DNA from: Bacteroidota bacterium
GTDB taxonomy: Bacteria > Bacteroidota > Bacteroidia > Bacteroidales > JACABE01
NCBI GenBank assembly: GCA_026391675.1
Contig: JAPLDQ010000043.1
Coordinates: forward strand, 1 to 64,000
Length of the DNA: 64,000 nucleotides
Reading direction: 5' to 3'
A program made the translations under genes and the position numbers. The notes beneath the pieces are model-generated. The model did not search any database. It was given only the letters and a program-made list of their open reading frames with translations, and had not been told where the DNA came from. Below are positions 1-64,000 of the stretch, piece by piece. The first letter of the stretch is position 1. Each line of letters starts with the position of its first letter.

Positions 1-1170
1 CAATGGATTCACCGTTACAATTACAGGTGGTATTCCCACTGCTGAACATCCTGTAGCATCAGTGAGGGAAGTTACTGTATAATTAGTTGTTACAGTGGGA
101 CTCACATATTGCGCAAAGCCGGGCAGTGTGAGTCCGGGATATGAATAACTATAAGTTCCATCAGAAATGGTCATGTTCCAGGGTGGACTTCCTGTAAAAC
201 TTCCTCCAATCTGCACACTGTCACCCGCACAGATAGATGCCGCAGTGGATGTGGGTGTGGCAGAAGGTGCTTGTTTGACAATGATATTATTCTTTATCAC
301 AGTATCATTTGCAGGGAAAGCGTCTAATACATTATTCGGAAAAGAAGACGCAGCCATGATATTGTAAATTGTTCCGTAAATAAAGTTATAGGAACCCAAA
401 TTGACACTAACTGAATCATTAACAGCTAAATTTCCTGACCAGTTAATCTGAGTCTGAGCAACATTATTTACTTTCCAGTCTATTTTACAGCTGGTCATAG
501 GATTTGGTCCGTAATTCTTCAAAGATACATTCACAGCTCTTGTACCGCTGCAAACCGAATCCGAAGGGGATACAAGCTTTGGCAAACCGGCATTGGTAGG
601 CAATGAAGTAATATAATACATAAAAACTCTTCCAATCTGACCGGCACTGGCATCAGCCTGGCCCCAGTATCCTAACGCAGGACCTGTTTCAATATTTCCC
701 TGATATCCAAAGCGGTTTAGATATGTGCTAAATCCATTAATGGTTGCAGTTATGGTTGCAGATGCCGAATAAGAATTGTTAATACCGGTAACAGTTCCCA
801 TAATTCCAATCTGATCACCTTGCTGAACGGAAATATTTACAGTCTGAATCACATCATTGGTCGCTCCTGAAATATAAGCTAAGGTTGTGAATAATGATGA
901 ACCGGGAGCTGCAGCCGCTATAGGAAATGTGCCGGTACATTTCATTACATGAATATACTGAAGTCCTGTACCTGCCTCAGGAGCAACTTTTAATCCAACT
1001 ATTATAAAATTACAAGGTGCAATAAACCAATAACCTCTTGCATAAATTCCACCATAGACTGATGAATGTACAGGTAAAGGCATTTGTGTTTGTGATAACA
1101 ATTCTTTTGAATTAAAGAAAAAAACTGTGCTGATAATTAGTATCAGTTTTGTGAAATAAAAGTGTTTCAT
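1..1170 (-). CDS. T9SS-type cell-surface protein with CARDB and Ig-like modules, partial (C-terminus outside window)
   Basis: The reading frame is open from an ATG at 1168-1170 (reverse strand) to the window edge, about 390 codons with no stop. The N-terminus MKHFYFTKLILIISTVFFFN and the following ELLSQ form a signal peptide. Residues 30-200 are a Gly/aromatic-rich beta domain I cannot name. About residues 205-300 form a CARDB-like adhesion module (LKNYGPNPM...FPANDTV), and residues 300-385 start an Ig-like/PKD-type module with ICAGDSVQ. The CARDB plus Ig pair closely resembles the same pair in the next leftward gene (1483-6522), so the two are partial paralogues. A C-terminal sorting domain is expected but lies outside the window. 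The likely role is an exposed adhesin or structural surface protein; the ligand is unknown. Confidence 0.8.
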   Translation of the reverse strand, partial: MKHFYFTKLILIISTVFFFNSKELLSQTQMPLPVHSSVYGGIYARGYWFIAPCNFIIVGLKVAPEAGTGLQYIHVMKCTGTFPIAAAAPGSSLFTTLAYISGATNDVIQTVNISVQQGDQIGIMGTVTGINNSYSASATITATINGFSTYLNRFGYQGNIETGPALGYWGQADASAGQIGRVFMYYITSLPTNAGLPKLVSPSDSVCSGTRAVNVSLKNYGPNPMTSCKIDWKVNNVAQTQINWSGNLAVNDSVSVNLGSYNFIYGTIYNIMAASSFPNNVLDAFPANDTVIKNNIIVKQAPSATPTSTAASICAGDSVQIGGSFTGSPPWNMTISDGTYSYSYPGLTLPGFAQYVSPTVTTNYTVTSLTDATGCSAVGIPPVIVTVNPL

Positions 1171-1482
1171 GTGGTATCATTTTTGCATGGTTTGAAAATT
1201 ATACTTATGGCTATTTCATATCCTGAAATAAAAAAGTTGATAAAATGATAATTTCTCGTAATTTATTTATAAATCAGGCATATTAATTCAAAATCAGCCT
1301 ACTTACCCTAAACCCTTTTATTGCTGATCTTATATAACTATTTACCTAATATTTAACACTATAAAGATAAGCATAAAATAAGCTAATTTAAAATATTTAC
1401 TAAATTATTTTATTAATTTAGTAGACATGACATTTTAAAAGAAATAAAAAAGAGCTCATTTAGAGCTCCTTTTTAAAGTTAA
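1171..1482. other. AT-rich intergenic region between two surface-protein genes
   Basis: This 312-base stretch lies between the start of the leftward gene ending at 1170 and the stop of the leftward gene at 1483. Apart from the terminator at its right end (1445-1474), it holds only AT-rich sequence. I found no exact TAnnTTTG promoter box for the gene starting at 1170, no ORF of note and no RNA gene. Confidence 0.6.
1445..1474 (-). terminator. Rho-independent terminator after the 1679-residue surface protein gene
   Basis: On the reverse strand the arms AAAAAGGAGCTC and GAGCTCTTTTT pair around a short AAAT loop with one bulged base. The stem is followed by T residues. It starts 8 bases beyond the stop codon at 1483-1485. 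Confidence 0.7.
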
Positions 1483-4400
1483 TTATTGATTAATAATTTT
1501 TTGGATGTAATGTATCTTATCATCACTGATTTTTATAAAATATATTCCTTTTGGATAGTGGGAAAAATCGATATTTTTTGTGATGGTTTTATTGAAATTT
1601 GTTAGCTTTTCTTCATAAATCAATTTACCAATAATATCAATGAGCTGTAAATCCAAACTGCTGCTGATTCCATTGATTTCAACCGTAATTAAACCTGAAG
1701 TAGGATTAGGATAAATCTGACAATTAATTGCATTTGAATTTTCATTAATTCCTACCGAAGAAACATAGACAGGATAAGTTGCAGATACCGTACCGTCACC
1801 ACAGCTGTTATGTCCCTTTACAGTAAGATTACCTGAAGTGGCTGCACTGCTGAAGTTGATTTTAACACTATCAACCGTTGTAGTTGCTGACGGTATGAAT
1901 GTTGCTCCGTTTCCTGTATATGACCATACATAGGTTGTAGCATTGGCAATCGGAGCAACTTTATATACGGCATTATTTTCCCCAACATTTACACTGTCGT
2001 TATGATTGGATGTGATTGCACCTGCTGCTGCCGGGAAGCTAATGATGCTTATGGATGTTGAGCATGTAAATCCCGGACAGGCTCCGGATGGAGCAATGGT
2101 ATAAGTAATAGTATAAGTGCCTGCTGTACTCGTGTTGGGTGTAATATCACCGTTGGAAGCATTAATACTTAAACCAGCAGTTGAACTAAAGCTTCCTCCA
2201 GAAGTTCCGGTTAAAATCACATTCTGAACAGATGTCAGATTGTTGCAATAGGGTGATCCTGTATAAGAAATGGTTGCAGAAATTGTAGTTATTGTTGCAA
2301 CAACCTGTGATGATGTTGCTGAACAAGCACTTCCAACAGTAATTACAACATGATAGGATCCAGCTGTTTTAATATAAATATAAGATTGAGTTGCTCCGGT
2401 AATTGCTATATTATTCCTGTACCACTGATATGTATATGCACTTCCATTTGATGTAAAAAGATAAACAGAGTCACCCGGACAAAATAATTTAGCATATAAT
2501 GTAGCGTTTGTAGCACCTGAAAGACCAACTCCATTCAATTTCCACTGGTATGTATATCCTGTTCCCGTAGATGCAGATAAAAGCACTGAATCGGGCATAC
2601 AAAATGTAGTATTTCCGGTTGTAGTAATCGTAGCTACAGGTGCTGCAATGGTTGTTAAAATTACTGCAGCTGAAGTATCAAAACAAGCAGTAGGATTAAT
2701 AACTTTCACTCTGTATGATCCGGAAGTAGTCGCATTATAATTTGCACTGTTTGCTCCTGAAATAACTACGCCATTTTTAAACCATACATAGCTGTATCCT
2801 GTTCCATTTGTAGCACTTAATATACATGAACTTCCTGTACAGAAAGTAGTTGAATTTATAGGTGTGATAATTGCAACTGGTGGATTAACACTGGTTATCG
2901 ATTGACCTGAAGATGTACTGGAACATGAATTTGTATTGCTGACAACGACACTTAGTAAACCAGTTTGTTTAGCATAATATGTTTGTGCAGTTGCACCTGA
3001 AATTGGACTGGCATTCAGCATCCACTGATAGGTATAGCCTGTGCCGGCATTGGCTGTGCAAAGTACGGAGTCATTCAGACAAAAAGAGGATGATCCTCCA
3101 ATAGTAAAGCTAGCTGGAGGATTTGGATTTACAGTAACAATAAGAGGAGCCGAAGAGGTAGTGCAATTATTTCCATTGGTTACAAATACCACATATGAAA
3201 TTCCTGTTGTAGCTGTAATGCTCGGGCTTATTGGGGTCTGCAGCACATTGTCCTTATACCATTTATAGCTTAATCCTGTTCCTGTATTAGCATTAAGTAC
3301 TACAGAGCCTCCCTGACAGAAAGTTGTTGATGTTGCAGGTGTGATAACTGCTGTTGGAATTGGATAAACTGTAACTAACACTGAGTCCAGTTTATTATTT
3401 GTACCATCATTAATAGTTACGAAATATTTTGTAGTTACAAGAGGTGAAACACTTGGATTATTTGTGTTTCCAGTAAATCCGGCAGGAACCGAAGACCAGT
3501 TGTAAGTGTAATTTCCACTTCCACCCGAAGCCACAGCAAGCAGCTGAGTGGGTGTCCCTGAACAAACTGCTGCAGGTGTAGCAGTAACCATTGAATTTAA
3601 AGTCCCGCCTGAAATTAAAACAGTTGTATTAGCTGAGTCCATACATCCTGTCAGAGAATCTGTAACAACAAGTGTGAAAACAGTAGAAAAGGTAAGGGCA
3701 TTAGTAATTGGATGTGCTATGTTTGGATTTACTAATAATGCTGCAGGCTTCCACTGATATAAATAAAAACCTGAACCACTGCTGGCAGAACCCAACAGTG
3801 TAGTTGTTCCTCCTGATACTATGGTTTGATTTGAACCTGCATTTGGAACAGGTTTAGTATTCACTGTAACAACAACAGTGTTTAGTTTAAAGCAAGAAGT
3901 GTTAGTATTTGTTTCTGTTAAAGTATATGTAGAAGTAGCCACAGGTGCTGCAATAGGATTGCTTACCGTATTATTGTTCAATCCGGATGAAGGTGACCAT
4001 AAATAAGTATTTCCTGAAACTGCCGTAGTGCCCAAAGTTGTGGATGTTCCAGTACAAATAGCTCTGTTTCCCCCTGTATTTGCAGCAGGCAGCGGATTCA
4101 CCGTAACGAGCATACCTGTAGTATTGGCTGAACTGCATCCTGTATTATCTGTTACTGAATAAAAGGAATAAGAAGATGTGGTTGTTGGGTTTACATATTT
4201 TGCAAAATTAACGGAGTTAAGTCCGGTATACGTTAAATTAGTAATTCCATTGGTAACAACAACTGTAAAAGGACTTACACCTGTAATAGTTCCGAGTAAC
4301 TGAACACTGTCTCCTGCACACATCGAATAACTTGTGGTTACAGGTATAATTGAAGGTGAAGATTTTACATATATACCTGATTTAAACAGGGTATCATTGG

Positions 4401-6522
4401 ATGGAAAAGTATCTGCTGAAAAATTCGGGAAAGATGAGTAAACTTTTATGCTATAAGTATTACCTGCAGTAAAATTATAAATTCCTATCGTTACATTTAT
4501 TGTTGTATTTGCTGCCAATACTCCTGCCCAGTTTATTACCGGTTGCTGAACTCCGTTAATTACACAATTAATCTTAGCTGATGTTAATACCAATGGACCA
4601 TAATTTTTCAAATAAACACTTATAGGTTTATTACCACTGCATATTGTATCCATTGACGTTGCAAATGCTGTGATTCCTGCATCTGTTTTTATAAGTGAAA
4701 ACTCATCGGCTCCAATATCCGGAGCGGTTCCATTACCATAATATCCTGTATTTCCCCAGCGAACATCTCCATCAATATCAGAAGTGATAATTGGTGATGT
4801 TATTTGCTGACCCCCGCTTTCGACCTGTGTACCTGAGCTTATATTAATATGTACATCATAAGGTGAAATTGCAGAAAGAAAAGGAGGCATTTCAGAAATA
4901 GAAACTGACTCTCTGGGGGTCATTCTGGTTTTAAAAGTACTAAGAGCCATATCTGAATTTGTACCGTCATAAAATATCAGATTTTTTGATGATGGTGTTC
5001 CTGCGTAGAAAAGGTTATTATTATTTAATGAATTTAAGGTAGTATAGGTTGTACCGACAAACCAAAAACTAACAGCTCTTGTACCTGTGGATACGTTGGC
5101 GATATTTACCAGAATATTATTCCTTAAATCAACGGTTGGTGTTGTAGAAGTAACATAAATACAGGCAGAAGTATTTGACGAACTGTTACTGGTATAATCA
5201 ATATATATGGTGTTATAATATATTTTCCAGTTTCCGCCGGCAATTTCCATTCCTCTTACCGAAGGTGCTGTTGTAGAATTTGCGGCTTTTAAATCATAAA
5301 ACATATTATTGTAAATATTAAAATTTGTAGTTGTACCATCGCCATGTATAGGGTATACACCATTTGTAGTATTGGTGCAGTTTAGATTATATGCTTTATT
5401 CCTGAAAATATTAAAAGTATTGGAAGTACAGCTTCCCATATAAAAAGCAGGAACATTCCCAAATGCATTTGACATATTTCGAATAACATTATCATAAATA
5501 TCAATATTTGGAGTTCCTGTATATAATCTCATTACATTTAAATTCCCGGCTGTACCGGTAATTGAAAAGTTTTCCAATGTATTCCCATTGATAATATTAT
5601 TACCAGCTCCACCTGTAAAATTAATTCCATAAACGTCAAAATTTAAACCATTTATTTTATTTAGTGAATTGCCAGTAATAGTAACATTCTGACTATTACC
5701 AATATTGATTCCAACAGCGGCAGGTCCGGTAGTACTTCCTCCTACTGTATCTATTCTTGTATTAAATATTTTTAAACTGTCCTGGTAAGTTCCGTAAATG
5801 GCAAAAGAATTAAAAGCATTTGTTGTAGCTCCGATATATTTTACTGCACTAATTCCACCATTCAAATTTCCAATTTCATTGCCAGTATCCCTGTATGTGG
5901 ATACTCCTAAAAAATAATATCCATACCTTGAATCACTAACTATATTATTATAAAATTTATTATTACTGTTTGTCCCGGAAAGTGAAGTTGCCAAAGACGC
6001 ATTCAGGTAAACACCATAAGAATAGGTATTTGTTTTATTCAAATCAATAGTACAGTTTTTAAATGTATTGTATCCACAGCCATCTGAAGCTGATCCATAC
6101 AAGTAAATTCCATATTCTAGAAAATTTGTTGATGAAGTTCCGGCATCAATTATATCAATACCATCAAATGTGATGTAATCTGATCCATTTAACCATATTC
6201 CAACATCAGCACTTCCACTGCCTCCTGTAATATTTAATAATGGATTTGCTCCTGTACCTGATTTTTCAAAAACTATCGGATTAGCAGCCGTGCCAGTGGC
6301 TGTTATCTTTAAAGCAAAAGTATTAGCTGTTAAGTTAAAAACCTGTCCGGCAGCTATTTTAAAATTCACACCACCAGTTCCAACGCCATAAGCATTCAAT
6401 GAATCAACAGCCGCCTGGATGCTGGCATAATTACCCGGAATAGTCTTGATTCCCGTTAATGGCTGGGCATTCATGCTATAAATGCAAAAACTGAAAAACA
6501 AAAAATATACTACTTTTTTCAT
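1483..6522 (-). CDS. Large T9SS surface protein: beta-helix, CARDB and Ig-like repeats, type A sorting domain (1679 aa)
   Basis: The signal peptide is MKKVVYFLFFSFCIYSMNAQ. Residues about 30-600 are a right-handed parallel beta-helix with Asn-rich rungs, such as NNIINGNTL and NIDIYDNVIRNM. It ends in the GADEF motif near residues 603-609 that closes many Bacteroidota beta-helix modules. A CARDB-like module follows (about 615-705), then a series of Ig-like repeats with the signature FC..DSV.L.A..GTGYTYQW (about 705-1590). The last 85 residues (IYPNPTSG...KGIYFIKI) are a type A T9SS sorting domain, so the protein should cross the outer membrane and be anchored at the surface. Two neighbouring Ig repeats are fused without a spacer near base 2486 (see findings). 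No catalytic residues of a polysaccharide lyase can be assigned, so a structural or adhesive role is equally possible. Confidence 0.85.
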   Translation of the reverse strand: MKKVVYFLFFSFCIYSMNAQPLTGIKTIPGNYASIQAAVDSLNAYGVGTGGVNFKIAAGQVFNLTANTFALKITATGTAANPIVFEKSGTGANPLLNITGGSGSADVGIWLNGSDYITFDGIDIIDAGTSSTNFLEYGIYLYGSASDGCGYNTFKNCTIDLNKTNTYSYGVYLNASLATSLSGTNSNNKFYNNIVSDSRYGYYFLGVSTYRDTGNEIGNLNGGISAVKYIGATTNAFNSFAIYGTYQDSLKIFNTRIDTVGGSTTGPAAVGINIGNSQNVTITGNSLNKINGLNFDVYGINFTGGAGNNIINGNTLENFSITGTAGNLNVMRLYTGTPNIDIYDNVIRNMSNAFGNVPAFYMGSCTSNTFNIFRNKAYNLNCTNTTNGVYPIHGDGTTTNFNIYNNMFYDLKAANSTTAPSVRGMEIAGGNWKIYYNTIYIDYTSNSSSNTSACIYVTSTTPTVDLRNNILVNIANVSTGTRAVSFWFVGTTYTTLNSLNNNNLFYAGTPSSKNLIFYDGTNSDMALSTFKTRMTPRESVSISEMPPFLSAISPYDVHINISSGTQVESGGQQITSPIITSDIDGDVRWGNTGYYGNGTAPDIGADEFSLIKTDAGITAFATSMDTICSGNKPISVYLKNYGPLVLTSAKINCVINGVQQPVINWAGVLAANTTINVTIGIYNFTAGNTYSIKVYSSFPNFSADTFPSNDTLFKSGIYVKSSPSIIPVTTSYSMCAGDSVQLLGTITGVSPFTVVVTNGITNLTYTGLNSVNFAKYVNPTTTSSYSFYSVTDNTGCSSANTTGMLVTVNPLPAANTGGNRAICTGTSTTLGTTAVSGNTYLWSPSSGLNNNTVSNPIAAPVATSTYTLTETNTNTSCFKLNTVVVTVNTKPVPNAGSNQTIVSGGTTTLLGSASSGSGFYLYQWKPAALLVNPNIAHPITNALTFSTVFTLVVTDSLTGCMDSANTTVLISGGTLNSMVTATPAAVCSGTPTQLLAVASGGSGNYTYNWSSVPAGFTGNTNNPSVSPLVTTKYFVTINDGTNNKLDSVLVTVYPIPTAVITPATSTTFCQGGSVVLNANTGTGLSYKWYKDNVLQTPISPSITATTGISYVVFVTNGNNCTTSSAPLIVTVNPNPPASFTIGGSSSFCLNDSVLCTANAGTGYTYQWMLNASPISGATAQTYYAKQTGLLSVVVSNTNSCSSTSSGQSITSVNPPVAIITPINSTTFCTGSSCILSATNGTGYSYVWFKNGVVISGANSANYNATTSGSYRVKVINPTACFDTSAAVILTTIAAPVATITTTGNTTFCMPDSVLLSASTGTGYTYQWKLNGVGLSGATNATLYAKLFCPGDSVYLFTSNGSAYTYQWYRNNIAITGATQSYIYIKTAGSYHVVITVGSACSATSSQVVATITTISATISYTGSPYCNNLTSVQNVILTGTSGGSFSSTAGLSINASNGDITPNTSTAGTYTITYTIAPSGACPGFTCSTSISIISFPAAAGAITSNHNDSVNVGENNAVYKVAPIANATTYVWSYTGNGATFIPSATTTVDSVKINFSSAATSGNLTVKGHNSCGDGTVSATYPVYVSSVGINENSNAINCQIYPNPTSGLITVEINGISSSLDLQLIDIIGKLIYEEKLTNFNKTITKNIDFSHYPKGIYFIKISDDKIHYIQKIINQ

Positions 6523-6591
6523 GTCTTATATATTTTAAATTACTTATTTATTATTAATTTGAATCCATTGTTTTTATAGAAAATATCATGA

Positions 6592-6599
6592 CAAATTTA
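6592..6599 (-). promoter_or_regulatory. Candidate -7 box for the 1679-residue surface protein gene
   Basis: The reverse strand reads TAAATTTG, an exact match to the Bacteroidota TAnnTTTG element, about 70 bases upstream of the ATG at 6522. No clear -33 TTTG partner was found, so this is a weak call in AT-rich DNA. Confidence 0.35.
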
Positions 6600-6715
6600 T
6601 ATAATTAAAAAGCTATTTTATTAATTTTCTGAAGTATTTCAAAAATTAATTGATTCTTTCAAGTTGATTTATTCTGATAAGTTTTATAATTTTATCAACA
6701 ATTAATTTTAAAGAA

Positions 6716-9559
6716 ATGAAAAAATCCTGTATCCTTCTTTTCTTTTGTGTGTTTATGGTGCAATTAAACGGACAGGAGATTGCCCTAAAACAAACAGAAG
6801 CTGCCAAACATGTAATGGAAAGAGTTTTGGGAGAAGCTGCCAAAGCCTTTCGGTTTGTAAATACTGAACAGAACGATGGGCTTGATTCTTATGAGGTTCA
6901 TGCAAAAAATGGCAAAGTAACGGTGTTTGGTTCAGGGACTATAGCCATGTGCCATGGTGCTTATGATTATCTGCGTAAAGCTTGCCATTTCCAGTATACC
7001 TGGAGCAGTAATCTTGCTGTTCCAACAGTTTTTCCCGATTTTGATATCGCAAAAATCACATCACCTTACAAAATGAGGCAGTATTATAATGTTTGCACCT
7101 ATGGTTATTCTACTGCTTTCTGGGGATGGGACGAATGGCAGCGGGAACTCGACTGGATGGCTTTGCATGGCATTAATATGCCCATTGCCATGATAGGGCA
7201 GGAAGCTATCTGGCAGAAAGTATGGAAATCTTATGGCATTTCCGATGCAGAACTGGATGCCTATTATACAGGTCCTGCATTTCTGCCCTGGCATCGAATG
7301 GGAAATGTGAATAAACATGGCGGTCCGGTTCCAAAATCCTATTTTGCAAAAAGTGTAATATTGCAAAAGCAATTGTTGCAGCGTATGCGTGAACTGGGTA
7401 TGATGCCCATAGTACCTGCATTTTCAGGTTATGTGCCTGATGTTTTAAAAAGAGTAATGCCCGAAGTTGGCATTTTAGACATGAAACCCTGGTGCGGTTT
7501 CGACAAAGATTACGGCACTCATATGTTATTGCCGGATACCAAACGTTTTACTGAAATCGGCAAGAAATTCATTGAAGAATATACCAAAGAATTCGGTCCT
7601 TGTAAATATTATCTTGCTGATGCTTTTAATGAAATGACAGTTCCCGTTAAAAATGACAGATACAAGGAATTATCAGATTTTGGCAGGGCAATTTATCAGA
7701 GTATTCATCAGGCCGACAGTAATGCAATCTGGGTAATGCAGGGCTGGTTATTTTTCAACGACAAGGGATTTTGGGATAAACCTTCCGTTCAGGCTTTCCT
7801 GAAAGATGTTCCTGATAATAAAATGATTATTATCGACCTGGCTAACGAATCATTTCATGGCTGGCAGGAACAAAATGCTTTTTATGGGAAAAACTGGATC
7901 TGCAGTTATATCCATAATTATGGCGGCAAAACGCAATTGGGAGGTAATCTGGCTCTTTTTGCAGGTGATGCCCCTAAAATGCTGGCCAATCCTGCTCATG
8001 GTAAACTCTGTGGATTTGGAATCTCACCGGAAGGCATCAATCAGAATGAAGTAGTGTATGAATTGCTTACTGATGTTGCCTGGGCTGATAAACCTATTGA
8101 TCTGGACCAATGGATAGATATGTGGAGTAAATCCCGCTATGGATTTTGTAATCCCGAAATTAAGAAAGCCTGGAATTATTTATTAAAATCAGTATATGGA
8201 AACGATGGCTATCATGCTCCTAATCTTTATCAGTTAAGACCTTCGTTAAACCTCGAACACCAGATTTATATGCCAGATGAATTGGATAGTGTTTTTACAC
8301 CTTTTGCAAATAAAGGTTATGATTTATTGAATAATGAAATGATAAACAATGATGGAAATGAAATAGAAATTTATATGAAAGGGATAAGGATAGATTTTTA
8401 TTTAAATAAGGCCATACAGTATTTCAAGAATAAAGAATTTGTAAAATCAAAAGCAATGTTTGAAAGAGCATTTTACATAATGCACAATATTAAAAATTCA
8501 TTTTTTATAAATTCAAAGCCTGAGTTGGCACAATGGGTTGAACTTGCGAAAAACTGGGGGAATAACAATAATGAGAAAGATTACTACGAAGAACAGGCAA
8601 AGCGACAGATTACCGTTTGGGGAGGACCTGTTTTATCTGAATATGCCTGTAAAACCTGGAGTGGATTGATATACAGTTATTATTTACCTCGCTGGCAGAT
8701 TTTTTATAATCATCTTTTCAATAATGGTAAAGATACGATTCAACAATGGGAAGAAAAATGGATTACAACTGCAGCTAGTTATAGCAAATTGGATACAGTA
8801 AAAAATAATATGGAAATTAATAGCAATGATGATTACATGGATTTGGATAAATATAAAAATTACATAAACATCTATGCTGAAAATCAAAAATCTGGTAAAT
8901 TTCTAATAAATATAGATTCCAAAGATAAAAATCTGGACATTTTTTATACTACTGATGGCAGCACACCCACCATTAAATCGCTTAAATACAAAAAACCTTT
9001 TGATGCAAAACCTAGTATGATAATAAAAGCTCAGCCTTTTAAAAATGATGAAGAATATGGCGAAGAAGCTGAATTAAAATTATCACTCTCACTCAATAAG
9101 ATAGTAATTTTGAAAGAAGCTGCTGATGGCAGGTACAAAGCCAAAGGAGCCGCTTCATTAACCGATGGTATTTTCGGAACAAGCGATTATAAAGATGGGA
9201 AATGGCTGGGGTTTGAGGGAAAAAATATGGAAGCTAAAATTGATCTGGGCTCAGTACAGGTGATTCATAATATTGGGATAAATTATCTTGTAAATACAAA
9301 TTCATGGATATTTGCGCCCACTTCATTCAGTATTGAAGTCTCTGATGACGACAAATCATATAAGAAATTATCGGAAGCTGTTCTTGAATATAAATGTTCA
9401 GGAAATGATAATCAGAAAATTTGTTCCGTTTCAACTGGACAAAACTTCAGAACAAGATATGTAAAAATTAAGGCAATCAGCCCTAAAATTTGTCCCGAAG
9501 ACCATCCCGGTGCAGGGCAGAAGTGCTGGATATTTATTGATGAAATAACGATAAAATAA
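6716..9559 (+). CDS. Exported alpha-N-acetylglucosaminidase, GH89 (NAGLU family)
   Basis: This enzyme would cleave terminal alpha-linked N-acetylglucosamine from glycans such as heparan-type or mucin chains. The signal peptide MKKSCILLFFCVFMVQLNGQ has no lipobox, so a periplasmic location is likely; there is no T9SS sorting domain. The order is an N-terminal alpha/beta domain, then a (beta/alpha)8 catalytic barrel with WGWDEWQRELDWMALHGIN, then an all-helical domain. The expected catalytic acids are Glu306 in LADAFNEM (acid/base; family equivalent of human Glu316) and Glu439 in SPEGINQNEV (nucleophile; human Glu446). After about residue 750 there is a chitobiase-type C-terminal module (IFYTTDGSTPT) and a discoidin/F5-8C carbohydrate-binding module (about 820-947). 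It converges on the NagB-PIG-L gene with a 4-base gap, consistent with a joint GlcNAc-salvage role. Confidence 0.93.
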   Translation: MKKSCILLFFCVFMVQLNGQEIALKQTEAAKHVMERVLGEAAKAFRFVNTEQNDGLDSYEVHAKNGKVTVFGSGTIAMCHGAYDYLRKACHFQYTWSSNLAVPTVFPDFDIAKITSPYKMRQYYNVCTYGYSTAFWGWDEWQRELDWMALHGINMPIAMIGQEAIWQKVWKSYGISDAELDAYYTGPAFLPWHRMGNVNKHGGPVPKSYFAKSVILQKQLLQRMRELGMMPIVPAFSGYVPDVLKRVMPEVGILDMKPWCGFDKDYGTHMLLPDTKRFTEIGKKFIEEYTKEFGPCKYYLADAFNEMTVPVKNDRYKELSDFGRAIYQSIHQADSNAIWVMQGWLFFNDKGFWDKPSVQAFLKDVPDNKMIIIDLANESFHGWQEQNAFYGKNWICSYIHNYGGKTQLGGNLALFAGDAPKMLANPAHGKLCGFGISPEGINQNEVVYELLTDVAWADKPIDLDQWIDMWSKSRYGFCNPEIKKAWNYLLKSVYGNDGYHAPNLYQLRPSLNLEHQIYMPDELDSVFTPFANKGYDLLNNEMINNDGNEIEIYMKGIRIDFYLNKAIQYFKNKEFVKSKAMFERAFYIMHNIKNSFFINSKPELAQWVELAKNWGNNNNEKDYYEEQAKRQITVWGGPVLSEYACKTWSGLIYSYYLPRWQIFYNHLFNNGKDTIQQWEEKWITTAASYSKLDTVKNNMEINSNDDYMDLDKYKNYINIYAENQKSGKFLINIDSKDKNLDIFYTTDGSTPTIKSLKYKKPFDAKPSMIIKAQPFKNDEEYGEEAELKLSLSLNKIVILKEAADGRYKAKGAASLTDGIFGTSDYKDGKWLGFEGKNMEAKIDLGSVQVIHNIGINYLVNTNSWIFAPTSFSIEVSDDDKSYKKLSEAVLEYKCSGNDNQKICSVSTGQNFRTRYVKIKAISPKICPEDHPGAGQKCWIFIDEITIK

Positions 9560-9563
9560 GACT

Positions 9564-11525
9564 TTATATTTTATACCTGACAAAGGCTTCAAAAGCTTCA
9601 TATTCAGCCATACCAAGCTGATTATATAAACGGGCTGTTGTGCGGTTACGTTCTTCGGCCCTTTGCCAGAATTCCCTGTCGTCAACACCAGGAAATAAAG
9701 CTTTATCTTTTTGTGACTGATGCTTAAATATTGCTTTTCTTTTCTTTGAAAGTTCATCAGGACTTAAAGGCACGGCCATATCAACATCACCGATATTCCA
9801 TTCCTGCCATGCACCTCTGTATAACCAGATATAGCAATCCTTCATCCATGATTCAGATTTCAAATGGGTTAAGGCTTTATTAATAGCATTCAGACAAACA
9901 CGGTGGGTGCCATGCGGATCCGAGAGATCACCTGCAGCATATATCTGATGCGGTTTAATTTTTTGCAATAAATCAATAATAATAGTAACATCAGCATCAC
10001 TCAATTCTTTTTTAACGACAGCACCTGTATCATAAAACGGCATATCCAGGAAAAATACATTTTCAGGTTTTACACCTACAAAACGGCAGGCAGCTTTTGC
10101 TTCACCTCTTCTAATCAATGTTTTCATCCGCTGGACTTCAATTGTATCTGTATCTCCCGGCGTTTTAAGAAATAAAGTCTTTCTTACCTTCGCATACAAT
10201 TCATCAATCAATACATTATTTATTTTGTATTCGTTGCTGAAATCCTTTACAAAATCAAGGTATCTTATCACATCATCATCGTGTACAGCAATACAACCTG
10301 AAGTTTGATATGCAGTATAAACCTCATGCCCTTGTTCTACCAGGCGCATGAAAGTACCACCCATCGAAATAACATCATCATCAGGATGAGGACTGAAAAT
10401 CAATACTTTTTTCGGATAAGGATTTGCTCTTTCGGGCCGGTTGGTGTCGTCTGCATTGGGCTTTCCTCCGGGCCAGCCGGTAATAGTATGTTGTAAATCG
10501 TTGAATATTTTAATATTGCATTTACTCGCAGCATCTTCATCAACCAATAAGTCAATCATGCCGTTTTCATTATAATCTTTATCGGTAAGTTTTAAAATAG
10601 GTTTCTCAACTTTCTGGCAAAGCCATAACACTGCTTTTCTAACCAGTTTTTCATTATTCCAGTCGCAGCTTTCAAATAACCATGGCGCTTCTACTCTTTT
10701 TAAATCTGCTGATGATGCATCATCCAGCAACGCTACTACATTTTGATGAAGCTGTAAATATGAAGCCGGAATCTGACTGTTTATATCACCTTCAATTGCA
10801 TTTTTTATTATTTTCGATTTTCCTTCACCAAAGGCTAAGAGTAATATCCTTTTAGCCTTTAAAATGGTTGAAATGCCCATAGTAATTGCTCTGCGCGGAA
10901 CATTAACCTCGCCATAGAAATCGCTGGCTGCATCTTTTAAAGTAGTATAGGCTAAAGTAATTGTTCTTGTGTTTGAATCTGCTGCAGAACCTGGTTCGTT
11001 AAATCCAATATGACCGTTTCTTCCGATACCCAGAATCTGTAGATCAATTCCACCGTATGAATCTATCTTTTTCTCATATTCATTACAATACTCAATTATC
11101 TTGTTTTTTGAAACAGTTCCATCTGGTATATTTACATTTTCGGGTTTAATATCTATATGATCAAACAAATGTTCTTTCATAAATCTGACATAACTCTGCA
11201 ATGCGTCGGGTTTCATCGGATAATACTCATCAAGGTTGAAGCATACAACGTTCTGAAAACTTAAGCCTTCTTCCTTATGCATGCGTACGAGTTCTTTGTA
11301 TATCTTTGTTGGAGTTGAACCTGTTGCCAATCCAAGTATTGCAAAATTGTTTTCTTTTTGTTTTTTAACAATTAAACTGGCAATTTCTATTGCTATTATT
11401 TTTTCAGCATCTTTATAATTTGAAAATATTTTGGTAGGTATTTTCTCAAAAGGATATTTTATAACATTATCAGGTAATATTACAAAATCTGAATTAATAT
11501 TTTGATGATTATCAGGGTATTCCAT
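9564..11525 (-). CDS. nagB: NagB-like glucosamine-6-phosphate deaminase fused to a PIG-L/LmbE-type deacetylase (653 aa)
   Basis: Residues about 20-285 are a NagB/RpiA/SOL isomerase domain. It has FNLDEYYP (Asp of the deaminase active site) and GIGRNGHIGFNEPGS (His and Glu of the catalytic triad). The position that is Asp141 in E. coli NagB is Asn here. Residues about 370-653 are a PIG-L-family zinc-dependent N-deacetylase with FSPHPDDDVISMGG and a later DPHGTH motif. A plausible reading is that one polypeptide performs GlcNAc-6-P deacetylation and GlcN-6-P deamination to fructose-6-P. The deacetylase substrate is inference. The protein has no signal peptide and is cytoplasmic. Similar-length fusions are known in Bacteroides. 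It lies tail to tail with the GH89 gene that would release GlcNAc. A TAnnTTTG box lies just upstream. Confidence 0.88.
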   Translation of the reverse strand: MEYPDNHQNINSDFVILPDNVIKYPFEKIPTKIFSNYKDAEKIIAIEIASLIVKKQKENNFAILGLATGSTPTKIYKELVRMHKEEGLSFQNVVCFNLDEYYPMKPDALQSYVRFMKEHLFDHIDIKPENVNIPDGTVSKNKIIEYCNEYEKKIDSYGGIDLQILGIGRNGHIGFNEPGSAADSNTRTITLAYTTLKDAASDFYGEVNVPRRAITMGISTILKAKRILLLAFGEGKSKIIKNAIEGDINSQIPASYLQLHQNVVALLDDASSADLKRVEAPWLFESCDWNNEKLVRKAVLWLCQKVEKPILKLTDKDYNENGMIDLLVDEDAASKCNIKIFNDLQHTITGWPGGKPNADDTNRPERANPYPKKVLIFSPHPDDDVISMGGTFMRLVEQGHEVYTAYQTSGCIAVHDDDVIRYLDFVKDFSNEYKINNVLIDELYAKVRKTLFLKTPGDTDTIEVQRMKTLIRRGEAKAACRFVGVKPENVFFLDMPFYDTGAVVKKELSDADVTIIIDLLQKIKPHQIYAAGDLSDPHGTHRVCLNAINKALTHLKSESWMKDCYIWLYRGAWQEWNIGDVDMAVPLSPDELSKKRKAIFKHQSQKDKALFPGVDDREFWQRAEERNRTTARLYNQLGMAEYEAFEAFVRYKI

Positions 11526-11552
11526 TTTAATGATATTTGCAGGAATTTCTTA

Positions 11553-11560
11553 CAAAATTA
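11553..11560 (-). promoter_or_regulatory. Candidate -7 box for the NagB-PIG-L gene
   Basis: The reverse strand reads TAATTTTG, matching TAnnTTTG, 27 bases upstream of the ATG at 11525. No convincing -33 element is visible at 18-20 bases. Confidence 0.4.
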
Positions 11561-11645
11561 ATACAATTTTTCTAAAACGATTTAGTTTTTAAAAAATTAT
11601 TTTTATACCAAATTGATTTATAAATTTGTTCAATCCTAAATAGTA

Positions 11646-12935
11646 TTATTCCCCAAAATATCTTTTCAACTCCTCAATATCTTCGTTTTTCAGCATATTA
11701 ATTCTACCGCATACACCTGAATAAATTATGGATCTGGCTGTAAATTCAGCTACTTCCATTCTGTCGAAAACCTGAAAAGGAGTAGTTCCGCATACTAGAA
11801 AACAATCATTTTCAATAATAACGGTTGGATTTTTATTTGAAATTATTCGCGCTATCGATTCACTATCCTGATAATATTGTTCAAAACTAACTTTTGAAAT
11901 CTCATTTAATATCAGATAACTTTCAGGAATTGTTCTGGTTTCAAACTGCTTTGCCGAAATTGCAAAAGCCATTATATTTGCAGCATGTGAGCAGCAAATA
12001 CTATTTATATCCTGATGTCGCTCGTAGATTTGCATATGTGTTTTCCAGTAATGAGAAGGCTGGACTATTTCATCTATTGAAGCATCAGATATTTTAATCA
12101 GATCTTTTGCTTCAATATACTCGATATCAAAATTTGCAGGTGTAATGATAAAACTTTCTTTAGAAATCCGAATGGAAAAGCATCCATTGCTTGAGTTTAT
12201 TAATTTGCGTTCATAACTGCGTTTGATTATCGATAATAATTCATATCGTTTTTCAAGTTCTATTCTTACTTCCTTTATTTTTTTAGAGTAGTAGATTTCT
12301 CTTGTGGAATCTGAATACAGAACTTGTTTGTAATTAGTTGGAACTGGTAATAAATCACCCAATTGTAATGCATTTATATAAATATTTGCCATTAATTCAA
12401 GATTTTCCAGCTTATAAAAAGATTCCAGGAGATTTTTCCCTGCAGTAATTATACCATGGTTTTGCATAAATACAGCACCTTCACCATTTATAAAAGCCGA
12501 TTGAATATTATCTCCCAGCATTTTACTACCGGGTAGCGCATAAGGAGCAAATCCGATGGGTAAGATATTATGTGTTAAAACAGGAATATGATCAAATTCT
12601 GATATTTCCTGCAACAGACTATAGGTAACAAGTCCGCTGGGATGTGCATGGGCAACAGCTTTTATATCATCCCTTACTTCGTATATACCCTGATGAAACT
12701 GGTATTCCATCGTTGGTTTATATTTCCCTTTTACACTTCCATCTTGCCGGATAAGGACCATATCGAATTCAGTAAGTCTTCCTTTATCAATCTGAGAAGG
12801 TGTTACCCATAAGTTTCCTTCATTGTCAATAACAGATAAATTACCACCTGAAGGAGTTGTCAGCTGTAGTCTGTAAATGCGTGACATCACTTCAACGAGC
12901 TGTCTGGCAGGTGTTTTTTTATCAAAAGCAAGCAT
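11646..12935 (-). CDS. Tandem class II aldolase/adducin-family protein, second half degenerate (429 aa)
   Basis: The usual class II sugar-phosphate aldolase is about 210 residues; this protein has two in tandem. The first half (about 1-215) keeps the metal-site motifs AHAHPSGL and NHGIITAG, expected to bind Zn2+ and support retro-aldol cleavage of L-fuculose-1-P or a related ketose-1-phosphate. The second half (about 220-429) aligns in order, but the matching motifs read CCSHAANI and NDCFLVCG. One zinc His is replaced by Cys and another by Asp, so it is probably structural or regulatory. It is translated 13 bases downstream of the FucP-like transporter gene, a strong operon link suggesting a deoxyhexose pathway. 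The exact substrate cannot be read from sequence, and isomerase and kinase partners are absent from the window. Confidence 0.8.
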   Translation of the reverse strand: MLAFDKKTPARQLVEVMSRIYRLQLTTPSGGNLSVIDNEGNLWVTPSQIDKGRLTEFDMVLIRQDGSVKGKYKPTMEYQFHQGIYEVRDDIKAVAHAHPSGLVTYSLLQEISEFDHIPVLTHNILPIGFAPYALPGSKMLGDNIQSAFINGEGAVFMQNHGIITAGKNLLESFYKLENLELMANIYINALQLGDLLPVPTNYKQVLYSDSTREIYYSKKIKEVRIELEKRYELLSIIKRSYERKLINSSNGCFSIRISKESFIITPANFDIEYIEAKDLIKISDASIDEIVQPSHYWKTHMQIYERHQDINSICCSHAANIMAFAISAKQFETRTIPESYLILNEISKVSFEQYYQDSESIARIISNKNPTVIIENDCFLVCGTTPFQVFDRMEVAEFTARSIIYSGVCGRINMLKNEDIEELKRYFGE

Positions 12936-12947
12936 TCACCTTTATTT

Positions 12948-14186
12948 TTAGTTCTTTATTTTATATCCTTTTATTCCATAATACAATACAAATATAAAGC
13001 ATATCATTGGAAAAATAAAGCCAAGACTCATGGAGGAAATATCAGCAACATAACCCATCAATGGAGGACAAACTGCTCCGCCAACAATGGCCATTACTAT
13101 AAACGATGATGCTTGTTTGGTATGACTTCCTAAATCTTTAATCCCCAACGAAAAAATAGTTGGAAACATAATAGACATAAAGAAATAAGTACAGAACAAA
13201 GCTATAACAGAAATCCACCCCATATTGGCTACTACAATAACCATTAACAGAATATTTACCAGTGCATAAGACGAAAGTAATTTATTGGGAGGCAATAATC
13301 CCATAAAATAGCTTCCTGACAAACGCCCTAACCAGAACATGCCCATACCGCCAAATCCAAGTATATAACCGGCATTTTGAGCACTTATACTTGGAATAGT
13401 TTCTGTAACATAATTAATAAAAAAACTGTTAACACCGGTTTGAGCCGCTACATAAAAGAATTGTGCAATTACTGCCAATACAAAATGCGGATGTTTAAAT
13501 AATGGTATTTCGTTTTTCTGACTGTTTGCATCATCCTGTCCATGTTTGAAATCAGAGGTTATTTCAGGCAGTTTTGTGAAATAAAAGAATATACTTACTA
13601 AAAGCGCTATAACACCCAATCCCATATAGGGTATGGCCAGTGATGAAAACTCATTTCCTCCGCCTTTCTGGGTAGAAAGAATAATAGAAGAACCTACCAA
13701 AGGGCCCAATATCCAACCAATGGCATTAAAGGATTGGGATAAGTTTATTCTTCTTTCTGCTGTTTCTTTAGGACCTAGGATGGTCGTATAGGGATTGGCT
13801 GCTGTTTCCAGACTTGCCAAACCGCAGGCAATAATGAACAAAGGAATCAGAAAGGACCAGAATTCTTTTATCCCTGTAGCAGGTATAAACAAGAATGAAC
13901 CCATGGCAACCAGCATCAATCCCATGATAATTCCCTTTTTAAAACCGTAGCGTTTCATAAACATCCCGGCAGGCAGAGCTGCCAGAAAATAACCACCATA
14001 AACAGCTGCCTGCACAAATCCTGATTGCATCTTGGAAACACCAAGTATGGTCTGAAAATGCTTGTTCAGCACATCCAGTATAGCATGTGAAAATCCCCAG
14101 ATCAAAAATAAACTTGTAATTAAAACAAATGGTAAGGTGAAGTTAACACCGTTTGCTCTTAATAAATAGGTTTTTACTTTATGCAT
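12948..14186 (-). CDS. fucP: FucP-family MFS sugar:H+ symporter
   Basis: The 412-residue protein has twelve predicted membrane helices and no cleavable signal. Key acidic residues of the L-fucose permease family are present: Asp38 in the first helix (SHAILDVLNKHF; equivalent to Asp46 of E. coli FucP) and Glu127 in helix 4 (CGLASLETAANPY; equivalent to Glu135). These bind sugar and proton in FucP. The family also contains glucose/galactose permeases, so L-fucose is likely but not proven. The adjacent aldolase gene supports a deoxyhexose. The gene follows icmF after a 44-base gap on the same strand and may be cotranscribed with it or use the -7-like box at 14200-14207. Confidence 0.87.
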   Translation of the reverse strand: MHKVKTYLLRANGVNFTLPFVLITSLFLIWGFSHAILDVLNKHFQTILGVSKMQSGFVQAAVYGGYFLAALPAGMFMKRYGFKKGIIMGLMLVAMGSFLFIPATGIKEFWSFLIPLFIIACGLASLETAANPYTTILGPKETAERRINLSQSFNAIGWILGPLVGSSIILSTQKGGGNEFSSLAIPYMGLGVIALLVSIFFYFTKLPEITSDFKHGQDDANSQKNEIPLFKHPHFVLAVIAQFFYVAAQTGVNSFFINYVTETIPSISAQNAGYILGFGGMGMFWLGRLSGSYFMGLLPPNKLLSSYALVNILLMVIVVANMGWISVIALFCTYFFMSIMFPTIFSLGIKDLGSHTKQASSFIVMAIVGGAVCPPLMGYVADISSMSLGFIFPMICFIFVLYYGIKGYKIKN

Positions 14187-14199
14187 AATTTTTACTTAA

Positions 14200-14207
14200 C
14201 AAATTTA
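14200..14207 (-). promoter_or_regulatory. Possible -7 box for fucP-aldolase operon
   Basis: The reverse strand reads TAAATTTG, 13 bases before the fucP ATG. It fits TAnnTTTG, but its closeness to the start codon would leave an almost leaderless mRNA, so it may be fortuitous. Confidence 0.25.
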
Positions 14208-14230
14208 TCAAATAATTAATTTATATTTCC

Positions 14231-17200
14231 CTACATATTTCTTCTGTACTGACCGCCAACTTCAAATAATGCAGCTGTTATTTGTCCTAACGAACAGTAT
14301 TTACTTACTTCCATTAATGTATTAAAAATATTTTTATTTTTAATGGCATCTTCACGGAGGATTTGCAAAACAGCTGAAGTTTTTTCTGCATGCAGTTTAT
14401 GCAGATTTTCCAACATGCCTATCTGGTAATGTTTTTCTTCCTCAGTAGCTCTGATAATCTCACCTGGTAATACTGTCGGTGAACCTTTGGATGATAAAAA
14501 AGTATTTACTCCCATAATGGGTAATTCACCATTATGTTTTAAGGTTTCATAATACAAAGATTCTTCCTGTATTTTACCCCGCTGGTACATGGTTTCCATC
14601 GCACCAAGCACACCTCCTCTTTCGGTAATACGATCAAATTCAGCCATAACAGCTTCTTCAACCAAATCAGTCAACTCTTCTATAATAAAAGCGCCCTGCA
14701 ACGGATTTTGATTTTTAGTCAACCCTAATTCATGATTAATAATCATTTGTATGGCAATAGCCCTTCTGACTGATTCTTCTGTTGGTGTGGTAATAGCTTC
14801 ATCATAGGCATTGGTATGCAGCGAATTACAATTGTCATATATTGCATACAATGCCTGAAGGGTAGTTCTTATATCATTAAAATCAATCTCCTGCGAATGT
14901 AATGACCTTCCTGAAGTCTGAATATGATATTTCAACTGTTGCGCCCGGGCATCAGCACCATATTTCAGCTTCATGGCTTTTGCCCAAATTTTACGGGCAA
15001 CACGACCAATTACAGAAAATTCAGGGTCAATACCATTGGAGAAAAAGAAAGAAAGGTTTTGTCCGAATTTATTAATATCCATTCCTCTTGAAAGGTAATA
15101 TTCAACATAGGTAAACCCGTTTGCCAGTGTAAAAGCCAGTTGCGAAATCGGATTAGCTCCGGCTTCAGCTATATGGTATCCGGAAATAGATACTGAGTAA
15201 AAATTGCGAACATCATTTTCAATAAAATAATCCTGCACATCTCCCATAAGTTTCAATGAAAAATCGGTAGAATAAATGCAGGTATTTTGTGCCTGATCTT
15301 CTTTTAAAATGTCAGCCTGCACCGTTCCTCTTACTGTTGCTAAGGTAGATTTTTTAATATTTCCGTAAACATCTTGTGGTAAAACCTGATCTCCGGTAAC
15401 TCCCAGCAACATTAACCCCAGCCCATTATTACCCTTTGGGATTTTTCCCTGATAGGAAGGTCTTTTAACATCTTTCTGTCTGAAAATTTTCGCTATTTTT
15501 TTATTAACTTCTTCTTCTAATCCATTTTCTTTTATGTAAACTTCGCATTGCTGGTCAATGGCAGTATTCATAAAAAATCCAACTAATATTGGTGCCGGTC
15601 CGTTGATGGTCATGGAAACCGACGTTTTTACATCAGCCAGATTAAAGCCGGAATAAAGTTTTTTCATATCATCCAGACAGCAGATGGAAACACCTGAATT
15701 GCCTATTTTGCCATAAATATCAGGACGTACATCAGGGTCTTCTCCATACAGTGTAACAGAATCAAATGCTGTTGACAATCGTTTTGCAGGCAAACCATGG
15801 GATACATAGTGAAACCGTTTGTTGGTTCTTTCAGGTCCGCCTTCACCGGCAAACATACGGGTTGGATCTTCACCTTCGCGTTTAAAGGGGAAAACACCTG
15901 CAGCAAAAGGAAATTCACCGGGTAAGTTTTCCTGCAGATTCCATTTTAATATATCACCCCATGCTTCATATTTTGGAAGACTTATTTTAGGAATTTTCAG
16001 GTGAGACAGCGATTCTGTATAAGTTTTAACTTTAATTTCCTTATTCCTGACTTTGTATACAAAATAATCCTGTTTGTATGCTTTAAGCTTATCATTCCAG
16101 CTTTCCAGCAGTTTTTTATTTGCTGATTCAAGTTCAGCTTCTCTTTTGGAATATAAATTTTCTAATTCCTTTATAAGTTCAATGCTTCCATTGCTTATTT
16201 TTAATTCAGCTATCGTTTTTTTGAAACTAAATAATTTTTGTGCTATTTCACTTTGTTTGATAACCCATTTGTTATAATTTCTGATAACATCTGTAATCTC
16301 AGACAGATAACGATTTCGTAAAGGCGGAATAATCTGTATTTTTTCAGCAACTTCTTCAGGATTTAATCTGGCTTCATGCATCAGTATCCCTGTTTTTTCA
16401 TTGATTTTTTTAATCAATGCATCATAAAATGCATTGGTACCGGGGTCATTGAATTGAGACGCTACGGTGCCAAATACTGGTAAAACTTCAGGTTTTATTT
16501 CAAATAAATGATGATTACGGGCAAATTGTTTTTTTACATCACGCAATGCATCCAGGGCTCCTCTTTTGTCGAATTTATTAATGGCAATAATATCGGCAAA
16601 ATCCAGCATGTCAATTTTCTCTAATTGTGATGCAGCACCGTATTCAGGTGTCATAACATATAAATAAATATCACTGTGATCTACAATTTCGGTATCGGAT
16701 TGACCAATGCCTGATGTTTCAAGTATTACAAAATCAAATCCTGCTGCTTTTACTACAGTCAATGCATCATGTACATATTTGGAAAGTGCCAGGTTTGATT
16801 GACGTGTAGCCAGTGAACGCATATACACACGAGGGTTGTTAATCGAATTCATTCTGATTCTGTCGCCAAGCAATGCTCCTCCTGTTTTTCGTTTAGAAGG
16901 GTCAACAGATATTATTGCCAGGGTTTTATCAGTTGTTGAAAGAAGAAATCTCCTGACTATTTCATCTATCAGGGATGATTTTCCGGAACCGCCGGTACCG
17001 GTTATTCCTAATACCGGAGCCGTATTTAAATCAGCTACTTCTTTAAGCTTTTTGGTAATTTCCTTTGTTTTTTCCGGCGAATTTTCGCAGGCAGAAATTA
17101 AATTGGCAATCTGTTTATAATCCTGATTCAATACCTTCTGAAAGTCAAATGTCTTCTCAATATTTATGCCGGTTGGAAAATCACATTTTTTCAACAGGTC

Positions 17201-17611
17201 ATTTATCATTCCCTGCAATCCCATTTCACGACCCTGATCGGGAGAATATATCTGGCAAATACCGTATTCATGTAATTCTTTAATTTCTTCAGGCAAAATA
17301 ACACCACCGCCTCCTCCAAAAATCTTTATATGTCCGCAATTGGCATCTTTCAGCATATCGAACATATACTTAAAAAATTCAATATGTCCACCCTGATAGG
17401 ATGTAATAGCAATAGCATTGGCATCTTCCTGTATGGCACAGTCAACAATTTCTTTTACAGAGCGGTTATGACCAAGATGTATTACTTCAGCTCCGCTTGA
17501 TTGCATAATTCTGCGCATAATATTTATAGCAGCATCGTGACCATCAAATAAGGACGCAGCAGTAACAATTCTGATTGGATTTTTGGGTTTATAAATTTCT
17601 ATTTTATTCAT
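14231..17611 (-). CDS. icmF: Fused isobutyryl-CoA mutase IcmF (B12-dependent acyl-CoA mutase with G-protein chaperone)
   Basis: The 1126 residues match the usual IcmF size of about 1,090 and its domain order. Residues 12-145 are the cobalamin-binding domain with FDGHDAA, His25 being the lower-axial cobalt ligand. Residues about 195-420 are a MeaB-type G3E GTPase with P-loop GTGGSGKSS (Lys211) and NKFDKRG. A coiled linker follows (about 430-530). Residues about 560-1126 are the TIM-barrel acyl-CoA mutase. Family knowledge predicts interconversion of isobutyryl-CoA and n-butyryl-CoA, or related branched acyl-CoAs, using adenosylcobalamin, with the GTPase protecting and reloading the cofactor. 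It is cytoplasmic. It precedes fucP and the aldolase on the same strand and is divergent from the MORN-repeat gene, with a 242-base promoter region between them. Confidence 0.93.
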
Positions 17612-17677
17612 TTTCTCGCATCTTAATTACTTAAAATCAACAATGTATAAATATAATATTTAAGATAATTATATTTA

Positions 17678-17715
17678 ATTGTTAAGATTACAATAAGCTT
17701 TTTTTTACAAATATA
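17678..17715 (-). promoter_or_regulatory. Candidate icmF promoter with downstream inverted repeat
   Basis: The reverse strand has TATATTTG at 17715-17708, an exact TAnnTTTG match about 97 bases upstream of the icmF ATG. Just past the predicted start site lies an inverted repeat with arms ATTGT and ACAAT (17678-17682 and 17690-17694, 7-base spacer). It resembles, with different spacing, the repeat in the divergent promoter. Confidence 0.4.
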
Positions 17716-17756
17716 TGAAATTTTAGAAAATGAATTTGAAAAATAATGTATAAGTG

Positions 17757-17786
17757 TTTGCTGATTGATTTTATTTTTTATATTTG
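17757..17786 (+). promoter_or_regulatory. Promoter of the MORN-repeat/transglutaminase operon
   Basis: A -33 TTTG at 17757-17760 and a -7 TATATTTG at 17779-17786 are separated by 18 bases. Both match the Bacteroidota sigma-ABfr consensus. The predicted start is near 17793, giving a leader of about 60 bases before the GTG at 17854. Confidence 0.6.
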
Positions 17787-17792
17787 CAATGT

Positions 17793-17812
17793 ATTGTTAT
17801 TGCTGTAACAAT
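17793..17812 (+). promoter_or_regulatory. Perfect inverted repeat ATTGTTA-N6-TAACAAT at the transcription start
   Basis: The arms ATTGTTA (17793-17799) and TAACAAT (17806-17812) enclose a 6-base spacer, beginning 6 bases after the -7 box. The identical arms and spacing recur at 42921-42940 in the Rh-channel promoter, 7 bases after its -7 box. It is a candidate operator, or a start-proximal RNA hairpin. Confidence 0.5.
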
Positions 17813-17853
17813 GCAAGAAAAACCAATTATCAACCTGCCAAAACCATATTATT

Positions 17854-20800
17854 GTGAAAAAAAATTCAATTTTATTCATTATTGCCCTATGCTTTATTAT
17901 CAAGCTAAACGGCCAGACTCCCAAAAATATTAAAATCATTAATTCTAAAGATCTGATAAAAAAAGGTAGCGATCTTTATGATGACGACAAGTTCGATGAA
18001 GCTTATGATATTTATAAATTGATTCCCAAAAATGATACAAATTATAGTATAAGTCTGTATGAACAGTGTCTTACATTGGTTGGCGCAAAAAAATATGATG
18101 AAGCTATTGCATTGGCTTCTAACACGCTTAAGTATAATTATCTTATAAATGATAAAACACAGCTATATTCAATTTTAGGTAATGCTTTGGATAAAGCAAA
18201 GAAATTTGACGAATCAGTTGAAGTTTATAATAAAGCAATAGCTGAGTTTCCTTATAATAATCAGCTTCATTATAATTTAGCACTGAGTTACTTTAGAAAT
18301 GATCAGTTAGATAAGGCAGAAGAAGTGCTTTTTACTTGTTTAAAATTAAATACTTTTCATCAGGCAAGTCATTACTTACTTGGATATATTAACTTAAAAC
18401 GGGGTAAATTGGTACCTGCCATTATGGCATTTAATACAAGTATTCTATTAAATACTTCTTCAAAAATGGGAAATACAGCCCTGAAAACATTGGAAAATCT
18501 TTATAATGGTGAATTGGATGGGGAAATGTTAAAAGAAAAGTTTTCCTTTCCTGAAAAATATGATAATCCTTGTTTCGATGAAATCGAACCATTGATAAAA
18601 TCAAATTTTGCAATGAATAAAAAATATGAAGTAAAATCAAAATTATCGACCATAGTTGTAAAAACAGATCATCTGGTTTTCGAAAAACTTAAAAAATCTG
18701 ATAATAAAGACGTATATAATCAATTTTACTTACCTTTTTATTCTTTAATGATGTCAGAAGGTTATTTTGAAGGATTTAGCTATTTTATCTTTTCAGGAAT
18801 TGACAATGAGGATGTAAAAGCATTTATGGAAAAAAACAAATCCAAACTTAAAAAGTTTCAGGATTGGGCGGTTGGCTATATTGTACAAAAGAGAATGTAT
18901 CAATTAGATACTGAAAATGAAAAAAAAGAAGGGATAAAATATTTTTATAATGATGATGATAAACTATATGCATTTGGAAATTTCACTAAAGGCAAAACCC
19001 CTTTAAAAACTGGTGAATGGAGTTATGTGAATAAATTAGGATCATTAGAATCCTTCGGAGATTTCGTAAAAGATAAAAAAGAGGGAAAATGGAAGTCATA
19101 TTATTTAAACGGAAAATTAAAAGAAGATTTAAATTATAATAATTCCGATTTAGATGGCTTTTGTTTTAAAAATTATAATAATGGAGAAATTAATATAAGA
19201 GCAAATTTTAAAAATGGTAAATTAGACGGAGAATACAGTGAATATAATACATCGGGCGTAATCTCAGAAAAAACAAAATATATAAATGGATTGATTGAAG
19301 GTAAATACCAGAATTACTTTGCTCAGGGACAGTTATATAGTGAAACAGAATATAAAGGAGGGAAAAAAGATGGAAGTTACAGGCGTTACTTTATAAACGG
19401 AAATATTGACCAGGAAGCTTCTTATAAAAACAATATGGTAAATGGTAAATATATAGAATTTTTTCAGAATGGAAATATTTACGCTGAAGGAGAATATAAG
19501 GATGATATGAGAGTGGGTTATTGGAAAGAATATTACTATAATAAACAACTAAAAGAAGAAGGTAAATATGACGATAAAGGAAGAAAAGTTGGCGTTTGGA
19601 AAACATATTTCACAAATGGTGTATTAGAACAGGAAGAAACTTTTTCTTTAAATGGAAAACAGAATGGCAATTCTAAAAATTATACTAAAAATGGCGAACT
19701 CTTATATACATATACATTTAAAAATGAATTATTAACAGAAATAACTTGCTATAACAAGGCAAAAGCAGAAATTGGGAAATATGTCGAAAAAAAGGGTAGT
19801 ATCGATTTTAAATTATTTACAATTGATGGGAAAATAACATTAGAAGGATTGCTTAAAAATGGTTCAAAAGAAGGATTATGGAAAAAATATGATGTAAATG
19901 GCATCCTCTTATCCGAAGAAAATTATAAAAATAACAACTATCAGGGTGCTGTAAAAACATTTTATAAAAACGGGAATTTAAAATCTTACTGCGAATACGA
20001 AGAAAATGAAAGAAATGGCTTATTTCAATCCTTTTATAAAGATGGTACACTTAAACAGGAAGGCTACTATAACAAAGGAAATGCAGAAGGCAGCTGGTAC
20101 AGTTACCATGATAACGGGAACTTTAGTGAAATAAACAATTATCTGAAGGATAAATTAAACGGATATCAGGAAACATTTGATTATTTTGGTAAGAAAAGCG
20201 TTGAATCATATTATAGCAACGATTTTATGATTGACAATTCAAGAATTGATACCAATGGAAATATTTATAACCGCGATAGCTTAATAAATGGGAATGGTTT
20301 GATTAAAAGAAAAAATCTAAACGGAACCCTTGCTCAAACAGCCTTATATCTTGCAGGAAACTGGAAAGATACGGTTTACAATTATAATTATACAGGTGTT
20401 AAAATATATGAAGGAAAATATATAAATGGACGTAAAGACGGAGTACATAAATGGTATTTCGATAATGGGATGTTACAAACCGAATCAACTTATAATTACG
20501 GAGAAGAAGAAGGCGTAAGCAAAACCTATGATATCAAAGGGAAATTAATGGTTCAAACAACATACCTGAATGGAAGAACAGAAAATATATCCTATTTTTT
20601 CCCTAACGGCAAACCCGAACTCAGTATTGAATATGAAAATGGAGAAAGAAACGGTTATACCAAATACTATACACCTGATGGTCAATTTGCATACCAGGTT
20701 TTATTTAATAATGCTACACCTGTTTCCTACAGTTATAAAGGAAAAGATGGTAAAATGACTGAAGAAAAGCCAATACTTAAAGATAACGGGAAAATTATTG

Positions 20801-21165
20801 CTTATTTTCAAAACGGTGTAAAATCAGCTGAAGTTTATTATAAAAACGGTGAACGGAATGGAAAGTTTATTTTATACTTCCCTAATGGTGCAAAAAGAGA
20901 AGAAAATAACTATAAAGACGACCTGTATGATGGTACAAACCGCGAATGGAACCTGCAAGGTGTACTTATTTCCGAAACACAGTTTTCAAAAGGCAATTTT
21001 TCAGGATATAAAAAATTATTTTATGATAATGGAAAAATTGAAATGGAAGCACATTATATAAATGACGACCTCTACGGAACATGTATTTATTATGATAAAA
21101 ATGGTAAGAAAATTAAAATACTAAACTATCATCATGATGAGTTATTAAATGAAGTTAACTTTTAA
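17854..21165 (+). CDS. Exported TPR protein with a long MORN/YwqK-type repeat array (1103 aa)
   Basis: The start is a GTG at 17854. It is the only in-frame start after the upstream stop at 17806-17808, and it gives the signal peptide MKKNSILFIIALCFIIKLNGQ. Residues about 30-215 contain tetratricopeptide repeats (YDEAIALASNTLKYN, FDESVEVYNKAIAEFPYN), a protein-interaction scaffold. From about residue 375 to the end there are roughly thirty copies of a 22-24-residue motif, for example YFINGNIDQEASYKNNMVNGKY, of the MORN_2/YwqK ('antitoxin component') family. The repeats run to the C-terminus with no sorting domain, so the product is probably periplasmic or attached to the outer membrane from inside. 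It heads an operon with two DUF3857-transglutaminase genes (33-base gap). The molecular function of such arrays in Bacteroidota is not established. Confidence 0.85.
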   Translation: MKKNSILFIIALCFIIKLNGQTPKNIKIINSKDLIKKGSDLYDDDKFDEAYDIYKLIPKNDTNYSISLYEQCLTLVGAKKYDEAIALASNTLKYNYLINDKTQLYSILGNALDKAKKFDESVEVYNKAIAEFPYNNQLHYNLALSYFRNDQLDKAEEVLFTCLKLNTFHQASHYLLGYINLKRGKLVPAIMAFNTSILLNTSSKMGNTALKTLENLYNGELDGEMLKEKFSFPEKYDNPCFDEIEPLIKSNFAMNKKYEVKSKLSTIVVKTDHLVFEKLKKSDNKDVYNQFYLPFYSLMMSEGYFEGFSYFIFSGIDNEDVKAFMEKNKSKLKKFQDWAVGYIVQKRMYQLDTENEKKEGIKYFYNDDDKLYAFGNFTKGKTPLKTGEWSYVNKLGSLESFGDFVKDKKEGKWKSYYLNGKLKEDLNYNNSDLDGFCFKNYNNGEINIRANFKNGKLDGEYSEYNTSGVISEKTKYINGLIEGKYQNYFAQGQLYSETEYKGGKKDGSYRRYFINGNIDQEASYKNNMVNGKYIEFFQNGNIYAEGEYKDDMRVGYWKEYYYNKQLKEEGKYDDKGRKVGVWKTYFTNGVLEQEETFSLNGKQNGNSKNYTKNGELLYTYTFKNELLTEITCYNKAKAEIGKYVEKKGSIDFKLFTIDGKITLEGLLKNGSKEGLWKKYDVNGILLSEENYKNNNYQGAVKTFYKNGNLKSYCEYEENERNGLFQSFYKDGTLKQEGYYNKGNAEGSWYSYHDNGNFSEINNYLKDKLNGYQETFDYFGKKSVESYYSNDFMIDNSRIDTNGNIYNRDSLINGNGLIKRKNLNGTLAQTALYLAGNWKDTVYNYNYTGVKIYEGKYINGRKDGVHKWYFDNGMLQTESTYNYGEEEGVSKTYDIKGKLMVQTTYLNGRTENISYFFPNGKPELSIEYENGERNGYTKYYTPDGQFAYQVLFNNATPVSYSYKGKDGKMTEEKPILKDNGKIIAYFQNGVKSAEVYYKNGERNGKFILYFPNGAKREENNYKDDLYDGTNREWNLQGVLISETQFSKGNFSGYKKLFYDNGKIEMEAHYINDDLYGTCIYYDKNGKKIKILNYHHDELLNEVNF

Positions 21166-21198
21166 TTTTTATCAAAATTATCATAATAAAATTAAAAC

Positions 21199-23145
21199 AT
21201 GAATCTTAAAAAACGAATATTCATTTTTCTTTATTTATCATTTATTACACCATATTTAATTGGGCAACAGGTAGATAAAGAATTGGAATTGTATAAATCT
21301 ATTTATCCTGATGAAGATGCAATTACAATATTGCATTCTACCTCGATCGAAATTACGTTGAAAAATAATAAACCAATAATTACAGAATCTGCCAAGGAAC
21401 AATCGCTTTTATTAACTAAAAGATCCGCTGTTTTAAATACAGCTCATGTGGGCTATTCTTTTTTTAATAAAGTTATTGAATATGAAGCCTTTACACTTGT
21501 TCCAGTTGATAATAAATATAAAAAAATGGAAGTCAAAGATATTGAAGACTTCAAAGAAGACAATAACAGTATATTTTATGACGATAGTAAGGTTAAAAAG
21601 TTCATTTTTCCTGGTTTAATTCAGGGGGCCAAAACCTATTTGAGCTATACTATCCAGCATAATGAACCCTGGTTATGGGGAAATTATATCTTTACTAATG
21701 GAGGTTCTCCGGTTGAAGATATGGATGTAAGCCTTGTTTTTCCTGATAAAGTAAAAATAGTCTGGAAAGTTATTAATGATGATTCTTCAAAGATTAGTTT
21801 TACTGAAATTAAAAAGGGTAAAAAAACAATCTACCAATGGAAAGCACATAAACTACCAAAAATAAAATTTGAGGACAACGGACCCAATTATAAATGGTAT
21901 ACACCTATACTTATGATTGGTATTGCTGAATATATTGATGATGATAACAATACCGTTAAAATGATGGGAAGTCATAAAAGCCTCTATAAATGGTACAGGA
22001 AAATGATTGATAATTCCAAAAATGAAGTTATTCCTGAAATGAAAGCCATTGTAGATTCATTAATATCCCCGAATGACAGCGAAAAAGAAAAAGTTAAAAA
22101 AATATATTATTGGTCGCAACAAAATATCAGTTATGTGGCTTTTGAGGATGGTTATGCAGGTTTTACTCCGGGTAATTCGCAGGATGTATTTACCAAAAGA
22201 TATGGTGATTGCAAAGGAAAAGCAAATCTTTTGAAAGCCTTACTTGGAATTGCCAATATTAAAAGTTATCTCACCTGGATAGGAACAACGCATTTACCCT
22301 ATAAGAGAGATGATATTCCAGGTAAGCCTGTAGATAATCATATGATAGTAACCTATATTGGGGTTGATGGGAAATATTATTTTCTGGACCCTACAGATGA
22401 TTTTATCTCAATGGAATTTCCAACTTCATTTATACAGGGAAAAGAAGCATTTATTGCGCTAAGTGATACAGATTATAAAATAGTTACAGTTCCGGAAATT
22501 GAAAGTGCCAGAAATACTATCTCTGACGCTATGACAATTAAAATTGATAAAACTAAGCTGATTGGCAGTGGCAATGTAACATCTCATGGATATAACCATT
22601 TTTTGATTGCAAACTCTTTTAAAACCCTGCCTTATGATAAACAAAAATTAATTTTCTATAATATATTTAATAAGGGAAACAATAAATTTATTCTGGATAC
22701 ACTAACAGTTATAAATTTTAATTCACCTGACAGCAATGTTCAACTTATTTATAATTATACTATTCCTGATTATATTACTAAAATGAACGATAAAATATTT
22801 GTCAACTTAAACCTTGATAAATTGAGGCATTATAAGAATATTAATTGCGATGACAGACAATGTGGTGTTTTTTGGCAATACAAAGAAATTCTTGATTTTA
22901 AATATCAACTTGAAATTCCGGCAGGTTACACTGTAGAAAGTATTCCTCCTGATTCTTATTATGATAATCCTGAATTCGGATATAAAATAAAATATACTCA
23001 AATAAATAATCAGATTATTCTTGAAAAAAAATTATACTCTGCTTTTCATTTACTTGAAAAATCAAAAATTCCAATTTGGAATGCAATGATTAAAACCTTT
23101 GATAAATCTGTTAATCAATCTGTTGTACTTAAGAAAAACAATTAA
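21199..23145 (+). CDS. Exported DUF3857/transglutaminase-like protein with intact catalytic triad (648 aa)
   Basis: The signal peptide is MNLKKRIFIFLYLSFITPYLIGQ. An N-terminal beta-rich DUF3857 domain (about 45-260) is followed by a transglutaminase-like papain-fold core (about 285-420). Cys338 in RYGDCKGKANLLKALL, His381 in PVDNHMIVTY and Asp397 in YFLDPTDD form the expected Cys-His-Asp triad. A C-terminal beta domain of the DUF3858/DUF2569-associated kind follows (about 440-640). Family members may cleave or crosslink peptides; the substrate is unknown. It lies in an operon between the MORN-repeat gene and a second, catalytically dead paralogue that starts 25 bases after this stop. Confidence 0.85.
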   Translation: MNLKKRIFIFLYLSFITPYLIGQQVDKELELYKSIYPDEDAITILHSTSIEITLKNNKPIITESAKEQSLLLTKRSAVLNTAHVGYSFFNKVIEYEAFTLVPVDNKYKKMEVKDIEDFKEDNNSIFYDDSKVKKFIFPGLIQGAKTYLSYTIQHNEPWLWGNYIFTNGGSPVEDMDVSLVFPDKVKIVWKVINDDSSKISFTEIKKGKKTIYQWKAHKLPKIKFEDNGPNYKWYTPILMIGIAEYIDDDNNTVKMMGSHKSLYKWYRKMIDNSKNEVIPEMKAIVDSLISPNDSEKEKVKKIYYWSQQNISYVAFEDGYAGFTPGNSQDVFTKRYGDCKGKANLLKALLGIANIKSYLTWIGTTHLPYKRDDIPGKPVDNHMIVTYIGVDGKYYFLDPTDDFISMEFPTSFIQGKEAFIALSDTDYKIVTVPEIESARNTISDAMTIKIDKTKLIGSGNVTSHGYNHFLIANSFKTLPYDKQKLIFYNIFNKGNNKFILDTLTVINFNSPDSNVQLIYNYTIPDYITKMNDKIFVNLNLDKLRHYKNINCDDRQCGVFWQYKEILDFKYQLEIPAGYTVESIPPDSYYDNPEFGYKIKYTQINNQIILEKKLYSAFHLLEKSKIPIWNAMIKTFDKSVNQSVVLKKNN

Positions 23146-23170
23146 TATTAATCTTTATAATAAACTTACT

Positions 23171-25144
23171 ATGAAAAAAATATTTTATTTGCTACTGTTT
23201 TTATCTTTAACACAGATTGGAAAAGCACAAAAAAGTCAATATTTACCTTATGGTTTTAAAAAAATCCAGACACTAACAGCAGCCGAAGATGAAAAATTTA
23301 AAAAACATGGTTCACTTGTTTTAAATGAAACCAGAATTATTGATTTTTCCTATAATGAAAAACACATACTGGAATGCAATTTTATCTATCATTTAACGAC
23401 CAAAGTCTATAACCAGAATGGGATTGATGATAATAACCGTATTTATCTTAGTCTGGACGAAGAAAATGAATTAATTGATCTGAAAGCAAGATTTATATCA
23501 AAGGATAATAAAATAACGGAAGTAAATAAAAATAACATCAAAACTGTTGAAAATCTGGAAAATAAAGGTGATTATAAAATATTTGCTATTGAAGGCGTTG
23601 AAGTTGACGGCATAATCGATTATTATTATGTAATCAAAAGACCGGCTTCTTTATATAAAGGATATTATTTGCAATCCGATGTACCTAAATATAATGTAGA
23701 TTTAACTATATCGTTACCCAGTAATCTTCGAATGGTTACAAAATCATATAACGGATTAAACGATATGAAAGATACTTTAAGAGAAGATATTGAAAAAAGG
23801 ATTTATACACTTAATGTAAAATTTATTCCAGAATTGGAATCAGAAAAATATTCCATGTACAAATCTAATCTTCAAAGACTTGAATATGTAATTTGCTATA
23901 ATTATAACAAAAACAGGACAAGATTTTATACCTTTAATGAGGCTGCACAAAATTTCTATGAAAATATAAATAATATTGAAAAACCGGAACAAAAAGCAAT
24001 AAAAAAGCTTATTTCTGAAGTGAATATCAGCAATAAATTATCTGCAGAAGAAAAGATAAGAAAAGTTGAAATTTATGTTAAAACGCATATCAGCTATATT
24101 AAAAAAGATGGCCCTGAATTTTCTAATATTGAAAAAATATGTACAAATAAATATGCAAATTCACATGGATTTACGACGCTATTTCTGAATATTTTTAAAG
24201 AACTGGAAATTGATGCACAACCGGTAATTACCTGTAATAAAGCGGAAAAAGAATTTGATAAAAATTTTGATTCATGGAATAGTTTAACTGATAATTTGAT
24301 TTATTTTCCGGAGATTAAAAAATTTATGATTCCTGATCATTGGGCTTATCGCCTAGGTTTTATTCCGGATAGTTTTATTGATAATTTCGGATTGTTTTTT
24401 AAACGTACAAAAGTTGCAGATATAGAATCGTATATACCTGAACTTAAGCGTATTTCAGTTCCAACTTATCAGGAAAGTGCTGATAGTATATTTTTAGAAG
24501 TTAATTTTATTGATGATTATACCAATAGTAAATCTAAACTCAGAAGAGTACTTACCGGATATTCTGCTTCTGAAATACAGCCATATTATAAAATACTTGA
24601 AGCAGATTCAAAAAAGGATATATTAAAACAATTTGCTGCATTAGGAATAGAAACTGCTAAAACAGAAAATCTTAAAATTGATAATATTGAAACCGAAGAT
24701 TTTTTTGTAAAACCATTTATACTTAATTGTGATATCGAAAATCCGGGATTTGTCGAAAAAGCAGGTGCAAATTTATTGGTTAAAGTAGGTGAAATGATCG
24801 GCCCTCAGGCAGAATTATACAATGAAAAGAAAGAAAGAAAGTTAGACGTTGTTCATGACCATAACAGGCATTATTATCGTAAATTGGTCATTCATTTACC
24901 AAAAGGGTTTAAACCACAAAATTTAAACGATTTTAATATGAATGTAAATACTAATGATGGTGATTTCCCTTCTGCAGCATTTATTTCAAAAGCAAGTATC
25001 AATGGTGATGTATTAGTTATAGATATGATAGAATATTATTCAAAAATGAAATATAAAGCATCAGAATATGAAGTGTTTAGAGCTGTAATTAATGCAGCTG
25101 CAGATTTTAATAAAAAAACATTAATCTTTTCAGAAAAGTTATAA
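23171..25144 (+). CDS. Exported DUF3857/transglutaminase-fold protein lacking the catalytic triad (657 aa)
   Basis: I chose the ATG at 23171 because it gives a clear signal peptide, MKKIFYLLLFLSLTQIGKAQ. An upstream ATG at 23099 overlaps the previous gene and adds a charged, non-signal extension. The architecture matches the preceding gene: DUF3857 region, transglutaminase fold and C-terminal beta domain. The catalytic Cys, however, corresponds to Ser331 in KYANSHGFTTLF. The His region reads LTDNLIYFPE with no His, and the Asp region reads FMIPDHWA. It is therefore predicted to be an inactive pseudoenzyme, perhaps a partner or regulator of its active neighbour. The operon ends at a strong terminator at 25181. 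Confidence 0.82.
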   Translation: MKKIFYLLLFLSLTQIGKAQKSQYLPYGFKKIQTLTAAEDEKFKKHGSLVLNETRIIDFSYNEKHILECNFIYHLTTKVYNQNGIDDNNRIYLSLDEENELIDLKARFISKDNKITEVNKNNIKTVENLENKGDYKIFAIEGVEVDGIIDYYYVIKRPASLYKGYYLQSDVPKYNVDLTISLPSNLRMVTKSYNGLNDMKDTLREDIEKRIYTLNVKFIPELESEKYSMYKSNLQRLEYVICYNYNKNRTRFYTFNEAAQNFYENINNIEKPEQKAIKKLISEVNISNKLSAEEKIRKVEIYVKTHISYIKKDGPEFSNIEKICTNKYANSHGFTTLFLNIFKELEIDAQPVITCNKAEKEFDKNFDSWNSLTDNLIYFPEIKKFMIPDHWAYRLGFIPDSFIDNFGLFFKRTKVADIESYIPELKRISVPTYQESADSIFLEVNFIDDYTNSKSKLRRVLTGYSASEIQPYYKILEADSKKDILKQFAALGIETAKTENLKIDNIETEDFFVKPFILNCDIENPGFVEKAGANLLVKVGEMIGPQAELYNEKKERKLDVVHDHNRHYYRKLVIHLPKGFKPQNLNDFNMNVNTNDGDFPSAAFISKASINGDVLVIDMIEYYSKMKYKASEYEVFRAVINAAADFNKKTLIFSEKL

Positions 25145-25180
25145 GTTTAAAATTTAATTCAGCTATTTAATAACTTATAT

Positions 25181-25222
25181 AAGCAATTGCTCAAATTAAT
25201 TTGAGCAATTGCTTTTTTTTTA
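25181..25222 (+). terminator. Strong terminator of the MORN/transglutaminase operon
   Basis: A perfect 34-base palindrome has arms AAGCAATTGCTCAAATT and AATTTGAGCAATTGCTT. It is followed directly by a run of T residues, 36 bases after the stop codon. Confidence 0.9.
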
Positions 25223-25243
25223 TCAAATTAATAAAAATTATAT

Positions 25244-25251
25244 TAATTTTG
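25244..25251 (+). promoter_or_regulatory. -7 box of the tetR/efflux operon promoter
   Basis: TAATTTTG matches TAnnTTTG, 45 bases before the tetR ATG. A -33 partner is not clear. The predicted start falls inside the palindrome at 25256-25281. Confidence 0.5.
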
Positions 25252-25255
25252 CCAA

Positions 25256-25281
25256 ATGGTTAAACTAAATGATTAAACCAT
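25256..25281 (+). promoter_or_regulatory. Imperfect palindromic TetR-type operator
   Basis: The outer arms ATGGTT and AACCAT pair exactly and continue inward with two mismatched pairs and one G-T pair over 26 bases. The position, 5 bases past the -7 box and 15 bases before tetR, is ideal for autorepression by the encoded TetR protein. Confidence 0.55.
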
Positions 25282-25295
25282 CTAATTAAATTAAA

Positions 25296-25904
25296 ATGAT
25301 TTCGCAGGAAACAGATACAGAACAACTTATATTGGAAGCTGCTAAAAAGGTATTCTTTAAAAAAGGATATGATGGTGCACGAATGCAGGAAATTGCCAAT
25401 GAAGCTGGTATTAACAAAGCTTTGTTGCATTATTATTTCCGTAGCAAAGACAAACTTTTTGAAGCTATCTTTTTTAATGCCTTTCAGCAATTTATTCCCA
25501 GCGTAGTTGAAAATTTAAATGCTGATATTTCATTTGAAAGGAAGATTGAAATATTTGTTGAAAATTATATAAATATGCTTATTAATTTTCCTCAATTACC
25601 AAGTTTTGTTTTAACTGAAGTCAATAGAAATCCGGAAAGAATCGCTGAAATGTTTGGGAAAATAGGCATTATTCCGTCAGTTATTTTACAAGGAATTCAG
25701 AAAGAAGTTGATAAAGGAAATATAAGTGCAGTTGAGCCTAAACAAATACTGGCCAATATAGTTGCTTTATGTGTCTTCCCTTTTGCTGCCAGACCCTTGC
25801 TTCAAATTGTTTTAACCGAAAATGATACGGCAAAATATAATGTATTTTTGGAAGAACGTAAAAAGGAAGTAAGTCGGTTTATTATTAATTCCATTAAAAT
25901 TTAA
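25296..25904 (+). CDS. TetR/AcrR-family transcriptional regulator
   Basis: The 202-residue protein has an N-terminal helix-turn-helix (about 10-56: KVFFKKGYDGARMQEIANEAG...LHYYFRSKDKLFEAIF) and a helical ligand-binding domain. It heads the efflux operon, with the TolC gene 6 bases downstream, so it most likely represses the operon until an effector binds. This is the same arrangement as E. coli CecR (YbiH) with ybhGFSR. The candidate operator is the palindrome at 25256-25281. The effector is unknown. Confidence 0.92.
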   Translation: MISQETDTEQLILEAAKKVFFKKGYDGARMQEIANEAGINKALLHYYFRSKDKLFEAIFFNAFQQFIPSVVENLNADISFERKIEIFVENYINMLINFPQLPSFVLTEVNRNPERIAEMFGKIGIIPSVILQGIQKEVDKGNISAVEPKQILANIVALCVFPFAARPLLQIVLTENDTAKYNVFLEERKKEVSRFIINSIKI

Positions 25905-25910
25905 AATAAA

Positions 25911-27188
25911 ATGAAGACTATTTTTTTTATTCTAAGCTGTTTCATCATTTTGTCAATTAGTGCGCAAAGTGTTGATATTCAATTATGCTATAAAAAAGCT
26001 GCAGAGAATTACCCTTTAAGCAGGCAAAAAGATATGCTGAATAACATGAATGATCTGAAAACCAAAAGTTTAAATACTAATTATCTGCCACAACTTTCAT
26101 TGAACGGACAAATGGCATATCAATCGGATGTTACAAAATTAAATATTACTATCCCAAATCCTTTATTGGCTTCTTTATTCAGGTTTCCTGAAATCTCAAA
26201 GGATTCTTATAAGGCTACACTTGATGTCAACCAATTGATATGGGATGGAGGTATTATTTCCGGTCAAAAAAAAGTAGAAGAATTAAGCATTCAATCCGAG
26301 CTGCAAAATCTGGAATCAGAATTATATAAGCTCAAGGAAAAAGTTAATCTGTTTTATTTCAATATTTTAATTCTTCAGCAAAATATTGAATTACTGGAAG
26401 TTTCAAAAGTAAATATTCAGACAAAATTGACAAAAGTTGAATCAGGTGTTAAAAATGGAATGGTAAATGAGAACAATGCCGATAATTTAAAAGCAGAAAT
26501 CATTAAAATTGACCAGAAAATAATTGAAGCCAAATCACTTAGAACTGCTAATATTCAGATGCTTCAGGAACTCACAACTATTGAGATGAATGATAAAACT
26601 TCTTTTATTTTACCCGAAACAGATATAAATGTATCAAATTTTGAAAATCAACGTCCTGAATTAAAGAGTTTTGAAATCAACAAAAGTAAACTAACTGCTA
26701 CTGAATCTGTAATTTCTTCAAAATTACTGCCAAAAATTTATGGTTTCGGACAAATAGGCTACGGCCGGCCAGGTTTAAATATGCTTTCCAATGATTTTCA
26801 GTCATTTTATATGGTTGGTGCCAAATTAACATGGAATTTATGGAACTGGAACCAGACAAAAACGGATAAAAAAATAATAGAAATACAAAAGAATATCATA
26901 AATACTACAAAAGAAAGCTATCAGAAAAATATTAAAATTAATTACCAAAAGGATGTAGCTGAAATTGAAAAGTTTAATGAATTGCTTGTAAAAGACTTGG
27001 AAATCATTGCTTTAAGAACAAAAATAGCTAAAAATGCATCTTCACAATTTGATAATGGATATATAACATCATCAGATTATTTAAATGATGTAAATGCTGA
27101 AACGCAAGCTATATTAAATTATGTAACTCATAAAATCCAGTTGCATAAAGCAAAATACGACTATTTAGTAAATTTAGGAAAGTTATAA
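25911..27188 (+). CDS. TolC-family outer-membrane efflux channel
   Basis: The 425-residue protein has the signal peptide MKTIFFILSCFIILSISAQ. Two long alpha-helical hairpin regions (about 110-220 and 310-420) alternate with short beta strands, the TolC pattern of two structural repeats. YKATLDVNQLIWDGGIISGQ and KLTWNLWNWNQTKTDKK are the usual strand-helix junctions. It would form the trimeric outer-membrane duct for the adaptor and ABC pump encoded just downstream. Confidence 0.9.
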   Translation: MKTIFFILSCFIILSISAQSVDIQLCYKKAAENYPLSRQKDMLNNMNDLKTKSLNTNYLPQLSLNGQMAYQSDVTKLNITIPNPLLASLFRFPEISKDSYKATLDVNQLIWDGGIISGQKKVEELSIQSELQNLESELYKLKEKVNLFYFNILILQQNIELLEVSKVNIQTKLTKVESGVKNGMVNENNADNLKAEIIKIDQKIIEAKSLRTANIQMLQELTTIEMNDKTSFILPETDINVSNFENQRPELKSFEINKSKLTATESVISSKLLPKIYGFGQIGYGRPGLNMLSNDFQSFYMVGAKLTWNLWNWNQTKTDKKIIEIQKNIINTTKESYQKNIKINYQKDVAEIEKFNELLVKDLEIIALRTKIAKNASSQFDNGYITSSDYLNDVNAETQAILNYVTHKIQLHKAKYDYLVNLGKL

Positions 27189-27190
27189 AT

Positions 27191-27217
27191 ACTTAAAGTC
27201 CTTAGAGTACTTTTAGT
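27191..27217 (+). repeat. Three degenerate 9-base tandem repeats
   Basis: The units ACTTAAAGT, CCTTAGAGT and ACTTTTAGT lie in the gap between the TolC and HlyD genes. Confidence 0.6.
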
Positions 27218-27275
27218 GATAAAAATGAAGATATAAAAATTCTAACGATATCAATAATTTATAAAATATAAACAT

Positions 27276-28157
27276 ATGAATAAAATATATTTAATTCTAA
27301 TATTACTTGCCATTACAACAATAGCTTGTAATAATAACAAGGATAAATCAGATGCATACGGTAACTTTGAGGCTACTGAAGTTGTTATTTCTTCGCAAGC
27401 CAATGGTAAGATTATTGATTTTAATATTGAAGAAGGACAAATGCTAAAGCCTGGGTTAACTTACGGTTTTATTGACACTGTTGATCTGGCATTAAAAAGA
27501 CAGCAGTTGATGGCTCAGGCAGCGGCTGTTTCATCAAAAATCAGTAATATAAATGCACAAATTGAAGTGCTTAGACAGCAAAAACAGAATCTCGAAGTGG
27601 ACAGGGACAGAATCTTTAAAATGACTAAAGAAGGCGCTGCTACTAAAAAGCAAATGGATGATGTTATTGGAGCTATAGATGTTATAAATAAACAGATTAA
27701 TGCGATACAAACTCAGAATGCTGCTGTATTAAACGAAATCAGCGGCATTGAAAAACAAATAGAACAGGTAGTTTCTGCAATAAAAAAATCATATTTAACT
27801 GATGAAACCGGAGGAACTGTTTTGATTAAATATGCTGAGAAAGGCGAAATTACTGCATTTGGGAAACCATTATACAAAATTGCCAATCTGAATGATATGA
27901 TTTTAAAAGTTTACGTAAGCGGTGACCTGCTGCCAAAAGTGAAGATAGGAGCTAAATGCAAAGTTCTGGTGGATAAGAATGAAAAAGAAAACAAAACCTA
28001 TGAAGGAACGATTAGCTGGGTTGCTGATAATGCTGAGTTTACACCTAAAATTATTCAAACCAAAAAAGAAAGAGTCAATCTGGTATATGCTGTAAAAGTT
28101 TTGGTTAAAAATGACGGCAGCTTAAAAATTGGCATGCCGGGAGAAGTAATTTTCTAA
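27276..28157 (+). CDS. HlyD-family periplasmic adaptor lipoprotein of an ABC efflux pump
   Basis: The 293-residue protein has a lipoprotein signal with lipobox TIAC (Cys18), so it is anchored by lipid. It has a split biotinyl-lipoyl domain (SSQANGKIIDFNIEEGQMLKPG and later GGTVLIKYAEKGEITAFGKP) flanking a coiled-coil hairpin (about 65-175), then a beta-barrel domain. This is the membrane-fusion-protein layout, and YbhG/YhiI of E. coli is the closest familiar model. It would bridge the inner-membrane ABC permeases and the TolC channel of the same operon. Confidence 0.9.
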   Translation: MNKIYLILILLAITTIACNNNKDKSDAYGNFEATEVVISSQANGKIIDFNIEEGQMLKPGLTYGFIDTVDLALKRQQLMAQAAAVSSKISNINAQIEVLRQQKQNLEVDRDRIFKMTKEGAATKKQMDDVIGAIDVINKQINAIQTQNAAVLNEISGIEKQIEQVVSAIKKSYLTDETGGTVLIKYAEKGEITAFGKPLYKIANLNDMILKVYVSGDLLPKVKIGAKCKVLVDKNEKENKTYEGTISWVADNAEFTPKIIQTKKERVNLVYAVKVLVKNDGSLKIGMPGEVIF

Positions 28158-28159
28158 AA

Positions 28160-28173
28160 AGACCTTAGACCTA
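28160..28173 (+). repeat. Two 7-base tandem repeats in the HlyD-DUF2147 gap
   Basis: AGACCTT is followed directly by AGACCTA. The sequence also contains the small palindrome CTTAG-AC-CTAAG. It is very short and counts only as part of the pattern across this operon. Confidence 0.35.
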
Positions 28174-28201
28174 AGTTTAATTATTAATTAAAATCACGCA
28201 T

Positions 28202-28657
28202 ATGAAAAAAATACATCTATTATTTATATCGATAAGTTTGCTTTTTTCAGTAAACGTAATGGCTCAAAACCATAAATCTGACGATATTATTGGTAAATGG
28301 CTGACTGAAAACAACGAATCCAAAGTTGAGATTTATAAAATCGGAGAAAAATATTATGGTAAAATTGTATGGTTGAAAGATCCAAATGATAAGGAAACAG
28401 GCAAGCCCAAGAAAGATAAAAACAATACGGATATTAAATTAAAAGAAAGACCAGTTTTAGGATTAAGTTTTGTAAACGGATTTAAATTTAATGGTGATAA
28501 TAAATGGGAAGATGGGACTGTATATGATCCAAAATCTGGTAAAACTTACAATGGTTTTATTGCATTTGAATCAAAAGATAAATTGAAATTAAGAGGATAT
28601 ATAGGAAAGGCATGGATGGGATTGGGACGTACAACATATTGGACAAAAACGAACTAA
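28202..28657 (+). CDS. Small exported DUF2147 protein
   Basis: The 151-residue protein has the signal peptide ending SVNVMAQ. The mature part is one DUF2147 domain: IIGKWLTENNESKVEIYKIGEKYYGKIVWL near the start, then WEDGTVYDPKSGKTYNG and a final GRTTYWTK. DUF2147 is a small beta-rich, lipocalin-like periplasmic domain with no assigned reaction. Its place between the adaptor gene and the ABC ATPase genes suggests cotranscription with the efflux system. Whether it binds the exported compound is unknown. Confidence 0.85.
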   Translation: MKKIHLLFISISLLFSVNVMAQNHKSDDIIGKWLTENNESKVEIYKIGEKYYGKIVWLKDPNDKETGKPKKDKNNTDIKLKERPVLGLSFVNGFKFNGDNKWEDGTVYDPKSGKTYNGFIAFESKDKLKLRGYIGKAWMGLGRTTYWTKTN

Positions 28658-28659
28658 AC

Positions 28660-28704
28660 AGTTTGTGAAGTTGTAAAGTTTGTAAAGTTCATAAAGTAAA
28701 TTGT
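28660..28704 (+). repeat. About five degenerate copies of a 9-base repeat AGTTTGTAA
   Basis: The units AGTTTGTGA, AGTTGTAA, AGTTTGTAA, AGTTCATAA and a longer AGTAAATTGTAA follow the stop codon of the DUF2147 gene directly. Confidence 0.6.
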
Positions 28705-28756
28705 AAATAAATTATTGATAACAAAAATAGTTTTTAACAAAAATAAAATTTAAAAC

Positions 28757-28780
28757 TTAGTGTCTTTGTGCCTTTGTGGC
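28757..28780 (+). repeat. Three 8-base tandem repeats before the first ABC ATPase gene
   Basis: The units TTAGTGTC, TTTGTGCC and TTTGTGGC end 16 bases before the ATG at 28797. They overlap a spurious in-frame GTG at 28776. Confidence 0.6.
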
Positions 28781-28796
28781 AAATAAAAATATTATT

Positions 28797-29708
28797 ATGT
28801 CTGAAATAGCAATATCGGCAAATAACTTAACTAAAAAATACGGAGAAATTACCGCTGTAAACGGCTTGAGTTTTGAGATTAAAAAAGCTGAGTTATTTGG
28901 TTTTATTGGTCCTGATGGAGCCGGAAAAACCACCTTATTCAGGATTTTAAGCACTTTATTGCTGCCGGATAGTGGTAATGCCACATTGGCAGGCTTTGAT
29001 GTAGTAAATGATTATAAAAAAATCAGAAATATCATTGGTTATATGCCAGGCAGGTTTTCGCTATATCAGGATTTATCAGTTGAAGAAAACCTTAAATTTT
29101 TCGCCACAATTTTTGGTACTACTATTAAAGAAAACTATGAACTTATTAAGGATATCTATATTCAGATTGAACCTTTTAAGACCCGTCCTGCCGGCAAGCT
29201 TTCGGGTGGGATGAAACAAAAACTTGCCCTTTGTTGCGCCCTTATTCATAAGCCTGAAGTATTGGTATTGGATGAGCCAACTACAGGTGTTGATGCTGTT
29301 TCGCGCAAAGAATTCTGGGAAATGTTGAAAAGACTGAAAGAAAGTGGTATTACTATCATAGTTTCAACACCATATATGGACGAAGCCGGTTTATGCGACA
29401 GAGTAAGCCTGATACAAGGCGGAAATATAATGTCAACAGATACGCCGGCCAATATTATCAAAGCTTTTAATAAAACGCTTTTTGCAGTAAAAAGCCATGA
29501 AATGTATCGCCTTATGCAGGATTTACATGAATGGGATGCAACTGAAACTACTTATCTTTTTGGTCAGCATATACATCTGACAATTCAAAAAGGCAATAAA
29601 TCAGAAATTGCTGCATTTTTAACAGATAAACAGCATAAAGAAGTTGAAATTCAGGAAATTGAGCCAAATATTGAAGATAGTTTTATGCGTTTAATGTCAA
29701 AACACTGA
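28797..29708 (+). CDS. ABC transporter ATP-binding protein, first of two in the efflux operon
   Basis: I prefer the ATG at 28797 (303 residues). An in-frame GTG at 28776 lies inside a repeat array. Walker A is GPDGAGKTT (38-46), the signature is LSGGMKQKLAL, and Walker B is VLVLDEPTTGVD. It resembles the N-terminal ATPase half of YbhF-like pumps, here a separate protein. It energises efflux with the second ATPase and the two ABC-2 permeases downstream, and the next gene starts 5 bases after its stop. Confidence 0.92.
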   Translation: MSEIAISANNLTKKYGEITAVNGLSFEIKKAELFGFIGPDGAGKTTLFRILSTLLLPDSGNATLAGFDVVNDYKKIRNIIGYMPGRFSLYQDLSVEENLKFFATIFGTTIKENYELIKDIYIQIEPFKTRPAGKLSGGMKQKLALCCALIHKPEVLVLDEPTTGVDAVSRKEFWEMLKRLKESGITIIVSTPYMDEAGLCDRVSLIQGGNIMSTDTPANIIKAFNKTLFAVKSHEMYRLMQDLHEWDATETTYLFGQHIHLTIQKGNKSEIAAFLTDKQHKEVEIQEIEPNIEDSFMRLMSKH

Positions 29709-29713
29709 AGATA

Positions 29714-30439
29714 ATGTCAGAGATAGTTATAAAAGTAAAAGATCTGGTAAAAAAGTTTGGCAATTTTGTTGCCAATGACCATCTGTGTTTTGAAGTGTAT
29801 AAAGGCGAAATTTTCGGATTTTTAGGTGCTAACGGAGCCGGTAAAACTACAGCGATTAAGATATTATGCGGTTTGTCAAAACCTACATCCGGTGAAATTA
29901 ATGTTGCAGGTTTTGATGCTTACCATGAAACAGAGAAAATTAAAAAAAGTATCGGTTATATGAGCCAGAAGTTTTCTTTGTATGAAGACTTAACCATTAC
30001 TGAAAATATCAGATTTTATGGTGGAATTTATGGCTTAAGTGCCAAAGAAATAAAATTAAGAACTGCTGATTTACTCGAAAAACTTAATCTTACTGAAGCA
30101 AAAGATAAGCTGATTAAAGATTTGCCATTGGGCTGGAGGCAAAAACTGGCATTTTCAGTAGCTATTTTACATCAGCCTAAGATAGTGTTTCTGGATGAAC
30201 CTACCGGTGGTGTTGATCCAATTACAAGGCGACAGTTCTGGAATATGATTTACGAAGCAGCACACAATGGAATTACCGTTTTTGTTACAACGCATTACAT
30301 GGACGAAGCTGAATACTGCAACAGGGTTTCGATAATGGTAGATGGCAAGATTGCTGCGCTTGATACGCCTGAAAATTTAATGAAAACATTTCAGGTCGAA
30401 AATATGGAAAAGGTATTTTTAAAACTGGCAAGAGGATGA
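29714..30439 (+). CDS. ABC transporter ATP-binding protein, second of two in the efflux operon
   Basis: The 241-residue protein has Walker A GANGAGKTT (38-46) and Walker B IVFLDEPTGGVD. The signature is the variant LPLGWRQKLAF in place of LSGGQ. This variant is usual for the second ATPase of YbhF-type pumps, so it is not evidence of decay. It starts 5 bases after the first ATPase gene, and the two probably form a heterodimer. Confidence 0.92.
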   Translation: MSEIVIKVKDLVKKFGNFVANDHLCFEVYKGEIFGFLGANGAGKTTAIKILCGLSKPTSGEINVAGFDAYHETEKIKKSIGYMSQKFSLYEDLTITENIRFYGGIYGLSAKEIKLRTADLLEKLNLTEAKDKLIKDLPLGWRQKLAFSVAILHQPKIVFLDEPTGGVDPITRRQFWNMIYEAAHNGITVFVTTHYMDEAEYCNRVSIMVDGKIAALDTPENLMKTFQVENMEKVFLKLARG

Positions 30440-30633
30440 AATGAGTTATGAGTTATAAGTTATGAATGTGTGATGCGGTATTACGATAATGCGATAATGT
30501 GAATTGATATTATTTTGTCATCCCGGTTAAGTGAGAGATATTATAAAAGAATCAATTAATATTTAAATTTAAATACAGAATTTATGAAACCAACGGTTTA
30601 CAGCCTAAAGTCTAACCTCCTAAACCCCTAAAA
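30440..30633 (+). repeat. Gap with short tandem-repeat arrays between ATPase and permease genes
   Basis: Directly after the stop there is a 7-base array at 30441-30468 (ATGAGTT, ATGAGTT, ATAAGTT, ATGAATG), then a looser run of ATTACGATA/ATGCGATA units. From 30604 to the permease start there is an array of CTAAAGT/CTAACCTC/CTAAACCC/CTAAAA units. No promoter or terminator is evident. Confidence 0.6.
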
Positions 30634-31740
30634 ATGAAACGATTTAAAGGCTTTGTTATAAAGGAATTTTATCATATTTTCAGGGATTACCGAACCATGG
30701 TGATACTGTTTGGGATGCCTTTTGTTCAGATACTGATTTTTGGCTTTGCTATAACCAACGAAATTAAAAATGCAGGAATTGCTATTTTAGATAATTCAAA
30801 AGATGCTGTTACTCAAAAAATTACAAATAAAATTTTATCGTCAGATTATTTTAAATTAGAGAAAAACCTTATCAATTACAGTGAAATAGAAGATAATTTT
30901 CGTAAAGGGAAAATAAAAGAAGTTATAGTTTTTGAACACGATTTTGCTAAAAAGCTGGAAAAAGAAAAAAAAGCCGGTATTCAGATTATAGCAGATGCTT
31001 CGGACCCCAATACAGCCAGCATGCTCAGTTCATATACACTTTCCATTATCAATAGCTATCAGCAGGAAATGATGAAATACCAGAAATTTCCAATGCAGAT
31101 TGAGCCTGAAGTAAAAATGTTGTATAATGAAGAACTAAAAGGCGTTTTTATGTTTGTTCCGGGAACCATCACAATCTTACTGATGTTAATTTCGGCTATG
31201 ATGACATCTATTTCAATTACCAGGGAAAAAGAGCTGGGAACCATGGAAGTCTTGCTGGTTTCACCTTTAAAACCCATGCAGATTATTATCGGAAAAGTTT
31301 TTCCATATATATTTATTGCCTTTAGCATCGCAATAATTATACTGTTAATGGGATTTACTGTATTTGGAATGCCGGTTCAGGGTAATCTTTTATTATTATT
31401 GGGCGAATGTTTGTTATTTATCATTATGGCTTTATCATTGGGAATATTTATTTCTACTTTATGCAAAACCCAGCAAATTGCTATGATGATTTCAATGTTT
31501 GCACTGATGTTACCTACAATATTACTATCTGGTTTCATTTTCCCGATTGAAAATATGCCTGTTCCTTTACAAATCCTGAGTAATATTGTGCCAACCCGGT
31601 GGTTTATTATAATTATTAAAGCAATTTTACTCAAAGGTGTCGGCATTGCCTACATCTGGAAGGAAACACTTGTGATTGCCGGGATGACAGTTATATTCAT
31701 AGGTTTAAGTATTAAAAAGTTTAAAGTCAGGTTAAGTTAA
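30634..31740 (+). CDS. ABC-2 type permease (efflux), first of two
   Basis: The 368-residue protein has one N-terminal membrane helix, a periplasmic domain of about 140 residues, and five C-terminal helices. It carries the family motif SITREKELGTMEVLLVSPLKP between helices. This is the ABC2_membrane_3/YbhS-YbhR layout. It pairs with the next gene to form the membrane part of the pump. Confidence 0.9.
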   Translation: MKRFKGFVIKEFYHIFRDYRTMVILFGMPFVQILIFGFAITNEIKNAGIAILDNSKDAVTQKITNKILSSDYFKLEKNLINYSEIEDNFRKGKIKEVIVFEHDFAKKLEKEKKAGIQIIADASDPNTASMLSSYTLSIINSYQQEMMKYQKFPMQIEPEVKMLYNEELKGVFMFVPGTITILLMLISAMMTSISITREKELGTMEVLLVSPLKPMQIIIGKVFPYIFIAFSIAIIILLMGFTVFGMPVQGNLLLLLGECLLFIIMALSLGIFISTLCKTQQIAMMISMFALMLPTILLSGFIFPIENMPVPLQILSNIVPTRWFIIIIKAILLKGVGIAYIWKETLVIAGMTVIFIGLSIKKFKVRLS

Positions 31741-31754
31741 TTGACGAAGAAAAA

Positions 31755-32864
31755 ATGAGAATCATATTATACCTGTTACAAAAAGAGTTTACACAGATAT
31801 TTCGCAACAAAACCATGTTGCCGATAATATTTGTAATGCCTCTCGTGCAATTACTCGTATTATCCTTTGCTGCAACATTTGAAATGAAGAATATTAAAAT
31901 AAATATCACAGATAATGATCATTCTTCAACTTCACGTGCATTAATCGGTAAATTTCAGGGTTCTGCTTTCTATACCATAGTAAATTATTCTGATGCTTAT
32001 AAAGTAGCCGAAAAAGACCTTAAGACCAACAAAGCCGATATGATACTGCAGCTTCCCTCAGGATTTGAACGTCAATTGCTTAAGGAAAACAAAGCCAAAC
32101 TTCAAATAACTATTAACGCCATTAATGGAAGTGCAGCCGGATTAATGAATGCTTATACATTTTCGATTATTAAAGATTTTAACCGGAATTTAATTATCGA
32201 AACCTATGGAACTGAAATGGAAATGCCTATTCAAAGTTCAACCTTATACTGGTTTAATCCGGAACTGAATTATAAAACATATATGGTTCCCGGTATTTTA
32301 GTGCTGCTGATTACAATAATTGCAATGTTTGTTTCATCAATGAATATAGTGCGTGAAAAAGAAATAGGTACCATTGAGCAAATAAACGTTACACCTATTC
32401 ATAAATACCAGTTTATTGCAGGTAAACTCTTTCCTTTCTGGATTATTGCCATGTTTGAACTGGCTTTCGGTTTATTAATGGCTAAAATAATATTTTCATT
32501 ACCAATATTAGGAAATTTAGGTGTAATATTCAGTGTTGCAAGTATTTATATTCTTGCTGTTCTGGGTATAGGATTATTTGTATCAACAATCAGCAATACC
32601 CAGCAACAGGCCATGTTTATTGCATGGTTTTTTATGCTTGTTTTTATTATGATGAGTGGTTTGTTTACTCCTGTAGAAAGTATGCCTCAGTGGGCACAAC
32701 AATTTAATATTATCAATCCGGTAGCATATTTTATAAAAGTGATGCGTATGGTACTGCTTAAAGGCTCAGGTTTCGCTGATATTTTAATTCAAATAGTTTC
32801 GCTTTTTATTTATGCTATTCTTGCTTTATCTTTAGCAGTGGGCTTGTACAGAAAAAAGAATTAA
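31755..32864 (+). CDS. ABC-2 type permease (efflux), second of two
   Basis: The 369-residue protein has the same topology as its neighbour, with MNIVREKEIGTIEQINVTPI as the cytoplasmic motif. It starts 14 bases after the previous stop and closes the operon, which ends at the two-way terminator at 32902. Together with TolC, the HlyD-like adaptor and the two ATPases it completes a tripartite drug or metabolite exporter. Confidence 0.9.
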   Translation: MRIILYLLQKEFTQIFRNKTMLPIIFVMPLVQLLVLSFAATFEMKNIKINITDNDHSSTSRALIGKFQGSAFYTIVNYSDAYKVAEKDLKTNKADMILQLPSGFERQLLKENKAKLQITINAINGSAAGLMNAYTFSIIKDFNRNLIIETYGTEMEMPIQSSTLYWFNPELNYKTYMVPGILVLLITIIAMFVSSMNIVREKEIGTIEQINVTPIHKYQFIAGKLFPFWIIAMFELAFGLLMAKIIFSLPILGNLGVIFSVASIYILAVLGIGLFVSTISNTQQQAMFIAWFFMLVFIMMSGLFTPVESMPQWAQQFNIINPVAYFIKVMRMVLLKGSGFADILIQIVSLFIYAILALSLAVGLYRKKN

Positions 32865-32901
32865 TAATAAATATTATTAAACGAAGTAAATCATAAAAAC
32901 A

Positions 32902-32934
32902 AAAAGGCTGGTATCTTTAGAATACCAGCCTTTT
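32902..32934. terminator. Two-way terminator between efflux operon and T9SS paralogue
   Basis: A perfect 13-base-pair stem has arms AAAAGGCTGGTAT and ATACCAGCCTTTT with a 7-base loop, between convergent genes. A and T tails on both sides suit both strands. The stem is nearly the same as the one at 34978. Confidence 0.88.
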
Positions 32935-32952
32935 ATTTATTTGGAAATAAAA

Positions 32953-34872
32953 TTAACGTTTTACAACGATTAATTTATCGGTAAGCTGAGCACTTGGTGT
33001 TTTGAGTGTATAGAAATAAGTACCGCTTGTAAAGCCTGTTAAATCTAAATCAAAGCCGTAATTACCTTTGGATTGTATACCTCTGTTGATATTTTTCACA
33101 ACTCTGCCAGTAATATCAGTAATGATAATGCTTACATTTTCATTCTTTTTCAATTCATAGGCAATTCTGGTAGATGTATTTGCCGGATTAGGCATACAAC
33201 TAAATAAATTGGCAGATCTTTCGATTTCATTAATACCCACTTGATTACTCCAATGATAATATTGATTAAAAATAGTACGAATCATAACAGCTGACATATT
33301 TACAGCTCCACCATACCAAACATACCATGCGTTATTCGTTGGATCATAATATAAAGATGTTTGTCCGTATTGTGCACAGGTATTATCTGTTGCTATTTTA
33401 ACTGTATCAGAACCACCATCAATCTGAAGACCTACAAGGTAAAGAGAGTCTGGTTGCATTAAATAAGGTGTAGAAAATGGTAAAGAAATTGCCGGTGGAT
33501 TTGCACCTGTTGCAGTAGGAATATCTGTTGCAGACAAATAATAATTAGTTGATTGAGCTACTATGGTTCTGTCACCGGTTACACTGTATAAATATATAAG
33601 TCCTTTAACTTTGGAACCAATTTTGGTATCCTTACTTACAACAAACTGAACACCATATGCCAACCTGTTTGTATCTACCTCATATTTTACAGTCGGATTA
33701 AATGGAACAACTGAACCGCTGGTTACCGAACGCCATTGTGATCCGCTGTAAGAGTTATTATCCCTTGAATACATACAAGTATCACATACTATTTTTATGG
33801 CTACAGTATCTCTTGAAATTCGTGGAATTGAATCGGTTGAAATATAGGATGTAACTTTATAAGTTCCCAGTGTTTTACCTGGTGTGAAAAAATAATTTGT
33901 ATTCCACATCCAGGTTGGTGATGAAGTCTTTCTGACAATACTGTACCCAGGTGCTAAATTAGTATCTATACTAACAGAATCAGCGCCTGTAGTCAGATCA
34001 ACACCATGCAATTTGGTATGTTTTTGAGGTAAACCTCCGATATTTGTTATTTCAGCATCGTAATATACCGGAATTCCTAATCCTGAAGGAATTTGAGTAT
34101 ATAAATTTTGTAGTGTTACTCTATCTACCTGTAATTGATTTGGTAAGGGTTCAAATAATTCAACATCATCAACTGCCCATCCGTAACCACCTCCATATTG
34201 TGATCCGCTTGAAGTTGAAGCAGGAGCATACCATCTGAATCTTATCCATAACTGTGGTTTATTTGCAGCATATTGAGAAATGTTTATTTGTTTAAATCCA
34301 TATACATAGGAATTTGTTGAAGCAGAACCTCTGATATTAATAGTGTTCCAGTTAACATTATCGCTGCTGATTTCAAGTAAAGCAGAGTCAGCATTAAATG
34401 GCTTGTATAATTGATAAAACTTAATACTTACAGAATTATAACCAGATGTGTTGATAGCAACAGCATTGGTTAAAGTGGAATTTGAAATGCCATAAGTTTG
34501 TGCTATCAGGTTGGTAATCCCATCAAAATATGCCATACCCTGCATAGGAGTATTTGATTTCATGTATAAATCCGGATGTACATAAGCTTTAAATGTTGAT
34601 GAAAATGCTGTTGTATCAGCTATCCATTCCCAGGTATTTAAAATATTCGCATCCTGACCGATTTTTGCAGCAACCCACTGACTGGGATTATTAAAATTAG
34701 ATGACCAGATTGTAACTTTTGAGTTTGAGGTTACGTTCTTTTTTAGATATTGATCAAGATTTTGGTTATCATCCTGACCTTGGCTAACAGCTAAAGGTAT
34801 AATATTTGTTTGCCCAAAACTAATAGTACCACTTATTACAAGTAATACAATAAAAGATAAAATTTTTCTCAT
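32953..34872 (-). CDS. T9SS-secreted protein with jelly-roll and CxxCxYSRDNN domains, paralogue 1 (639 aa)
   Basis: The signal peptide is MRKILSFIVLLVISGTISFGQ. Residues about 45-245 are a jelly-roll module of the 'choice-of-anchor' type ending in GGYGWAVDDVELFEP. A CARDB-like module follows (about 245-355). At about 362 the motif CDTCMYSRDNN opens an unnamed beta domain (about 362-550). The last 85 residues (LFSCMPNPANTSTRI...TSGTYFYTL) are a type A T9SS sorting domain. It is secreted across the outer membrane and probably surface-attached. Function is unknown. It is very similar throughout to the next gene and shares its last three domains with the third. Confidence 0.85.
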   Translation of the reverse strand: MRKILSFIVLLVISGTISFGQTNIIPLAVSQGQDDNQNLDQYLKKNVTSNSKVTIWSSNFNNPSQWVAAKIGQDANILNTWEWIADTTAFSSTFKAYVHPDLYMKSNTPMQGMAYFDGITNLIAQTYGISNSTLTNAVAINTSGYNSVSIKFYQLYKPFNADSALLEISSDNVNWNTINIRGSASTNSYVYGFKQINISQYAANKPQLWIRFRWYAPASTSSGSQYGGGYGWAVDDVELFEPLPNQLQVDRVTLQNLYTQIPSGLGIPVYYDAEITNIGGLPQKHTKLHGVDLTTGADSVSIDTNLAPGYSIVRKTSSPTWMWNTNYFFTPGKTLGTYKVTSYISTDSIPRISRDTVAIKIVCDTCMYSRDNNSYSGSQWRSVTSGSVVPFNPTVKYEVDTNRLAYGVQFVVSKDTKIGSKVKGLIYLYSVTGDRTIVAQSTNYYLSATDIPTATGANPPAISLPFSTPYLMQPDSLYLVGLQIDGGSDTVKIATDNTCAQYGQTSLYYDPTNNAWYVWYGGAVNMSAVMIRTIFNQYYHWSNQVGINEIERSANLFSCMPNPANTSTRIAYELKKNENVSIIITDITGRVVKNINRGIQSKGNYGFDLDLTGFTSGTYFYTLKTPSAQLTDKLIVVKR

Positions 34873-34977
34873 TTTAAATTAAGTTAAATTAAACAATATT
34901 TTTTGATTGATAAAAGTAATACATTTTTTTAGCTAAAACAATATTTTATTTAAAATTTTATTAAAATAATGAAAATA

Positions 34978-35010
34978 AAAAGGCTGGTATGTATAACATA
35001 CCAGCCTTTT
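34978..35010 (-). terminator. Terminator after T9SS paralogue 2
   Basis: A perfect 14-base-pair stem has arms AAAAGGCTGGTATG and CATACCAGCCTTTT and loop TATAA, 20 bases beyond the stop at 35031. The stem repeats that of the terminator at 32902 with a different loop. Confidence 0.88.
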
Positions 35011-35030
35011 ATTATTTATATTTAAGAGAA

Positions 35031-36938
35031 TTAACGTCTTACAACAATTAATTTATCTGTTGCCTTAGCAGTTGGGGTTTTTAAAGTATAGAAATAAGTA
35101 CCGCTTGTTAAGCTGGTTACATCAATATCTAAAGTATAATTACCTTTAGTTTGCATACCCTGGTTGATATTTTTAACAACTCTGCCTGTAATATCAGTAA
35201 TGATTATATTTACATTTTCGTTCTTTTTCAACTCATAAGCAATTTGAGTAAAAGTATTAGCCGGGTTAGGCATGCAAGAGAATAAGCTAACTGAATTTTG
35301 AACTTCATTAATTCCTACTGCATCCCAATGGAAATTCTGATTGAATACTCCACGTATCATAACAGCTGGAACATTGCCCGGAGCCCAAAGATACCACATA
35401 TTTGCTGTTGGGTCAAAGTATAATGAAGTTTGTTCGTATTGAGGAATACCTGTATTATCCAATGCCATTTTTACAGTATCAGTGCCACCATAAACCTGAA
35501 TACCTATCCAGTAAGTAGAGTCCTTTTGCAATGTATAACCATTTGTAAATGCAAGATTGATAGCAGGTGGATTTACCATTGGAGCAGTTGTTGGGATTTT
35601 ATCAGCTGTGATATAATAGTTGTTAGATTGAGCAACAATAGTTCTTGAAGCAGATCCGGCAAAATATTTGTATAAAACGGCTCTGATTTTTGAATTAACT
35701 TTTGTAGCAATATTTACAACACAATTAACACCGTACATCATTCTGTCAGCATTTACCAAAGTTCTGTTAACAGCAGTATATGGGTCGCAGGTTGTTCCTG
35801 TAGTTTCTGCCCATCTTGAGCCAACATAAGTATTATTGTCTCTTGAGTATTTACATGTATCGCAAACAATTTTAATATCAAAAGTATCCTGTGCTAAAAC
35901 AAAAGGAAGAGAATCTGTTGAAATATAGGAAAATACTTTATATGTACCAATAGTATGATTCATTGGGAAGAAAAGGTAATTATAAATTGACCAACCTGTA
36001 ATACTTGTACCAGGATTAATGGTAGTATCAATGCTAATTGAATCAGCATGTGTGGTTAACTCAACACCATGTAATTTTAAATGAGTTTGGGTTTTAGCTC
36101 CAAGATTTGTAAAATCTGCATCATAATACATAGGTCTGCCAATTCCGTTTGGTATTTCTGTATATCCATCATACATCGTAGCTCTGTCAACTATAATGTT
36201 ATTATTAGCCGGTTCAAAAACTTCAACATCATCTAAAGCCCAACCGTAACCGCCACTATATGCAGGATTACCACTAACTGTAGCAGGTGCATAAAATCTG
36301 AATCTAACCCAAAGATTTGTTTTGTTTGCAGCCCATGGTGTAATATTTATTTCTTTCCATCCACGGGTAAGTGTATTAACTGCAACAGTAGGATTAACGT
36401 CAATAGAATGCCAGTTAGATCCATCACTGCTTATTTCTAAAAGGGTAGAATCCTGATTGAAAGCAGCATACATTTGATAAAATTTAATACTTACTGCCAT
36501 TTTGCCTGTAGTGTTGATTGCTACTGCGTTAGTTAATGTTGAATTGGAAATTCCATAATTAGATCCAGCCAGATTAGTAATTGCATCAAAATAAAACAGA
36601 CCCTGAGCTGGTGTATTTGAACGTACACCTTTACCCATATAAGAAACCCAGGTAGATGAAAATGAATTTGTATCAGCTATCCATTGCCATGTATTTGTAA
36701 TATTAGCACTCTGATCAGATAATTTTGCAGCTACCCATTGACTGGCTGTTGCCATATTTGATAACCATATAGTAGCTTTTGAGTTAGTTACTACATTTTT
36801 ATTAAAATATTGTTCAAGCCCTTGATATTCTCCTTCTTGAAATTGACGAATAGTTGTGGGTTTTACATTTACAGTTTGCCCAAAACTTAATGTACCACTT
36901 ATAGCAAGTAATACAATAAAAGATAAAAATTTTTTCAT
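35031..36938 (-). CDS. T9SS-secreted protein with jelly-roll and CxxCxYSRDNN domains, paralogue 2 (635 aa)
   Basis: The signal peptide is MKKFLSFIVLLAISGTLSFGQ. Domain order is as in paralogue 1: jelly roll ending GGYGWALDDVEVFEP, CARDB-like module, the CDTCKYSRDNN domain from about residue 358, and a type A sorting domain (LFSCMPNPANTFTQI). Both genes are followed by the same terminator stem, and the gaps on either side of this gene are equal (158 bases). This points to tandem duplication of a whole gene-plus-terminator unit. It has its own promoter at 36979. Function is unknown. Confidence 0.85.
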   Translation of the reverse strand: MKKFLSFIVLLAISGTLSFGQTVNVKPTTIRQFQEGEYQGLEQYFNKNVVTNSKATIWLSNMATASQWVAAKLSDQSANITNTWQWIADTNSFSSTWVSYMGKGVRSNTPAQGLFYFDAITNLAGSNYGISNSTLTNAVAINTTGKMAVSIKFYQMYAAFNQDSTLLEISSDGSNWHSIDVNPTVAVNTLTRGWKEINITPWAANKTNLWVRFRFYAPATVSGNPAYSGGYGWALDDVEVFEPANNNIIVDRATMYDGYTEIPNGIGRPMYYDADFTNLGAKTQTHLKLHGVELTTHADSISIDTTINPGTSITGWSIYNYLFFPMNHTIGTYKVFSYISTDSLPFVLAQDTFDIKIVCDTCKYSRDNNTYVGSRWAETTGTTCDPYTAVNRTLVNADRMMYGVNCVVNIATKVNSKIRAVLYKYFAGSASRTIVAQSNNYYITADKIPTTAPMVNPPAINLAFTNGYTLQKDSTYWIGIQVYGGTDTVKMALDNTGIPQYEQTSLYFDPTANMWYLWAPGNVPAVMIRGVFNQNFHWDAVGINEVQNSVSLFSCMPNPANTFTQIAYELKKNENVNIIITDITGRVVKNINQGMQTKGNYTLDIDVTSLTSGTYFYTLKTPTAKATDKLIVVRR

Positions 36939-36978
36939 TTTTTTTATAAGGTTAAATTAAACATTTTTTTTAGGTTGA

Positions 36979-37008
36979 CAAAAGTAATACTAATTTATTC
37001 AATAGCAA
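36979..37008 (-). promoter_or_regulatory. Promoter of T9SS paralogue 2
   Basis: On the reverse strand a -7 TACTTTTG (36986-36979) and a -33 TTG (37008-37006) are 19 bases apart. The same block upstream of paralogue 1 (34911-34918) reads TACTTTTA, one mismatch from consensus. A GTTAAATTAAAC stretch between promoter and start is shared by both genes. Confidence 0.5.
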
Positions 37009-37042
37009 TAAAATTTGACAAAATTAAAGTTAAAATTTATTG

Positions 37043-37077
37043 AAAAAGGCTGACAATTAAAACTATCAGCCTTTTTT
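37043..37077 (-). terminator. Terminator after T9SS paralogue 3
   Basis: An 11-base-pair stem has arms AAAAAGGCTGA and TCAGCCTTTTT with a 12-base loop, 20 bases beyond the stop at 37097. The GGCTG core is shared with the terminators of the other two paralogues. Confidence 0.85.
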
Positions 37078-37096
37078 AAACAGTTTATTTTAATTA

Positions 37097-38905
37097 TTAT
37101 TTTACAATAAATAATTTTTCAGTAGCTTTATCAGTAGAAGTTTTAATTGTGCAGAAATAGGTCCCACTTGTAAGTGAATTCAGGTCAATATCTAAATTGT
37201 AATTGCCTTTATTTTGAGTTCCCTGATTGATATTTCTGACAACTCTACCCATAATATCCGTAATAATGATATTTACTTTATCATTGGTTTTTAATTCATA
37301 GCTAATTTTAGTGCTTGATGATGCAGGGTTAGGCATACAAGAAAATAAATTAATACTTGAATTTCTAACTTCATTCACACTTATAGAAGGATCAAAAGAT
37401 AAACGAATAATAGATGCATCTACATTGCCATAATTCCATATATACCAGGTATTTGCTGTAGGATCAAAATATAATGAAGTTTGTTCCCATTGTGGTATTC
37501 CTGTATCATCAGTGGCAATAGTAACAGTATCTGTTCCTCCATAAACCTGAATTCCTGCAAAATATAACGAGTCTGTTTGAATTTGATAGCTGGATGTAAA
37601 AGCTAAAGAAATTAAAGGAGGATTATTCATTGGAGCTGAAGCAGGAATATCTGCAGCAGTAATATAATAGTTATTGGATTGAGCAACTATAGTTCTTGAA
37701 TTTGAGCCTGCAAAATATTTGTATAAAACAGCTTTGATTTTTGAACCCACTTTTGTTCCAATTCCAACTGCACATTTAATTCCATAAGCTGGTCTGTCCT
37801 GTTTAACCTGAAATCTGTTTACTGCAGTAAATGGATCAGCTGTAGTTCCTGTAGATCCTGCCCATCTTGAACCGGTATAGGTATTGTTATCCCTTGAGTA
37901 ATCGCAGGTATTACATACCACATTAATATTGAATGTATCTAATGAAACACGTGGTAATAAATCGCTAGATAAATAAGAAGATACTTTAAAAATACCCTGA
38001 GTAGTAGGTGGTGTATAAAAATAATTATTAATAGACCAGTCAGTAATTCCTGTATTAGGTGAAATTGTAGTATCGATACTGGTTGAATCTATCCCTGTTC
38101 CAATTACCACAGCATGCAGTTTTACATGTGTTTGTGTATTAACTCCAAAATTTGAAATATCAGCATCATAATACATAGGCATCCCTAAACCTGTAGGAAC
38201 CTTAGTATATCCATCATGTAAAGTAATTCTGTCTGCTGTTAAATTATTTAATGGCATATCACCGATAAAAATATCATCAACGTCTAAACTGGCGCCATCA
38301 GTACCCTGATACTGAAATGCAACTTTAAAATTAGTACTGGTTGAATAAGCATTTAACATGATAAGTTTTTGATACCAGGTAAAACTTGTAAAAACACCTG
38401 CACTGTCTTCAGTAAAAATAGTTGTCCAGGTAGTTCCTCCGTTTGTACTTACCTTTACTCTGAAATCATAATTGTTATTAGGACTAACACTCCAGTAATA
38501 ACTCATATTCCACCAGAATTTTATACAAGGATTAGTCAGTGTAGTCAGATTATAAGAAGGACTGATTAACCATTCATTCTGGGCTGCTGGTGCAGGATCA
38601 TACTCAATAAATGCATCCTTAGCTCCAGAGTGAGGATAAGTTCCAACTTTCCATTGATACAACGCATTGGTATTACCACTTTGTTTTGTCCATCCGGTTG
38701 GAGGGAATGCTGTTCCTTCAAATCCTTCACTAACCAATGTAGCTTTAGTATTGGAAGTAACATTTTTTTGTAAATACTGGCTAAGATTCAGAAAGCTACC
38801 GCTTTTATTCGGGTTGCTTTTTGATGGTCTGATATCTAAGTTCTGAGCAAAAATAAACGAACTGCTAAATGCAAGCAATACGATTATAAGGAATAGTTTT
38901 TTCAT
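37097..38905 (-). CDS. T9SS-secreted protein, paralogue 3 with a different N-terminal module (602 aa)
   Basis: The signal peptide is MKKLFLIIVLLAFSSSFIFAQ. Residues about 55-220 are a 'choice-of-anchor J'/cleaved-adhesin jelly roll (SEGFEGTAFPPTGWTKQSG ... LDVDDIFIGD), unlike the N-terminal module of paralogues 1 and 2. From about residue 225 onward it follows them: CARDB-like module, CNTCDYSRDNN domain from about residue 330, and a type A sorting domain (LFSCMPNPASSSTKI). The hybrid layout suggests that the N-terminal module was exchanged. Function is unknown; a carbohydrate- or protein-binding surface role is plausible for such jelly rolls. Confidence 0.85.
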   Translation of the reverse strand: MKKLFLIIVLLAFSSSFIFAQNLDIRPSKSNPNKSGSFLNLSQYLQKNVTSNTKATLVSEGFEGTAFPPTGWTKQSGNTNALYQWKVGTYPHSGAKDAFIEYDPAPAAQNEWLISPSYNLTTLTNPCIKFWWNMSYYWSVSPNNNYDFRVKVSTNGGTTWTTIFTEDSAGVFTSFTWYQKLIMLNAYSTSTNFKVAFQYQGTDGASLDVDDIFIGDMPLNNLTADRITLHDGYTKVPTGLGMPMYYDADISNFGVNTQTHVKLHAVVIGTGIDSTSIDTTISPNTGITDWSINNYFYTPPTTQGIFKVSSYLSSDLLPRVSLDTFNINVVCNTCDYSRDNNTYTGSRWAGSTGTTADPFTAVNRFQVKQDRPAYGIKCAVGIGTKVGSKIKAVLYKYFAGSNSRTIVAQSNNYYITAADIPASAPMNNPPLISLAFTSSYQIQTDSLYFAGIQVYGGTDTVTIATDDTGIPQWEQTSLYFDPTANTWYIWNYGNVDASIIRLSFDPSISVNEVRNSSINLFSCMPNPASSSTKISYELKTNDKVNIIITDIMGRVVRNINQGTQNKGNYNLDIDLNSLTSGTYFCTIKTSTDKATEKLFIVK

Positions 38906-39129
38906 AAGATTAAATTTAAGTAAATAGATTTGTTATATTAATAAATAATTTGCGGTTGTAAAATATGAGTTATTTTTTTCAAAATACAAAATTAATATGT
39001 ATTTTAATATTTATAAAATTTATCAAGTTATCGGTAGCATTAAATCAGTTAACGGTAGAATTTTAAAAGTCTTAGAACAATTATCTAAGGCAAAATTATT
39101 TTTTTTTTTTCAATTCGGACAAAAATAAT

Positions 39130-40839
39130 TTAAAAATTTCCAGGAATTGATTGAATTAAGTTTTTGGTATACGGAGATAAAGGTTTACTATAAATATTAT
39201 CAGCTTCTCCCATTTCAACAATTTCACCGCACTTCATTACTATCATTCTGTCTGACATGAATTTTACAACTGAAAGATCATGGGAAATAAAAATATAAGT
39301 AAATTTAAAATCGAGTTTTAGTTCATTCAATAAATTGAGTACCTGTGCCTGAACTGACACATCCAGTGCTGAAACAGACTCATCGCAAATGATTAATTCA
39401 GGATTTAATGCCAGCGCACGGGCAATGCAAATCCGTTGACGCTGTCCACCCGAAAATTCATGAGGGTATCGCTTAAAATGGCTTTCATTCATATTCACTC
39501 TTTCGAGTATTTCTATAACACGGGCTTTTCTTGCTTTATCGTTCTCCAGAATATTGTGAACCTTCATGGGTTCCATAATAGCATTACCGATGCTTATTCT
39601 TGGGTTCAGAGAAGAGTAGGGGTCCTGAAATATAATTTGCAGTTTTTGCCTGAAAGCCCTCATCCCGCTATTGGATAAAGTAGTAAGTTCTTTGCCTTTG
39701 TATAGAACCTGACCGCTTGAAGCTTTAATTAATTGTAGAATACTTCTGCCTAAAGTAGTTTTACCACAGCCTGATTCACCAACCAAACCCAGTGTTTCGC
39801 CTTCAAACACATCGAAACTGATGTTTTTTACAGCCTTAAAAATTTCAGTCGGCTTACCTAATAATGATGTTTTTGTAATAAAATTAACATTAATATCTTT
39901 AATTTGTAAAATAGGAGGCTTTGCGTAAATGATTTTTTGTTGCTCCTCTCTTAATGTTTTGGAGATTTCAATCTCTTTGAATCCGGTTTGATTAATAAAA
40001 TCATTTACAGTAGGTAAGTGTGCCAGTCTTTTATCCAGTCTGGGTCTGCAGGCAAGCAAACCCTGTGTATAAGGATGTCTGGCATTTTTAAAAATAGCAT
40101 TAACATTGCCCTGTTCTACAATATTTCCTTTAAACAATACTACAACATTGTCAGCTATTTCAGCAACTACTCCCAAATCATGGGTTATAAATATCACTGA
40201 CATCCGGTGTTTTTGCTGAAGATTCTTTAACAGCTGCAGTATTGTTTTTTGAACCGTAACATCCAGAGCAGTTGTAGGTTCATCAGCAATTAATAATAAT
40301 GGATTTCCTGATATTGCCATTGCAATCATTACCCTTTGTTTTTGTCCTCCTGAAAGTTCATGCGGATATTTATTAAAGACTTCCTCTGGTTTTGGTAACA
40401 ATACTTCGTTAAATAGGAAAATAGTTTTTTCTTTGGCTTCTTTTTTACTGATTTGCTGATGTAACAAAATTGCTTCCATTACCTGTTTTCCGCATTTCAT
40501 TACAGGATTAAGCGATGTCATGGGCTCCTGAAAAATCATGGCTATCTTGTTGCCACGCCATTTTCGCATTTCTTTTTCGTTGAGTTGGAGTAAATCTTGT
40601 TGTAAGTCAGATTTGTCATGAAAAATAATTTCACCTGAAGAAATTCTTGAAGCATCTTTGTCCAGAAGTTGCATAATGGCCAATGAAGTAACAGACTTTC
40701 CTGAACCGGACTCTCCTACTATACCTAAAATTTCCCCTTTGTTTAATGAAAAGGAAATATCGTCTACTGCTTTGTTAAATGCAGTTTCTGATTTAAATTC
40801 AATTGTAAGATGATTAACGCGGAGTAATTCTTGTTCCAA
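39130..40839 (-). CDS. Fused double ATPase of a peptide/nickel-type ABC importer (DppD-DppF fusion)
   Basis: The 569 residues contain two complete ABC ATPase domains. The first (about 1-265) has Walker A GESGSGKS at 42-49, signature ELSGGQKQRVMIA and LLIADEPTTALDVTVQ. The second (about 310-569) has GESGCGKT near 352-359, EFSGGQRQRICIA and LIICDESVSALDVSVQ. Each ends in the oligopeptide-ATPase tail (HPYTQGLLACRP and SPYTKNLIQSIP). This is the YejF-like fused arrangement, and it powers import of di- or oligopeptides at the inner membrane. The permeases and binding protein are not in the window. A secreted C69 dipeptidase gene lies upstream on the same strand. Confidence 0.9.
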   Translation of the reverse strand: MEQELLRVNHLTIEFKSETAFNKAVDDISFSLNKGEILGIVGESGSGKSVTSLAIMQLLDKDASRISSGEIIFHDKSDLQQDLLQLNEKEMRKWRGNKIAMIFQEPMTSLNPVMKCGKQVMEAILLHQQISKKEAKEKTIFLFNEVLLPKPEEVFNKYPHELSGGQKQRVMIAMAISGNPLLLIADEPTTALDVTVQKTILQLLKNLQQKHRMSVIFITHDLGVVAEIADNVVVLFKGNIVEQGNVNAIFKNARHPYTQGLLACRPRLDKRLAHLPTVNDFINQTGFKEIEISKTLREEQQKIIYAKPPILQIKDINVNFITKTSLLGKPTEIFKAVKNISFDVFEGETLGLVGESGCGKTTLGRSILQLIKASSGQVLYKGKELTTLSNSGMRAFRQKLQIIFQDPYSSLNPRISIGNAIMEPMKVHNILENDKARKARVIEILERVNMNESHFKRYPHEFSGGQRQRICIARALALNPELIICDESVSALDVSVQAQVLNLLNELKLDFKFTYIFISHDLSVVKFMSDRMIVMKCGEIVEMGEADNIYSKPLSPYTKNLIQSIPGNF

Positions 40840-40902
40840 AGGGAATTAGTTAAATTATTTCATTTAAAAAGTAAAATTAAGAAAAAATATAGTATTATAA
40901 AT

Positions 40903-40938
40903 AAAAAAGTTGCTTCGTTTTCTCGAAGCAACTTTTAA
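40903..40938 (-). terminator. Terminator after the C69 dipeptidase gene
   Basis: A perfect 13-base-pair stem has arms AAAAGTTGCTTCG and CGAAGCAACTTTT, a 6-base loop and a T run on the reverse strand. It separates the dipeptidase gene from the fused ATPase gene, so the two are probably transcribed separately. Confidence 0.88.
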
Positions 40939-40973
40939 TTATATACTGATTTTATTAAATGATAAATAGAAGA

Positions 40974-42725
40974 TTAATGATGAATTTCACCTTTTACTTT
41001 TAATTTATCACCGGTTTGATCAACAATTTTCTTTAAATACCATTCAGGATAACCTGGCTGTGATGGATAAGCCGGTTGAGTATAACCATTGTACTGGAAT
41101 TTTCCGTCTTTTTCTTTTTTAATGTTACCATCAATGTATTTTACCAATATATATTCATACAATTCTTTCCATTTGTTGAAGGTAAGACTGCCTTGCTGAC
41201 TTGAATATTCGGTAATGAAATTTAAAGCAGCAGTTTTGTCTGTTTTATATAATTCTTCTGCTTTTTTGTCAATATTAGGTGTGCTTTCAAAGAATTTATT
41301 TTCTAATTCTGACTGTACTTTCTGTATATCTTTAATGATTACATTATAACGGGTGTAACAGAAATTAGAAACCTGATTAAATACCCAAAATGCTGATGTA
41401 GGAGAGTATTTTAGCATACTGCCATTTCCTTCTGCAAAATTATATGGTGCTTTTGTGATTCCGCAATACATAGGAGTATAAACCGTACTGTAACTGTCGT
41501 CAACTCCAAACCAGAATATACCACCAACAGGGTTAGGTAACCATGAACGGGATTGAGCAATAAAAGAAAAGCCTGTTTGTTGGGTAGAAATTGCTCTTTC
41601 GTTTAAATAATCAACACCATTTACTTTCCAGGTAAGCGGACGCCAGCGGTAACCGCTTTCGTAAGGACCGCCACCCAGATCTTTGGTCATATCCAATGGC
41701 GTTCCTTCATAATGATCTCTCATCATACTCATAACATCCTGAACGGATAACTTATGATCGGGTTTAACCCATAAAGGCATACGGTGTTTCAGGTTTTCGC
41801 CTAAAGCATAATCTGTATAGCTTTCCATTTCTTTGCATACTTTATAGAAACCGGCCCAAACTCTGGCTTCGCTAAAACGGGCACCACTAAAATCGAGGGG
41901 AGCATAAGTTCCTGAAAAATCAAATTCAGCATCTTTGCCAGTGAAATATTTTTTCTGACGGGCAAATGTAATTACATCATAAGCATAAACAGTTTCAACG
42001 GTTGGGTTGAAAATCTTAGCCAGATTTTTACTTGAAATTGAAATTTTCCCATCTTCTAATGGAAAAGTTGTAATACGTGCATGATTGGCATGGCCTGAAA
42101 TATATCCGTCAGGAATACGGCGGGCAACCCAGACAGCACCTTTACTGTATAATTTGGGGTCAATTTTTCCGGTTTTATCATAAACTGGAGAACCTTTACC
42201 AATAATTTCAAATATCCATACTTCGTTGGGATCAGAAACTGAAATTGATTCACCTGTACTGTAATAGCCATATTCAGCAACCAATTCTGCCATAACTTTA
42301 ATTGCTTCGCGGGCTGTTTTTGAGCGTTGTAATGCTAAATACATCATGCTGCCGTAATCAATAACAGCAGTTGTATCCTGTAATTCCTCACGACCAGTAT
42401 AGGTAGTTTCACCAACTGCAACCTGATATTCATTCATATTACCAATTACTGAATAGGTATGCAATACTTGTTTGATTTTTCCCATTGGTTTGCCTGTATC
42501 CCATTCATAAATGTCCATCATACTGCCTGCAGCGTAATCTTTTGCGGGGCGGTAATACAATTCGCCATATAAGGTGTGGGAATCAGCAGCATAAGTAATA
42601 AAGCAAGAGCCATCTTTAGAAGCTCCTTTTGAAACTAAGAAATTTGTACAAGCCTGTGCATAGTAAAATACACCGGAAGTATAAATAAGAATGCCTAATA
42701 GGGCAATAAACCTGAATTTTTTCAT
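40974..42725 (-). CDS. Exported C69-family dipeptidase (PepD-like, Ntn hydrolase)
   Basis: The 583-residue protein has a signal-like N-terminus running to ACTNFLVSKGASKDGS. Cys26 is the expected N-terminal nucleophile exposed by removal of the preceding segment, as in C69 peptidases. Further family features are TYAADSHT, the ETTYTGR segment, GESISVSDPNEVWIFEI, and RRIPDGYISGHANHARI. It would hydrolyse dipeptides in the periplasm, feeding amino acids or peptides to uptake systems such as the one represented by the neighbouring fused ATPase. An exact TAGGTTTG box lies 32 bases upstream of the ATG. Confidence 0.9.
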   Translation of the reverse strand: MKKFRFIALLGILIYTSGVFYYAQACTNFLVSKGASKDGSCFITYAADSHTLYGELYYRPAKDYAAGSMMDIYEWDTGKPMGKIKQVLHTYSVIGNMNEYQVAVGETTYTGREELQDTTAVIDYGSMMYLALQRSKTAREAIKVMAELVAEYGYYSTGESISVSDPNEVWIFEIIGKGSPVYDKTGKIDPKLYSKGAVWVARRIPDGYISGHANHARITTFPLEDGKISISSKNLAKIFNPTVETVYAYDVITFARQKKYFTGKDAEFDFSGTYAPLDFSGARFSEARVWAGFYKVCKEMESYTDYALGENLKHRMPLWVKPDHKLSVQDVMSMMRDHYEGTPLDMTKDLGGGPYESGYRWRPLTWKVNGVDYLNERAISTQQTGFSFIAQSRSWLPNPVGGIFWFGVDDSYSTVYTPMYCGITKAPYNFAEGNGSMLKYSPTSAFWVFNQVSNFCYTRYNVIIKDIQKVQSELENKFFESTPNIDKKAEELYKTDKTAALNFITEYSSQQGSLTFNKWKELYEYILVKYIDGNIKKEKDGKFQYNGYTQPAYPSQPGYPEWYLKKIVDQTGDKLKVKGEIHH

Positions 42726-42756
42726 ATTTTTATTAGTTGTTAAAATTTTTGAGCGA

Positions 42757-42764
42757 CAAACCTA
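42757..42764 (-). promoter_or_regulatory. Candidate -7 box of the dipeptidase gene
   Basis: The reverse strand reads TAGGTTTG, an exact TAnnTTTG match 31 bases upstream of the start codon at 42725. No clear -33 element is visible. Confidence 0.45.
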
Positions 42765-42883
42765 CGTAAATTTTTTAATATTTTGATAAAATATACCTTA
42801 AAAAATACAAAGCTTATATTAAACTTAACTGAATTCCAAAAACAAAAGCTTGAATTTTAAAATAAAAAGTTTCAACTATTTAT

Positions 42884-42913
42884 TTTGCTATTTAATAAAA
42901 AGTTTTACTTTTG
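42884..42913 (+). promoter_or_regulatory. Promoter of the Rh-type channel gene
   Basis: A -33 TTTG at 42884-42887 and a -7 TACTTTTG at 42906-42913 are separated by 18 bases. This is the same geometry as the promoter at 17757-17786. The predicted start is near 42920. Confidence 0.6.
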
Positions 42914-42918
42914 AAAAC

Positions 42919-42942
42919 TAATTGTTAAATTAATAACAATTA
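42919..42942 (+). promoter_or_regulatory. Perfect 24-base inverted repeat at the Rh-channel transcription start
   Basis: The arms TAATTGTTA (42919-42927) and TAACAATTA (42934-42942) flank AATTAA. The core ATTGTTA-N6-TAACAAT is identical in arms and spacing to 17793-17812. It overlaps the predicted start site, so an operator or an mRNA 5' hairpin is likely. Confidence 0.55.
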
Positions 42943-43067
42943 AATTAATAAATGAATCTTATTTATTAAAGTAAAGAAAATTAGCATATTAAGCTATAAT
43001 TTCAGCATTTGCTTTTCTTAAAAATGATAAAATAATTTTACCGTATATAAATCAAATTTAATTAATT

Positions 43068-44237
43068 ATGAAGAAAAATCCTATAATCTCAGGAATTGTT
43101 TTGATTAGCATTTTTTCCCTTTTTAGTTCGTTTAACATTTTTGCTCAAACAGCAGAAGTTAATAATTATACCTCTGTATTGCAGGTACAGCAGTACGAAA
43201 GGGCAATTCATATCATGGCTATGCTTTTGATTGGTTTTGGCTTTTTAATGGTTTTTATTAAAAAGTATGGACGTTCAGCGCTAACAGCTACATTTTTATT
43301 GGTTAGTATTTCAATTCCACTTTATTTTTTAATTCATACCTCCCTTCTTTTTAACGAATCAAAAACTGAAATTGAAGAATTGATTCTGGCTGAATTCAGT
43401 GCTGCCAGCTTATTAATTGCAGCCGGCGCAGTGTTGGGAAGATTAAAAATGTTTCAATATCTGATTTTAGGTTTACTGTTTATTCCATTTTATATGCTTA
43501 ACGAATGGATAATTATAGAAAATGGTTTCGGAATTATTAAAGATGGCTTTGCTGATACCGGAGGTTCAATTGTAATTCATGCTTATGGTGCATTATTTGG
43601 ATTGGCTGTGGCTATGTCAATGACAACCAAAAAAGAATTGGAGGAGCCAATAGAAGCAGATGCTACCAGTGACAGATATTCAGTTCTCGGAAGTATGGTT
43701 TTATGGGTATTCTGGCCAAGTTTTTGTGCTGCCCTTGTTCCTGTTGAAGCCATACCACATACTGTTGTAAATGTTTTCATAGCTTTGTGCGGTTCAACAT
43801 TAATAACTTATTTTTTATCATTCTGGATAAGAGGAAAAATATATATTGCTGATATTGCCAATGCAACACTTGCCGGTGGTGTAGCTATTGGATCTACGTG
43901 TGATCATGCAAGCCATCCTGTAGCCTTTCTCATTGGAATTTTAGCAGGAGCTATATCTACTGTTGGATTTGCTGTTGTTCAGCAGAAACAGCAAAAACTC
44001 ATAAAATCAGTTGATACCTGTGGGGTTACGAATTTACATGGTTTACCCGGTTTGATGGGTGGTTTCGCCACTATTTTTGTTGTAAGTGGCTTAAATGTAT
44101 CAAGTCAGGTTTCAGGTATTTTTATTACAGTAATATCATCTTTGATTTTTGGATTTCTAACCGGAAAATTCATAAAATTATTCGGACACCGTAATGAAGC
44201 TTATATTGATGCCGAAGAGTTTTTGGATGCTGAATAA
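43068..44237 (+). CDS. Rh-type (Rhesus-like) ammonium channel
   Basis: The 389-residue polytopic membrane protein has an N-terminal signal ending FNIFAQ and about eleven helices after it. Motifs are those of the Rh branch rather than bacterial AmtB: DTGGSIVIHAYGALFGL, FWPSFCAA, NATLAGGVAIG and DTCGVTNLHGLPG. The pore twin histidines are His171 and His324, and the conserved Asp163 lies just before the first. It would conduct NH3/NH4+ (CO2 has been proposed for some relatives) through the inner membrane. No glnK gene follows, unlike classical amtB loci. It converges on cysN with a 17-base gap. The promoter carries a perfect inverted repeat. Confidence 0.85.
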   Translation: MKKNPIISGIVLISIFSLFSSFNIFAQTAEVNNYTSVLQVQQYERAIHIMAMLLIGFGFLMVFIKKYGRSALTATFLLVSISIPLYFLIHTSLLFNESKTEIEELILAEFSAASLLIAAGAVLGRLKMFQYLILGLLFIPFYMLNEWIIIENGFGIIKDGFADTGGSIVIHAYGALFGLAVAMSMTTKKELEEPIEADATSDRYSVLGSMVLWVFWPSFCAALVPVEAIPHTVVNVFIALCGSTLITYFLSFWIRGKIYIADIANATLAGGVAIGSTCDHASHPVAFLIGILAGAISTVGFAVVQQKQQKLIKSVDTCGVTNLHGLPGLMGGFATIFVVSGLNVSSQVSGIFITVISSLIFGFLTGKFIKLFGHRNEAYIDAEEFLDAE

Positions 44238-44254
44238 AATTAATTTAGCGTGAC

Positions 44255-45526
44255 TTAACCAATCATTCCTACACCAACTGTTTCATTGGTGGCTTCGTCA
44301 ATTAATATCAAGCTACCGGTAACCCGATTTTTTTTATAGGTATCAAAAATCAATGGTTTGGTAGTTTTCAATTTGATTTTGGCAATGGAGTTAAGGCCGA
44401 CATCTTTATCATCAGTGATTTGAGCTAATGTATTAACATTAATTTTATACAAGACTTCTTTTACTATACATTTTATATCTCTGGTGGTATGCATCAGATT
44501 GTATTTTCCTCCAATGCGTAAGGGTTTTTGATTCATCCAGCATATAGTGGCCTCAATATCCTGGCTGATAGTTGGCATTGAGTCAGGTTTTATTATCATA
44601 TCACCACGGCTGATATCTATATCATCTTCCAATGACAAAGATACTGACATAGGAGGGAAGGCTTCATTTAATTTGGTTTCAAACAAATCAATGGATTTAA
44701 TTTTTGTTTTTATTCCGGAAGGTAAAACTGTTACAGTATCGCCATCAGCAAAAATACCACCTGCTACTCTTCCTGCATATCCTCTGTAATCATGATGTTC
44801 ATCGGTTAATGGTCTGATTACATATTGAACAGGAAACCTTGCGTCAGTAAAATTATAATCATTTTCAATTGGAATGCTTTCGAGTATACTCATTAAAGTA
44901 CCTTCTTTGTACCAGGGCATATTTTGCGATTCATCCACTACATTATCTCCTTTTAATGCACTGATCGGAACAAAGCGGACATCATTAATATCAACAACAC
45001 TGGCGAAAGTTGAAAATGACTTTTTAATCGTTTCAAATACTTCTTCTTTAAAATCAACCAGGTCCATTTTATTGATACAAACAACCAGATGAGGTATTTG
45101 TAATAAAGTAGCAATAAAAGTATGACGCAATGTTTGTTCAATAACCCCGTTGCGGGCATCAATTAAAATAATGGCTGCATTGGCAGTTGATGCACCGGTT
45201 ACCATATTACGGGTATACTGAACATGTCCTGGAGTATCAGCAATTATAAACTTTCTTTTAGGGGTTGCAAAGTAACGATAGGCTACATCAATGGTTATCC
45301 CTTGTTCTCTTTCGGAACGCAAGCCATCGGTGAGTAATGCAAGGTTGATATAATCGTTTCCTTTTTGGATACTTGCTCTTTTTACGGCTTCCAACTGATC
45401 TTCGAAGATGGATTTACTGTCATATAACAATCTTCCGATGAGGGTACTTTTGCCATCATCCACACTGCCTGCAGTAGTAAACCGCAGCAATTCCATATCT
45501 AAATATCCGTTATTTGAAAAACTCAT
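44255..45526 (-). CDS. cysN: Sulfate adenylyltransferase subunit 1 (GTPase)
   Basis: The 423-residue EF-Tu-like GTPase has P-loop AGSVDDGKST (19-28), DTPGHVQYTRNMVTG and NKMDLV, followed by two beta-barrel domains (about 235-423). It lacks the APS-kinase (CysC) extension found in some fusions. With CysD it makes adenosine-5'-phosphosulfate from sulfate and ATP, driven by GTP hydrolysis, in the cytoplasm. It lies 12 bases downstream of cysD. Confidence 0.94.
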   Translation of the reverse strand: MSFSNNGYLDMELLRFTTAGSVDDGKSTLIGRLLYDSKSIFEDQLEAVKRASIQKGNDYINLALLTDGLRSEREQGITIDVAYRYFATPKRKFIIADTPGHVQYTRNMVTGASTANAAIILIDARNGVIEQTLRHTFIATLLQIPHLVVCINKMDLVDFKEEVFETIKKSFSTFASVVDINDVRFVPISALKGDNVVDESQNMPWYKEGTLMSILESIPIENDYNFTDARFPVQYVIRPLTDEHHDYRGYAGRVAGGIFADGDTVTVLPSGIKTKIKSIDLFETKLNEAFPPMSVSLSLEDDIDISRGDMIIKPDSMPTISQDIEATICWMNQKPLRIGGKYNLMHTTRDIKCIVKEVLYKINVNTLAQITDDKDVGLNSIAKIKLKTTKPLIFDTYKKNRVTGSLILIDEATNETVGVGMIG

Positions 45527-45538
45527 TTTATTTGGCTG

Positions 45539-46444
<906 letters not shown>

Positions 46445-46481
46445 TAGTATTTGTAAGCTTTATACTGTTTTTATTCGGCTG

Positions 46482-46489
46482 CAAAATTA
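46482..46489 (-). promoter_or_regulatory. Candidate -7 box of the cysDN operon
   Basis: The reverse strand reads TAATTTTG, 37 bases upstream of the cysD ATG. A reverse-strand TTTG at 46504-46507 is only 14 bases away, shorter than usual. Confidence 0.35.
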
Positions 46490-46701
46490 AAAATTAATTT
46501 CAACAAAAGAAATTCTAATTCAAAAGAAGAATTTATTGTATTCGTTATCTGAAATTTACGCTTAAAAGTAAAATTTTTTTTATAAAAATTCCAACCTTTT
46601 TTATCTTTTTGATGTCTATATTTAAAATGAAATTTATTAAGTTAAAATCTTGTTAATGCAAAATATTTTTTATCTAAATCGGTTTAGCATAATTTTTTTT
46701 G

Positions 46702-46709
46702 TATATTTG
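46702..46709 (+). promoter_or_regulatory. Candidate upstream -7 box before the mini-ORF
   Basis: TATATTTG is an exact TAnnTTTG match, 41 bases before the ATG of the mini-ORF at 46751. It could drive a long-leader transcript of the giant gene. Confidence 0.4.
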
Positions 46710-46750
46710 TAGCTTGAAAAATTAATTTAAATTCAATAAATCTTTAAATT

Positions 46751-46822
46751 ATGATAAAATTATTCTTGTTGTTGGCAACAGTTAAATTTTTAATATGGAA
46801 ATTTATACCAATAATTAGGTAA
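46751..46822 (+). pseudogene. 23-codon mini-ORF resembling the giant gene's signal peptide
   Basis: The ORF begins MIKLFLLLATVKFLIWK and stops after 23 codons. Its first bases (ATGATAAAATTATTCTTG) match the start of the giant gene 215 bases downstream (ATGAGAAAATTATTCTTA) at all but two positions, and the protein starts MRKLFLLL there. It may be a relic of a truncated surface-protein gene or a short leader ORF. No ribosome-site evidence decides whether it is translated. Confidence 0.4.
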
Positions 46823-46853
46823 TTTTACTTATAATCCTTTATGTTTATTGGAT

Positions 46854-46861
46854 TAAATTTG
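46854..46861 (+). promoter_or_regulatory. Candidate proximal -7 box of the giant gene
   Basis: TAAATTTG matches TAnnTTTG, 104 bases upstream of the ATG at 46966. No clear -33 element is visible. Confidence 0.4.
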
Positions 46862-46965
46862 CATTATATAAATTATAAAAATCGCGGAATTAAATCATTT
46901 TTTAGCTTAAATCTGAAATATTTAAAAACAAATAAATATAAATTTAAAAACAAAATAATTACACC

Positions 46966-49900
46966 ATGAGAAAATTATTCTTATTGCTTGTTGCAGTTAT
47001 CTTTTCAGTATACCTGCCAGCTCAGACTATTGTTGCTTTTCATGAAGACTTCGAACTTCCGTCTTCAGGGGATAGTGTTACAAGTTCTACCGACCCGATA
47101 GGTGGGATTCAGTGGACACAAACAACAACTTTAAAGAATTCAGGTACTTATTCGGACTCCATTAAGGTGCAGACAGGAACTACTGTTTATTTAACAACAA
47201 ATAGTTTCAGCACAATTGGTAAAACAAAAGTATACCTTCAATTTGCACAGATTTGTAAATTATTATTTAATGATGGCGGGTCTGTAGATGTTTCAATTGA
47301 TGGTGGAACAACATGGGTTGGATTAACACCAACTGAATATCGTGGTACAGGAACTTTAATTTCAGGAGGAGGCATTTATAAGTTTTCTGAAAGTGCTTAT
47401 AATGATTGGTTGTCTGGTGATACTTTAACGAAGCCAACCAATGCTTGGTGGAAAAACGAATTATTTGAAATTTCAACTATAGCAGCCAATCAGGCAAATG
47501 TAAAGGTGCGTTTTAAATTTTATGGAAGTGGTGCAGCAGGAAGTACTGGCAGATATGGCTGGTTGATTGATGATATTAAAGTAACTGCTGCTAATAATGA
47601 GATTTTCGCTCCAAAAATTACATTTGTTCCACCAATACATAAAGATTCAGTATATATTACCGGTCCGATAAGTATTAGTGCATGGGTTAAAGACTCTTCT
47701 GCAATTGCAAGCGTAAATTTAATTTATACTGTAAATGGGGGTAGTCCAATTACATTGGCCATGACTAATGTGAGTGACTCCCTTTACAGAGCTGATTTAG
47801 GTTCATTCCCATATAGTACGGTTATCTGTTACAGTGTTCAGGCAGCTGATATTTATAATAATGTGGGAACTTTACCAGTTGCTGCATGCCAGCAGTTTGT
47901 AATAACTCAAGGCAATCCTAATATTCTGGTTGGTACCGGAACTTTAAGCGGAGCAACCACACCGATATACACTACAACAACAACCGGGCCATATTATAGC
48001 TATTATGCTACTATATTAACAAAATCACAAATAGCTTCAGGTGGTACTATTGAATCTATCGCATTTAATAAAATGGATGCAAACGGTTATAGTTTAAATA
48101 ACGGAGTAATGCGGGTTTATGCAAAAACTGTGGCAGATTCAATTGCACCTTCTACATGGACTGCTTATGCTGCTGCTAGAACATCCGCAACAAAAATATA
48201 TGAAAGTACAACACAAAATTTAAATGTAACTGCAGGCTGGCAGACCTTTACATGCAACACCGGCTTACCATTTCAATATTCGGGTAGTGACCATCTTTTA
48301 TTATTTGTAGAGTTTTATCATCCGGGTGCTTTAACCGGTGTGGCTAATTTTCAATATGCTACTGTTGCCAATCAGGCCAGTTCATTTTATGGAGCTGCTG
48401 CTGTTCCTACAACAACAACTTTAAGTAACAAAGCCAACATAAAAATAAACTTTGAAACCAGTACACAGGCTATTGATACTAAAGTTGCATCATTTACCAA
48501 TCCGGGTGGAGGTACTACTGTAATAGCAAACACAAGCATTCCTGTATCTGTAAAGATAAAGAATTTAGGTACAACAGCCATTACTTCAGCCAATGTGGGC
48601 TGGGCAGTGGATGGAGTATATCAGACTTCTGTTCCATGGAGCGTTACAACAGGATTATTACAGGGTTATACATCTTCATCAAGTTTAACTTTAGGTAACT
48701 TTAATTTCCCATTGGGACCTCATACTATCAAAGCCTGGACTAATATGCCAAATAACCTGGTTGACCAGAATACTGCCAATGACACGCTGACTATCAATAT
48801 TTACAGTTGTCAAAATCTGAATGGAATTGTTACTGTTGGGGATGTTACATCAACTTACCCGACGTTTAATGATTTATTCACAGCATTGGGTAATTGTGGT
48901 ATTAATGGACCTTTAACTGTTAAGGTTAAAACAGGTACTTATAACCAACAGTTGACCATACCTTATATTAGCAATGTATCAGCAACCAATACCATAACCT
49001 TCCAATCGGAATCGGGCAATCAGGCAGATGTTATTTTTAACTATACTGCTACCGGAACTGCTGATAACTGGGTGTTAAAATTTGATGGTTCACAATATAT
49101 CAAAGTCAAGAATATGACTTTTAAAACTACCGGTGCAACCTATGGATATATTGCAGTATTTGCAAATGCTGCCAGCTATAATACCATTGAAGGATGCAGA
49201 TTGGAAATGCCTACAACAACAACTACTACTGTTGCAGGTGTTTATAATGCAAGTACATATAATGAAAATTATAATACAATTAAAAATAATACAATTGTTA
49301 ATGGATATTATGGTATTTATTTTTACGGAACTTCTTCTACAGTTAAAGAAATTGGTAATGTCTTTAATGGAAATACAATAACTGGTTTTTATTATTATGG
49401 TATTGATTCCTATTATCAGGATAGTATTACAATGATAGGTAATACTATTACTAACGGATCTAATGCATCTTATGCATATGGTATATATTCTTACTATGGA
49501 AGTAATTTAACTTATCTGAAAAATAAGATTGCTTTAAATGCAACTTATAATTATTGCATGTATTTGTATTATAGCAACAATGTTGCTGGTACCGGATTAG
49601 TTGCTAATAACATGATTAGTCAGGCCACAGGAACTTCAACCACTTATGGTATGTATTGTTATTCAAGTAATAACCTGAATATTTACAATAACTCTGTTAA
49701 TGTTACAGGTGCCTATACATCTAATTATGCATTTTATATATATGCTGGTTCAAACAATAATATTGTAAATAACATATTCAGCAATACCGGAGGTGGTTAT
49801 GCTTATTATGGTTCTTCCACAACGGGAATTAATATAAGTAATTATAATTGTTTGTATAAAACAGGAACAAATCTGGCATACTGGGGCGGTGCCATGACTA

Positions 49901-52900
49901 CATTAGCTGCATTGCAGACAGCCAGTGGTAAAGATCAAAATTCTATAAGTATTAATCCACAATTTATAGCCTGGAATAATTTACATATTAATAATAGTTA
50001 TTTATTCAATTTAGCTGCAAAGGGAACTTCTTTACCTCAGGTTACAGATGATTTTGATGGCGAAACAAGATCTGCAATTCCTTTTATTGGTGCTGATGAA
50101 TTTCCTTTTCCTCAGAACGATGCAGGAATCGTTGCTATAACTCAGCCTCCAACAATGCTTCCTACTTTAACTCAGGACATAAAAGTAACGATACAGAATA
50201 TCGGACAATCACCTTTAACTTCAGTAACATTAAAATGTCTCGTTAATGGTTTGTTATTGCCTGGTGCTACCTATTCAAATACTACCGGTTTAGCGCAATT
50301 CGGAGTAGATTCATTGGTAGTAGCAACAGCATATACCTTCCCTGCAGGATATTCACAAATTAAGGTATATACAGAGTCACCAAATAATGTGCCTGATACC
50401 TACAATGCCAATGATACCTTATATAAATCAGTTTATGCCTGTACAGGAACTTTATCAGGTAATTATACAATTGGTGGCACAGGAGCTAATTATCCAAGTG
50501 TTGATGCAGCAATTGTTTCATTGCAATGTGGAATTTCAGGTCCTGTTGTATTTAATATAAATCCCGGTACCTATACAGGAAGTTATGTTTTACCAAATGT
50601 AACTGGTGCAACTGCTTCAAACACTATTACGTTTAAATCTGCAAATAACGACAGTACTGGTGTAATACTTCAGTATAATGCTGCCGGCACAGCTGACAAT
50701 TTTATATTGAATTTTAATAACGTAAGTAATTATATATTTAAAGGTATCTATCTTAAAGCACTTAATACAACCAATGCGAATGTGATTACGCTGGCTGGTA
50801 CATTATCTAATATTTCTATCCAGAATAGTATACTTGAGGGGACACAATCAACGAACACTGATGATAATCAGGTGCTTATCCGTTGCAGTGCTTTAACTCA
50901 GATTACTGGTTTTAACCTGCTATCAAACAGGATGAATTATGGCAGAATGGCTATTAATTTCACCTCTACCAATGCTTCAACTGCTGTTGTTATGAAATAC
51001 AACTATATGTTTAATCAATCGCAACGTCCGATGAATCTGGCTAAAATCGATGCTTTAGATTTTGGAAACAACAATTTGTTTAGTGATGCTACTAAAACAA
51101 GCAATGGTGGTATTTTTACAAATGCCCTTACCGGAGCCTTTAAATTTTACAATAATACGCTTATCAATTTAGGTGGTGTCCGTGTTTGGGAAGGCTGGAC
51201 CTATGGAGGAACTACTGCAGGTTCAGAAGCTTTGGTTTACAATAATTATTTATATGGCGGAAGTGCTACTTTATCCTATGTTTATGATGGTGGTGGTGCA
51301 GTAAACAATATTAAATTCTATCATAATACTTATGTTGGAAATACTACAAATACCGTAATTAATTTTAATAATTATTATGGTGCAAATGCAAATATTACAT
51401 TTAAAAACAATATATTATATTCAAATGGTAAGTTAGTTAATTATACAGCTCAACCAACCGCACCTTTTGTAACTGATTACAATGACTATTATTCTACCGG
51501 AGCAACCTGGGCAACTTTTTGGGCAACTACTGCTACTAATTTAGCAACTGTGAAAACCGCTTCTGCTCAGGAATCACATTCGGTTTCTGTTAATCCTCAA
51601 TTTGTAAGTGTTGCAGATTATCATATTACAAATTATGCTTTAAAAGGCTTAGCTAATCCTGTTCCTGAAGTTACTACAGATATTGACGGACAAGCCAGAA
51701 GTCTTACAGCTCCTGATATGGGATGTGATGAATTGATGGTATACAGTAATGATGCAAGTATTGCTTCATTTGGATCCGGAACTATTTGTCCGGGTAATAC
51801 TAATATTGTGGTAAAACTTAAAAACTTTGGTTCAAATGCAATTACTACAGTTAATGTTAACTGGAGTATTAACGGTGTTGTTCAGACTCCTGTTGCTTAT
51901 ACCGGTTCTTTAGTTACTCTGGCTGATTCCAACATATTTTTAGGAACATATAATTTCTTATCAATGACTCCTTATAATCTGAAATTCTGGTCTTCATCAC
52001 CAAATGGAACTAATGACGGTAATACAGCAAACGATACCTTGTCATTTAACAATATGTATACCGGACTGGCAGGTGGCACATATACTGTTGGAGATGTTAC
52101 ATCTGATTTCTTAGATGTAACGGCTGCAGTTAACTTTATTTCATCAAATGGAATTTGCGGCCCTGTTGTATTTAATATCAAACCAGGTACTTATACCGGA
52201 AGATATACTATTCCTTCAATTTTAGGTAGTTCTGCAGTAAATACTGTAACCTTTAAATCATTAAATAATGACAGTACTTCGGTTATTTTAACTGCCACAG
52301 CTACAGGAACAGCAGATAACTGGATTATTAAATTAAGTGGAGCAAAATATATTACACTTAAGAATCTTAAATTTACTCCTTTAAGTACAACTTATGCCAA
52401 TGCTATTTTAGTCAATAATACTTCGAAATTCAATACTATTGTCGGAAATTATCTGGTTTCAACTGCTGTAGCATCCGGATTTGATGTATCATTAATCCGT
52501 ATTGATGATAATAACAGTTCTGATAATGTCATTACAGGAAATCATACAGTTGGTGGTGGTTCAGGAATTTTAATCAGAGGAAGCAGCACTACTGCCCGGA
52601 TTGACAGAATTTTAATTTCAAAGAATATCATTGAAGGCTATGCACAATGGGGTATCCGCTCAGAATATGCCAATTCTCCGGTTATTGATTCAAACGTAAT
52701 GACTTCAAATGTATCATTAATTGAAAAACATGGTGTATCATTAAGTTATAATTATGATACGATAGTTGTAAGCAGAAACACAATTTATTTAACAAATTAT
52801 ACCAATTTAAGAGGTATAGATATGGGTAACTGTACATCAACTGCAACAACTAAATCCTTGCTAAAAAATAATTTTATTACATTAAACGGTGCTACTGGTT

Positions 52901-55900
52901 CAACAAATACTTATGGAATCAGGCTTTATCCTTTAACAACATATTGCAGGGTTCTTAATAATTCAATCAATGTTGTTGGAACCAATTTAACAGATACAAG
53001 AGGGATAAACCCGGCAGGTACAAGTACTAATATAGAGGTGATTAATAATAATGTTGTTTGTAATTATTATCCCAGTTTTTATGAAAATACAGTAGTGACT
53101 TATGCTGATTATAACAATTATTACTCTACTACAAGTATTTATGCATATAATAATGGAACATCAAACTTAACATACGCTTCACAAGCTTTATTAAATGCTG
53201 CTACATTAAAAGATACCAATACTTTATCAATGGATCCTCAGTTTACCAGCTTTACTGATTTGCATACCAATAATATCAGTTTATATGCTATGGGAAAACC
53301 GTTGGCACAAGTTACCAATGATATTGATAATCAGCCAAGAGCTGCAATCCCTTGTATTGGAGCCGATGAATTTACTGTATTGCCAAATGATGCTAAATTA
53401 AGAGCAGTATATACATTGGGAAGTTTGCCAAAAACAGCAGGTTCACCGCATAATGTTAAAGCTATTGTTAAAAATGTAGGTTCTACAGTTCTAACGAATG
53501 TTGTTGCTACTTTAAATATAAGCGGCAGTAATAGTTTTACCAATACTAAAACTATTGCAAGTATGATTATTGGCAGACAGGATACCATCACATTTGATCC
53601 TTTTACACCTACTAATTTTGGAACAAATAATGTAACTGTTACTTTAAATACTGATAGTGATACTACCAATAATCAATTAAGTTATTACCAAAATGTAACT
53701 GACACTGTATTTGGATATGCTGACACTACTAAAGCAGCAACAAACTTTGGTTTTGGAACTGCAGCAGGGAAAATGTATGCAAAATATTATGTAAATACTA
53801 CAAAAATAATGCATTCAATCAGTGCTTTCATAACCAAAGATAATACCATTGGCAAACAGGTTTATGCTGTTGTTTTAAATTCAAATGGCGTGGCAGTTGA
53901 CTCTTCAAGTGTTAAAACACTTGCTGCAAGTGATACAAATACTTGGGTTACTTTTAACTTATTAAATCCTCCTGCAACTTCAACAGGTAATAATTATTTC
54001 TATGCAGGTATTGCACAAATTGCGAATGCATCTGCATTTAACCCGGTTGGAAGTCAAAAGGAAACACCAGCAAGAGGAAATGCTTACTTTACTTCAGCAT
54101 TAAACGGAAGTAGCTTAACTGACAGACAGGATATTGGAAGGCTTATGATAAATGTTAATTTCGGAGCTCCTACCAATAAGGATGCTGCTATGATAAGCAT
54201 TAATTCTCCAAACACCAATTGCGGACTTTCTACAGAACAGGTTAATGTTATTATTCAAAATAAAGGACTCGATACTATTTATGGCGGACAGAATGTTTTA
54301 TCCGTAAATTATGGTTTAAGATTTAATGGCAATTTAATAAATGTTGTTTCTCAGGCTGTTACTGATACTATTATTCCATCTGCAACCAAGAACATAACAT
54401 TTAATGTACCTTTAAATGTTGTAACTAATATGGTAGACTCTAATTATCATTTGCTTGCCTGGGTTAAATTAACAAACGATCCATTTGCATCAAACGATAC
54501 TCTTTACAAAGATTTTACTGCTAAATATACACCTAATGCCCCTGTTGCGAATAATGTGTCAGTTGCTTATGGTTATCCTGCAACATTAACTGCTGTTTCA
54601 AATGATACGATAAACTGGTATCACCAGGCTGTCGGCGGAACTAAACTTGCTGCAGGTGCTTCTTATACAACTCCATATTTATATGCTTCAGATACCTTAT
54701 GGGCAGAAGCGATTACTAAATTTGCCGTTAATGCTCCTGTTGGAACAGGAACCGTTGTGAATACAACCACTTCTTATCCTTGTCCTTACGGACAGTTTTA
54801 TACGGGTTCAAAAGAGCAATATCTGATTACAAAAGCAGAACTGAATGCAATTGGAATTTTTGCTGGTCCTATTTCTTCAATTGGTTTTGATGTTGTTTCT
54901 GTCCCTGGTGCAGCTTTGGTAAATTATACTATTAAAATTGCACATACCAACCTTGCAGCATTGACTACATCATATATAACCGGTTTAACACAGGTATACA
55001 CAATTGCATCTTTAATGCCAACAACCGGTTGGAATGTTTATAACTTTTCTACTCCTTTTGTATGGAATGGTATTGATAATATAGTAATAGAAAATTGTTT
55101 TGATAATTATGCAGGAGCATCTAATTATACAACCAACGCTGTTGTTAATCAATCTACTACATCATTTGTGTCTGCTACTAATTATCGTTCTGATGGAGGT
55201 GGTGTTTGCCCTACTGCAACAGCTACTTATACATTCTCTCAAAGACCAAATATGAAAATAGCTTATAATAAGGACGGTTGTTCAAGTGCAAGGACAAAAG
55301 TTGTGGTTACTGTTGCAGCTCCTCCAGCCAACGAAGTGGGAATGGTAGCATTTACCAGTCCAACCGGTCCTGTACCTTCAAATACAACCACTCCTATTAA
55401 AGTGAAGGTTAAAAACACTGGATTATTACCATTAACTTCAGTAAAAGTAAACTATGTTGTTAACAGTGTTTTACAACCACAATATTCATGGACAAATACA
55501 ACAACACCATTACAACATGATTCTATTATGGAGTTAACTATTGGTTCATTTAATTTACCCGGTGGATTAGATACTATTATTGCCTGGACTTCGAATCCGA
55601 ATAATGTTACTGACCCATATCCATTGAATGATACAGCAAAAATATTTTTCTCTACTTGTATGTCAGGTAATTATACCATTGGTGTTGGTAAAAACTTCCC
55701 AACGTTTACAGCTGCTTTAACTGCTGTAACAATGGCAGGTGTTTGTGGAAATACGGTATTCCTTGCTGATTCAGGTTTATATGAAGAAAGATTATTCCTG
55801 AATCCGATACCTGGTGTTGGTCCGAATGCTAAAGTTACTTTTACTTCAGCTATGGGTGACAGTACAAAGGTTACTTTACACTATACACTATCTAGTGCTG

Positions 55901-58900
55901 CTGCATGGGCAATGAAATTTATAGGTTCAAGCTATATCACATTTACAAAAATGAAATTATCTATTTCTAATAGTAATACCTGGGGACGTATTATGGAATT
56001 AGCACCCAATGCTAATCATATAGAAATTTCAAACTGTATTATCGAAGGTATGCAGGGAACAACCAATAATTATTCGCTGATATATATGGGCGGTACAGGC
56101 ATTAATTATAATACTATCAAGAATAATGTGATGCTGAATGGTTATCAGGTTATTTATAATTATGGCGCAAGCGGTAACTTAAATAAAATGAATACTATCA
56201 GCAATAATAACCTGATAGATTTTTACTATTATGGTATTTATAATTACTATCAGGATAGTTTAACCTGTATTGGCAATACCATCCAGAATATTTCTTCTTC
56301 ATCTTATGCTTATGCATTTTATTCAGCATACTGCAGTAATTTCAATTATCAGAAAAATAAGATAAATGTTAATGCAACCTATAACTATCCGATGTATTTA
56401 TATTATAGTAATAATACATCCGGTACCGGTTTGGTTGCCAATAACTTTATCAGCCAGTCTGTTGGTACTTCAACTACTTATGGTATGTATGTTTACTATA
56501 GTAATAATTTGAATATTTATTATAACTCTGTAAATATTACCGGAGCATATACTTCAAATTATGCCTTCTATATTTATGCCGGTTCAAACAATAATATTGT
56601 AAATAATATCTTTAGCAATACCGGTGGAGGTTATGCTTATTATGCCTCTTCAACAACCGGTGTTAATACAAGTAATTATAATGATTTATATGCAACAGGT
56701 ACTACCTTGGGATACTGGGGTGCTGCATGTACAAACTTAGCTGCATTCCAGACAGCAAGCGGCAGAGAGCAGAATTCACTATCTGTAAATCCGAATTTCT
56801 TCTCACTGACAGATTTGCATATGGTTAACTTCCTGATTGACAAGAAAGGTACTCCAGTTACTGGTGTTACTGATGATATTGATGGAGATGTCAGAAATGC
56901 TACTTTACCTGATATCGGGGCTGATGAATTTAACTTACCTAACAACGATGCCGGTGCATATGCTTTGATATCACCTGTAAATCCAGCAACTGCCGGTATT
57001 CAGGCTATTAAAGTTTCAATTAAAGATTGGGGTGTTCTTAATTTAACATCTGCAATTATTAACTGGAGTGTAAATGGAGTTACACAGATTCCTTTTACCT
57101 GGACTGGTAATTTGGTTTCCGGAGCGCTTGATTCAGTGGTTGTAGGCAATTATAATCTGGTTGCTGGTCAGACATGTTTTAAATTCTGGACAACTTTACC
57201 TAATGGCGTTGCAGATCAATTAACCATTAATGATACCATAAATACATGTATTACAGTTTGTAACGGTGCATTAAACGGTACTTATACTATCGGTGGAGTT
57301 TCTGCTAATTATCAGAATTTTAATGGTGCTGTTCAGGCTATGCAAATGTGCGGTATCAGTGGTCCGGTGACATTTAATGTAGCTCCGGGTACTTATACAG
57401 AACAATTTGCAATTGGTGCAATTACAGGCTCTTCTGCTACGAATACTGTTACATTCAAATCTGCAAATGGTGACAGTACCAGTGTTGTATTAGGATTTAA
57501 CTTTACAGTAACCAATAATAACTATGTAGTACAGTTTAATGCAGGTGCCCAGTATATTACTATTAAGGGTATTACCATCAGACAAACGAATACATCAAGT
57601 GGTAGAGTAATTAATTTTACCGGTTCACCGTCAAATATTACCATTGCTAATAACAGAATCGAAATGCCATTTAACTCTGCAGGTACTACTGCCGGTATTG
57701 TAACGCTAAGTTCTGATTTTGGTAATGATAATAAAATCCTGAATAATAATATATCTACAGGTTATAATGGTATTGTAGCTCAGGGTTCTGCAACTGTGCC
57801 GGCATTGAGGACATTAATAAAAGGTAATATTATTAGCGGTTACTATTATTATGGAATTCAATGTACCTATTTAAATTCTCCTGTAATTGATTCTAATACT
57901 GTTATTTCAACAGTTAGTGGGTCAGGACAGCGGGTTGGTATTTATATGAGTAGTGTAACGGATTCTATGAAAGTTACCAGAAATTCTATCATTTTGTCAA
58001 ATTCAACGAATACCAATGGAATCCAGTTAGAAACGTTTACAGGTACTGCAACTTCTAAAGGTTTGGTTGCCAATAATTTTGTAAGCATATTAAATGGAGC
58101 GTCTTATACTTATGCATTAAGATTATATCCGGCAATTAATTATGTGATAATTGCACACAATTCTATATATGTTAATGGTACAAGTACAACCGATACCAGA
58201 GGTATAAACGTTGTAGCAGGAGGAAATGTTGAAGTATATAATAATAATGTTGTTAGTAAATACTTTCCGACTTTATATGAAGGTAATTTAGCGCCAATAT
58301 CCGGGTCTAATTACAACAACTTCTATTCTCTTTCAGGTACCTATGCCTACTACAATGGAACTTCTATTTTAACTTATCCTACATTGGCTGCTTTAAATGC
58401 TGTTATACATATGGATACAAATTCAGTTTCTGTAGATCCTGATTTTTACAGTACAACAAATTTACATGTTTATACATCTGCAGTTAATAATCTTGCAAAA
58501 CCATTATCATATGTTACCAATGATATTGATGGACAACCCAGAAGTGCTACAACCCCTGACATAGGAGCTGATGAATATTCTCCATTACAATTTGATTTGG
58601 CTACTACAGTATTTTTAGAACCAGGCTTAGCATATATGCAAGCAGGTGGAAATATTAATGTTAAAGCAATAATCAAGAATTATGGTGCAGATAGTGTTGC
58701 TAACTTTAATGTTGTATGTAAATTTGGTAATGCTGCTCCGGTTAACTTTTTACATACTAATTACTTACTTGCAAACAAGCAGGATACCATAACATTTACT
58801 AATCTTCCTGTTGTTGCTGGTCCTTCTGTAATTAAGGTATATACTGATTTAACGACAGATTTAAACCATAATAATGATACTATCAAAATGAATTATTTTG

Positions 58901-60645
58901 GTATGCCAATCAAGAATATACCTTATGCAGAAAACTTTGATAATACTGTAACTGAATGGTTCTCACCAAATACAAATACACTTTGGGAAAAAGGCGTACC
59001 AACGGCTTCAGTTATCAATACAGCACATAGTGCACCTAATGTTTGGGCAACCAAACTTAATGGTAACTATAATAATAATATGTCTGATACTTTGTATACA
59101 CCAATTTTCAATAATTCAGTATTCAAAGCAGATACATTAAAATTCTGGCATTGGGTAGATGCTGAACTGAATAAAGATGGCGGACGTATCGAATTTTCAA
59201 GTGATGGTGGATTAACCTGGGCTGTTTTAGGTCATGTTTCACCTCCTGTGGATACAAGTGCTACTAATTGGTACAATGGCTCAACACAGCCAATGTGGAC
59301 AGGTACAGGTGCAGGATGGCAACAATCTAAATACAGGGTATATAACTTAGCAGGTTTAGGAAATACACTGCAATTCAGATATTTATTTACTTCTGATGCT
59401 GCCAATACCAATAATGGCTGGGCAATTGATGACTTTGAGTTAACGCTTGCACCTATTCCTCAGGATGGAGGTGTTACTGCAATTACTTCTCCAGCATCAA
59501 CAGTATTAGTGGGTGATTTGGTTAATGTAACAATTACAGTTAAAAACTTTGGAACTGATACTTTAACCAATATTCCTGTAAAATATCAGGTAGGAAGTGG
59601 TACTGTTTACTCTGCAACTATTGCCGGTTCTTTAGCTCCTGGTACAACTACAAGCTATACTTTCGCTCAACAATATCAGGTTACGAATACCAGTTTCTCT
59701 ATTTGTGCTTATACTAATATAACTGGTGATATTTATACACAGAATGACCAGACATGTAAAAGTGTTACGGTTAATCCGGCTCAGAATGATGTTGGAATTA
59801 CAGAAATTACTGATCCTTCAGGCTATGTAAGTTCGAATTCACAGGTGCCAATAAAAGTGAAAATTAAAAACTTTGGAACTCAGGCACAGACTTCAATACC
59901 TGTATATTACCAACGTGGATTTCAACCTCCTGTTTCAGCAACCTGGACCGGAAATTTAGCAGCGTTTGATTCAATAATATATACATTCCCTGTTTTAATG
60001 ACAGTACCTATTGGGTCTTCAATCAGTTTATGTGCTTGGACCAGACTGACTAACGATGCTTATTCTCACAATGACAGTGCATGCAAATCAGTAAATATAT
60101 GTCCTGTTGGTGCTGCCGGAACAATAACAGGCCCAACAACAGTAGCAATGACAACTACTCAAACATATAGTATCTCTGTTATTTCAAATGCAATATCATA
60201 TAATTGGGTTATAACTCCTAGTGGTGCAGGTAGTATTGTTAATAATGGTACTTCAGCTAATGTAACCTTTAATATTGGATTTACTGCTGCTGTAATATCT
60301 GTGAATGGTGTAGGTGCAACTTGTTCAGGCAATGCCAGCACGCAGAATATTATTGTTTACGACGGAGTTGATGATATCGATGCTGCTAATTTCTGGTTAT
60401 CACAGAATGTGCCAAATCCTACCAATGGATTAACAAGCATTGAATATTGTTTACCAACTGCAGGTGAAGTAAAATTTGATATTATGAATTTGTTTGGTCA
60501 AAAATTAATATCAAGTGCTGAAAAACATGATGCCGGTAAACACTTGATTAACCTGAATACTAATGATTTGGCTAATGGTGTTTATTATTATACCATCGAA
60601 TTTAAAGGCAAACGTCTGGTTAAAAAAATGGTAGTAAATAAATAA
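46966..60645 (+). CDS. Giant T9SS surface protein with five CARDB plus beta-helix modules (4559 aa)
   Basis: The signal peptide is MRKLFLLLVAVIFSVYLPAQ. Residues about 20-215 are a MAM/anchor-J-like jelly roll (EDFELPSSGDS...RYGWLIDDIKV). An unnamed beta domain at about 320-510 recurs at about 2580-2780. Five modules, each with a TYTIGG/TVGDV-type opening, a PGTY...P rung and an Asn-rich beta-helix, start near residues 620, 1163, 1701, 2899 and 3435. They end in GADEF-like motifs near 1041, 1584, 2130, 3316 and 3865, and CARDB-like modules (SNDASIASF..., NNDAGAYAL...) follow. A second anchor-J jelly roll lies at about 3980-4165. A type A sorting domain occupies 4475-4559 (SQNVPNPTNG...LANGVYYYTI). 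It is exported by T9SS and surface-anchored, and is probably an adhesin or fibre. No catalytic site is evident. A strong terminator follows. Confidence 0.88.
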   Translation: MRKLFLLLVAVIFSVYLPAQTIVAFHEDFELPSSGDSVTSSTDPIGGIQWTQTTTLKNSGTYSDSIKVQTGTTVYLTTNSFSTIGKTKVYLQFAQICKLLFNDGGSVDVSIDGGTTWVGLTPTEYRGTGTLISGGGIYKFSESAYNDWLSGDTLTKPTNAWWKNELFEISTIAANQANVKVRFKFYGSGAAGSTGRYGWLIDDIKVTAANNEIFAPKITFVPPIHKDSVYITGPISISAWVKDSSAIASVNLIYTVNGGSPITLAMTNVSDSLYRADLGSFPYSTVICYSVQAADIYNNVGTLPVAACQQFVITQGNPNILVGTGTLSGATTPIYTTTTTGPYYSYYATILTKSQIASGGTIESIAFNKMDANGYSLNNGVMRVYAKTVADSIAPSTWTAYAAARTSATKIYESTTQNLNVTAGWQTFTCNTGLPFQYSGSDHLLLFVEFYHPGALTGVANFQYATVANQASSFYGAAAVPTTTTLSNKANIKINFETSTQAIDTKVASFTNPGGGTTVIANTSIPVSVKIKNLGTTAITSANVGWAVDGVYQTSVPWSVTTGLLQGYTSSSSLTLGNFNFPLGPHTIKAWTNMPNNLVDQNTANDTLTINIYSCQNLNGIVTVGDVTSTYPTFNDLFTALGNCGINGPLTVKVKTGTYNQQLTIPYISNVSATNTITFQSESGNQADVIFNYTATGTADNWVLKFDGSQYIKVKNMTFKTTGATYGYIAVFANAASYNTIEGCRLEMPTTTTTTVAGVYNASTYNENYNTIKNNTIVNGYYGIYFYGTSSTVKEIGNVFNGNTITGFYYYGIDSYYQDSITMIGNTITNGSNASYAYGIYSYYGSNLTYLKNKIALNATYNYCMYLYYSNNVAGTGLVANNMISQATGTSTTYGMYCYSSNNLNIYNNSVNVTGAYTSNYAFYIYAGSNNNIVNNIFSNTGGGYAYYGSSTTGINISNYNCLYKTGTNLAYWGGAMTTLAALQTASGKDQNSISINPQFIAWNNLHINNSYLFNLAAKGTSLPQVTDDFDGETRSAIPFIGADEFPFPQNDAGIVAITQPPTMLPTLTQDIKVTIQNIGQSPLTSVTLKCLVNGLLLPGATYSNTTGLAQFGVDSLVVATAYTFPAGYSQIKVYTESPNNVPDTYNANDTLYKSVYACTGTLSGNYTIGGTGANYPSVDAAIVSLQCGISGPVVFNINPGTYTGSYVLPNVTGATASNTITFKSANNDSTGVILQYNAAGTADNFILNFNNVSNYIFKGIYLKALNTTNANVITLAGTLSNISIQNSILEGTQSTNTDDNQVLIRCSALTQITGFNLLSNRMNYGRMAINFTSTNASTAVVMKYNYMFNQSQRPMNLAKIDALDFGNNNLFSDATKTSNGGIFTNALTGAFKFYNNTLINLGGVRVWEGWTYGGTTAGSEALVYNNYLYGGSATLSYVYDGGGAVNNIKFYHNTYVGNTTNTVINFNNYYGANANITFKNNILYSNGKLVNYTAQPTAPFVTDYNDYYSTGATWATFWATTATNLATVKTASAQESHSVSVNPQFVSVADYHITNYALKGLANPVPEVTTDIDGQARSLTAPDMGCDELMVYSNDASIASFGSGTICPGNTNIVVKLKNFGSNAITTVNVNWSINGVVQTPVAYTGSLVTLADSNIFLGTYNFLSMTPYNLKFWSSSPNGTNDGNTANDTLSFNNMYTGLAGGTYTVGDVTSDFLDVTAAVNFISSNGICGPVVFNIKPGTYTGRYTIPSILGSSAVNTVTFKSLNNDSTSVILTATATGTADNWIIKLSGAKYITLKNLKFTPLSTTYANAILVNNTSKFNTIVGNYLVSTAVASGFDVSLIRIDDNNSSDNVITGNHTVGGGSGILIRGSSTTARIDRILISKNIIEGYAQWGIRSEYANSPVIDSNVMTSNVSLIEKHGVSLSYNYDTIVVSRNTIYLTNYTNLRGIDMGNCTSTATTKSLLKNNFITLNGATGSTNTYGIRLYPLTTYCRVLNNSINVVGTNLTDTRGINPAGTSTNIEVINNNVVCNYYPSFYENTVVTYADYNNYYSTTSIYAYNNGTSNLTYASQALLNAATLKDTNTLSMDPQFTSFTDLHTNNISLYAMGKPLAQVTNDIDNQPRAAIPCIGADEFTVLPNDAKLRAVYTLGSLPKTAGSPHNVKAIVKNVGSTVLTNVVATLNISGSNSFTNTKTIASMIIGRQDTITFDPFTPTNFGTNNVTVTLNTDSDTTNNQLSYYQNVTDTVFGYADTTKAATNFGFGTAAGKMYAKYYVNTTKIMHSISAFITKDNTIGKQVYAVVLNSNGVAVDSSSVKTLAASDTNTWVTFNLLNPPATSTGNNYFYAGIAQIANASAFNPVGSQKETPARGNAYFTSALNGSSLTDRQDIGRLMINVNFGAPTNKDAAMISINSPNTNCGLSTEQVNVIIQNKGLDTIYGGQNVLSVNYGLRFNGNLINVVSQAVTDTIIPSATKNITFNVPLNVVTNMVDSNYHLLAWVKLTNDPFASNDTLYKDFTAKYTPNAPVANNVSVAYGYPATLTAVSNDTINWYHQAVGGTKLAAGASYTTPYLYASDTLWAEAITKFAVNAPVGTGTVVNTTTSYPCPYGQFYTGSKEQYLITKAELNAIGIFAGPISSIGFDVVSVPGAALVNYTIKIAHTNLAALTTSYITGLTQVYTIASLMPTTGWNVYNFSTPFVWNGIDNIVIENCFDNYAGASNYTTNAVVNQSTTSFVSATNYRSDGGGVCPTATATYTFSQRPNMKIAYNKDGCSSARTKVVVTVAAPPANEVGMVAFTSPTGPVPSNTTTPIKVKVKNTGLLPLTSVKVNYVVNSVLQPQYSWTNTTTPLQHDSIMELTIGSFNLPGGLDTIIAWTSNPNNVTDPYPLNDTAKIFFSTCMSGNYTIGVGKNFPTFTAALTAVTMAGVCGNTVFLADSGLYEERLFLNPIPGVGPNAKVTFTSAMGDSTKVTLHYTLSSAAAWAMKFIGSSYITFTKMKLSISNSNTWGRIMELAPNANHIEISNCIIEGMQGTTNNYSLIYMGGTGINYNTIKNNVMLNGYQVIYNYGASGNLNKMNTISNNNLIDFYYYGIYNYYQDSLTCIGNTIQNISSSSYAYAFYSAYCSNFNYQKNKINVNATYNYPMYLYYSNNTSGTGLVANNFISQSVGTSTTYGMYVYYSNNLNIYYNSVNITGAYTSNYAFYIYAGSNNNIVNNIFSNTGGGYAYYASSTTGVNTSNYNDLYATGTTLGYWGAACTNLAAFQTASGREQNSLSVNPNFFSLTDLHMVNFLIDKKGTPVTGVTDDIDGDVRNATLPDIGADEFNLPNNDAGAYALISPVNPATAGIQAIKVSIKDWGVLNLTSAIINWSVNGVTQIPFTWTGNLVSGALDSVVVGNYNLVAGQTCFKFWTTLPNGVADQLTINDTINTCITVCNGALNGTYTIGGVSANYQNFNGAVQAMQMCGISGPVTFNVAPGTYTEQFAIGAITGSSATNTVTFKSANGDSTSVVLGFNFTVTNNNYVVQFNAGAQYITIKGITIRQTNTSSGRVINFTGSPSNITIANNRIEMPFNSAGTTAGIVTLSSDFGNDNKILNNNISTGYNGIVAQGSATVPALRTLIKGNIISGYYYYGIQCTYLNSPVIDSNTVISTVSGSGQRVGIYMSSVTDSMKVTRNSIILSNSTNTNGIQLETFTGTATSKGLVANNFVSILNGASYTYALRLYPAINYVIIAHNSIYVNGTSTTDTRGINVVAGGNVEVYNNNVVSKYFPTLYEGNLAPISGSNYNNFYSLSGTYAYYNGTSILTYPTLAALNAVIHMDTNSVSVDPDFYSTTNLHVYTSAVNNLAKPLSYVTNDIDGQPRSATTPDIGADEYSPLQFDLATTVFLEPGLAYMQAGGNINVKAIIKNYGADSVANFNVVCKFGNAAPVNFLHTNYLLANKQDTITFTNLPVVAGPSVIKVYTDLTTDLNHNNDTIKMNYFGMPIKNIPYAENFDNTVTEWFSPNTNTLWEKGVPTASVINTAHSAPNVWATKLNGNYNNNMSDTLYTPIFNNSVFKADTLKFWHWVDAELNKDGGRIEFSSDGGLTWAVLGHVSPPVDTSATNWYNGSTQPMWTGTGAGWQQSKYRVYNLAGLGNTLQFRYLFTSDAANTNNGWAIDDFELTLAPIPQDGGVTAITSPASTVLVGDLVNVTITVKNFGTDTLTNIPVKYQVGSGTVYSATIAGSLAPGTTTSYTFAQQYQVTNTSFSICAYTNITGDIYTQNDQTCKSVTVNPAQNDVGITEITDPSGYVSSNSQVPIKVKIKNFGTQAQTSIPVYYQRGFQPPVSATWTGNLAAFDSIIYTFPVLMTVPIGSSISLCAWTRLTNDAYSHNDSACKSVNICPVGAAGTITGPTTVAMTTTQTYSISVISNAISYNWVITPSGAGSIVNNGTSANVTFNIGFTAAVISVNGVGATCSGNASTQNIIVYDGVDDIDAANFWLSQNVPNPTNGLTSIEYCLPTAGEVKFDIMNLFGQKLISSAEKHDAGKHLINLNTNDLANGVYYYTIEFKGKRLVKKMVVNK
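49384..49965 (+). repeat. Intragenic repeat copy A (582 bases, 194 codons)
   Basis: This stretch of beta-helix module 1 aligns without net gaps to 56218-56799 in module 4. Shared runs include SNNNIVNNIFSNTGGGYAY and GAYTSNYAFYIYAGS. At DNA level long identical tracts are broken mainly by third-position changes. Confidence 0.8.
56218..56799 (+). repeat. Intragenic repeat copy B (582 bases, 194 codons)
   Basis: This is the counterpart of 49384-49965, in beta-helix module 4, of exactly equal length. It is far closer to copy A than modules 2, 3 and 5 are to either. Confidence 0.8.
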
Positions 60646-60664
60646 ATTAAAGCTTAGATTTTGT

Positions 60665-60701
60665 AAAAAGGGACTGTTTTAAAATTAACAGTCCCTTTTT
60701 T
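60665..60701 (+). terminator. Terminator after the giant surface-protein gene
   Basis: A perfect 14-base-pair stem has arms AAAAAGGGACTGTT and AACAGTCCCTTTTT with an 8-base loop and trailing T, 19 bases beyond the stop codon. Confidence 0.9.
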
Positions 60702-60807
60702 GTTAAAAAGCTAATTTCTAACTAACTTTTAACTTTTTATTCTTGTCTAAATGATATTATTAGCATATTTTTTTGTAATATTGTAATGAATTAAAACTAT
60801 TTAAATT

Positions 60808-63015
60808 ATGAAAAATCTAAGACCTAAATTTATCATATTAAATAAAGTTTTAATGATATTAACTTTGGCCGGATTAATATTTATTTCAACTTTAAATTTA
60901 AGGGCTCAACAATACAACATTGCCGGAACAGCTGTTGCAATGACCACTCCGGGATGTTATCAATTAACAAATACCACCAGTCAGGCGGGTGCAGTGTGGA
61001 ATATTTTTAAAATTAATCTGAATCTGTCTTTTGATATCACATTATCCCTGAATTTTGGTAACAGAAATGTTATACATTATGTTCCTGCTACCTGTGGGGC
61101 TGATGGAATGTCTTTTGTTTTACAGCCACTCAGTGCCGGTGTTTTTGGTGCAGGTTCCGGTGTTGGTTTTCATGGGATTAACCCATCAGTGGGTGTAGTA
61201 ATGGATACTTATGTTGATAATCCAACAGATCCGGCATATCAGCATATTTCAATAAGTAAAAATGGAGACGAATTGCATGCTACAACCAATGAACTGGTTC
61301 CACCAACATCTGCAGTGGGTTTTCCAGCCAATATTACCGACGGATTAGATCATTTATTCCGCTTTACATGGACACCATCCGGTCTGGGCAATGGAACAAT
61401 AAATGTTTATTTTGGTACTTCTACTGTTTTGCCAACAATTCCTACACTTACTTATACCGGTAATTTAGTAAATACAATTTTTGCCGGAGATCCTCATGTA
61501 TATTGGGGCGTAAGTGGTTCTACCGGTGGATGCTGGAATGTACAGACTGTTTGTATGACTACAGTTTCTAACTTTTTATCAGATACTACTATTTGCGAAG
61601 GCTCTCCGGTTGGATTTACAAATAACAGCATAAGCGGATTGCCAATTACTAATTATTCCTGGCATTTTGGTGATGGAGATTCATCTAATCTGCAAAGTCC
61701 AACCCATACCTATACTACTGCCGGTACATATAATGTTACACTTTATATTATGAATTCAGGTGGATTTTCTTCTACAATGACACATTCAATTATTGTAAAT
61801 CCTTTGCCAAATATTAATATTAATGATACAAGTATTTGTTTTGGTGATACTGCGGTATTAAATGCGAGCGGAGCAACATATTATCAATGGAATAACGGAC
61901 TTTCTCCTTTTGCTGTTCAACATGTTGCACCACTGACAACAACTACTTATACAGTAAAAGGTACGAGTATTCATGGCTGTATTAAAAGAGATACTTCCAT
62001 TGTAACAGTATATCCAAAACCAGTAATCAGCTTAACACCTGATACCTCTATTTGTAAAGGTGATTCTATAAAATTGGTAGCAAGTGGTGCTGTTTCATAT
62101 TTATGGAGTACAACTCAAACATCATCATCAATATTTGTATCACCGGTTATAAATACTGTTTATCTTCTTGCAGCAACAGATAATTTAGGATGTACACTTG
62201 ATACAACTGTTAATGTTAAGATTTACACTGACCCGCAGATATCTTTTACAGTTATTCCTTATCCCGCTGAAGGTTGTGCTCCTGTGAGTGTTAGCTTTTC
62301 TGATCAGACATTTCCAGCTATACAAACATGGTTATGGAATTTTGGGGACGGAAATACCAGTACTAATCAGAATCCAACACATAATTATGTTACAGCCGGT
62401 GATTTTGATGTCAGTTTAAAAGTTGTAACTACAGATGGTTGTAAAGGTGATTTAACTATACCGGCTTTTGTAAAAGTATTTGACGATCCTGTTGCTGCTT
62501 TTAATACCAATGGTTTGCAATTTTCACTTTCAAATCCGGTTGTGAATTTTAACAGTACAACTTCTTCACCAAGTGTAAACAGTTGGCACTGGGATTTTGG
62601 AGATCCTGTTTTAACGGATGATACCAGTAGTATTCAGAATCCAAGTTATATTTACCAGAATCAAGGCGTATTTCCTGTTTGGTTATTTGTAAAAACTATT
62701 CATGGTTGTTCTGATTCTATATCTTTATATATTACTGTAGTAAAAGATTCCCTGGTGTTTCCTAATTTTATTACACCTAATGGAGATGGACTAAATGATT
62801 TTCTTGATATCCAGAATTTAGAAAATTTGCTAAGCAATGTTTTGACTATATATAACCGCTGGGGAAAGAAAGTTTATCAAAAAGAAAATTATATTCCAAA
62901 AATAGACCGATGGGATGGTGATGGTCTTGCTGATGGAACATATTATTATATTTTAACTTATAAAGGAATTTTAAAAAATGGTGAATATCGAAGTTCTTTA
63001 ACAATAATGAGATAA
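60808..63015 (+). CDS. Surface protein with L-type lectin, PKD repeats and type B (gliding-associated) sorting domain (735 aa)
   Basis: A long signal region runs to LNLRAQQ (about residue 35). Residues about 36-250 are a legume/L-type lectin-like jelly roll (ADGMSFVLQP, SVGVVMDTYVDNP, DGLDHLFRFTW), suggesting glycan binding. A PKD domain follows at about 275-340 (YSWHFGDGD), then two Ig-like modules (SICFGDTAVLNASG, SICKGDSIKLVASG). Two more PKD domains lie near 508 (WLWNFGDGN) and 594 (WHWDFGDP). The last 85 residues (FPNFITPNGDGLNDF...YNRWGKKVY...ADGTYYYIL) are the gliding-motility-associated C-terminal domain, a type B T9SS signal. This differs from the type A signals of its neighbours. 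It is probably displayed on the cell surface as an adhesin. Confidence 0.9.
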   Translation: MKNLRPKFIILNKVLMILTLAGLIFISTLNLRAQQYNIAGTAVAMTTPGCYQLTNTTSQAGAVWNIFKINLNLSFDITLSLNFGNRNVIHYVPATCGADGMSFVLQPLSAGVFGAGSGVGFHGINPSVGVVMDTYVDNPTDPAYQHISISKNGDELHATTNELVPPTSAVGFPANITDGLDHLFRFTWTPSGLGNGTINVYFGTSTVLPTIPTLTYTGNLVNTIFAGDPHVYWGVSGSTGGCWNVQTVCMTTVSNFLSDTTICEGSPVGFTNNSISGLPITNYSWHFGDGDSSNLQSPTHTYTTAGTYNVTLYIMNSGGFSSTMTHSIIVNPLPNININDTSICFGDTAVLNASGATYYQWNNGLSPFAVQHVAPLTTTTYTVKGTSIHGCIKRDTSIVTVYPKPVISLTPDTSICKGDSIKLVASGAVSYLWSTTQTSSSIFVSPVINTVYLLAATDNLGCTLDTTVNVKIYTDPQISFTVIPYPAEGCAPVSVSFSDQTFPAIQTWLWNFGDGNTSTNQNPTHNYVTAGDFDVSLKVVTTDGCKGDLTIPAFVKVFDDPVAAFNTNGLQFSLSNPVVNFNSTTSSPSVNSWHWDFGDPVLTDDTSSIQNPSYIYQNQGVFPVWLFVKTIHGCSDSISLYITVVKDSLVFPNFITPNGDGLNDFLDIQNLENLLSNVLTIYNRWGKKVYQKENYIPKIDRWDGDGLADGTYYYILTYKGILKNGEYRSSLTIMR

Positions 63016-63142
63016 TTTAAATACAAATAATTTAGTAATAAATTTTTATGAAATAGCCATACGAATAAAATTCCTACTATCTGACTATGATATGTTATGG
63101 CGTATTCCTTTTGACAAATAAAAAAATTAAAATTAATTACAT

Positions 63143-64000
63143 ATGAAAAAAGTTTACTTAAAATTTAGTTTTATTCTGTTAATCCTCTGCTTTTGTGGCA
63201 TCAACAACTTAAAGTCGCAAACAAATCAGTATTTATCTTTCGATGGTACAGATGATTGGGTAAGTGTGCCCAATGCTTCTTCAATGGTAGTGAATTCAAA
63301 TGCTATGTCAATGACAGGATGGTTTTTTGATAATAATCTGAATTATGGTCAAGGTATGATGGGTTTCAGAACAGGAACAGAATCTTTTTATCTGATATCC
63401 CTGAATAGTGGTCAGATTGAAGCACGTTTTATTAATTCTTCAAATGTAACATCACAGCCAACTATACCTACTGGTACTATAATTCCTAATGTATGGCAAC
63501 ATTACGCCTTTGTTTATGATGGCACACATACATATTTTTATTTAAATGGAAACTTAGTAGGGAGTGCAACTGCATCCGGAGTTTTAACTATCGGTACAAC
63601 TCCTTTTGCCATTGGTAAAAGTCCGCTCGGTACATTCAACTTTTATTACAATGGTAGAATAGATGAAGTTTCATTGTGGAATAAAGCATTAACTCAAACG
63701 GATGTTCAGGATATTATGCAAAATGAAATCAATACTGCTGCTAACCCTACCGGTTTATTGTTGTATTACAAATTTAATCAGGGGGTTCCTGGTGGCAATA
63801 ATACAGGTATTACTAAACTTCATACTGAAGTTAATACCCCGCTTTATGATGGTGATTTAACCAATTTTGCTTTAACAGGTACAAGTTCTAATTTTAACGG
63901 AACTTTTAATTCCCATTTTCAGGCAATTTCTTTTCCTCCTTTGCCAACAAAACTAACAACATCACCTCCTTTTGCTTTACATGCTTCAGCATCTTCAGGT
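63143..64000 (+). CDS. Secreted LamG-domain surface protein, partial (C-terminus outside window)
   Basis: The frame is open from the ATG at 63143 to the window end, 286 codons. The N-terminus MKKVYLKFSFILLILCFCGI and the following LKSQ give a signal peptide. Residues about 28-215 are a LamG/concanavalin-like jelly roll (YLSFDGTDDWVSVPNA, WQHYAFVYDGTHTYFYLNG, RIDEVSLWNKALTQTDVQ). The end, PPFALHASASSG, looks like the start of an Ig-like/MBG repeat. A sorting domain is expected beyond the edge. It is probably an adhesin or glycan-binding surface protein, and the third rightward surface gene in a row. Confidence 0.85.
   Translation, partial: MKKVYLKFSFILLILCFCGINNLKSQTNQYLSFDGTDDWVSVPNASSMVVNSNAMSMTGWFFDNNLNYGQGMMGFRTGTESFYLISLNSGQIEARFINSSNVTSQPTIPTGTIIPNVWQHYAFVYDGTHTYFYLNGNLVGSATASGVLTIGTTPFAIGKSPLGTFNFYYNGRIDEVSLWNKALTQTDVQDIMQNEINTAANPTGLLLYYKFNQGVPGGNNTGITKLHTEVNTPLYDGDLTNFALTGTSSNFNGTFNSHFQAISFPPLPTKLTTSPPFALHASASSG

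Follow-up and report, generated by a model that had tools for sequence, protein, structure and literature searches.

Three genes lie in the same orientation (+) at 17854-25144 of the window, by which we mean the whole 64-kb stretch of DNA that was analyzed, and their products are referred to here as P1, P2, and P3 (Table 1). The list of open reading frames places them next to each other with intergenic gaps of 33 and 25 bases, so that the coordinates and gaps given in the initial annotation were found again. The longest reading frame of P3 begins with a TTG at 23099, and its start was taken at the ATG at 23171 because both the signal segment and the orthologues agree with that codon. Similarly, the homologues of P1 align from the same start as its GTG. 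The genes had also been described as sharing one promoter and a strong terminator. A stem of 15 bp followed by a T run was indeed found behind P3, while the promoter match before P1 is suggestive only, because the loose pattern recurs 10 times on both strands of the 64-kb window. Both sites are consistent with a single transcript, and together with the close spacing they suggest that the three genes would be cotranscribed.

Table 1. Positions of the predicted genes, protein regions, catalytic codons, and transcription signals in the window.
Feature	Position	Strand	Basis
Promoter match of Bacteroidetes type, TTTG-N18-TATATTTG, 67 bases upstream of P1	17757..17786	+	Pattern match
P1, exported TPR-MORN repeat protein, 1103 aa	17854..21165	+	ORF with GTG start; Pfam TPR and MORN_2; colinear full-length orthologues; model
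P1 TPR helices, aa 31-217	17944..18504	+	Model; top PDB matches are TPR domains
P1 MORN ribbon, aa 362-1102, 62 strands/31 hairpins	18937..21159	+	Model
P2, exported DUF3857-transglutaminase-fold putative enzyme, 648 aa	21199..23145	+	ORF; Pfam; triad in 89/89 orthologues
P2 Cys338 codon	22210..22212	+	Invariant in P2
P2 His381 codon	22339..22341	+	Invariant in P2
P2 Asp397 codon	22387..22389	+	Invariant in P2
P3, exported DUF3857 predicted pseudo-transglutaminase without the triad, 657 aa	23171..25144	+	ORF; Pfam; full-length homology to P2; Cys 0/95; model
Terminator-like stem-loop (15 pairs) with T run, 36 bases downstream of P3	25181..25221	+	Consensus scan

Sec-type signal segments were recognized by eye in P1, P2, and P3, in agreement with the signal peptides reported before. 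The signal segments of the three window proteins contain no Cys, so they are not classed as lipoproteins, and the lipobox motif is rare among their relatives (1/65 P1, 5/89 P2, and 4/95 P3). No Pfam match to a type IX sorting domain (Por_Secre_tail or CHU_C) was obtained for P1-P3, unlike other proteins of the window, in which such domains are present. These include a secreted giant of 4559 aa (46966-60645, +) that combines beta-helix, Ig-like, and CARDB regions with a sorting tail of type IX, and three consecutive proteins of 602-639 aa (32953-38905, -) whose only Pfam match at the threshold used is the sorting tail. Elsewhere in the window, an alpha-N-acetylglucosaminidase (NAGLU) gene (6716-9559, +) adjoins a gene (9564-11525, -) coding for a 653-aa protein with Glucosamine_iso and PIG-L (GlcNAc-PI de-N-acetylase) domains.

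P1 matched tandem MORN_2 repeats in Pfam (8e-38, 124 bits, cut-off 29.6), as well as TPR. In its predicted model (mean pLDDT 89.6), the TPR helices are followed by a helical linker and then by 62 consecutive strands, and the 31 hairpins that these form agree well with the roughly thirty MORN copies counted earlier. At about 4.8 angstrom per strand, the ribbon would be about 30 nm long. The MORN region, measured without a sequence-length filter, spans 729-749 aa across 72 proteins, a spread smaller than one 24-residue repeat, whereas identity within the P1 family is only about 27%. The possibility that each repeat retains its own identity was set aside, because the repeat at the same position ranked first in only 20% of cases, compared with 3% expected by chance, a weak signal. 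P1 scored 127.7 bits with the NCBIfam equivalog for the LIC20035 family adhesin, below its cut-off of 250, and NCBIfam gave no name above cut-off for P1, P2, or P3.

P2 matched both DUF3857 (7e-13, 49.4 bits, cut-off 24.6) and Transglut_core (3e-7, 31.3 bits, cut-off 23) in Pfam. The residues Cys338, His381, and Asp397 singled out in the initial annotation are all present, and this triad was kept in 89/89 P2 sequences when these were aligned together with 95 P3 sequences. Gln307 is likewise invariant in P2, and the strongly conserved positions fall mostly in the catalytic core. The core match and the triad make P2 a putative active member of the transglutaminase-like superfamily, for which the best reading, as yet unproven, is a cysteine peptidase or an acyl-transferase. 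Many bacterial members of the transglutaminase fold are thought to be proteases. P2 may either hydrolyze or cross-link, two activities that sequence alone does not distinguish. Single-sequence PDB searches with P2 and P3 returned nothing useful, and beyond these two proteins no further DUF3857 match was found in the source genome (4.04 Mb, 48 contigs).

P3 also belongs to DUF3857 (3e-11, 44.1 bits, cut-off 24.6), with a weak match to Transglut_core (2e-5). It had been described as lacking all three catalytic residues, and Ser331, Asp374, and Ile387 are indeed aligned with the triad of P2. Among the 95 P3 sequences, none has the triad Cys (0/95), 13 have the His, and 2 have the Asp; the nucleophile position is occupied by Glu, Lys, Asp, Ser, Arg, and others, none of them conserved. 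The position of P2 Gln307 holds Lys in 89/95 sequences, and the invariant residues of P3 include Glu300 and Lys304. As judged by the missing triad, P3 is a member of the transglutaminase fold and not a predicted active one. Its model (mean pLDDT 92.2) has an N-terminal domain resembling parts of the oligosaccharyltransferase complex and the N domain of M1 aminopeptidases. In pairwise comparisons of close relatives, the dN/dS of P3 ranged from 0.03 to 0.31 and was mostly lower than the P2 value for the same two relatives, which places P3, like P2, under purifying selection. The strongly conserved positions of P3 lie mostly in the C-terminal domain, outside the old cleft. Such a pattern is that of a maintained pseudoenzyme, one that would act outside that cleft.

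P2 and P3 are homologous over 620 columns in a profile comparison, and they form two clades (support 99 and 100) that go back to one ancient split. This split is older than the divergence between the lineage with the trio and a lineage with only the pair, in which P3 has about 740 aa. In this sister lineage (L045, L047-L051), P2-P3 pairs occur without an adjacent P1, and the dead twin is longer, at about 731-754 aa. Three of these loci (L047, L048, and L049) have, next to the pair, a gene for a small exported protein (about 210-250 aa).

The search for a conserved neighborhood that the initial annotation had proposed was carried out, and the trio was found across Bacteroidota, so it is not unique to the source genome. 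A protein search for P2 in 198 genomes of the source order found full-length relatives, and 10 of the loci that were fetched (L033-L041 and L044), from nine families of that order, contain the trio with its order and orientation kept, with small gaps and with unrelated flanks. When the P3 alignment was used to scan named genomes, 457 relatives were obtained. Among the best 80 of these, selected by the P3 C-terminal motif, rich in Hymenobacter, and not independent of each other, a six-frame profile search identified 60 trios, 10 P2-P3 pairs without P1, 7 loci truncated at the end of a contig, and 3 in which P3 lies apart. One of the last (L077) is a trio according to the ordinary gene list, which changes the counts to 61 trios and 2 loci with P3 apart. 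The 80 loci belong to Bacteroidales, Flavobacteriales, Chitinophagales, and Cytophagales, the last with Hymenobacter, Chryseolinea, Sporocytophaga, and Cesiribacter. Clustering of the flanking genes gave no fourth partner, as conservation of the flanks went no further than synteny within the genera Hymenobacter and Chryseolinea.

When each profile was run against a phylum sample of 395 genomes, 7 genomes had P1, 13 had P3, and 26 had P2, and the absences are uncertain because just 2-3 candidates per genome were scored. The nesting was strict: every genome with P1 also had P3, and every genome with P3 also had P2 (hypergeometric 6e-12 and 1e-17, kinship being ignored). All 7 copies of P1 were contiguous with both P2 and P3, and several genomes carried P2-P3 without P1. 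P2 and P3 were unlinked and both kept in one genome (G387), and in another (G600) P1-P2 was unlinked from P3 with all three kept. At one locus (L103), P3 had no adjacent P2. Chance clustering of the three genes is ruled out by the conservation of the trio, and the unit that had been read from this locus, a repeat protein together with an exported enzyme and its pseudoenzyme twin, is maintained across Bacteroidota.

Taken together, our results suggest as the likeliest reading, at somewhat below even confidence, that P1, P2, and P3 form one exported assembly with P2 as its catalytic part, P3 as a pseudoenzyme partner, and P1 as a scaffold. The assembly would most likely be located in the periplasm. 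P2, a transglutaminase/papain-fold Cys-His-Asp enzyme, would be the sole catalytic part and would cut or transfer peptide (amide) bonds, while P3, as an ancient and selectively maintained partner, may bind P2 or its substrate and regulate or position P2. The N-terminal TPR domain of P1 may be the docking site for a client peptide or for the P2-P3 pair, and the ribbon of 31 hairpins may set a distance or offer an extended binding surface. We infer the physical complex, the TPR docking, the ribbon as a spacer, the location, and the type of chemistry. The assembly is favored by the contiguity of the trio in nine families and in 60-61 of the best 80 of 457 loci from four orders, by the strict nesting of P1 in P3 in P2, and by the retention of partners even when they are unlinked. 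It is also favored by the intact triad of P2 against the missing Cys of P3, by the single old split between these full-length homologues, by the low dN/dS of P3 and the conservation inside the cleft in P2 but outside it in P3, and by the near-fixed length of the ribbon. Fusions of TPR, DUF3857, and transglutaminase domains point the same way, and they are weak evidence because TPR domains are common fusion partners. The P3 without an adjacent P2 speaks against the assembly, and P1 is not essential to the P2-P3 pair, since ten of the best 80 of 457 loci and several sample genomes have the pair without it. Coinheritance of an operon is not proof of contact between its products. A more specific version, in which an active/inactive P2/P3 heterodimer of the transglutaminase fold sits on the ribbon, with its fixed length of about 30 nm, as on a ruler or rail in the envelope and serves peptide processing or cross-linking, is rather unlikely at this stage.

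The most serious competitor of the assembly, unlikely but well ahead of the other alternatives, is that the three proteins are co-regulated yet separate and act on the same envelope material without a stable complex. P3 would then bind peptides or glycans, and P1 would be a ribbon resembling an adhesin. Such an arrangement would account for the dispensability of P1 to the P2-P3 pair in some lineages and for the conservation of P3 centered on its C-terminal domain. It would also suit the LIC20035 adhesin model, which matches P1 below cut-off, and the MORN_2 proteins discussed elsewhere as adhesion or virulence factors in papers on Fusobacterium. However, it does not sit easily with the strict nesting in the phylum sample and the retention of unlinked partners, or with P2 and P3 being paralogues of equal length that have been adjacent since their ancient split.

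Other alternatives concern the roles of single members. P3 might still be an enzyme using other residues in or near the old cleft, as its invariant Glu300 and Lys304 and the Lys at the position of P2 Gln307 could suggest, but its catalytic position has no conserved nucleophile and its strongest conservation lies in the C-terminal domain, which makes this improbable. The loss of all three catalytic residues would also be expected of a functionless, decaying duplicate of P2. This reading is hardly credible and was rejected, because P3 is full-length across lineages, has a dN/dS that is far below 1 and in most pairs lower than in P2, and has one ancient origin. MORN proteins of this kind are commonly named "YwqK family antitoxin" in databases, and the MORN_2 type of the P1 repeats would fit a toxin-immunity module in which P2 is an exported toxin and P1 its protector. 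That is very improbable, as P2 occurs without P1 in ten of the best 80 of 457 loci and in several sample genomes, all three proteins are predicted to be exported, and a fixed-length ribbon of 31 hairpins would be atypical of immunity proteins.

The families of P1, P2, and P3 are each already known. In the open-access literature, we found no description of the conserved trio, of the phylum-wide pairing of enzyme and pseudoenzyme, or of the fixed-length ribbon, and no functional study of DUF3857; the statement that no described pathway joins the three families thus held there. The occurrence of the trio in widely separated Bacteroidota points to a putative undescribed machine in the cell envelope. 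The conservation of the trio is striking, and the function is what we infer. The trio offers a first testable partnership for DUF3857 proteins, and an example of an enzyme and its long-split inactive twin that are associated with a repeat scaffold of stable length. Should the complex prove real, it would give access to a so far undescribed step of envelope biology in a phylum rich in uncultured members, and cultured carriers exist in Chryseolinea, Hymenobacter, and Cesiribacter.

The best whole-chain match of the P3 model was 3KD4 (BDI_1141 of Parabacteroides distasonis, "putative protease"), a DUF3857 protein with the transglutaminase fold that is alike throughout (Z 23.4, rmsd 4.2, 476 residues). 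To our knowledge, it has no MORN partner. It differs by an identity of only about 11%, matches the P2 and P3 profiles weakly in sequence, and, when aligned to the P2 profile, carries Pro in place of the catalytic Cys. It is listed among the transglutaminase-like cysteine proteases (PMC4866520), and given this Pro the label "putative protease" may be wrong. The core of the P3 model is also similar to the TGase structure 4XZ7 (Z 10.7). P2 matches the Transglut_core superfamily (PF01841) and retains its Cys-His-Asp, and it differs from that superfamily at large in its association with DUF3857, with a catalytically dead paralogue, and with a MORN scaffold. The ribbon of P1 resembles the tandem beta-hairpin ribbons of the MORN1 rods of apicomplexan parasites and trypanosomes (6T4D, 6T69, 6T6Q, and 6T4R), with a Foldseek target TM-score of up to 0.57; unlike these rods, P1 is a single exported protein with a fixed number of 31 hairpins behind a TPR domain. 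An Rhs/teneurin shell was rejected for P1, as its better Foldseek E-values came with TM-scores near 0.1, indicating local hairpin similarity only. Long open frames considered as P2-P3 fusions (Rosetta stone) proved to be TPR-DUF3857-transglutaminase fusions and not enzyme/pseudoenzyme fusions. Four such single chains of about 1250 aa (L161-L164) combine TPR, DUF3857, and a transglutaminase core with an intact GDCK motif, and they differ from the trio in having neither a MORN ribbon nor, in the stretches read, an adjacent dead twin. They show that TPR and DUF3857-transglutaminase modules are able to work in one chain.
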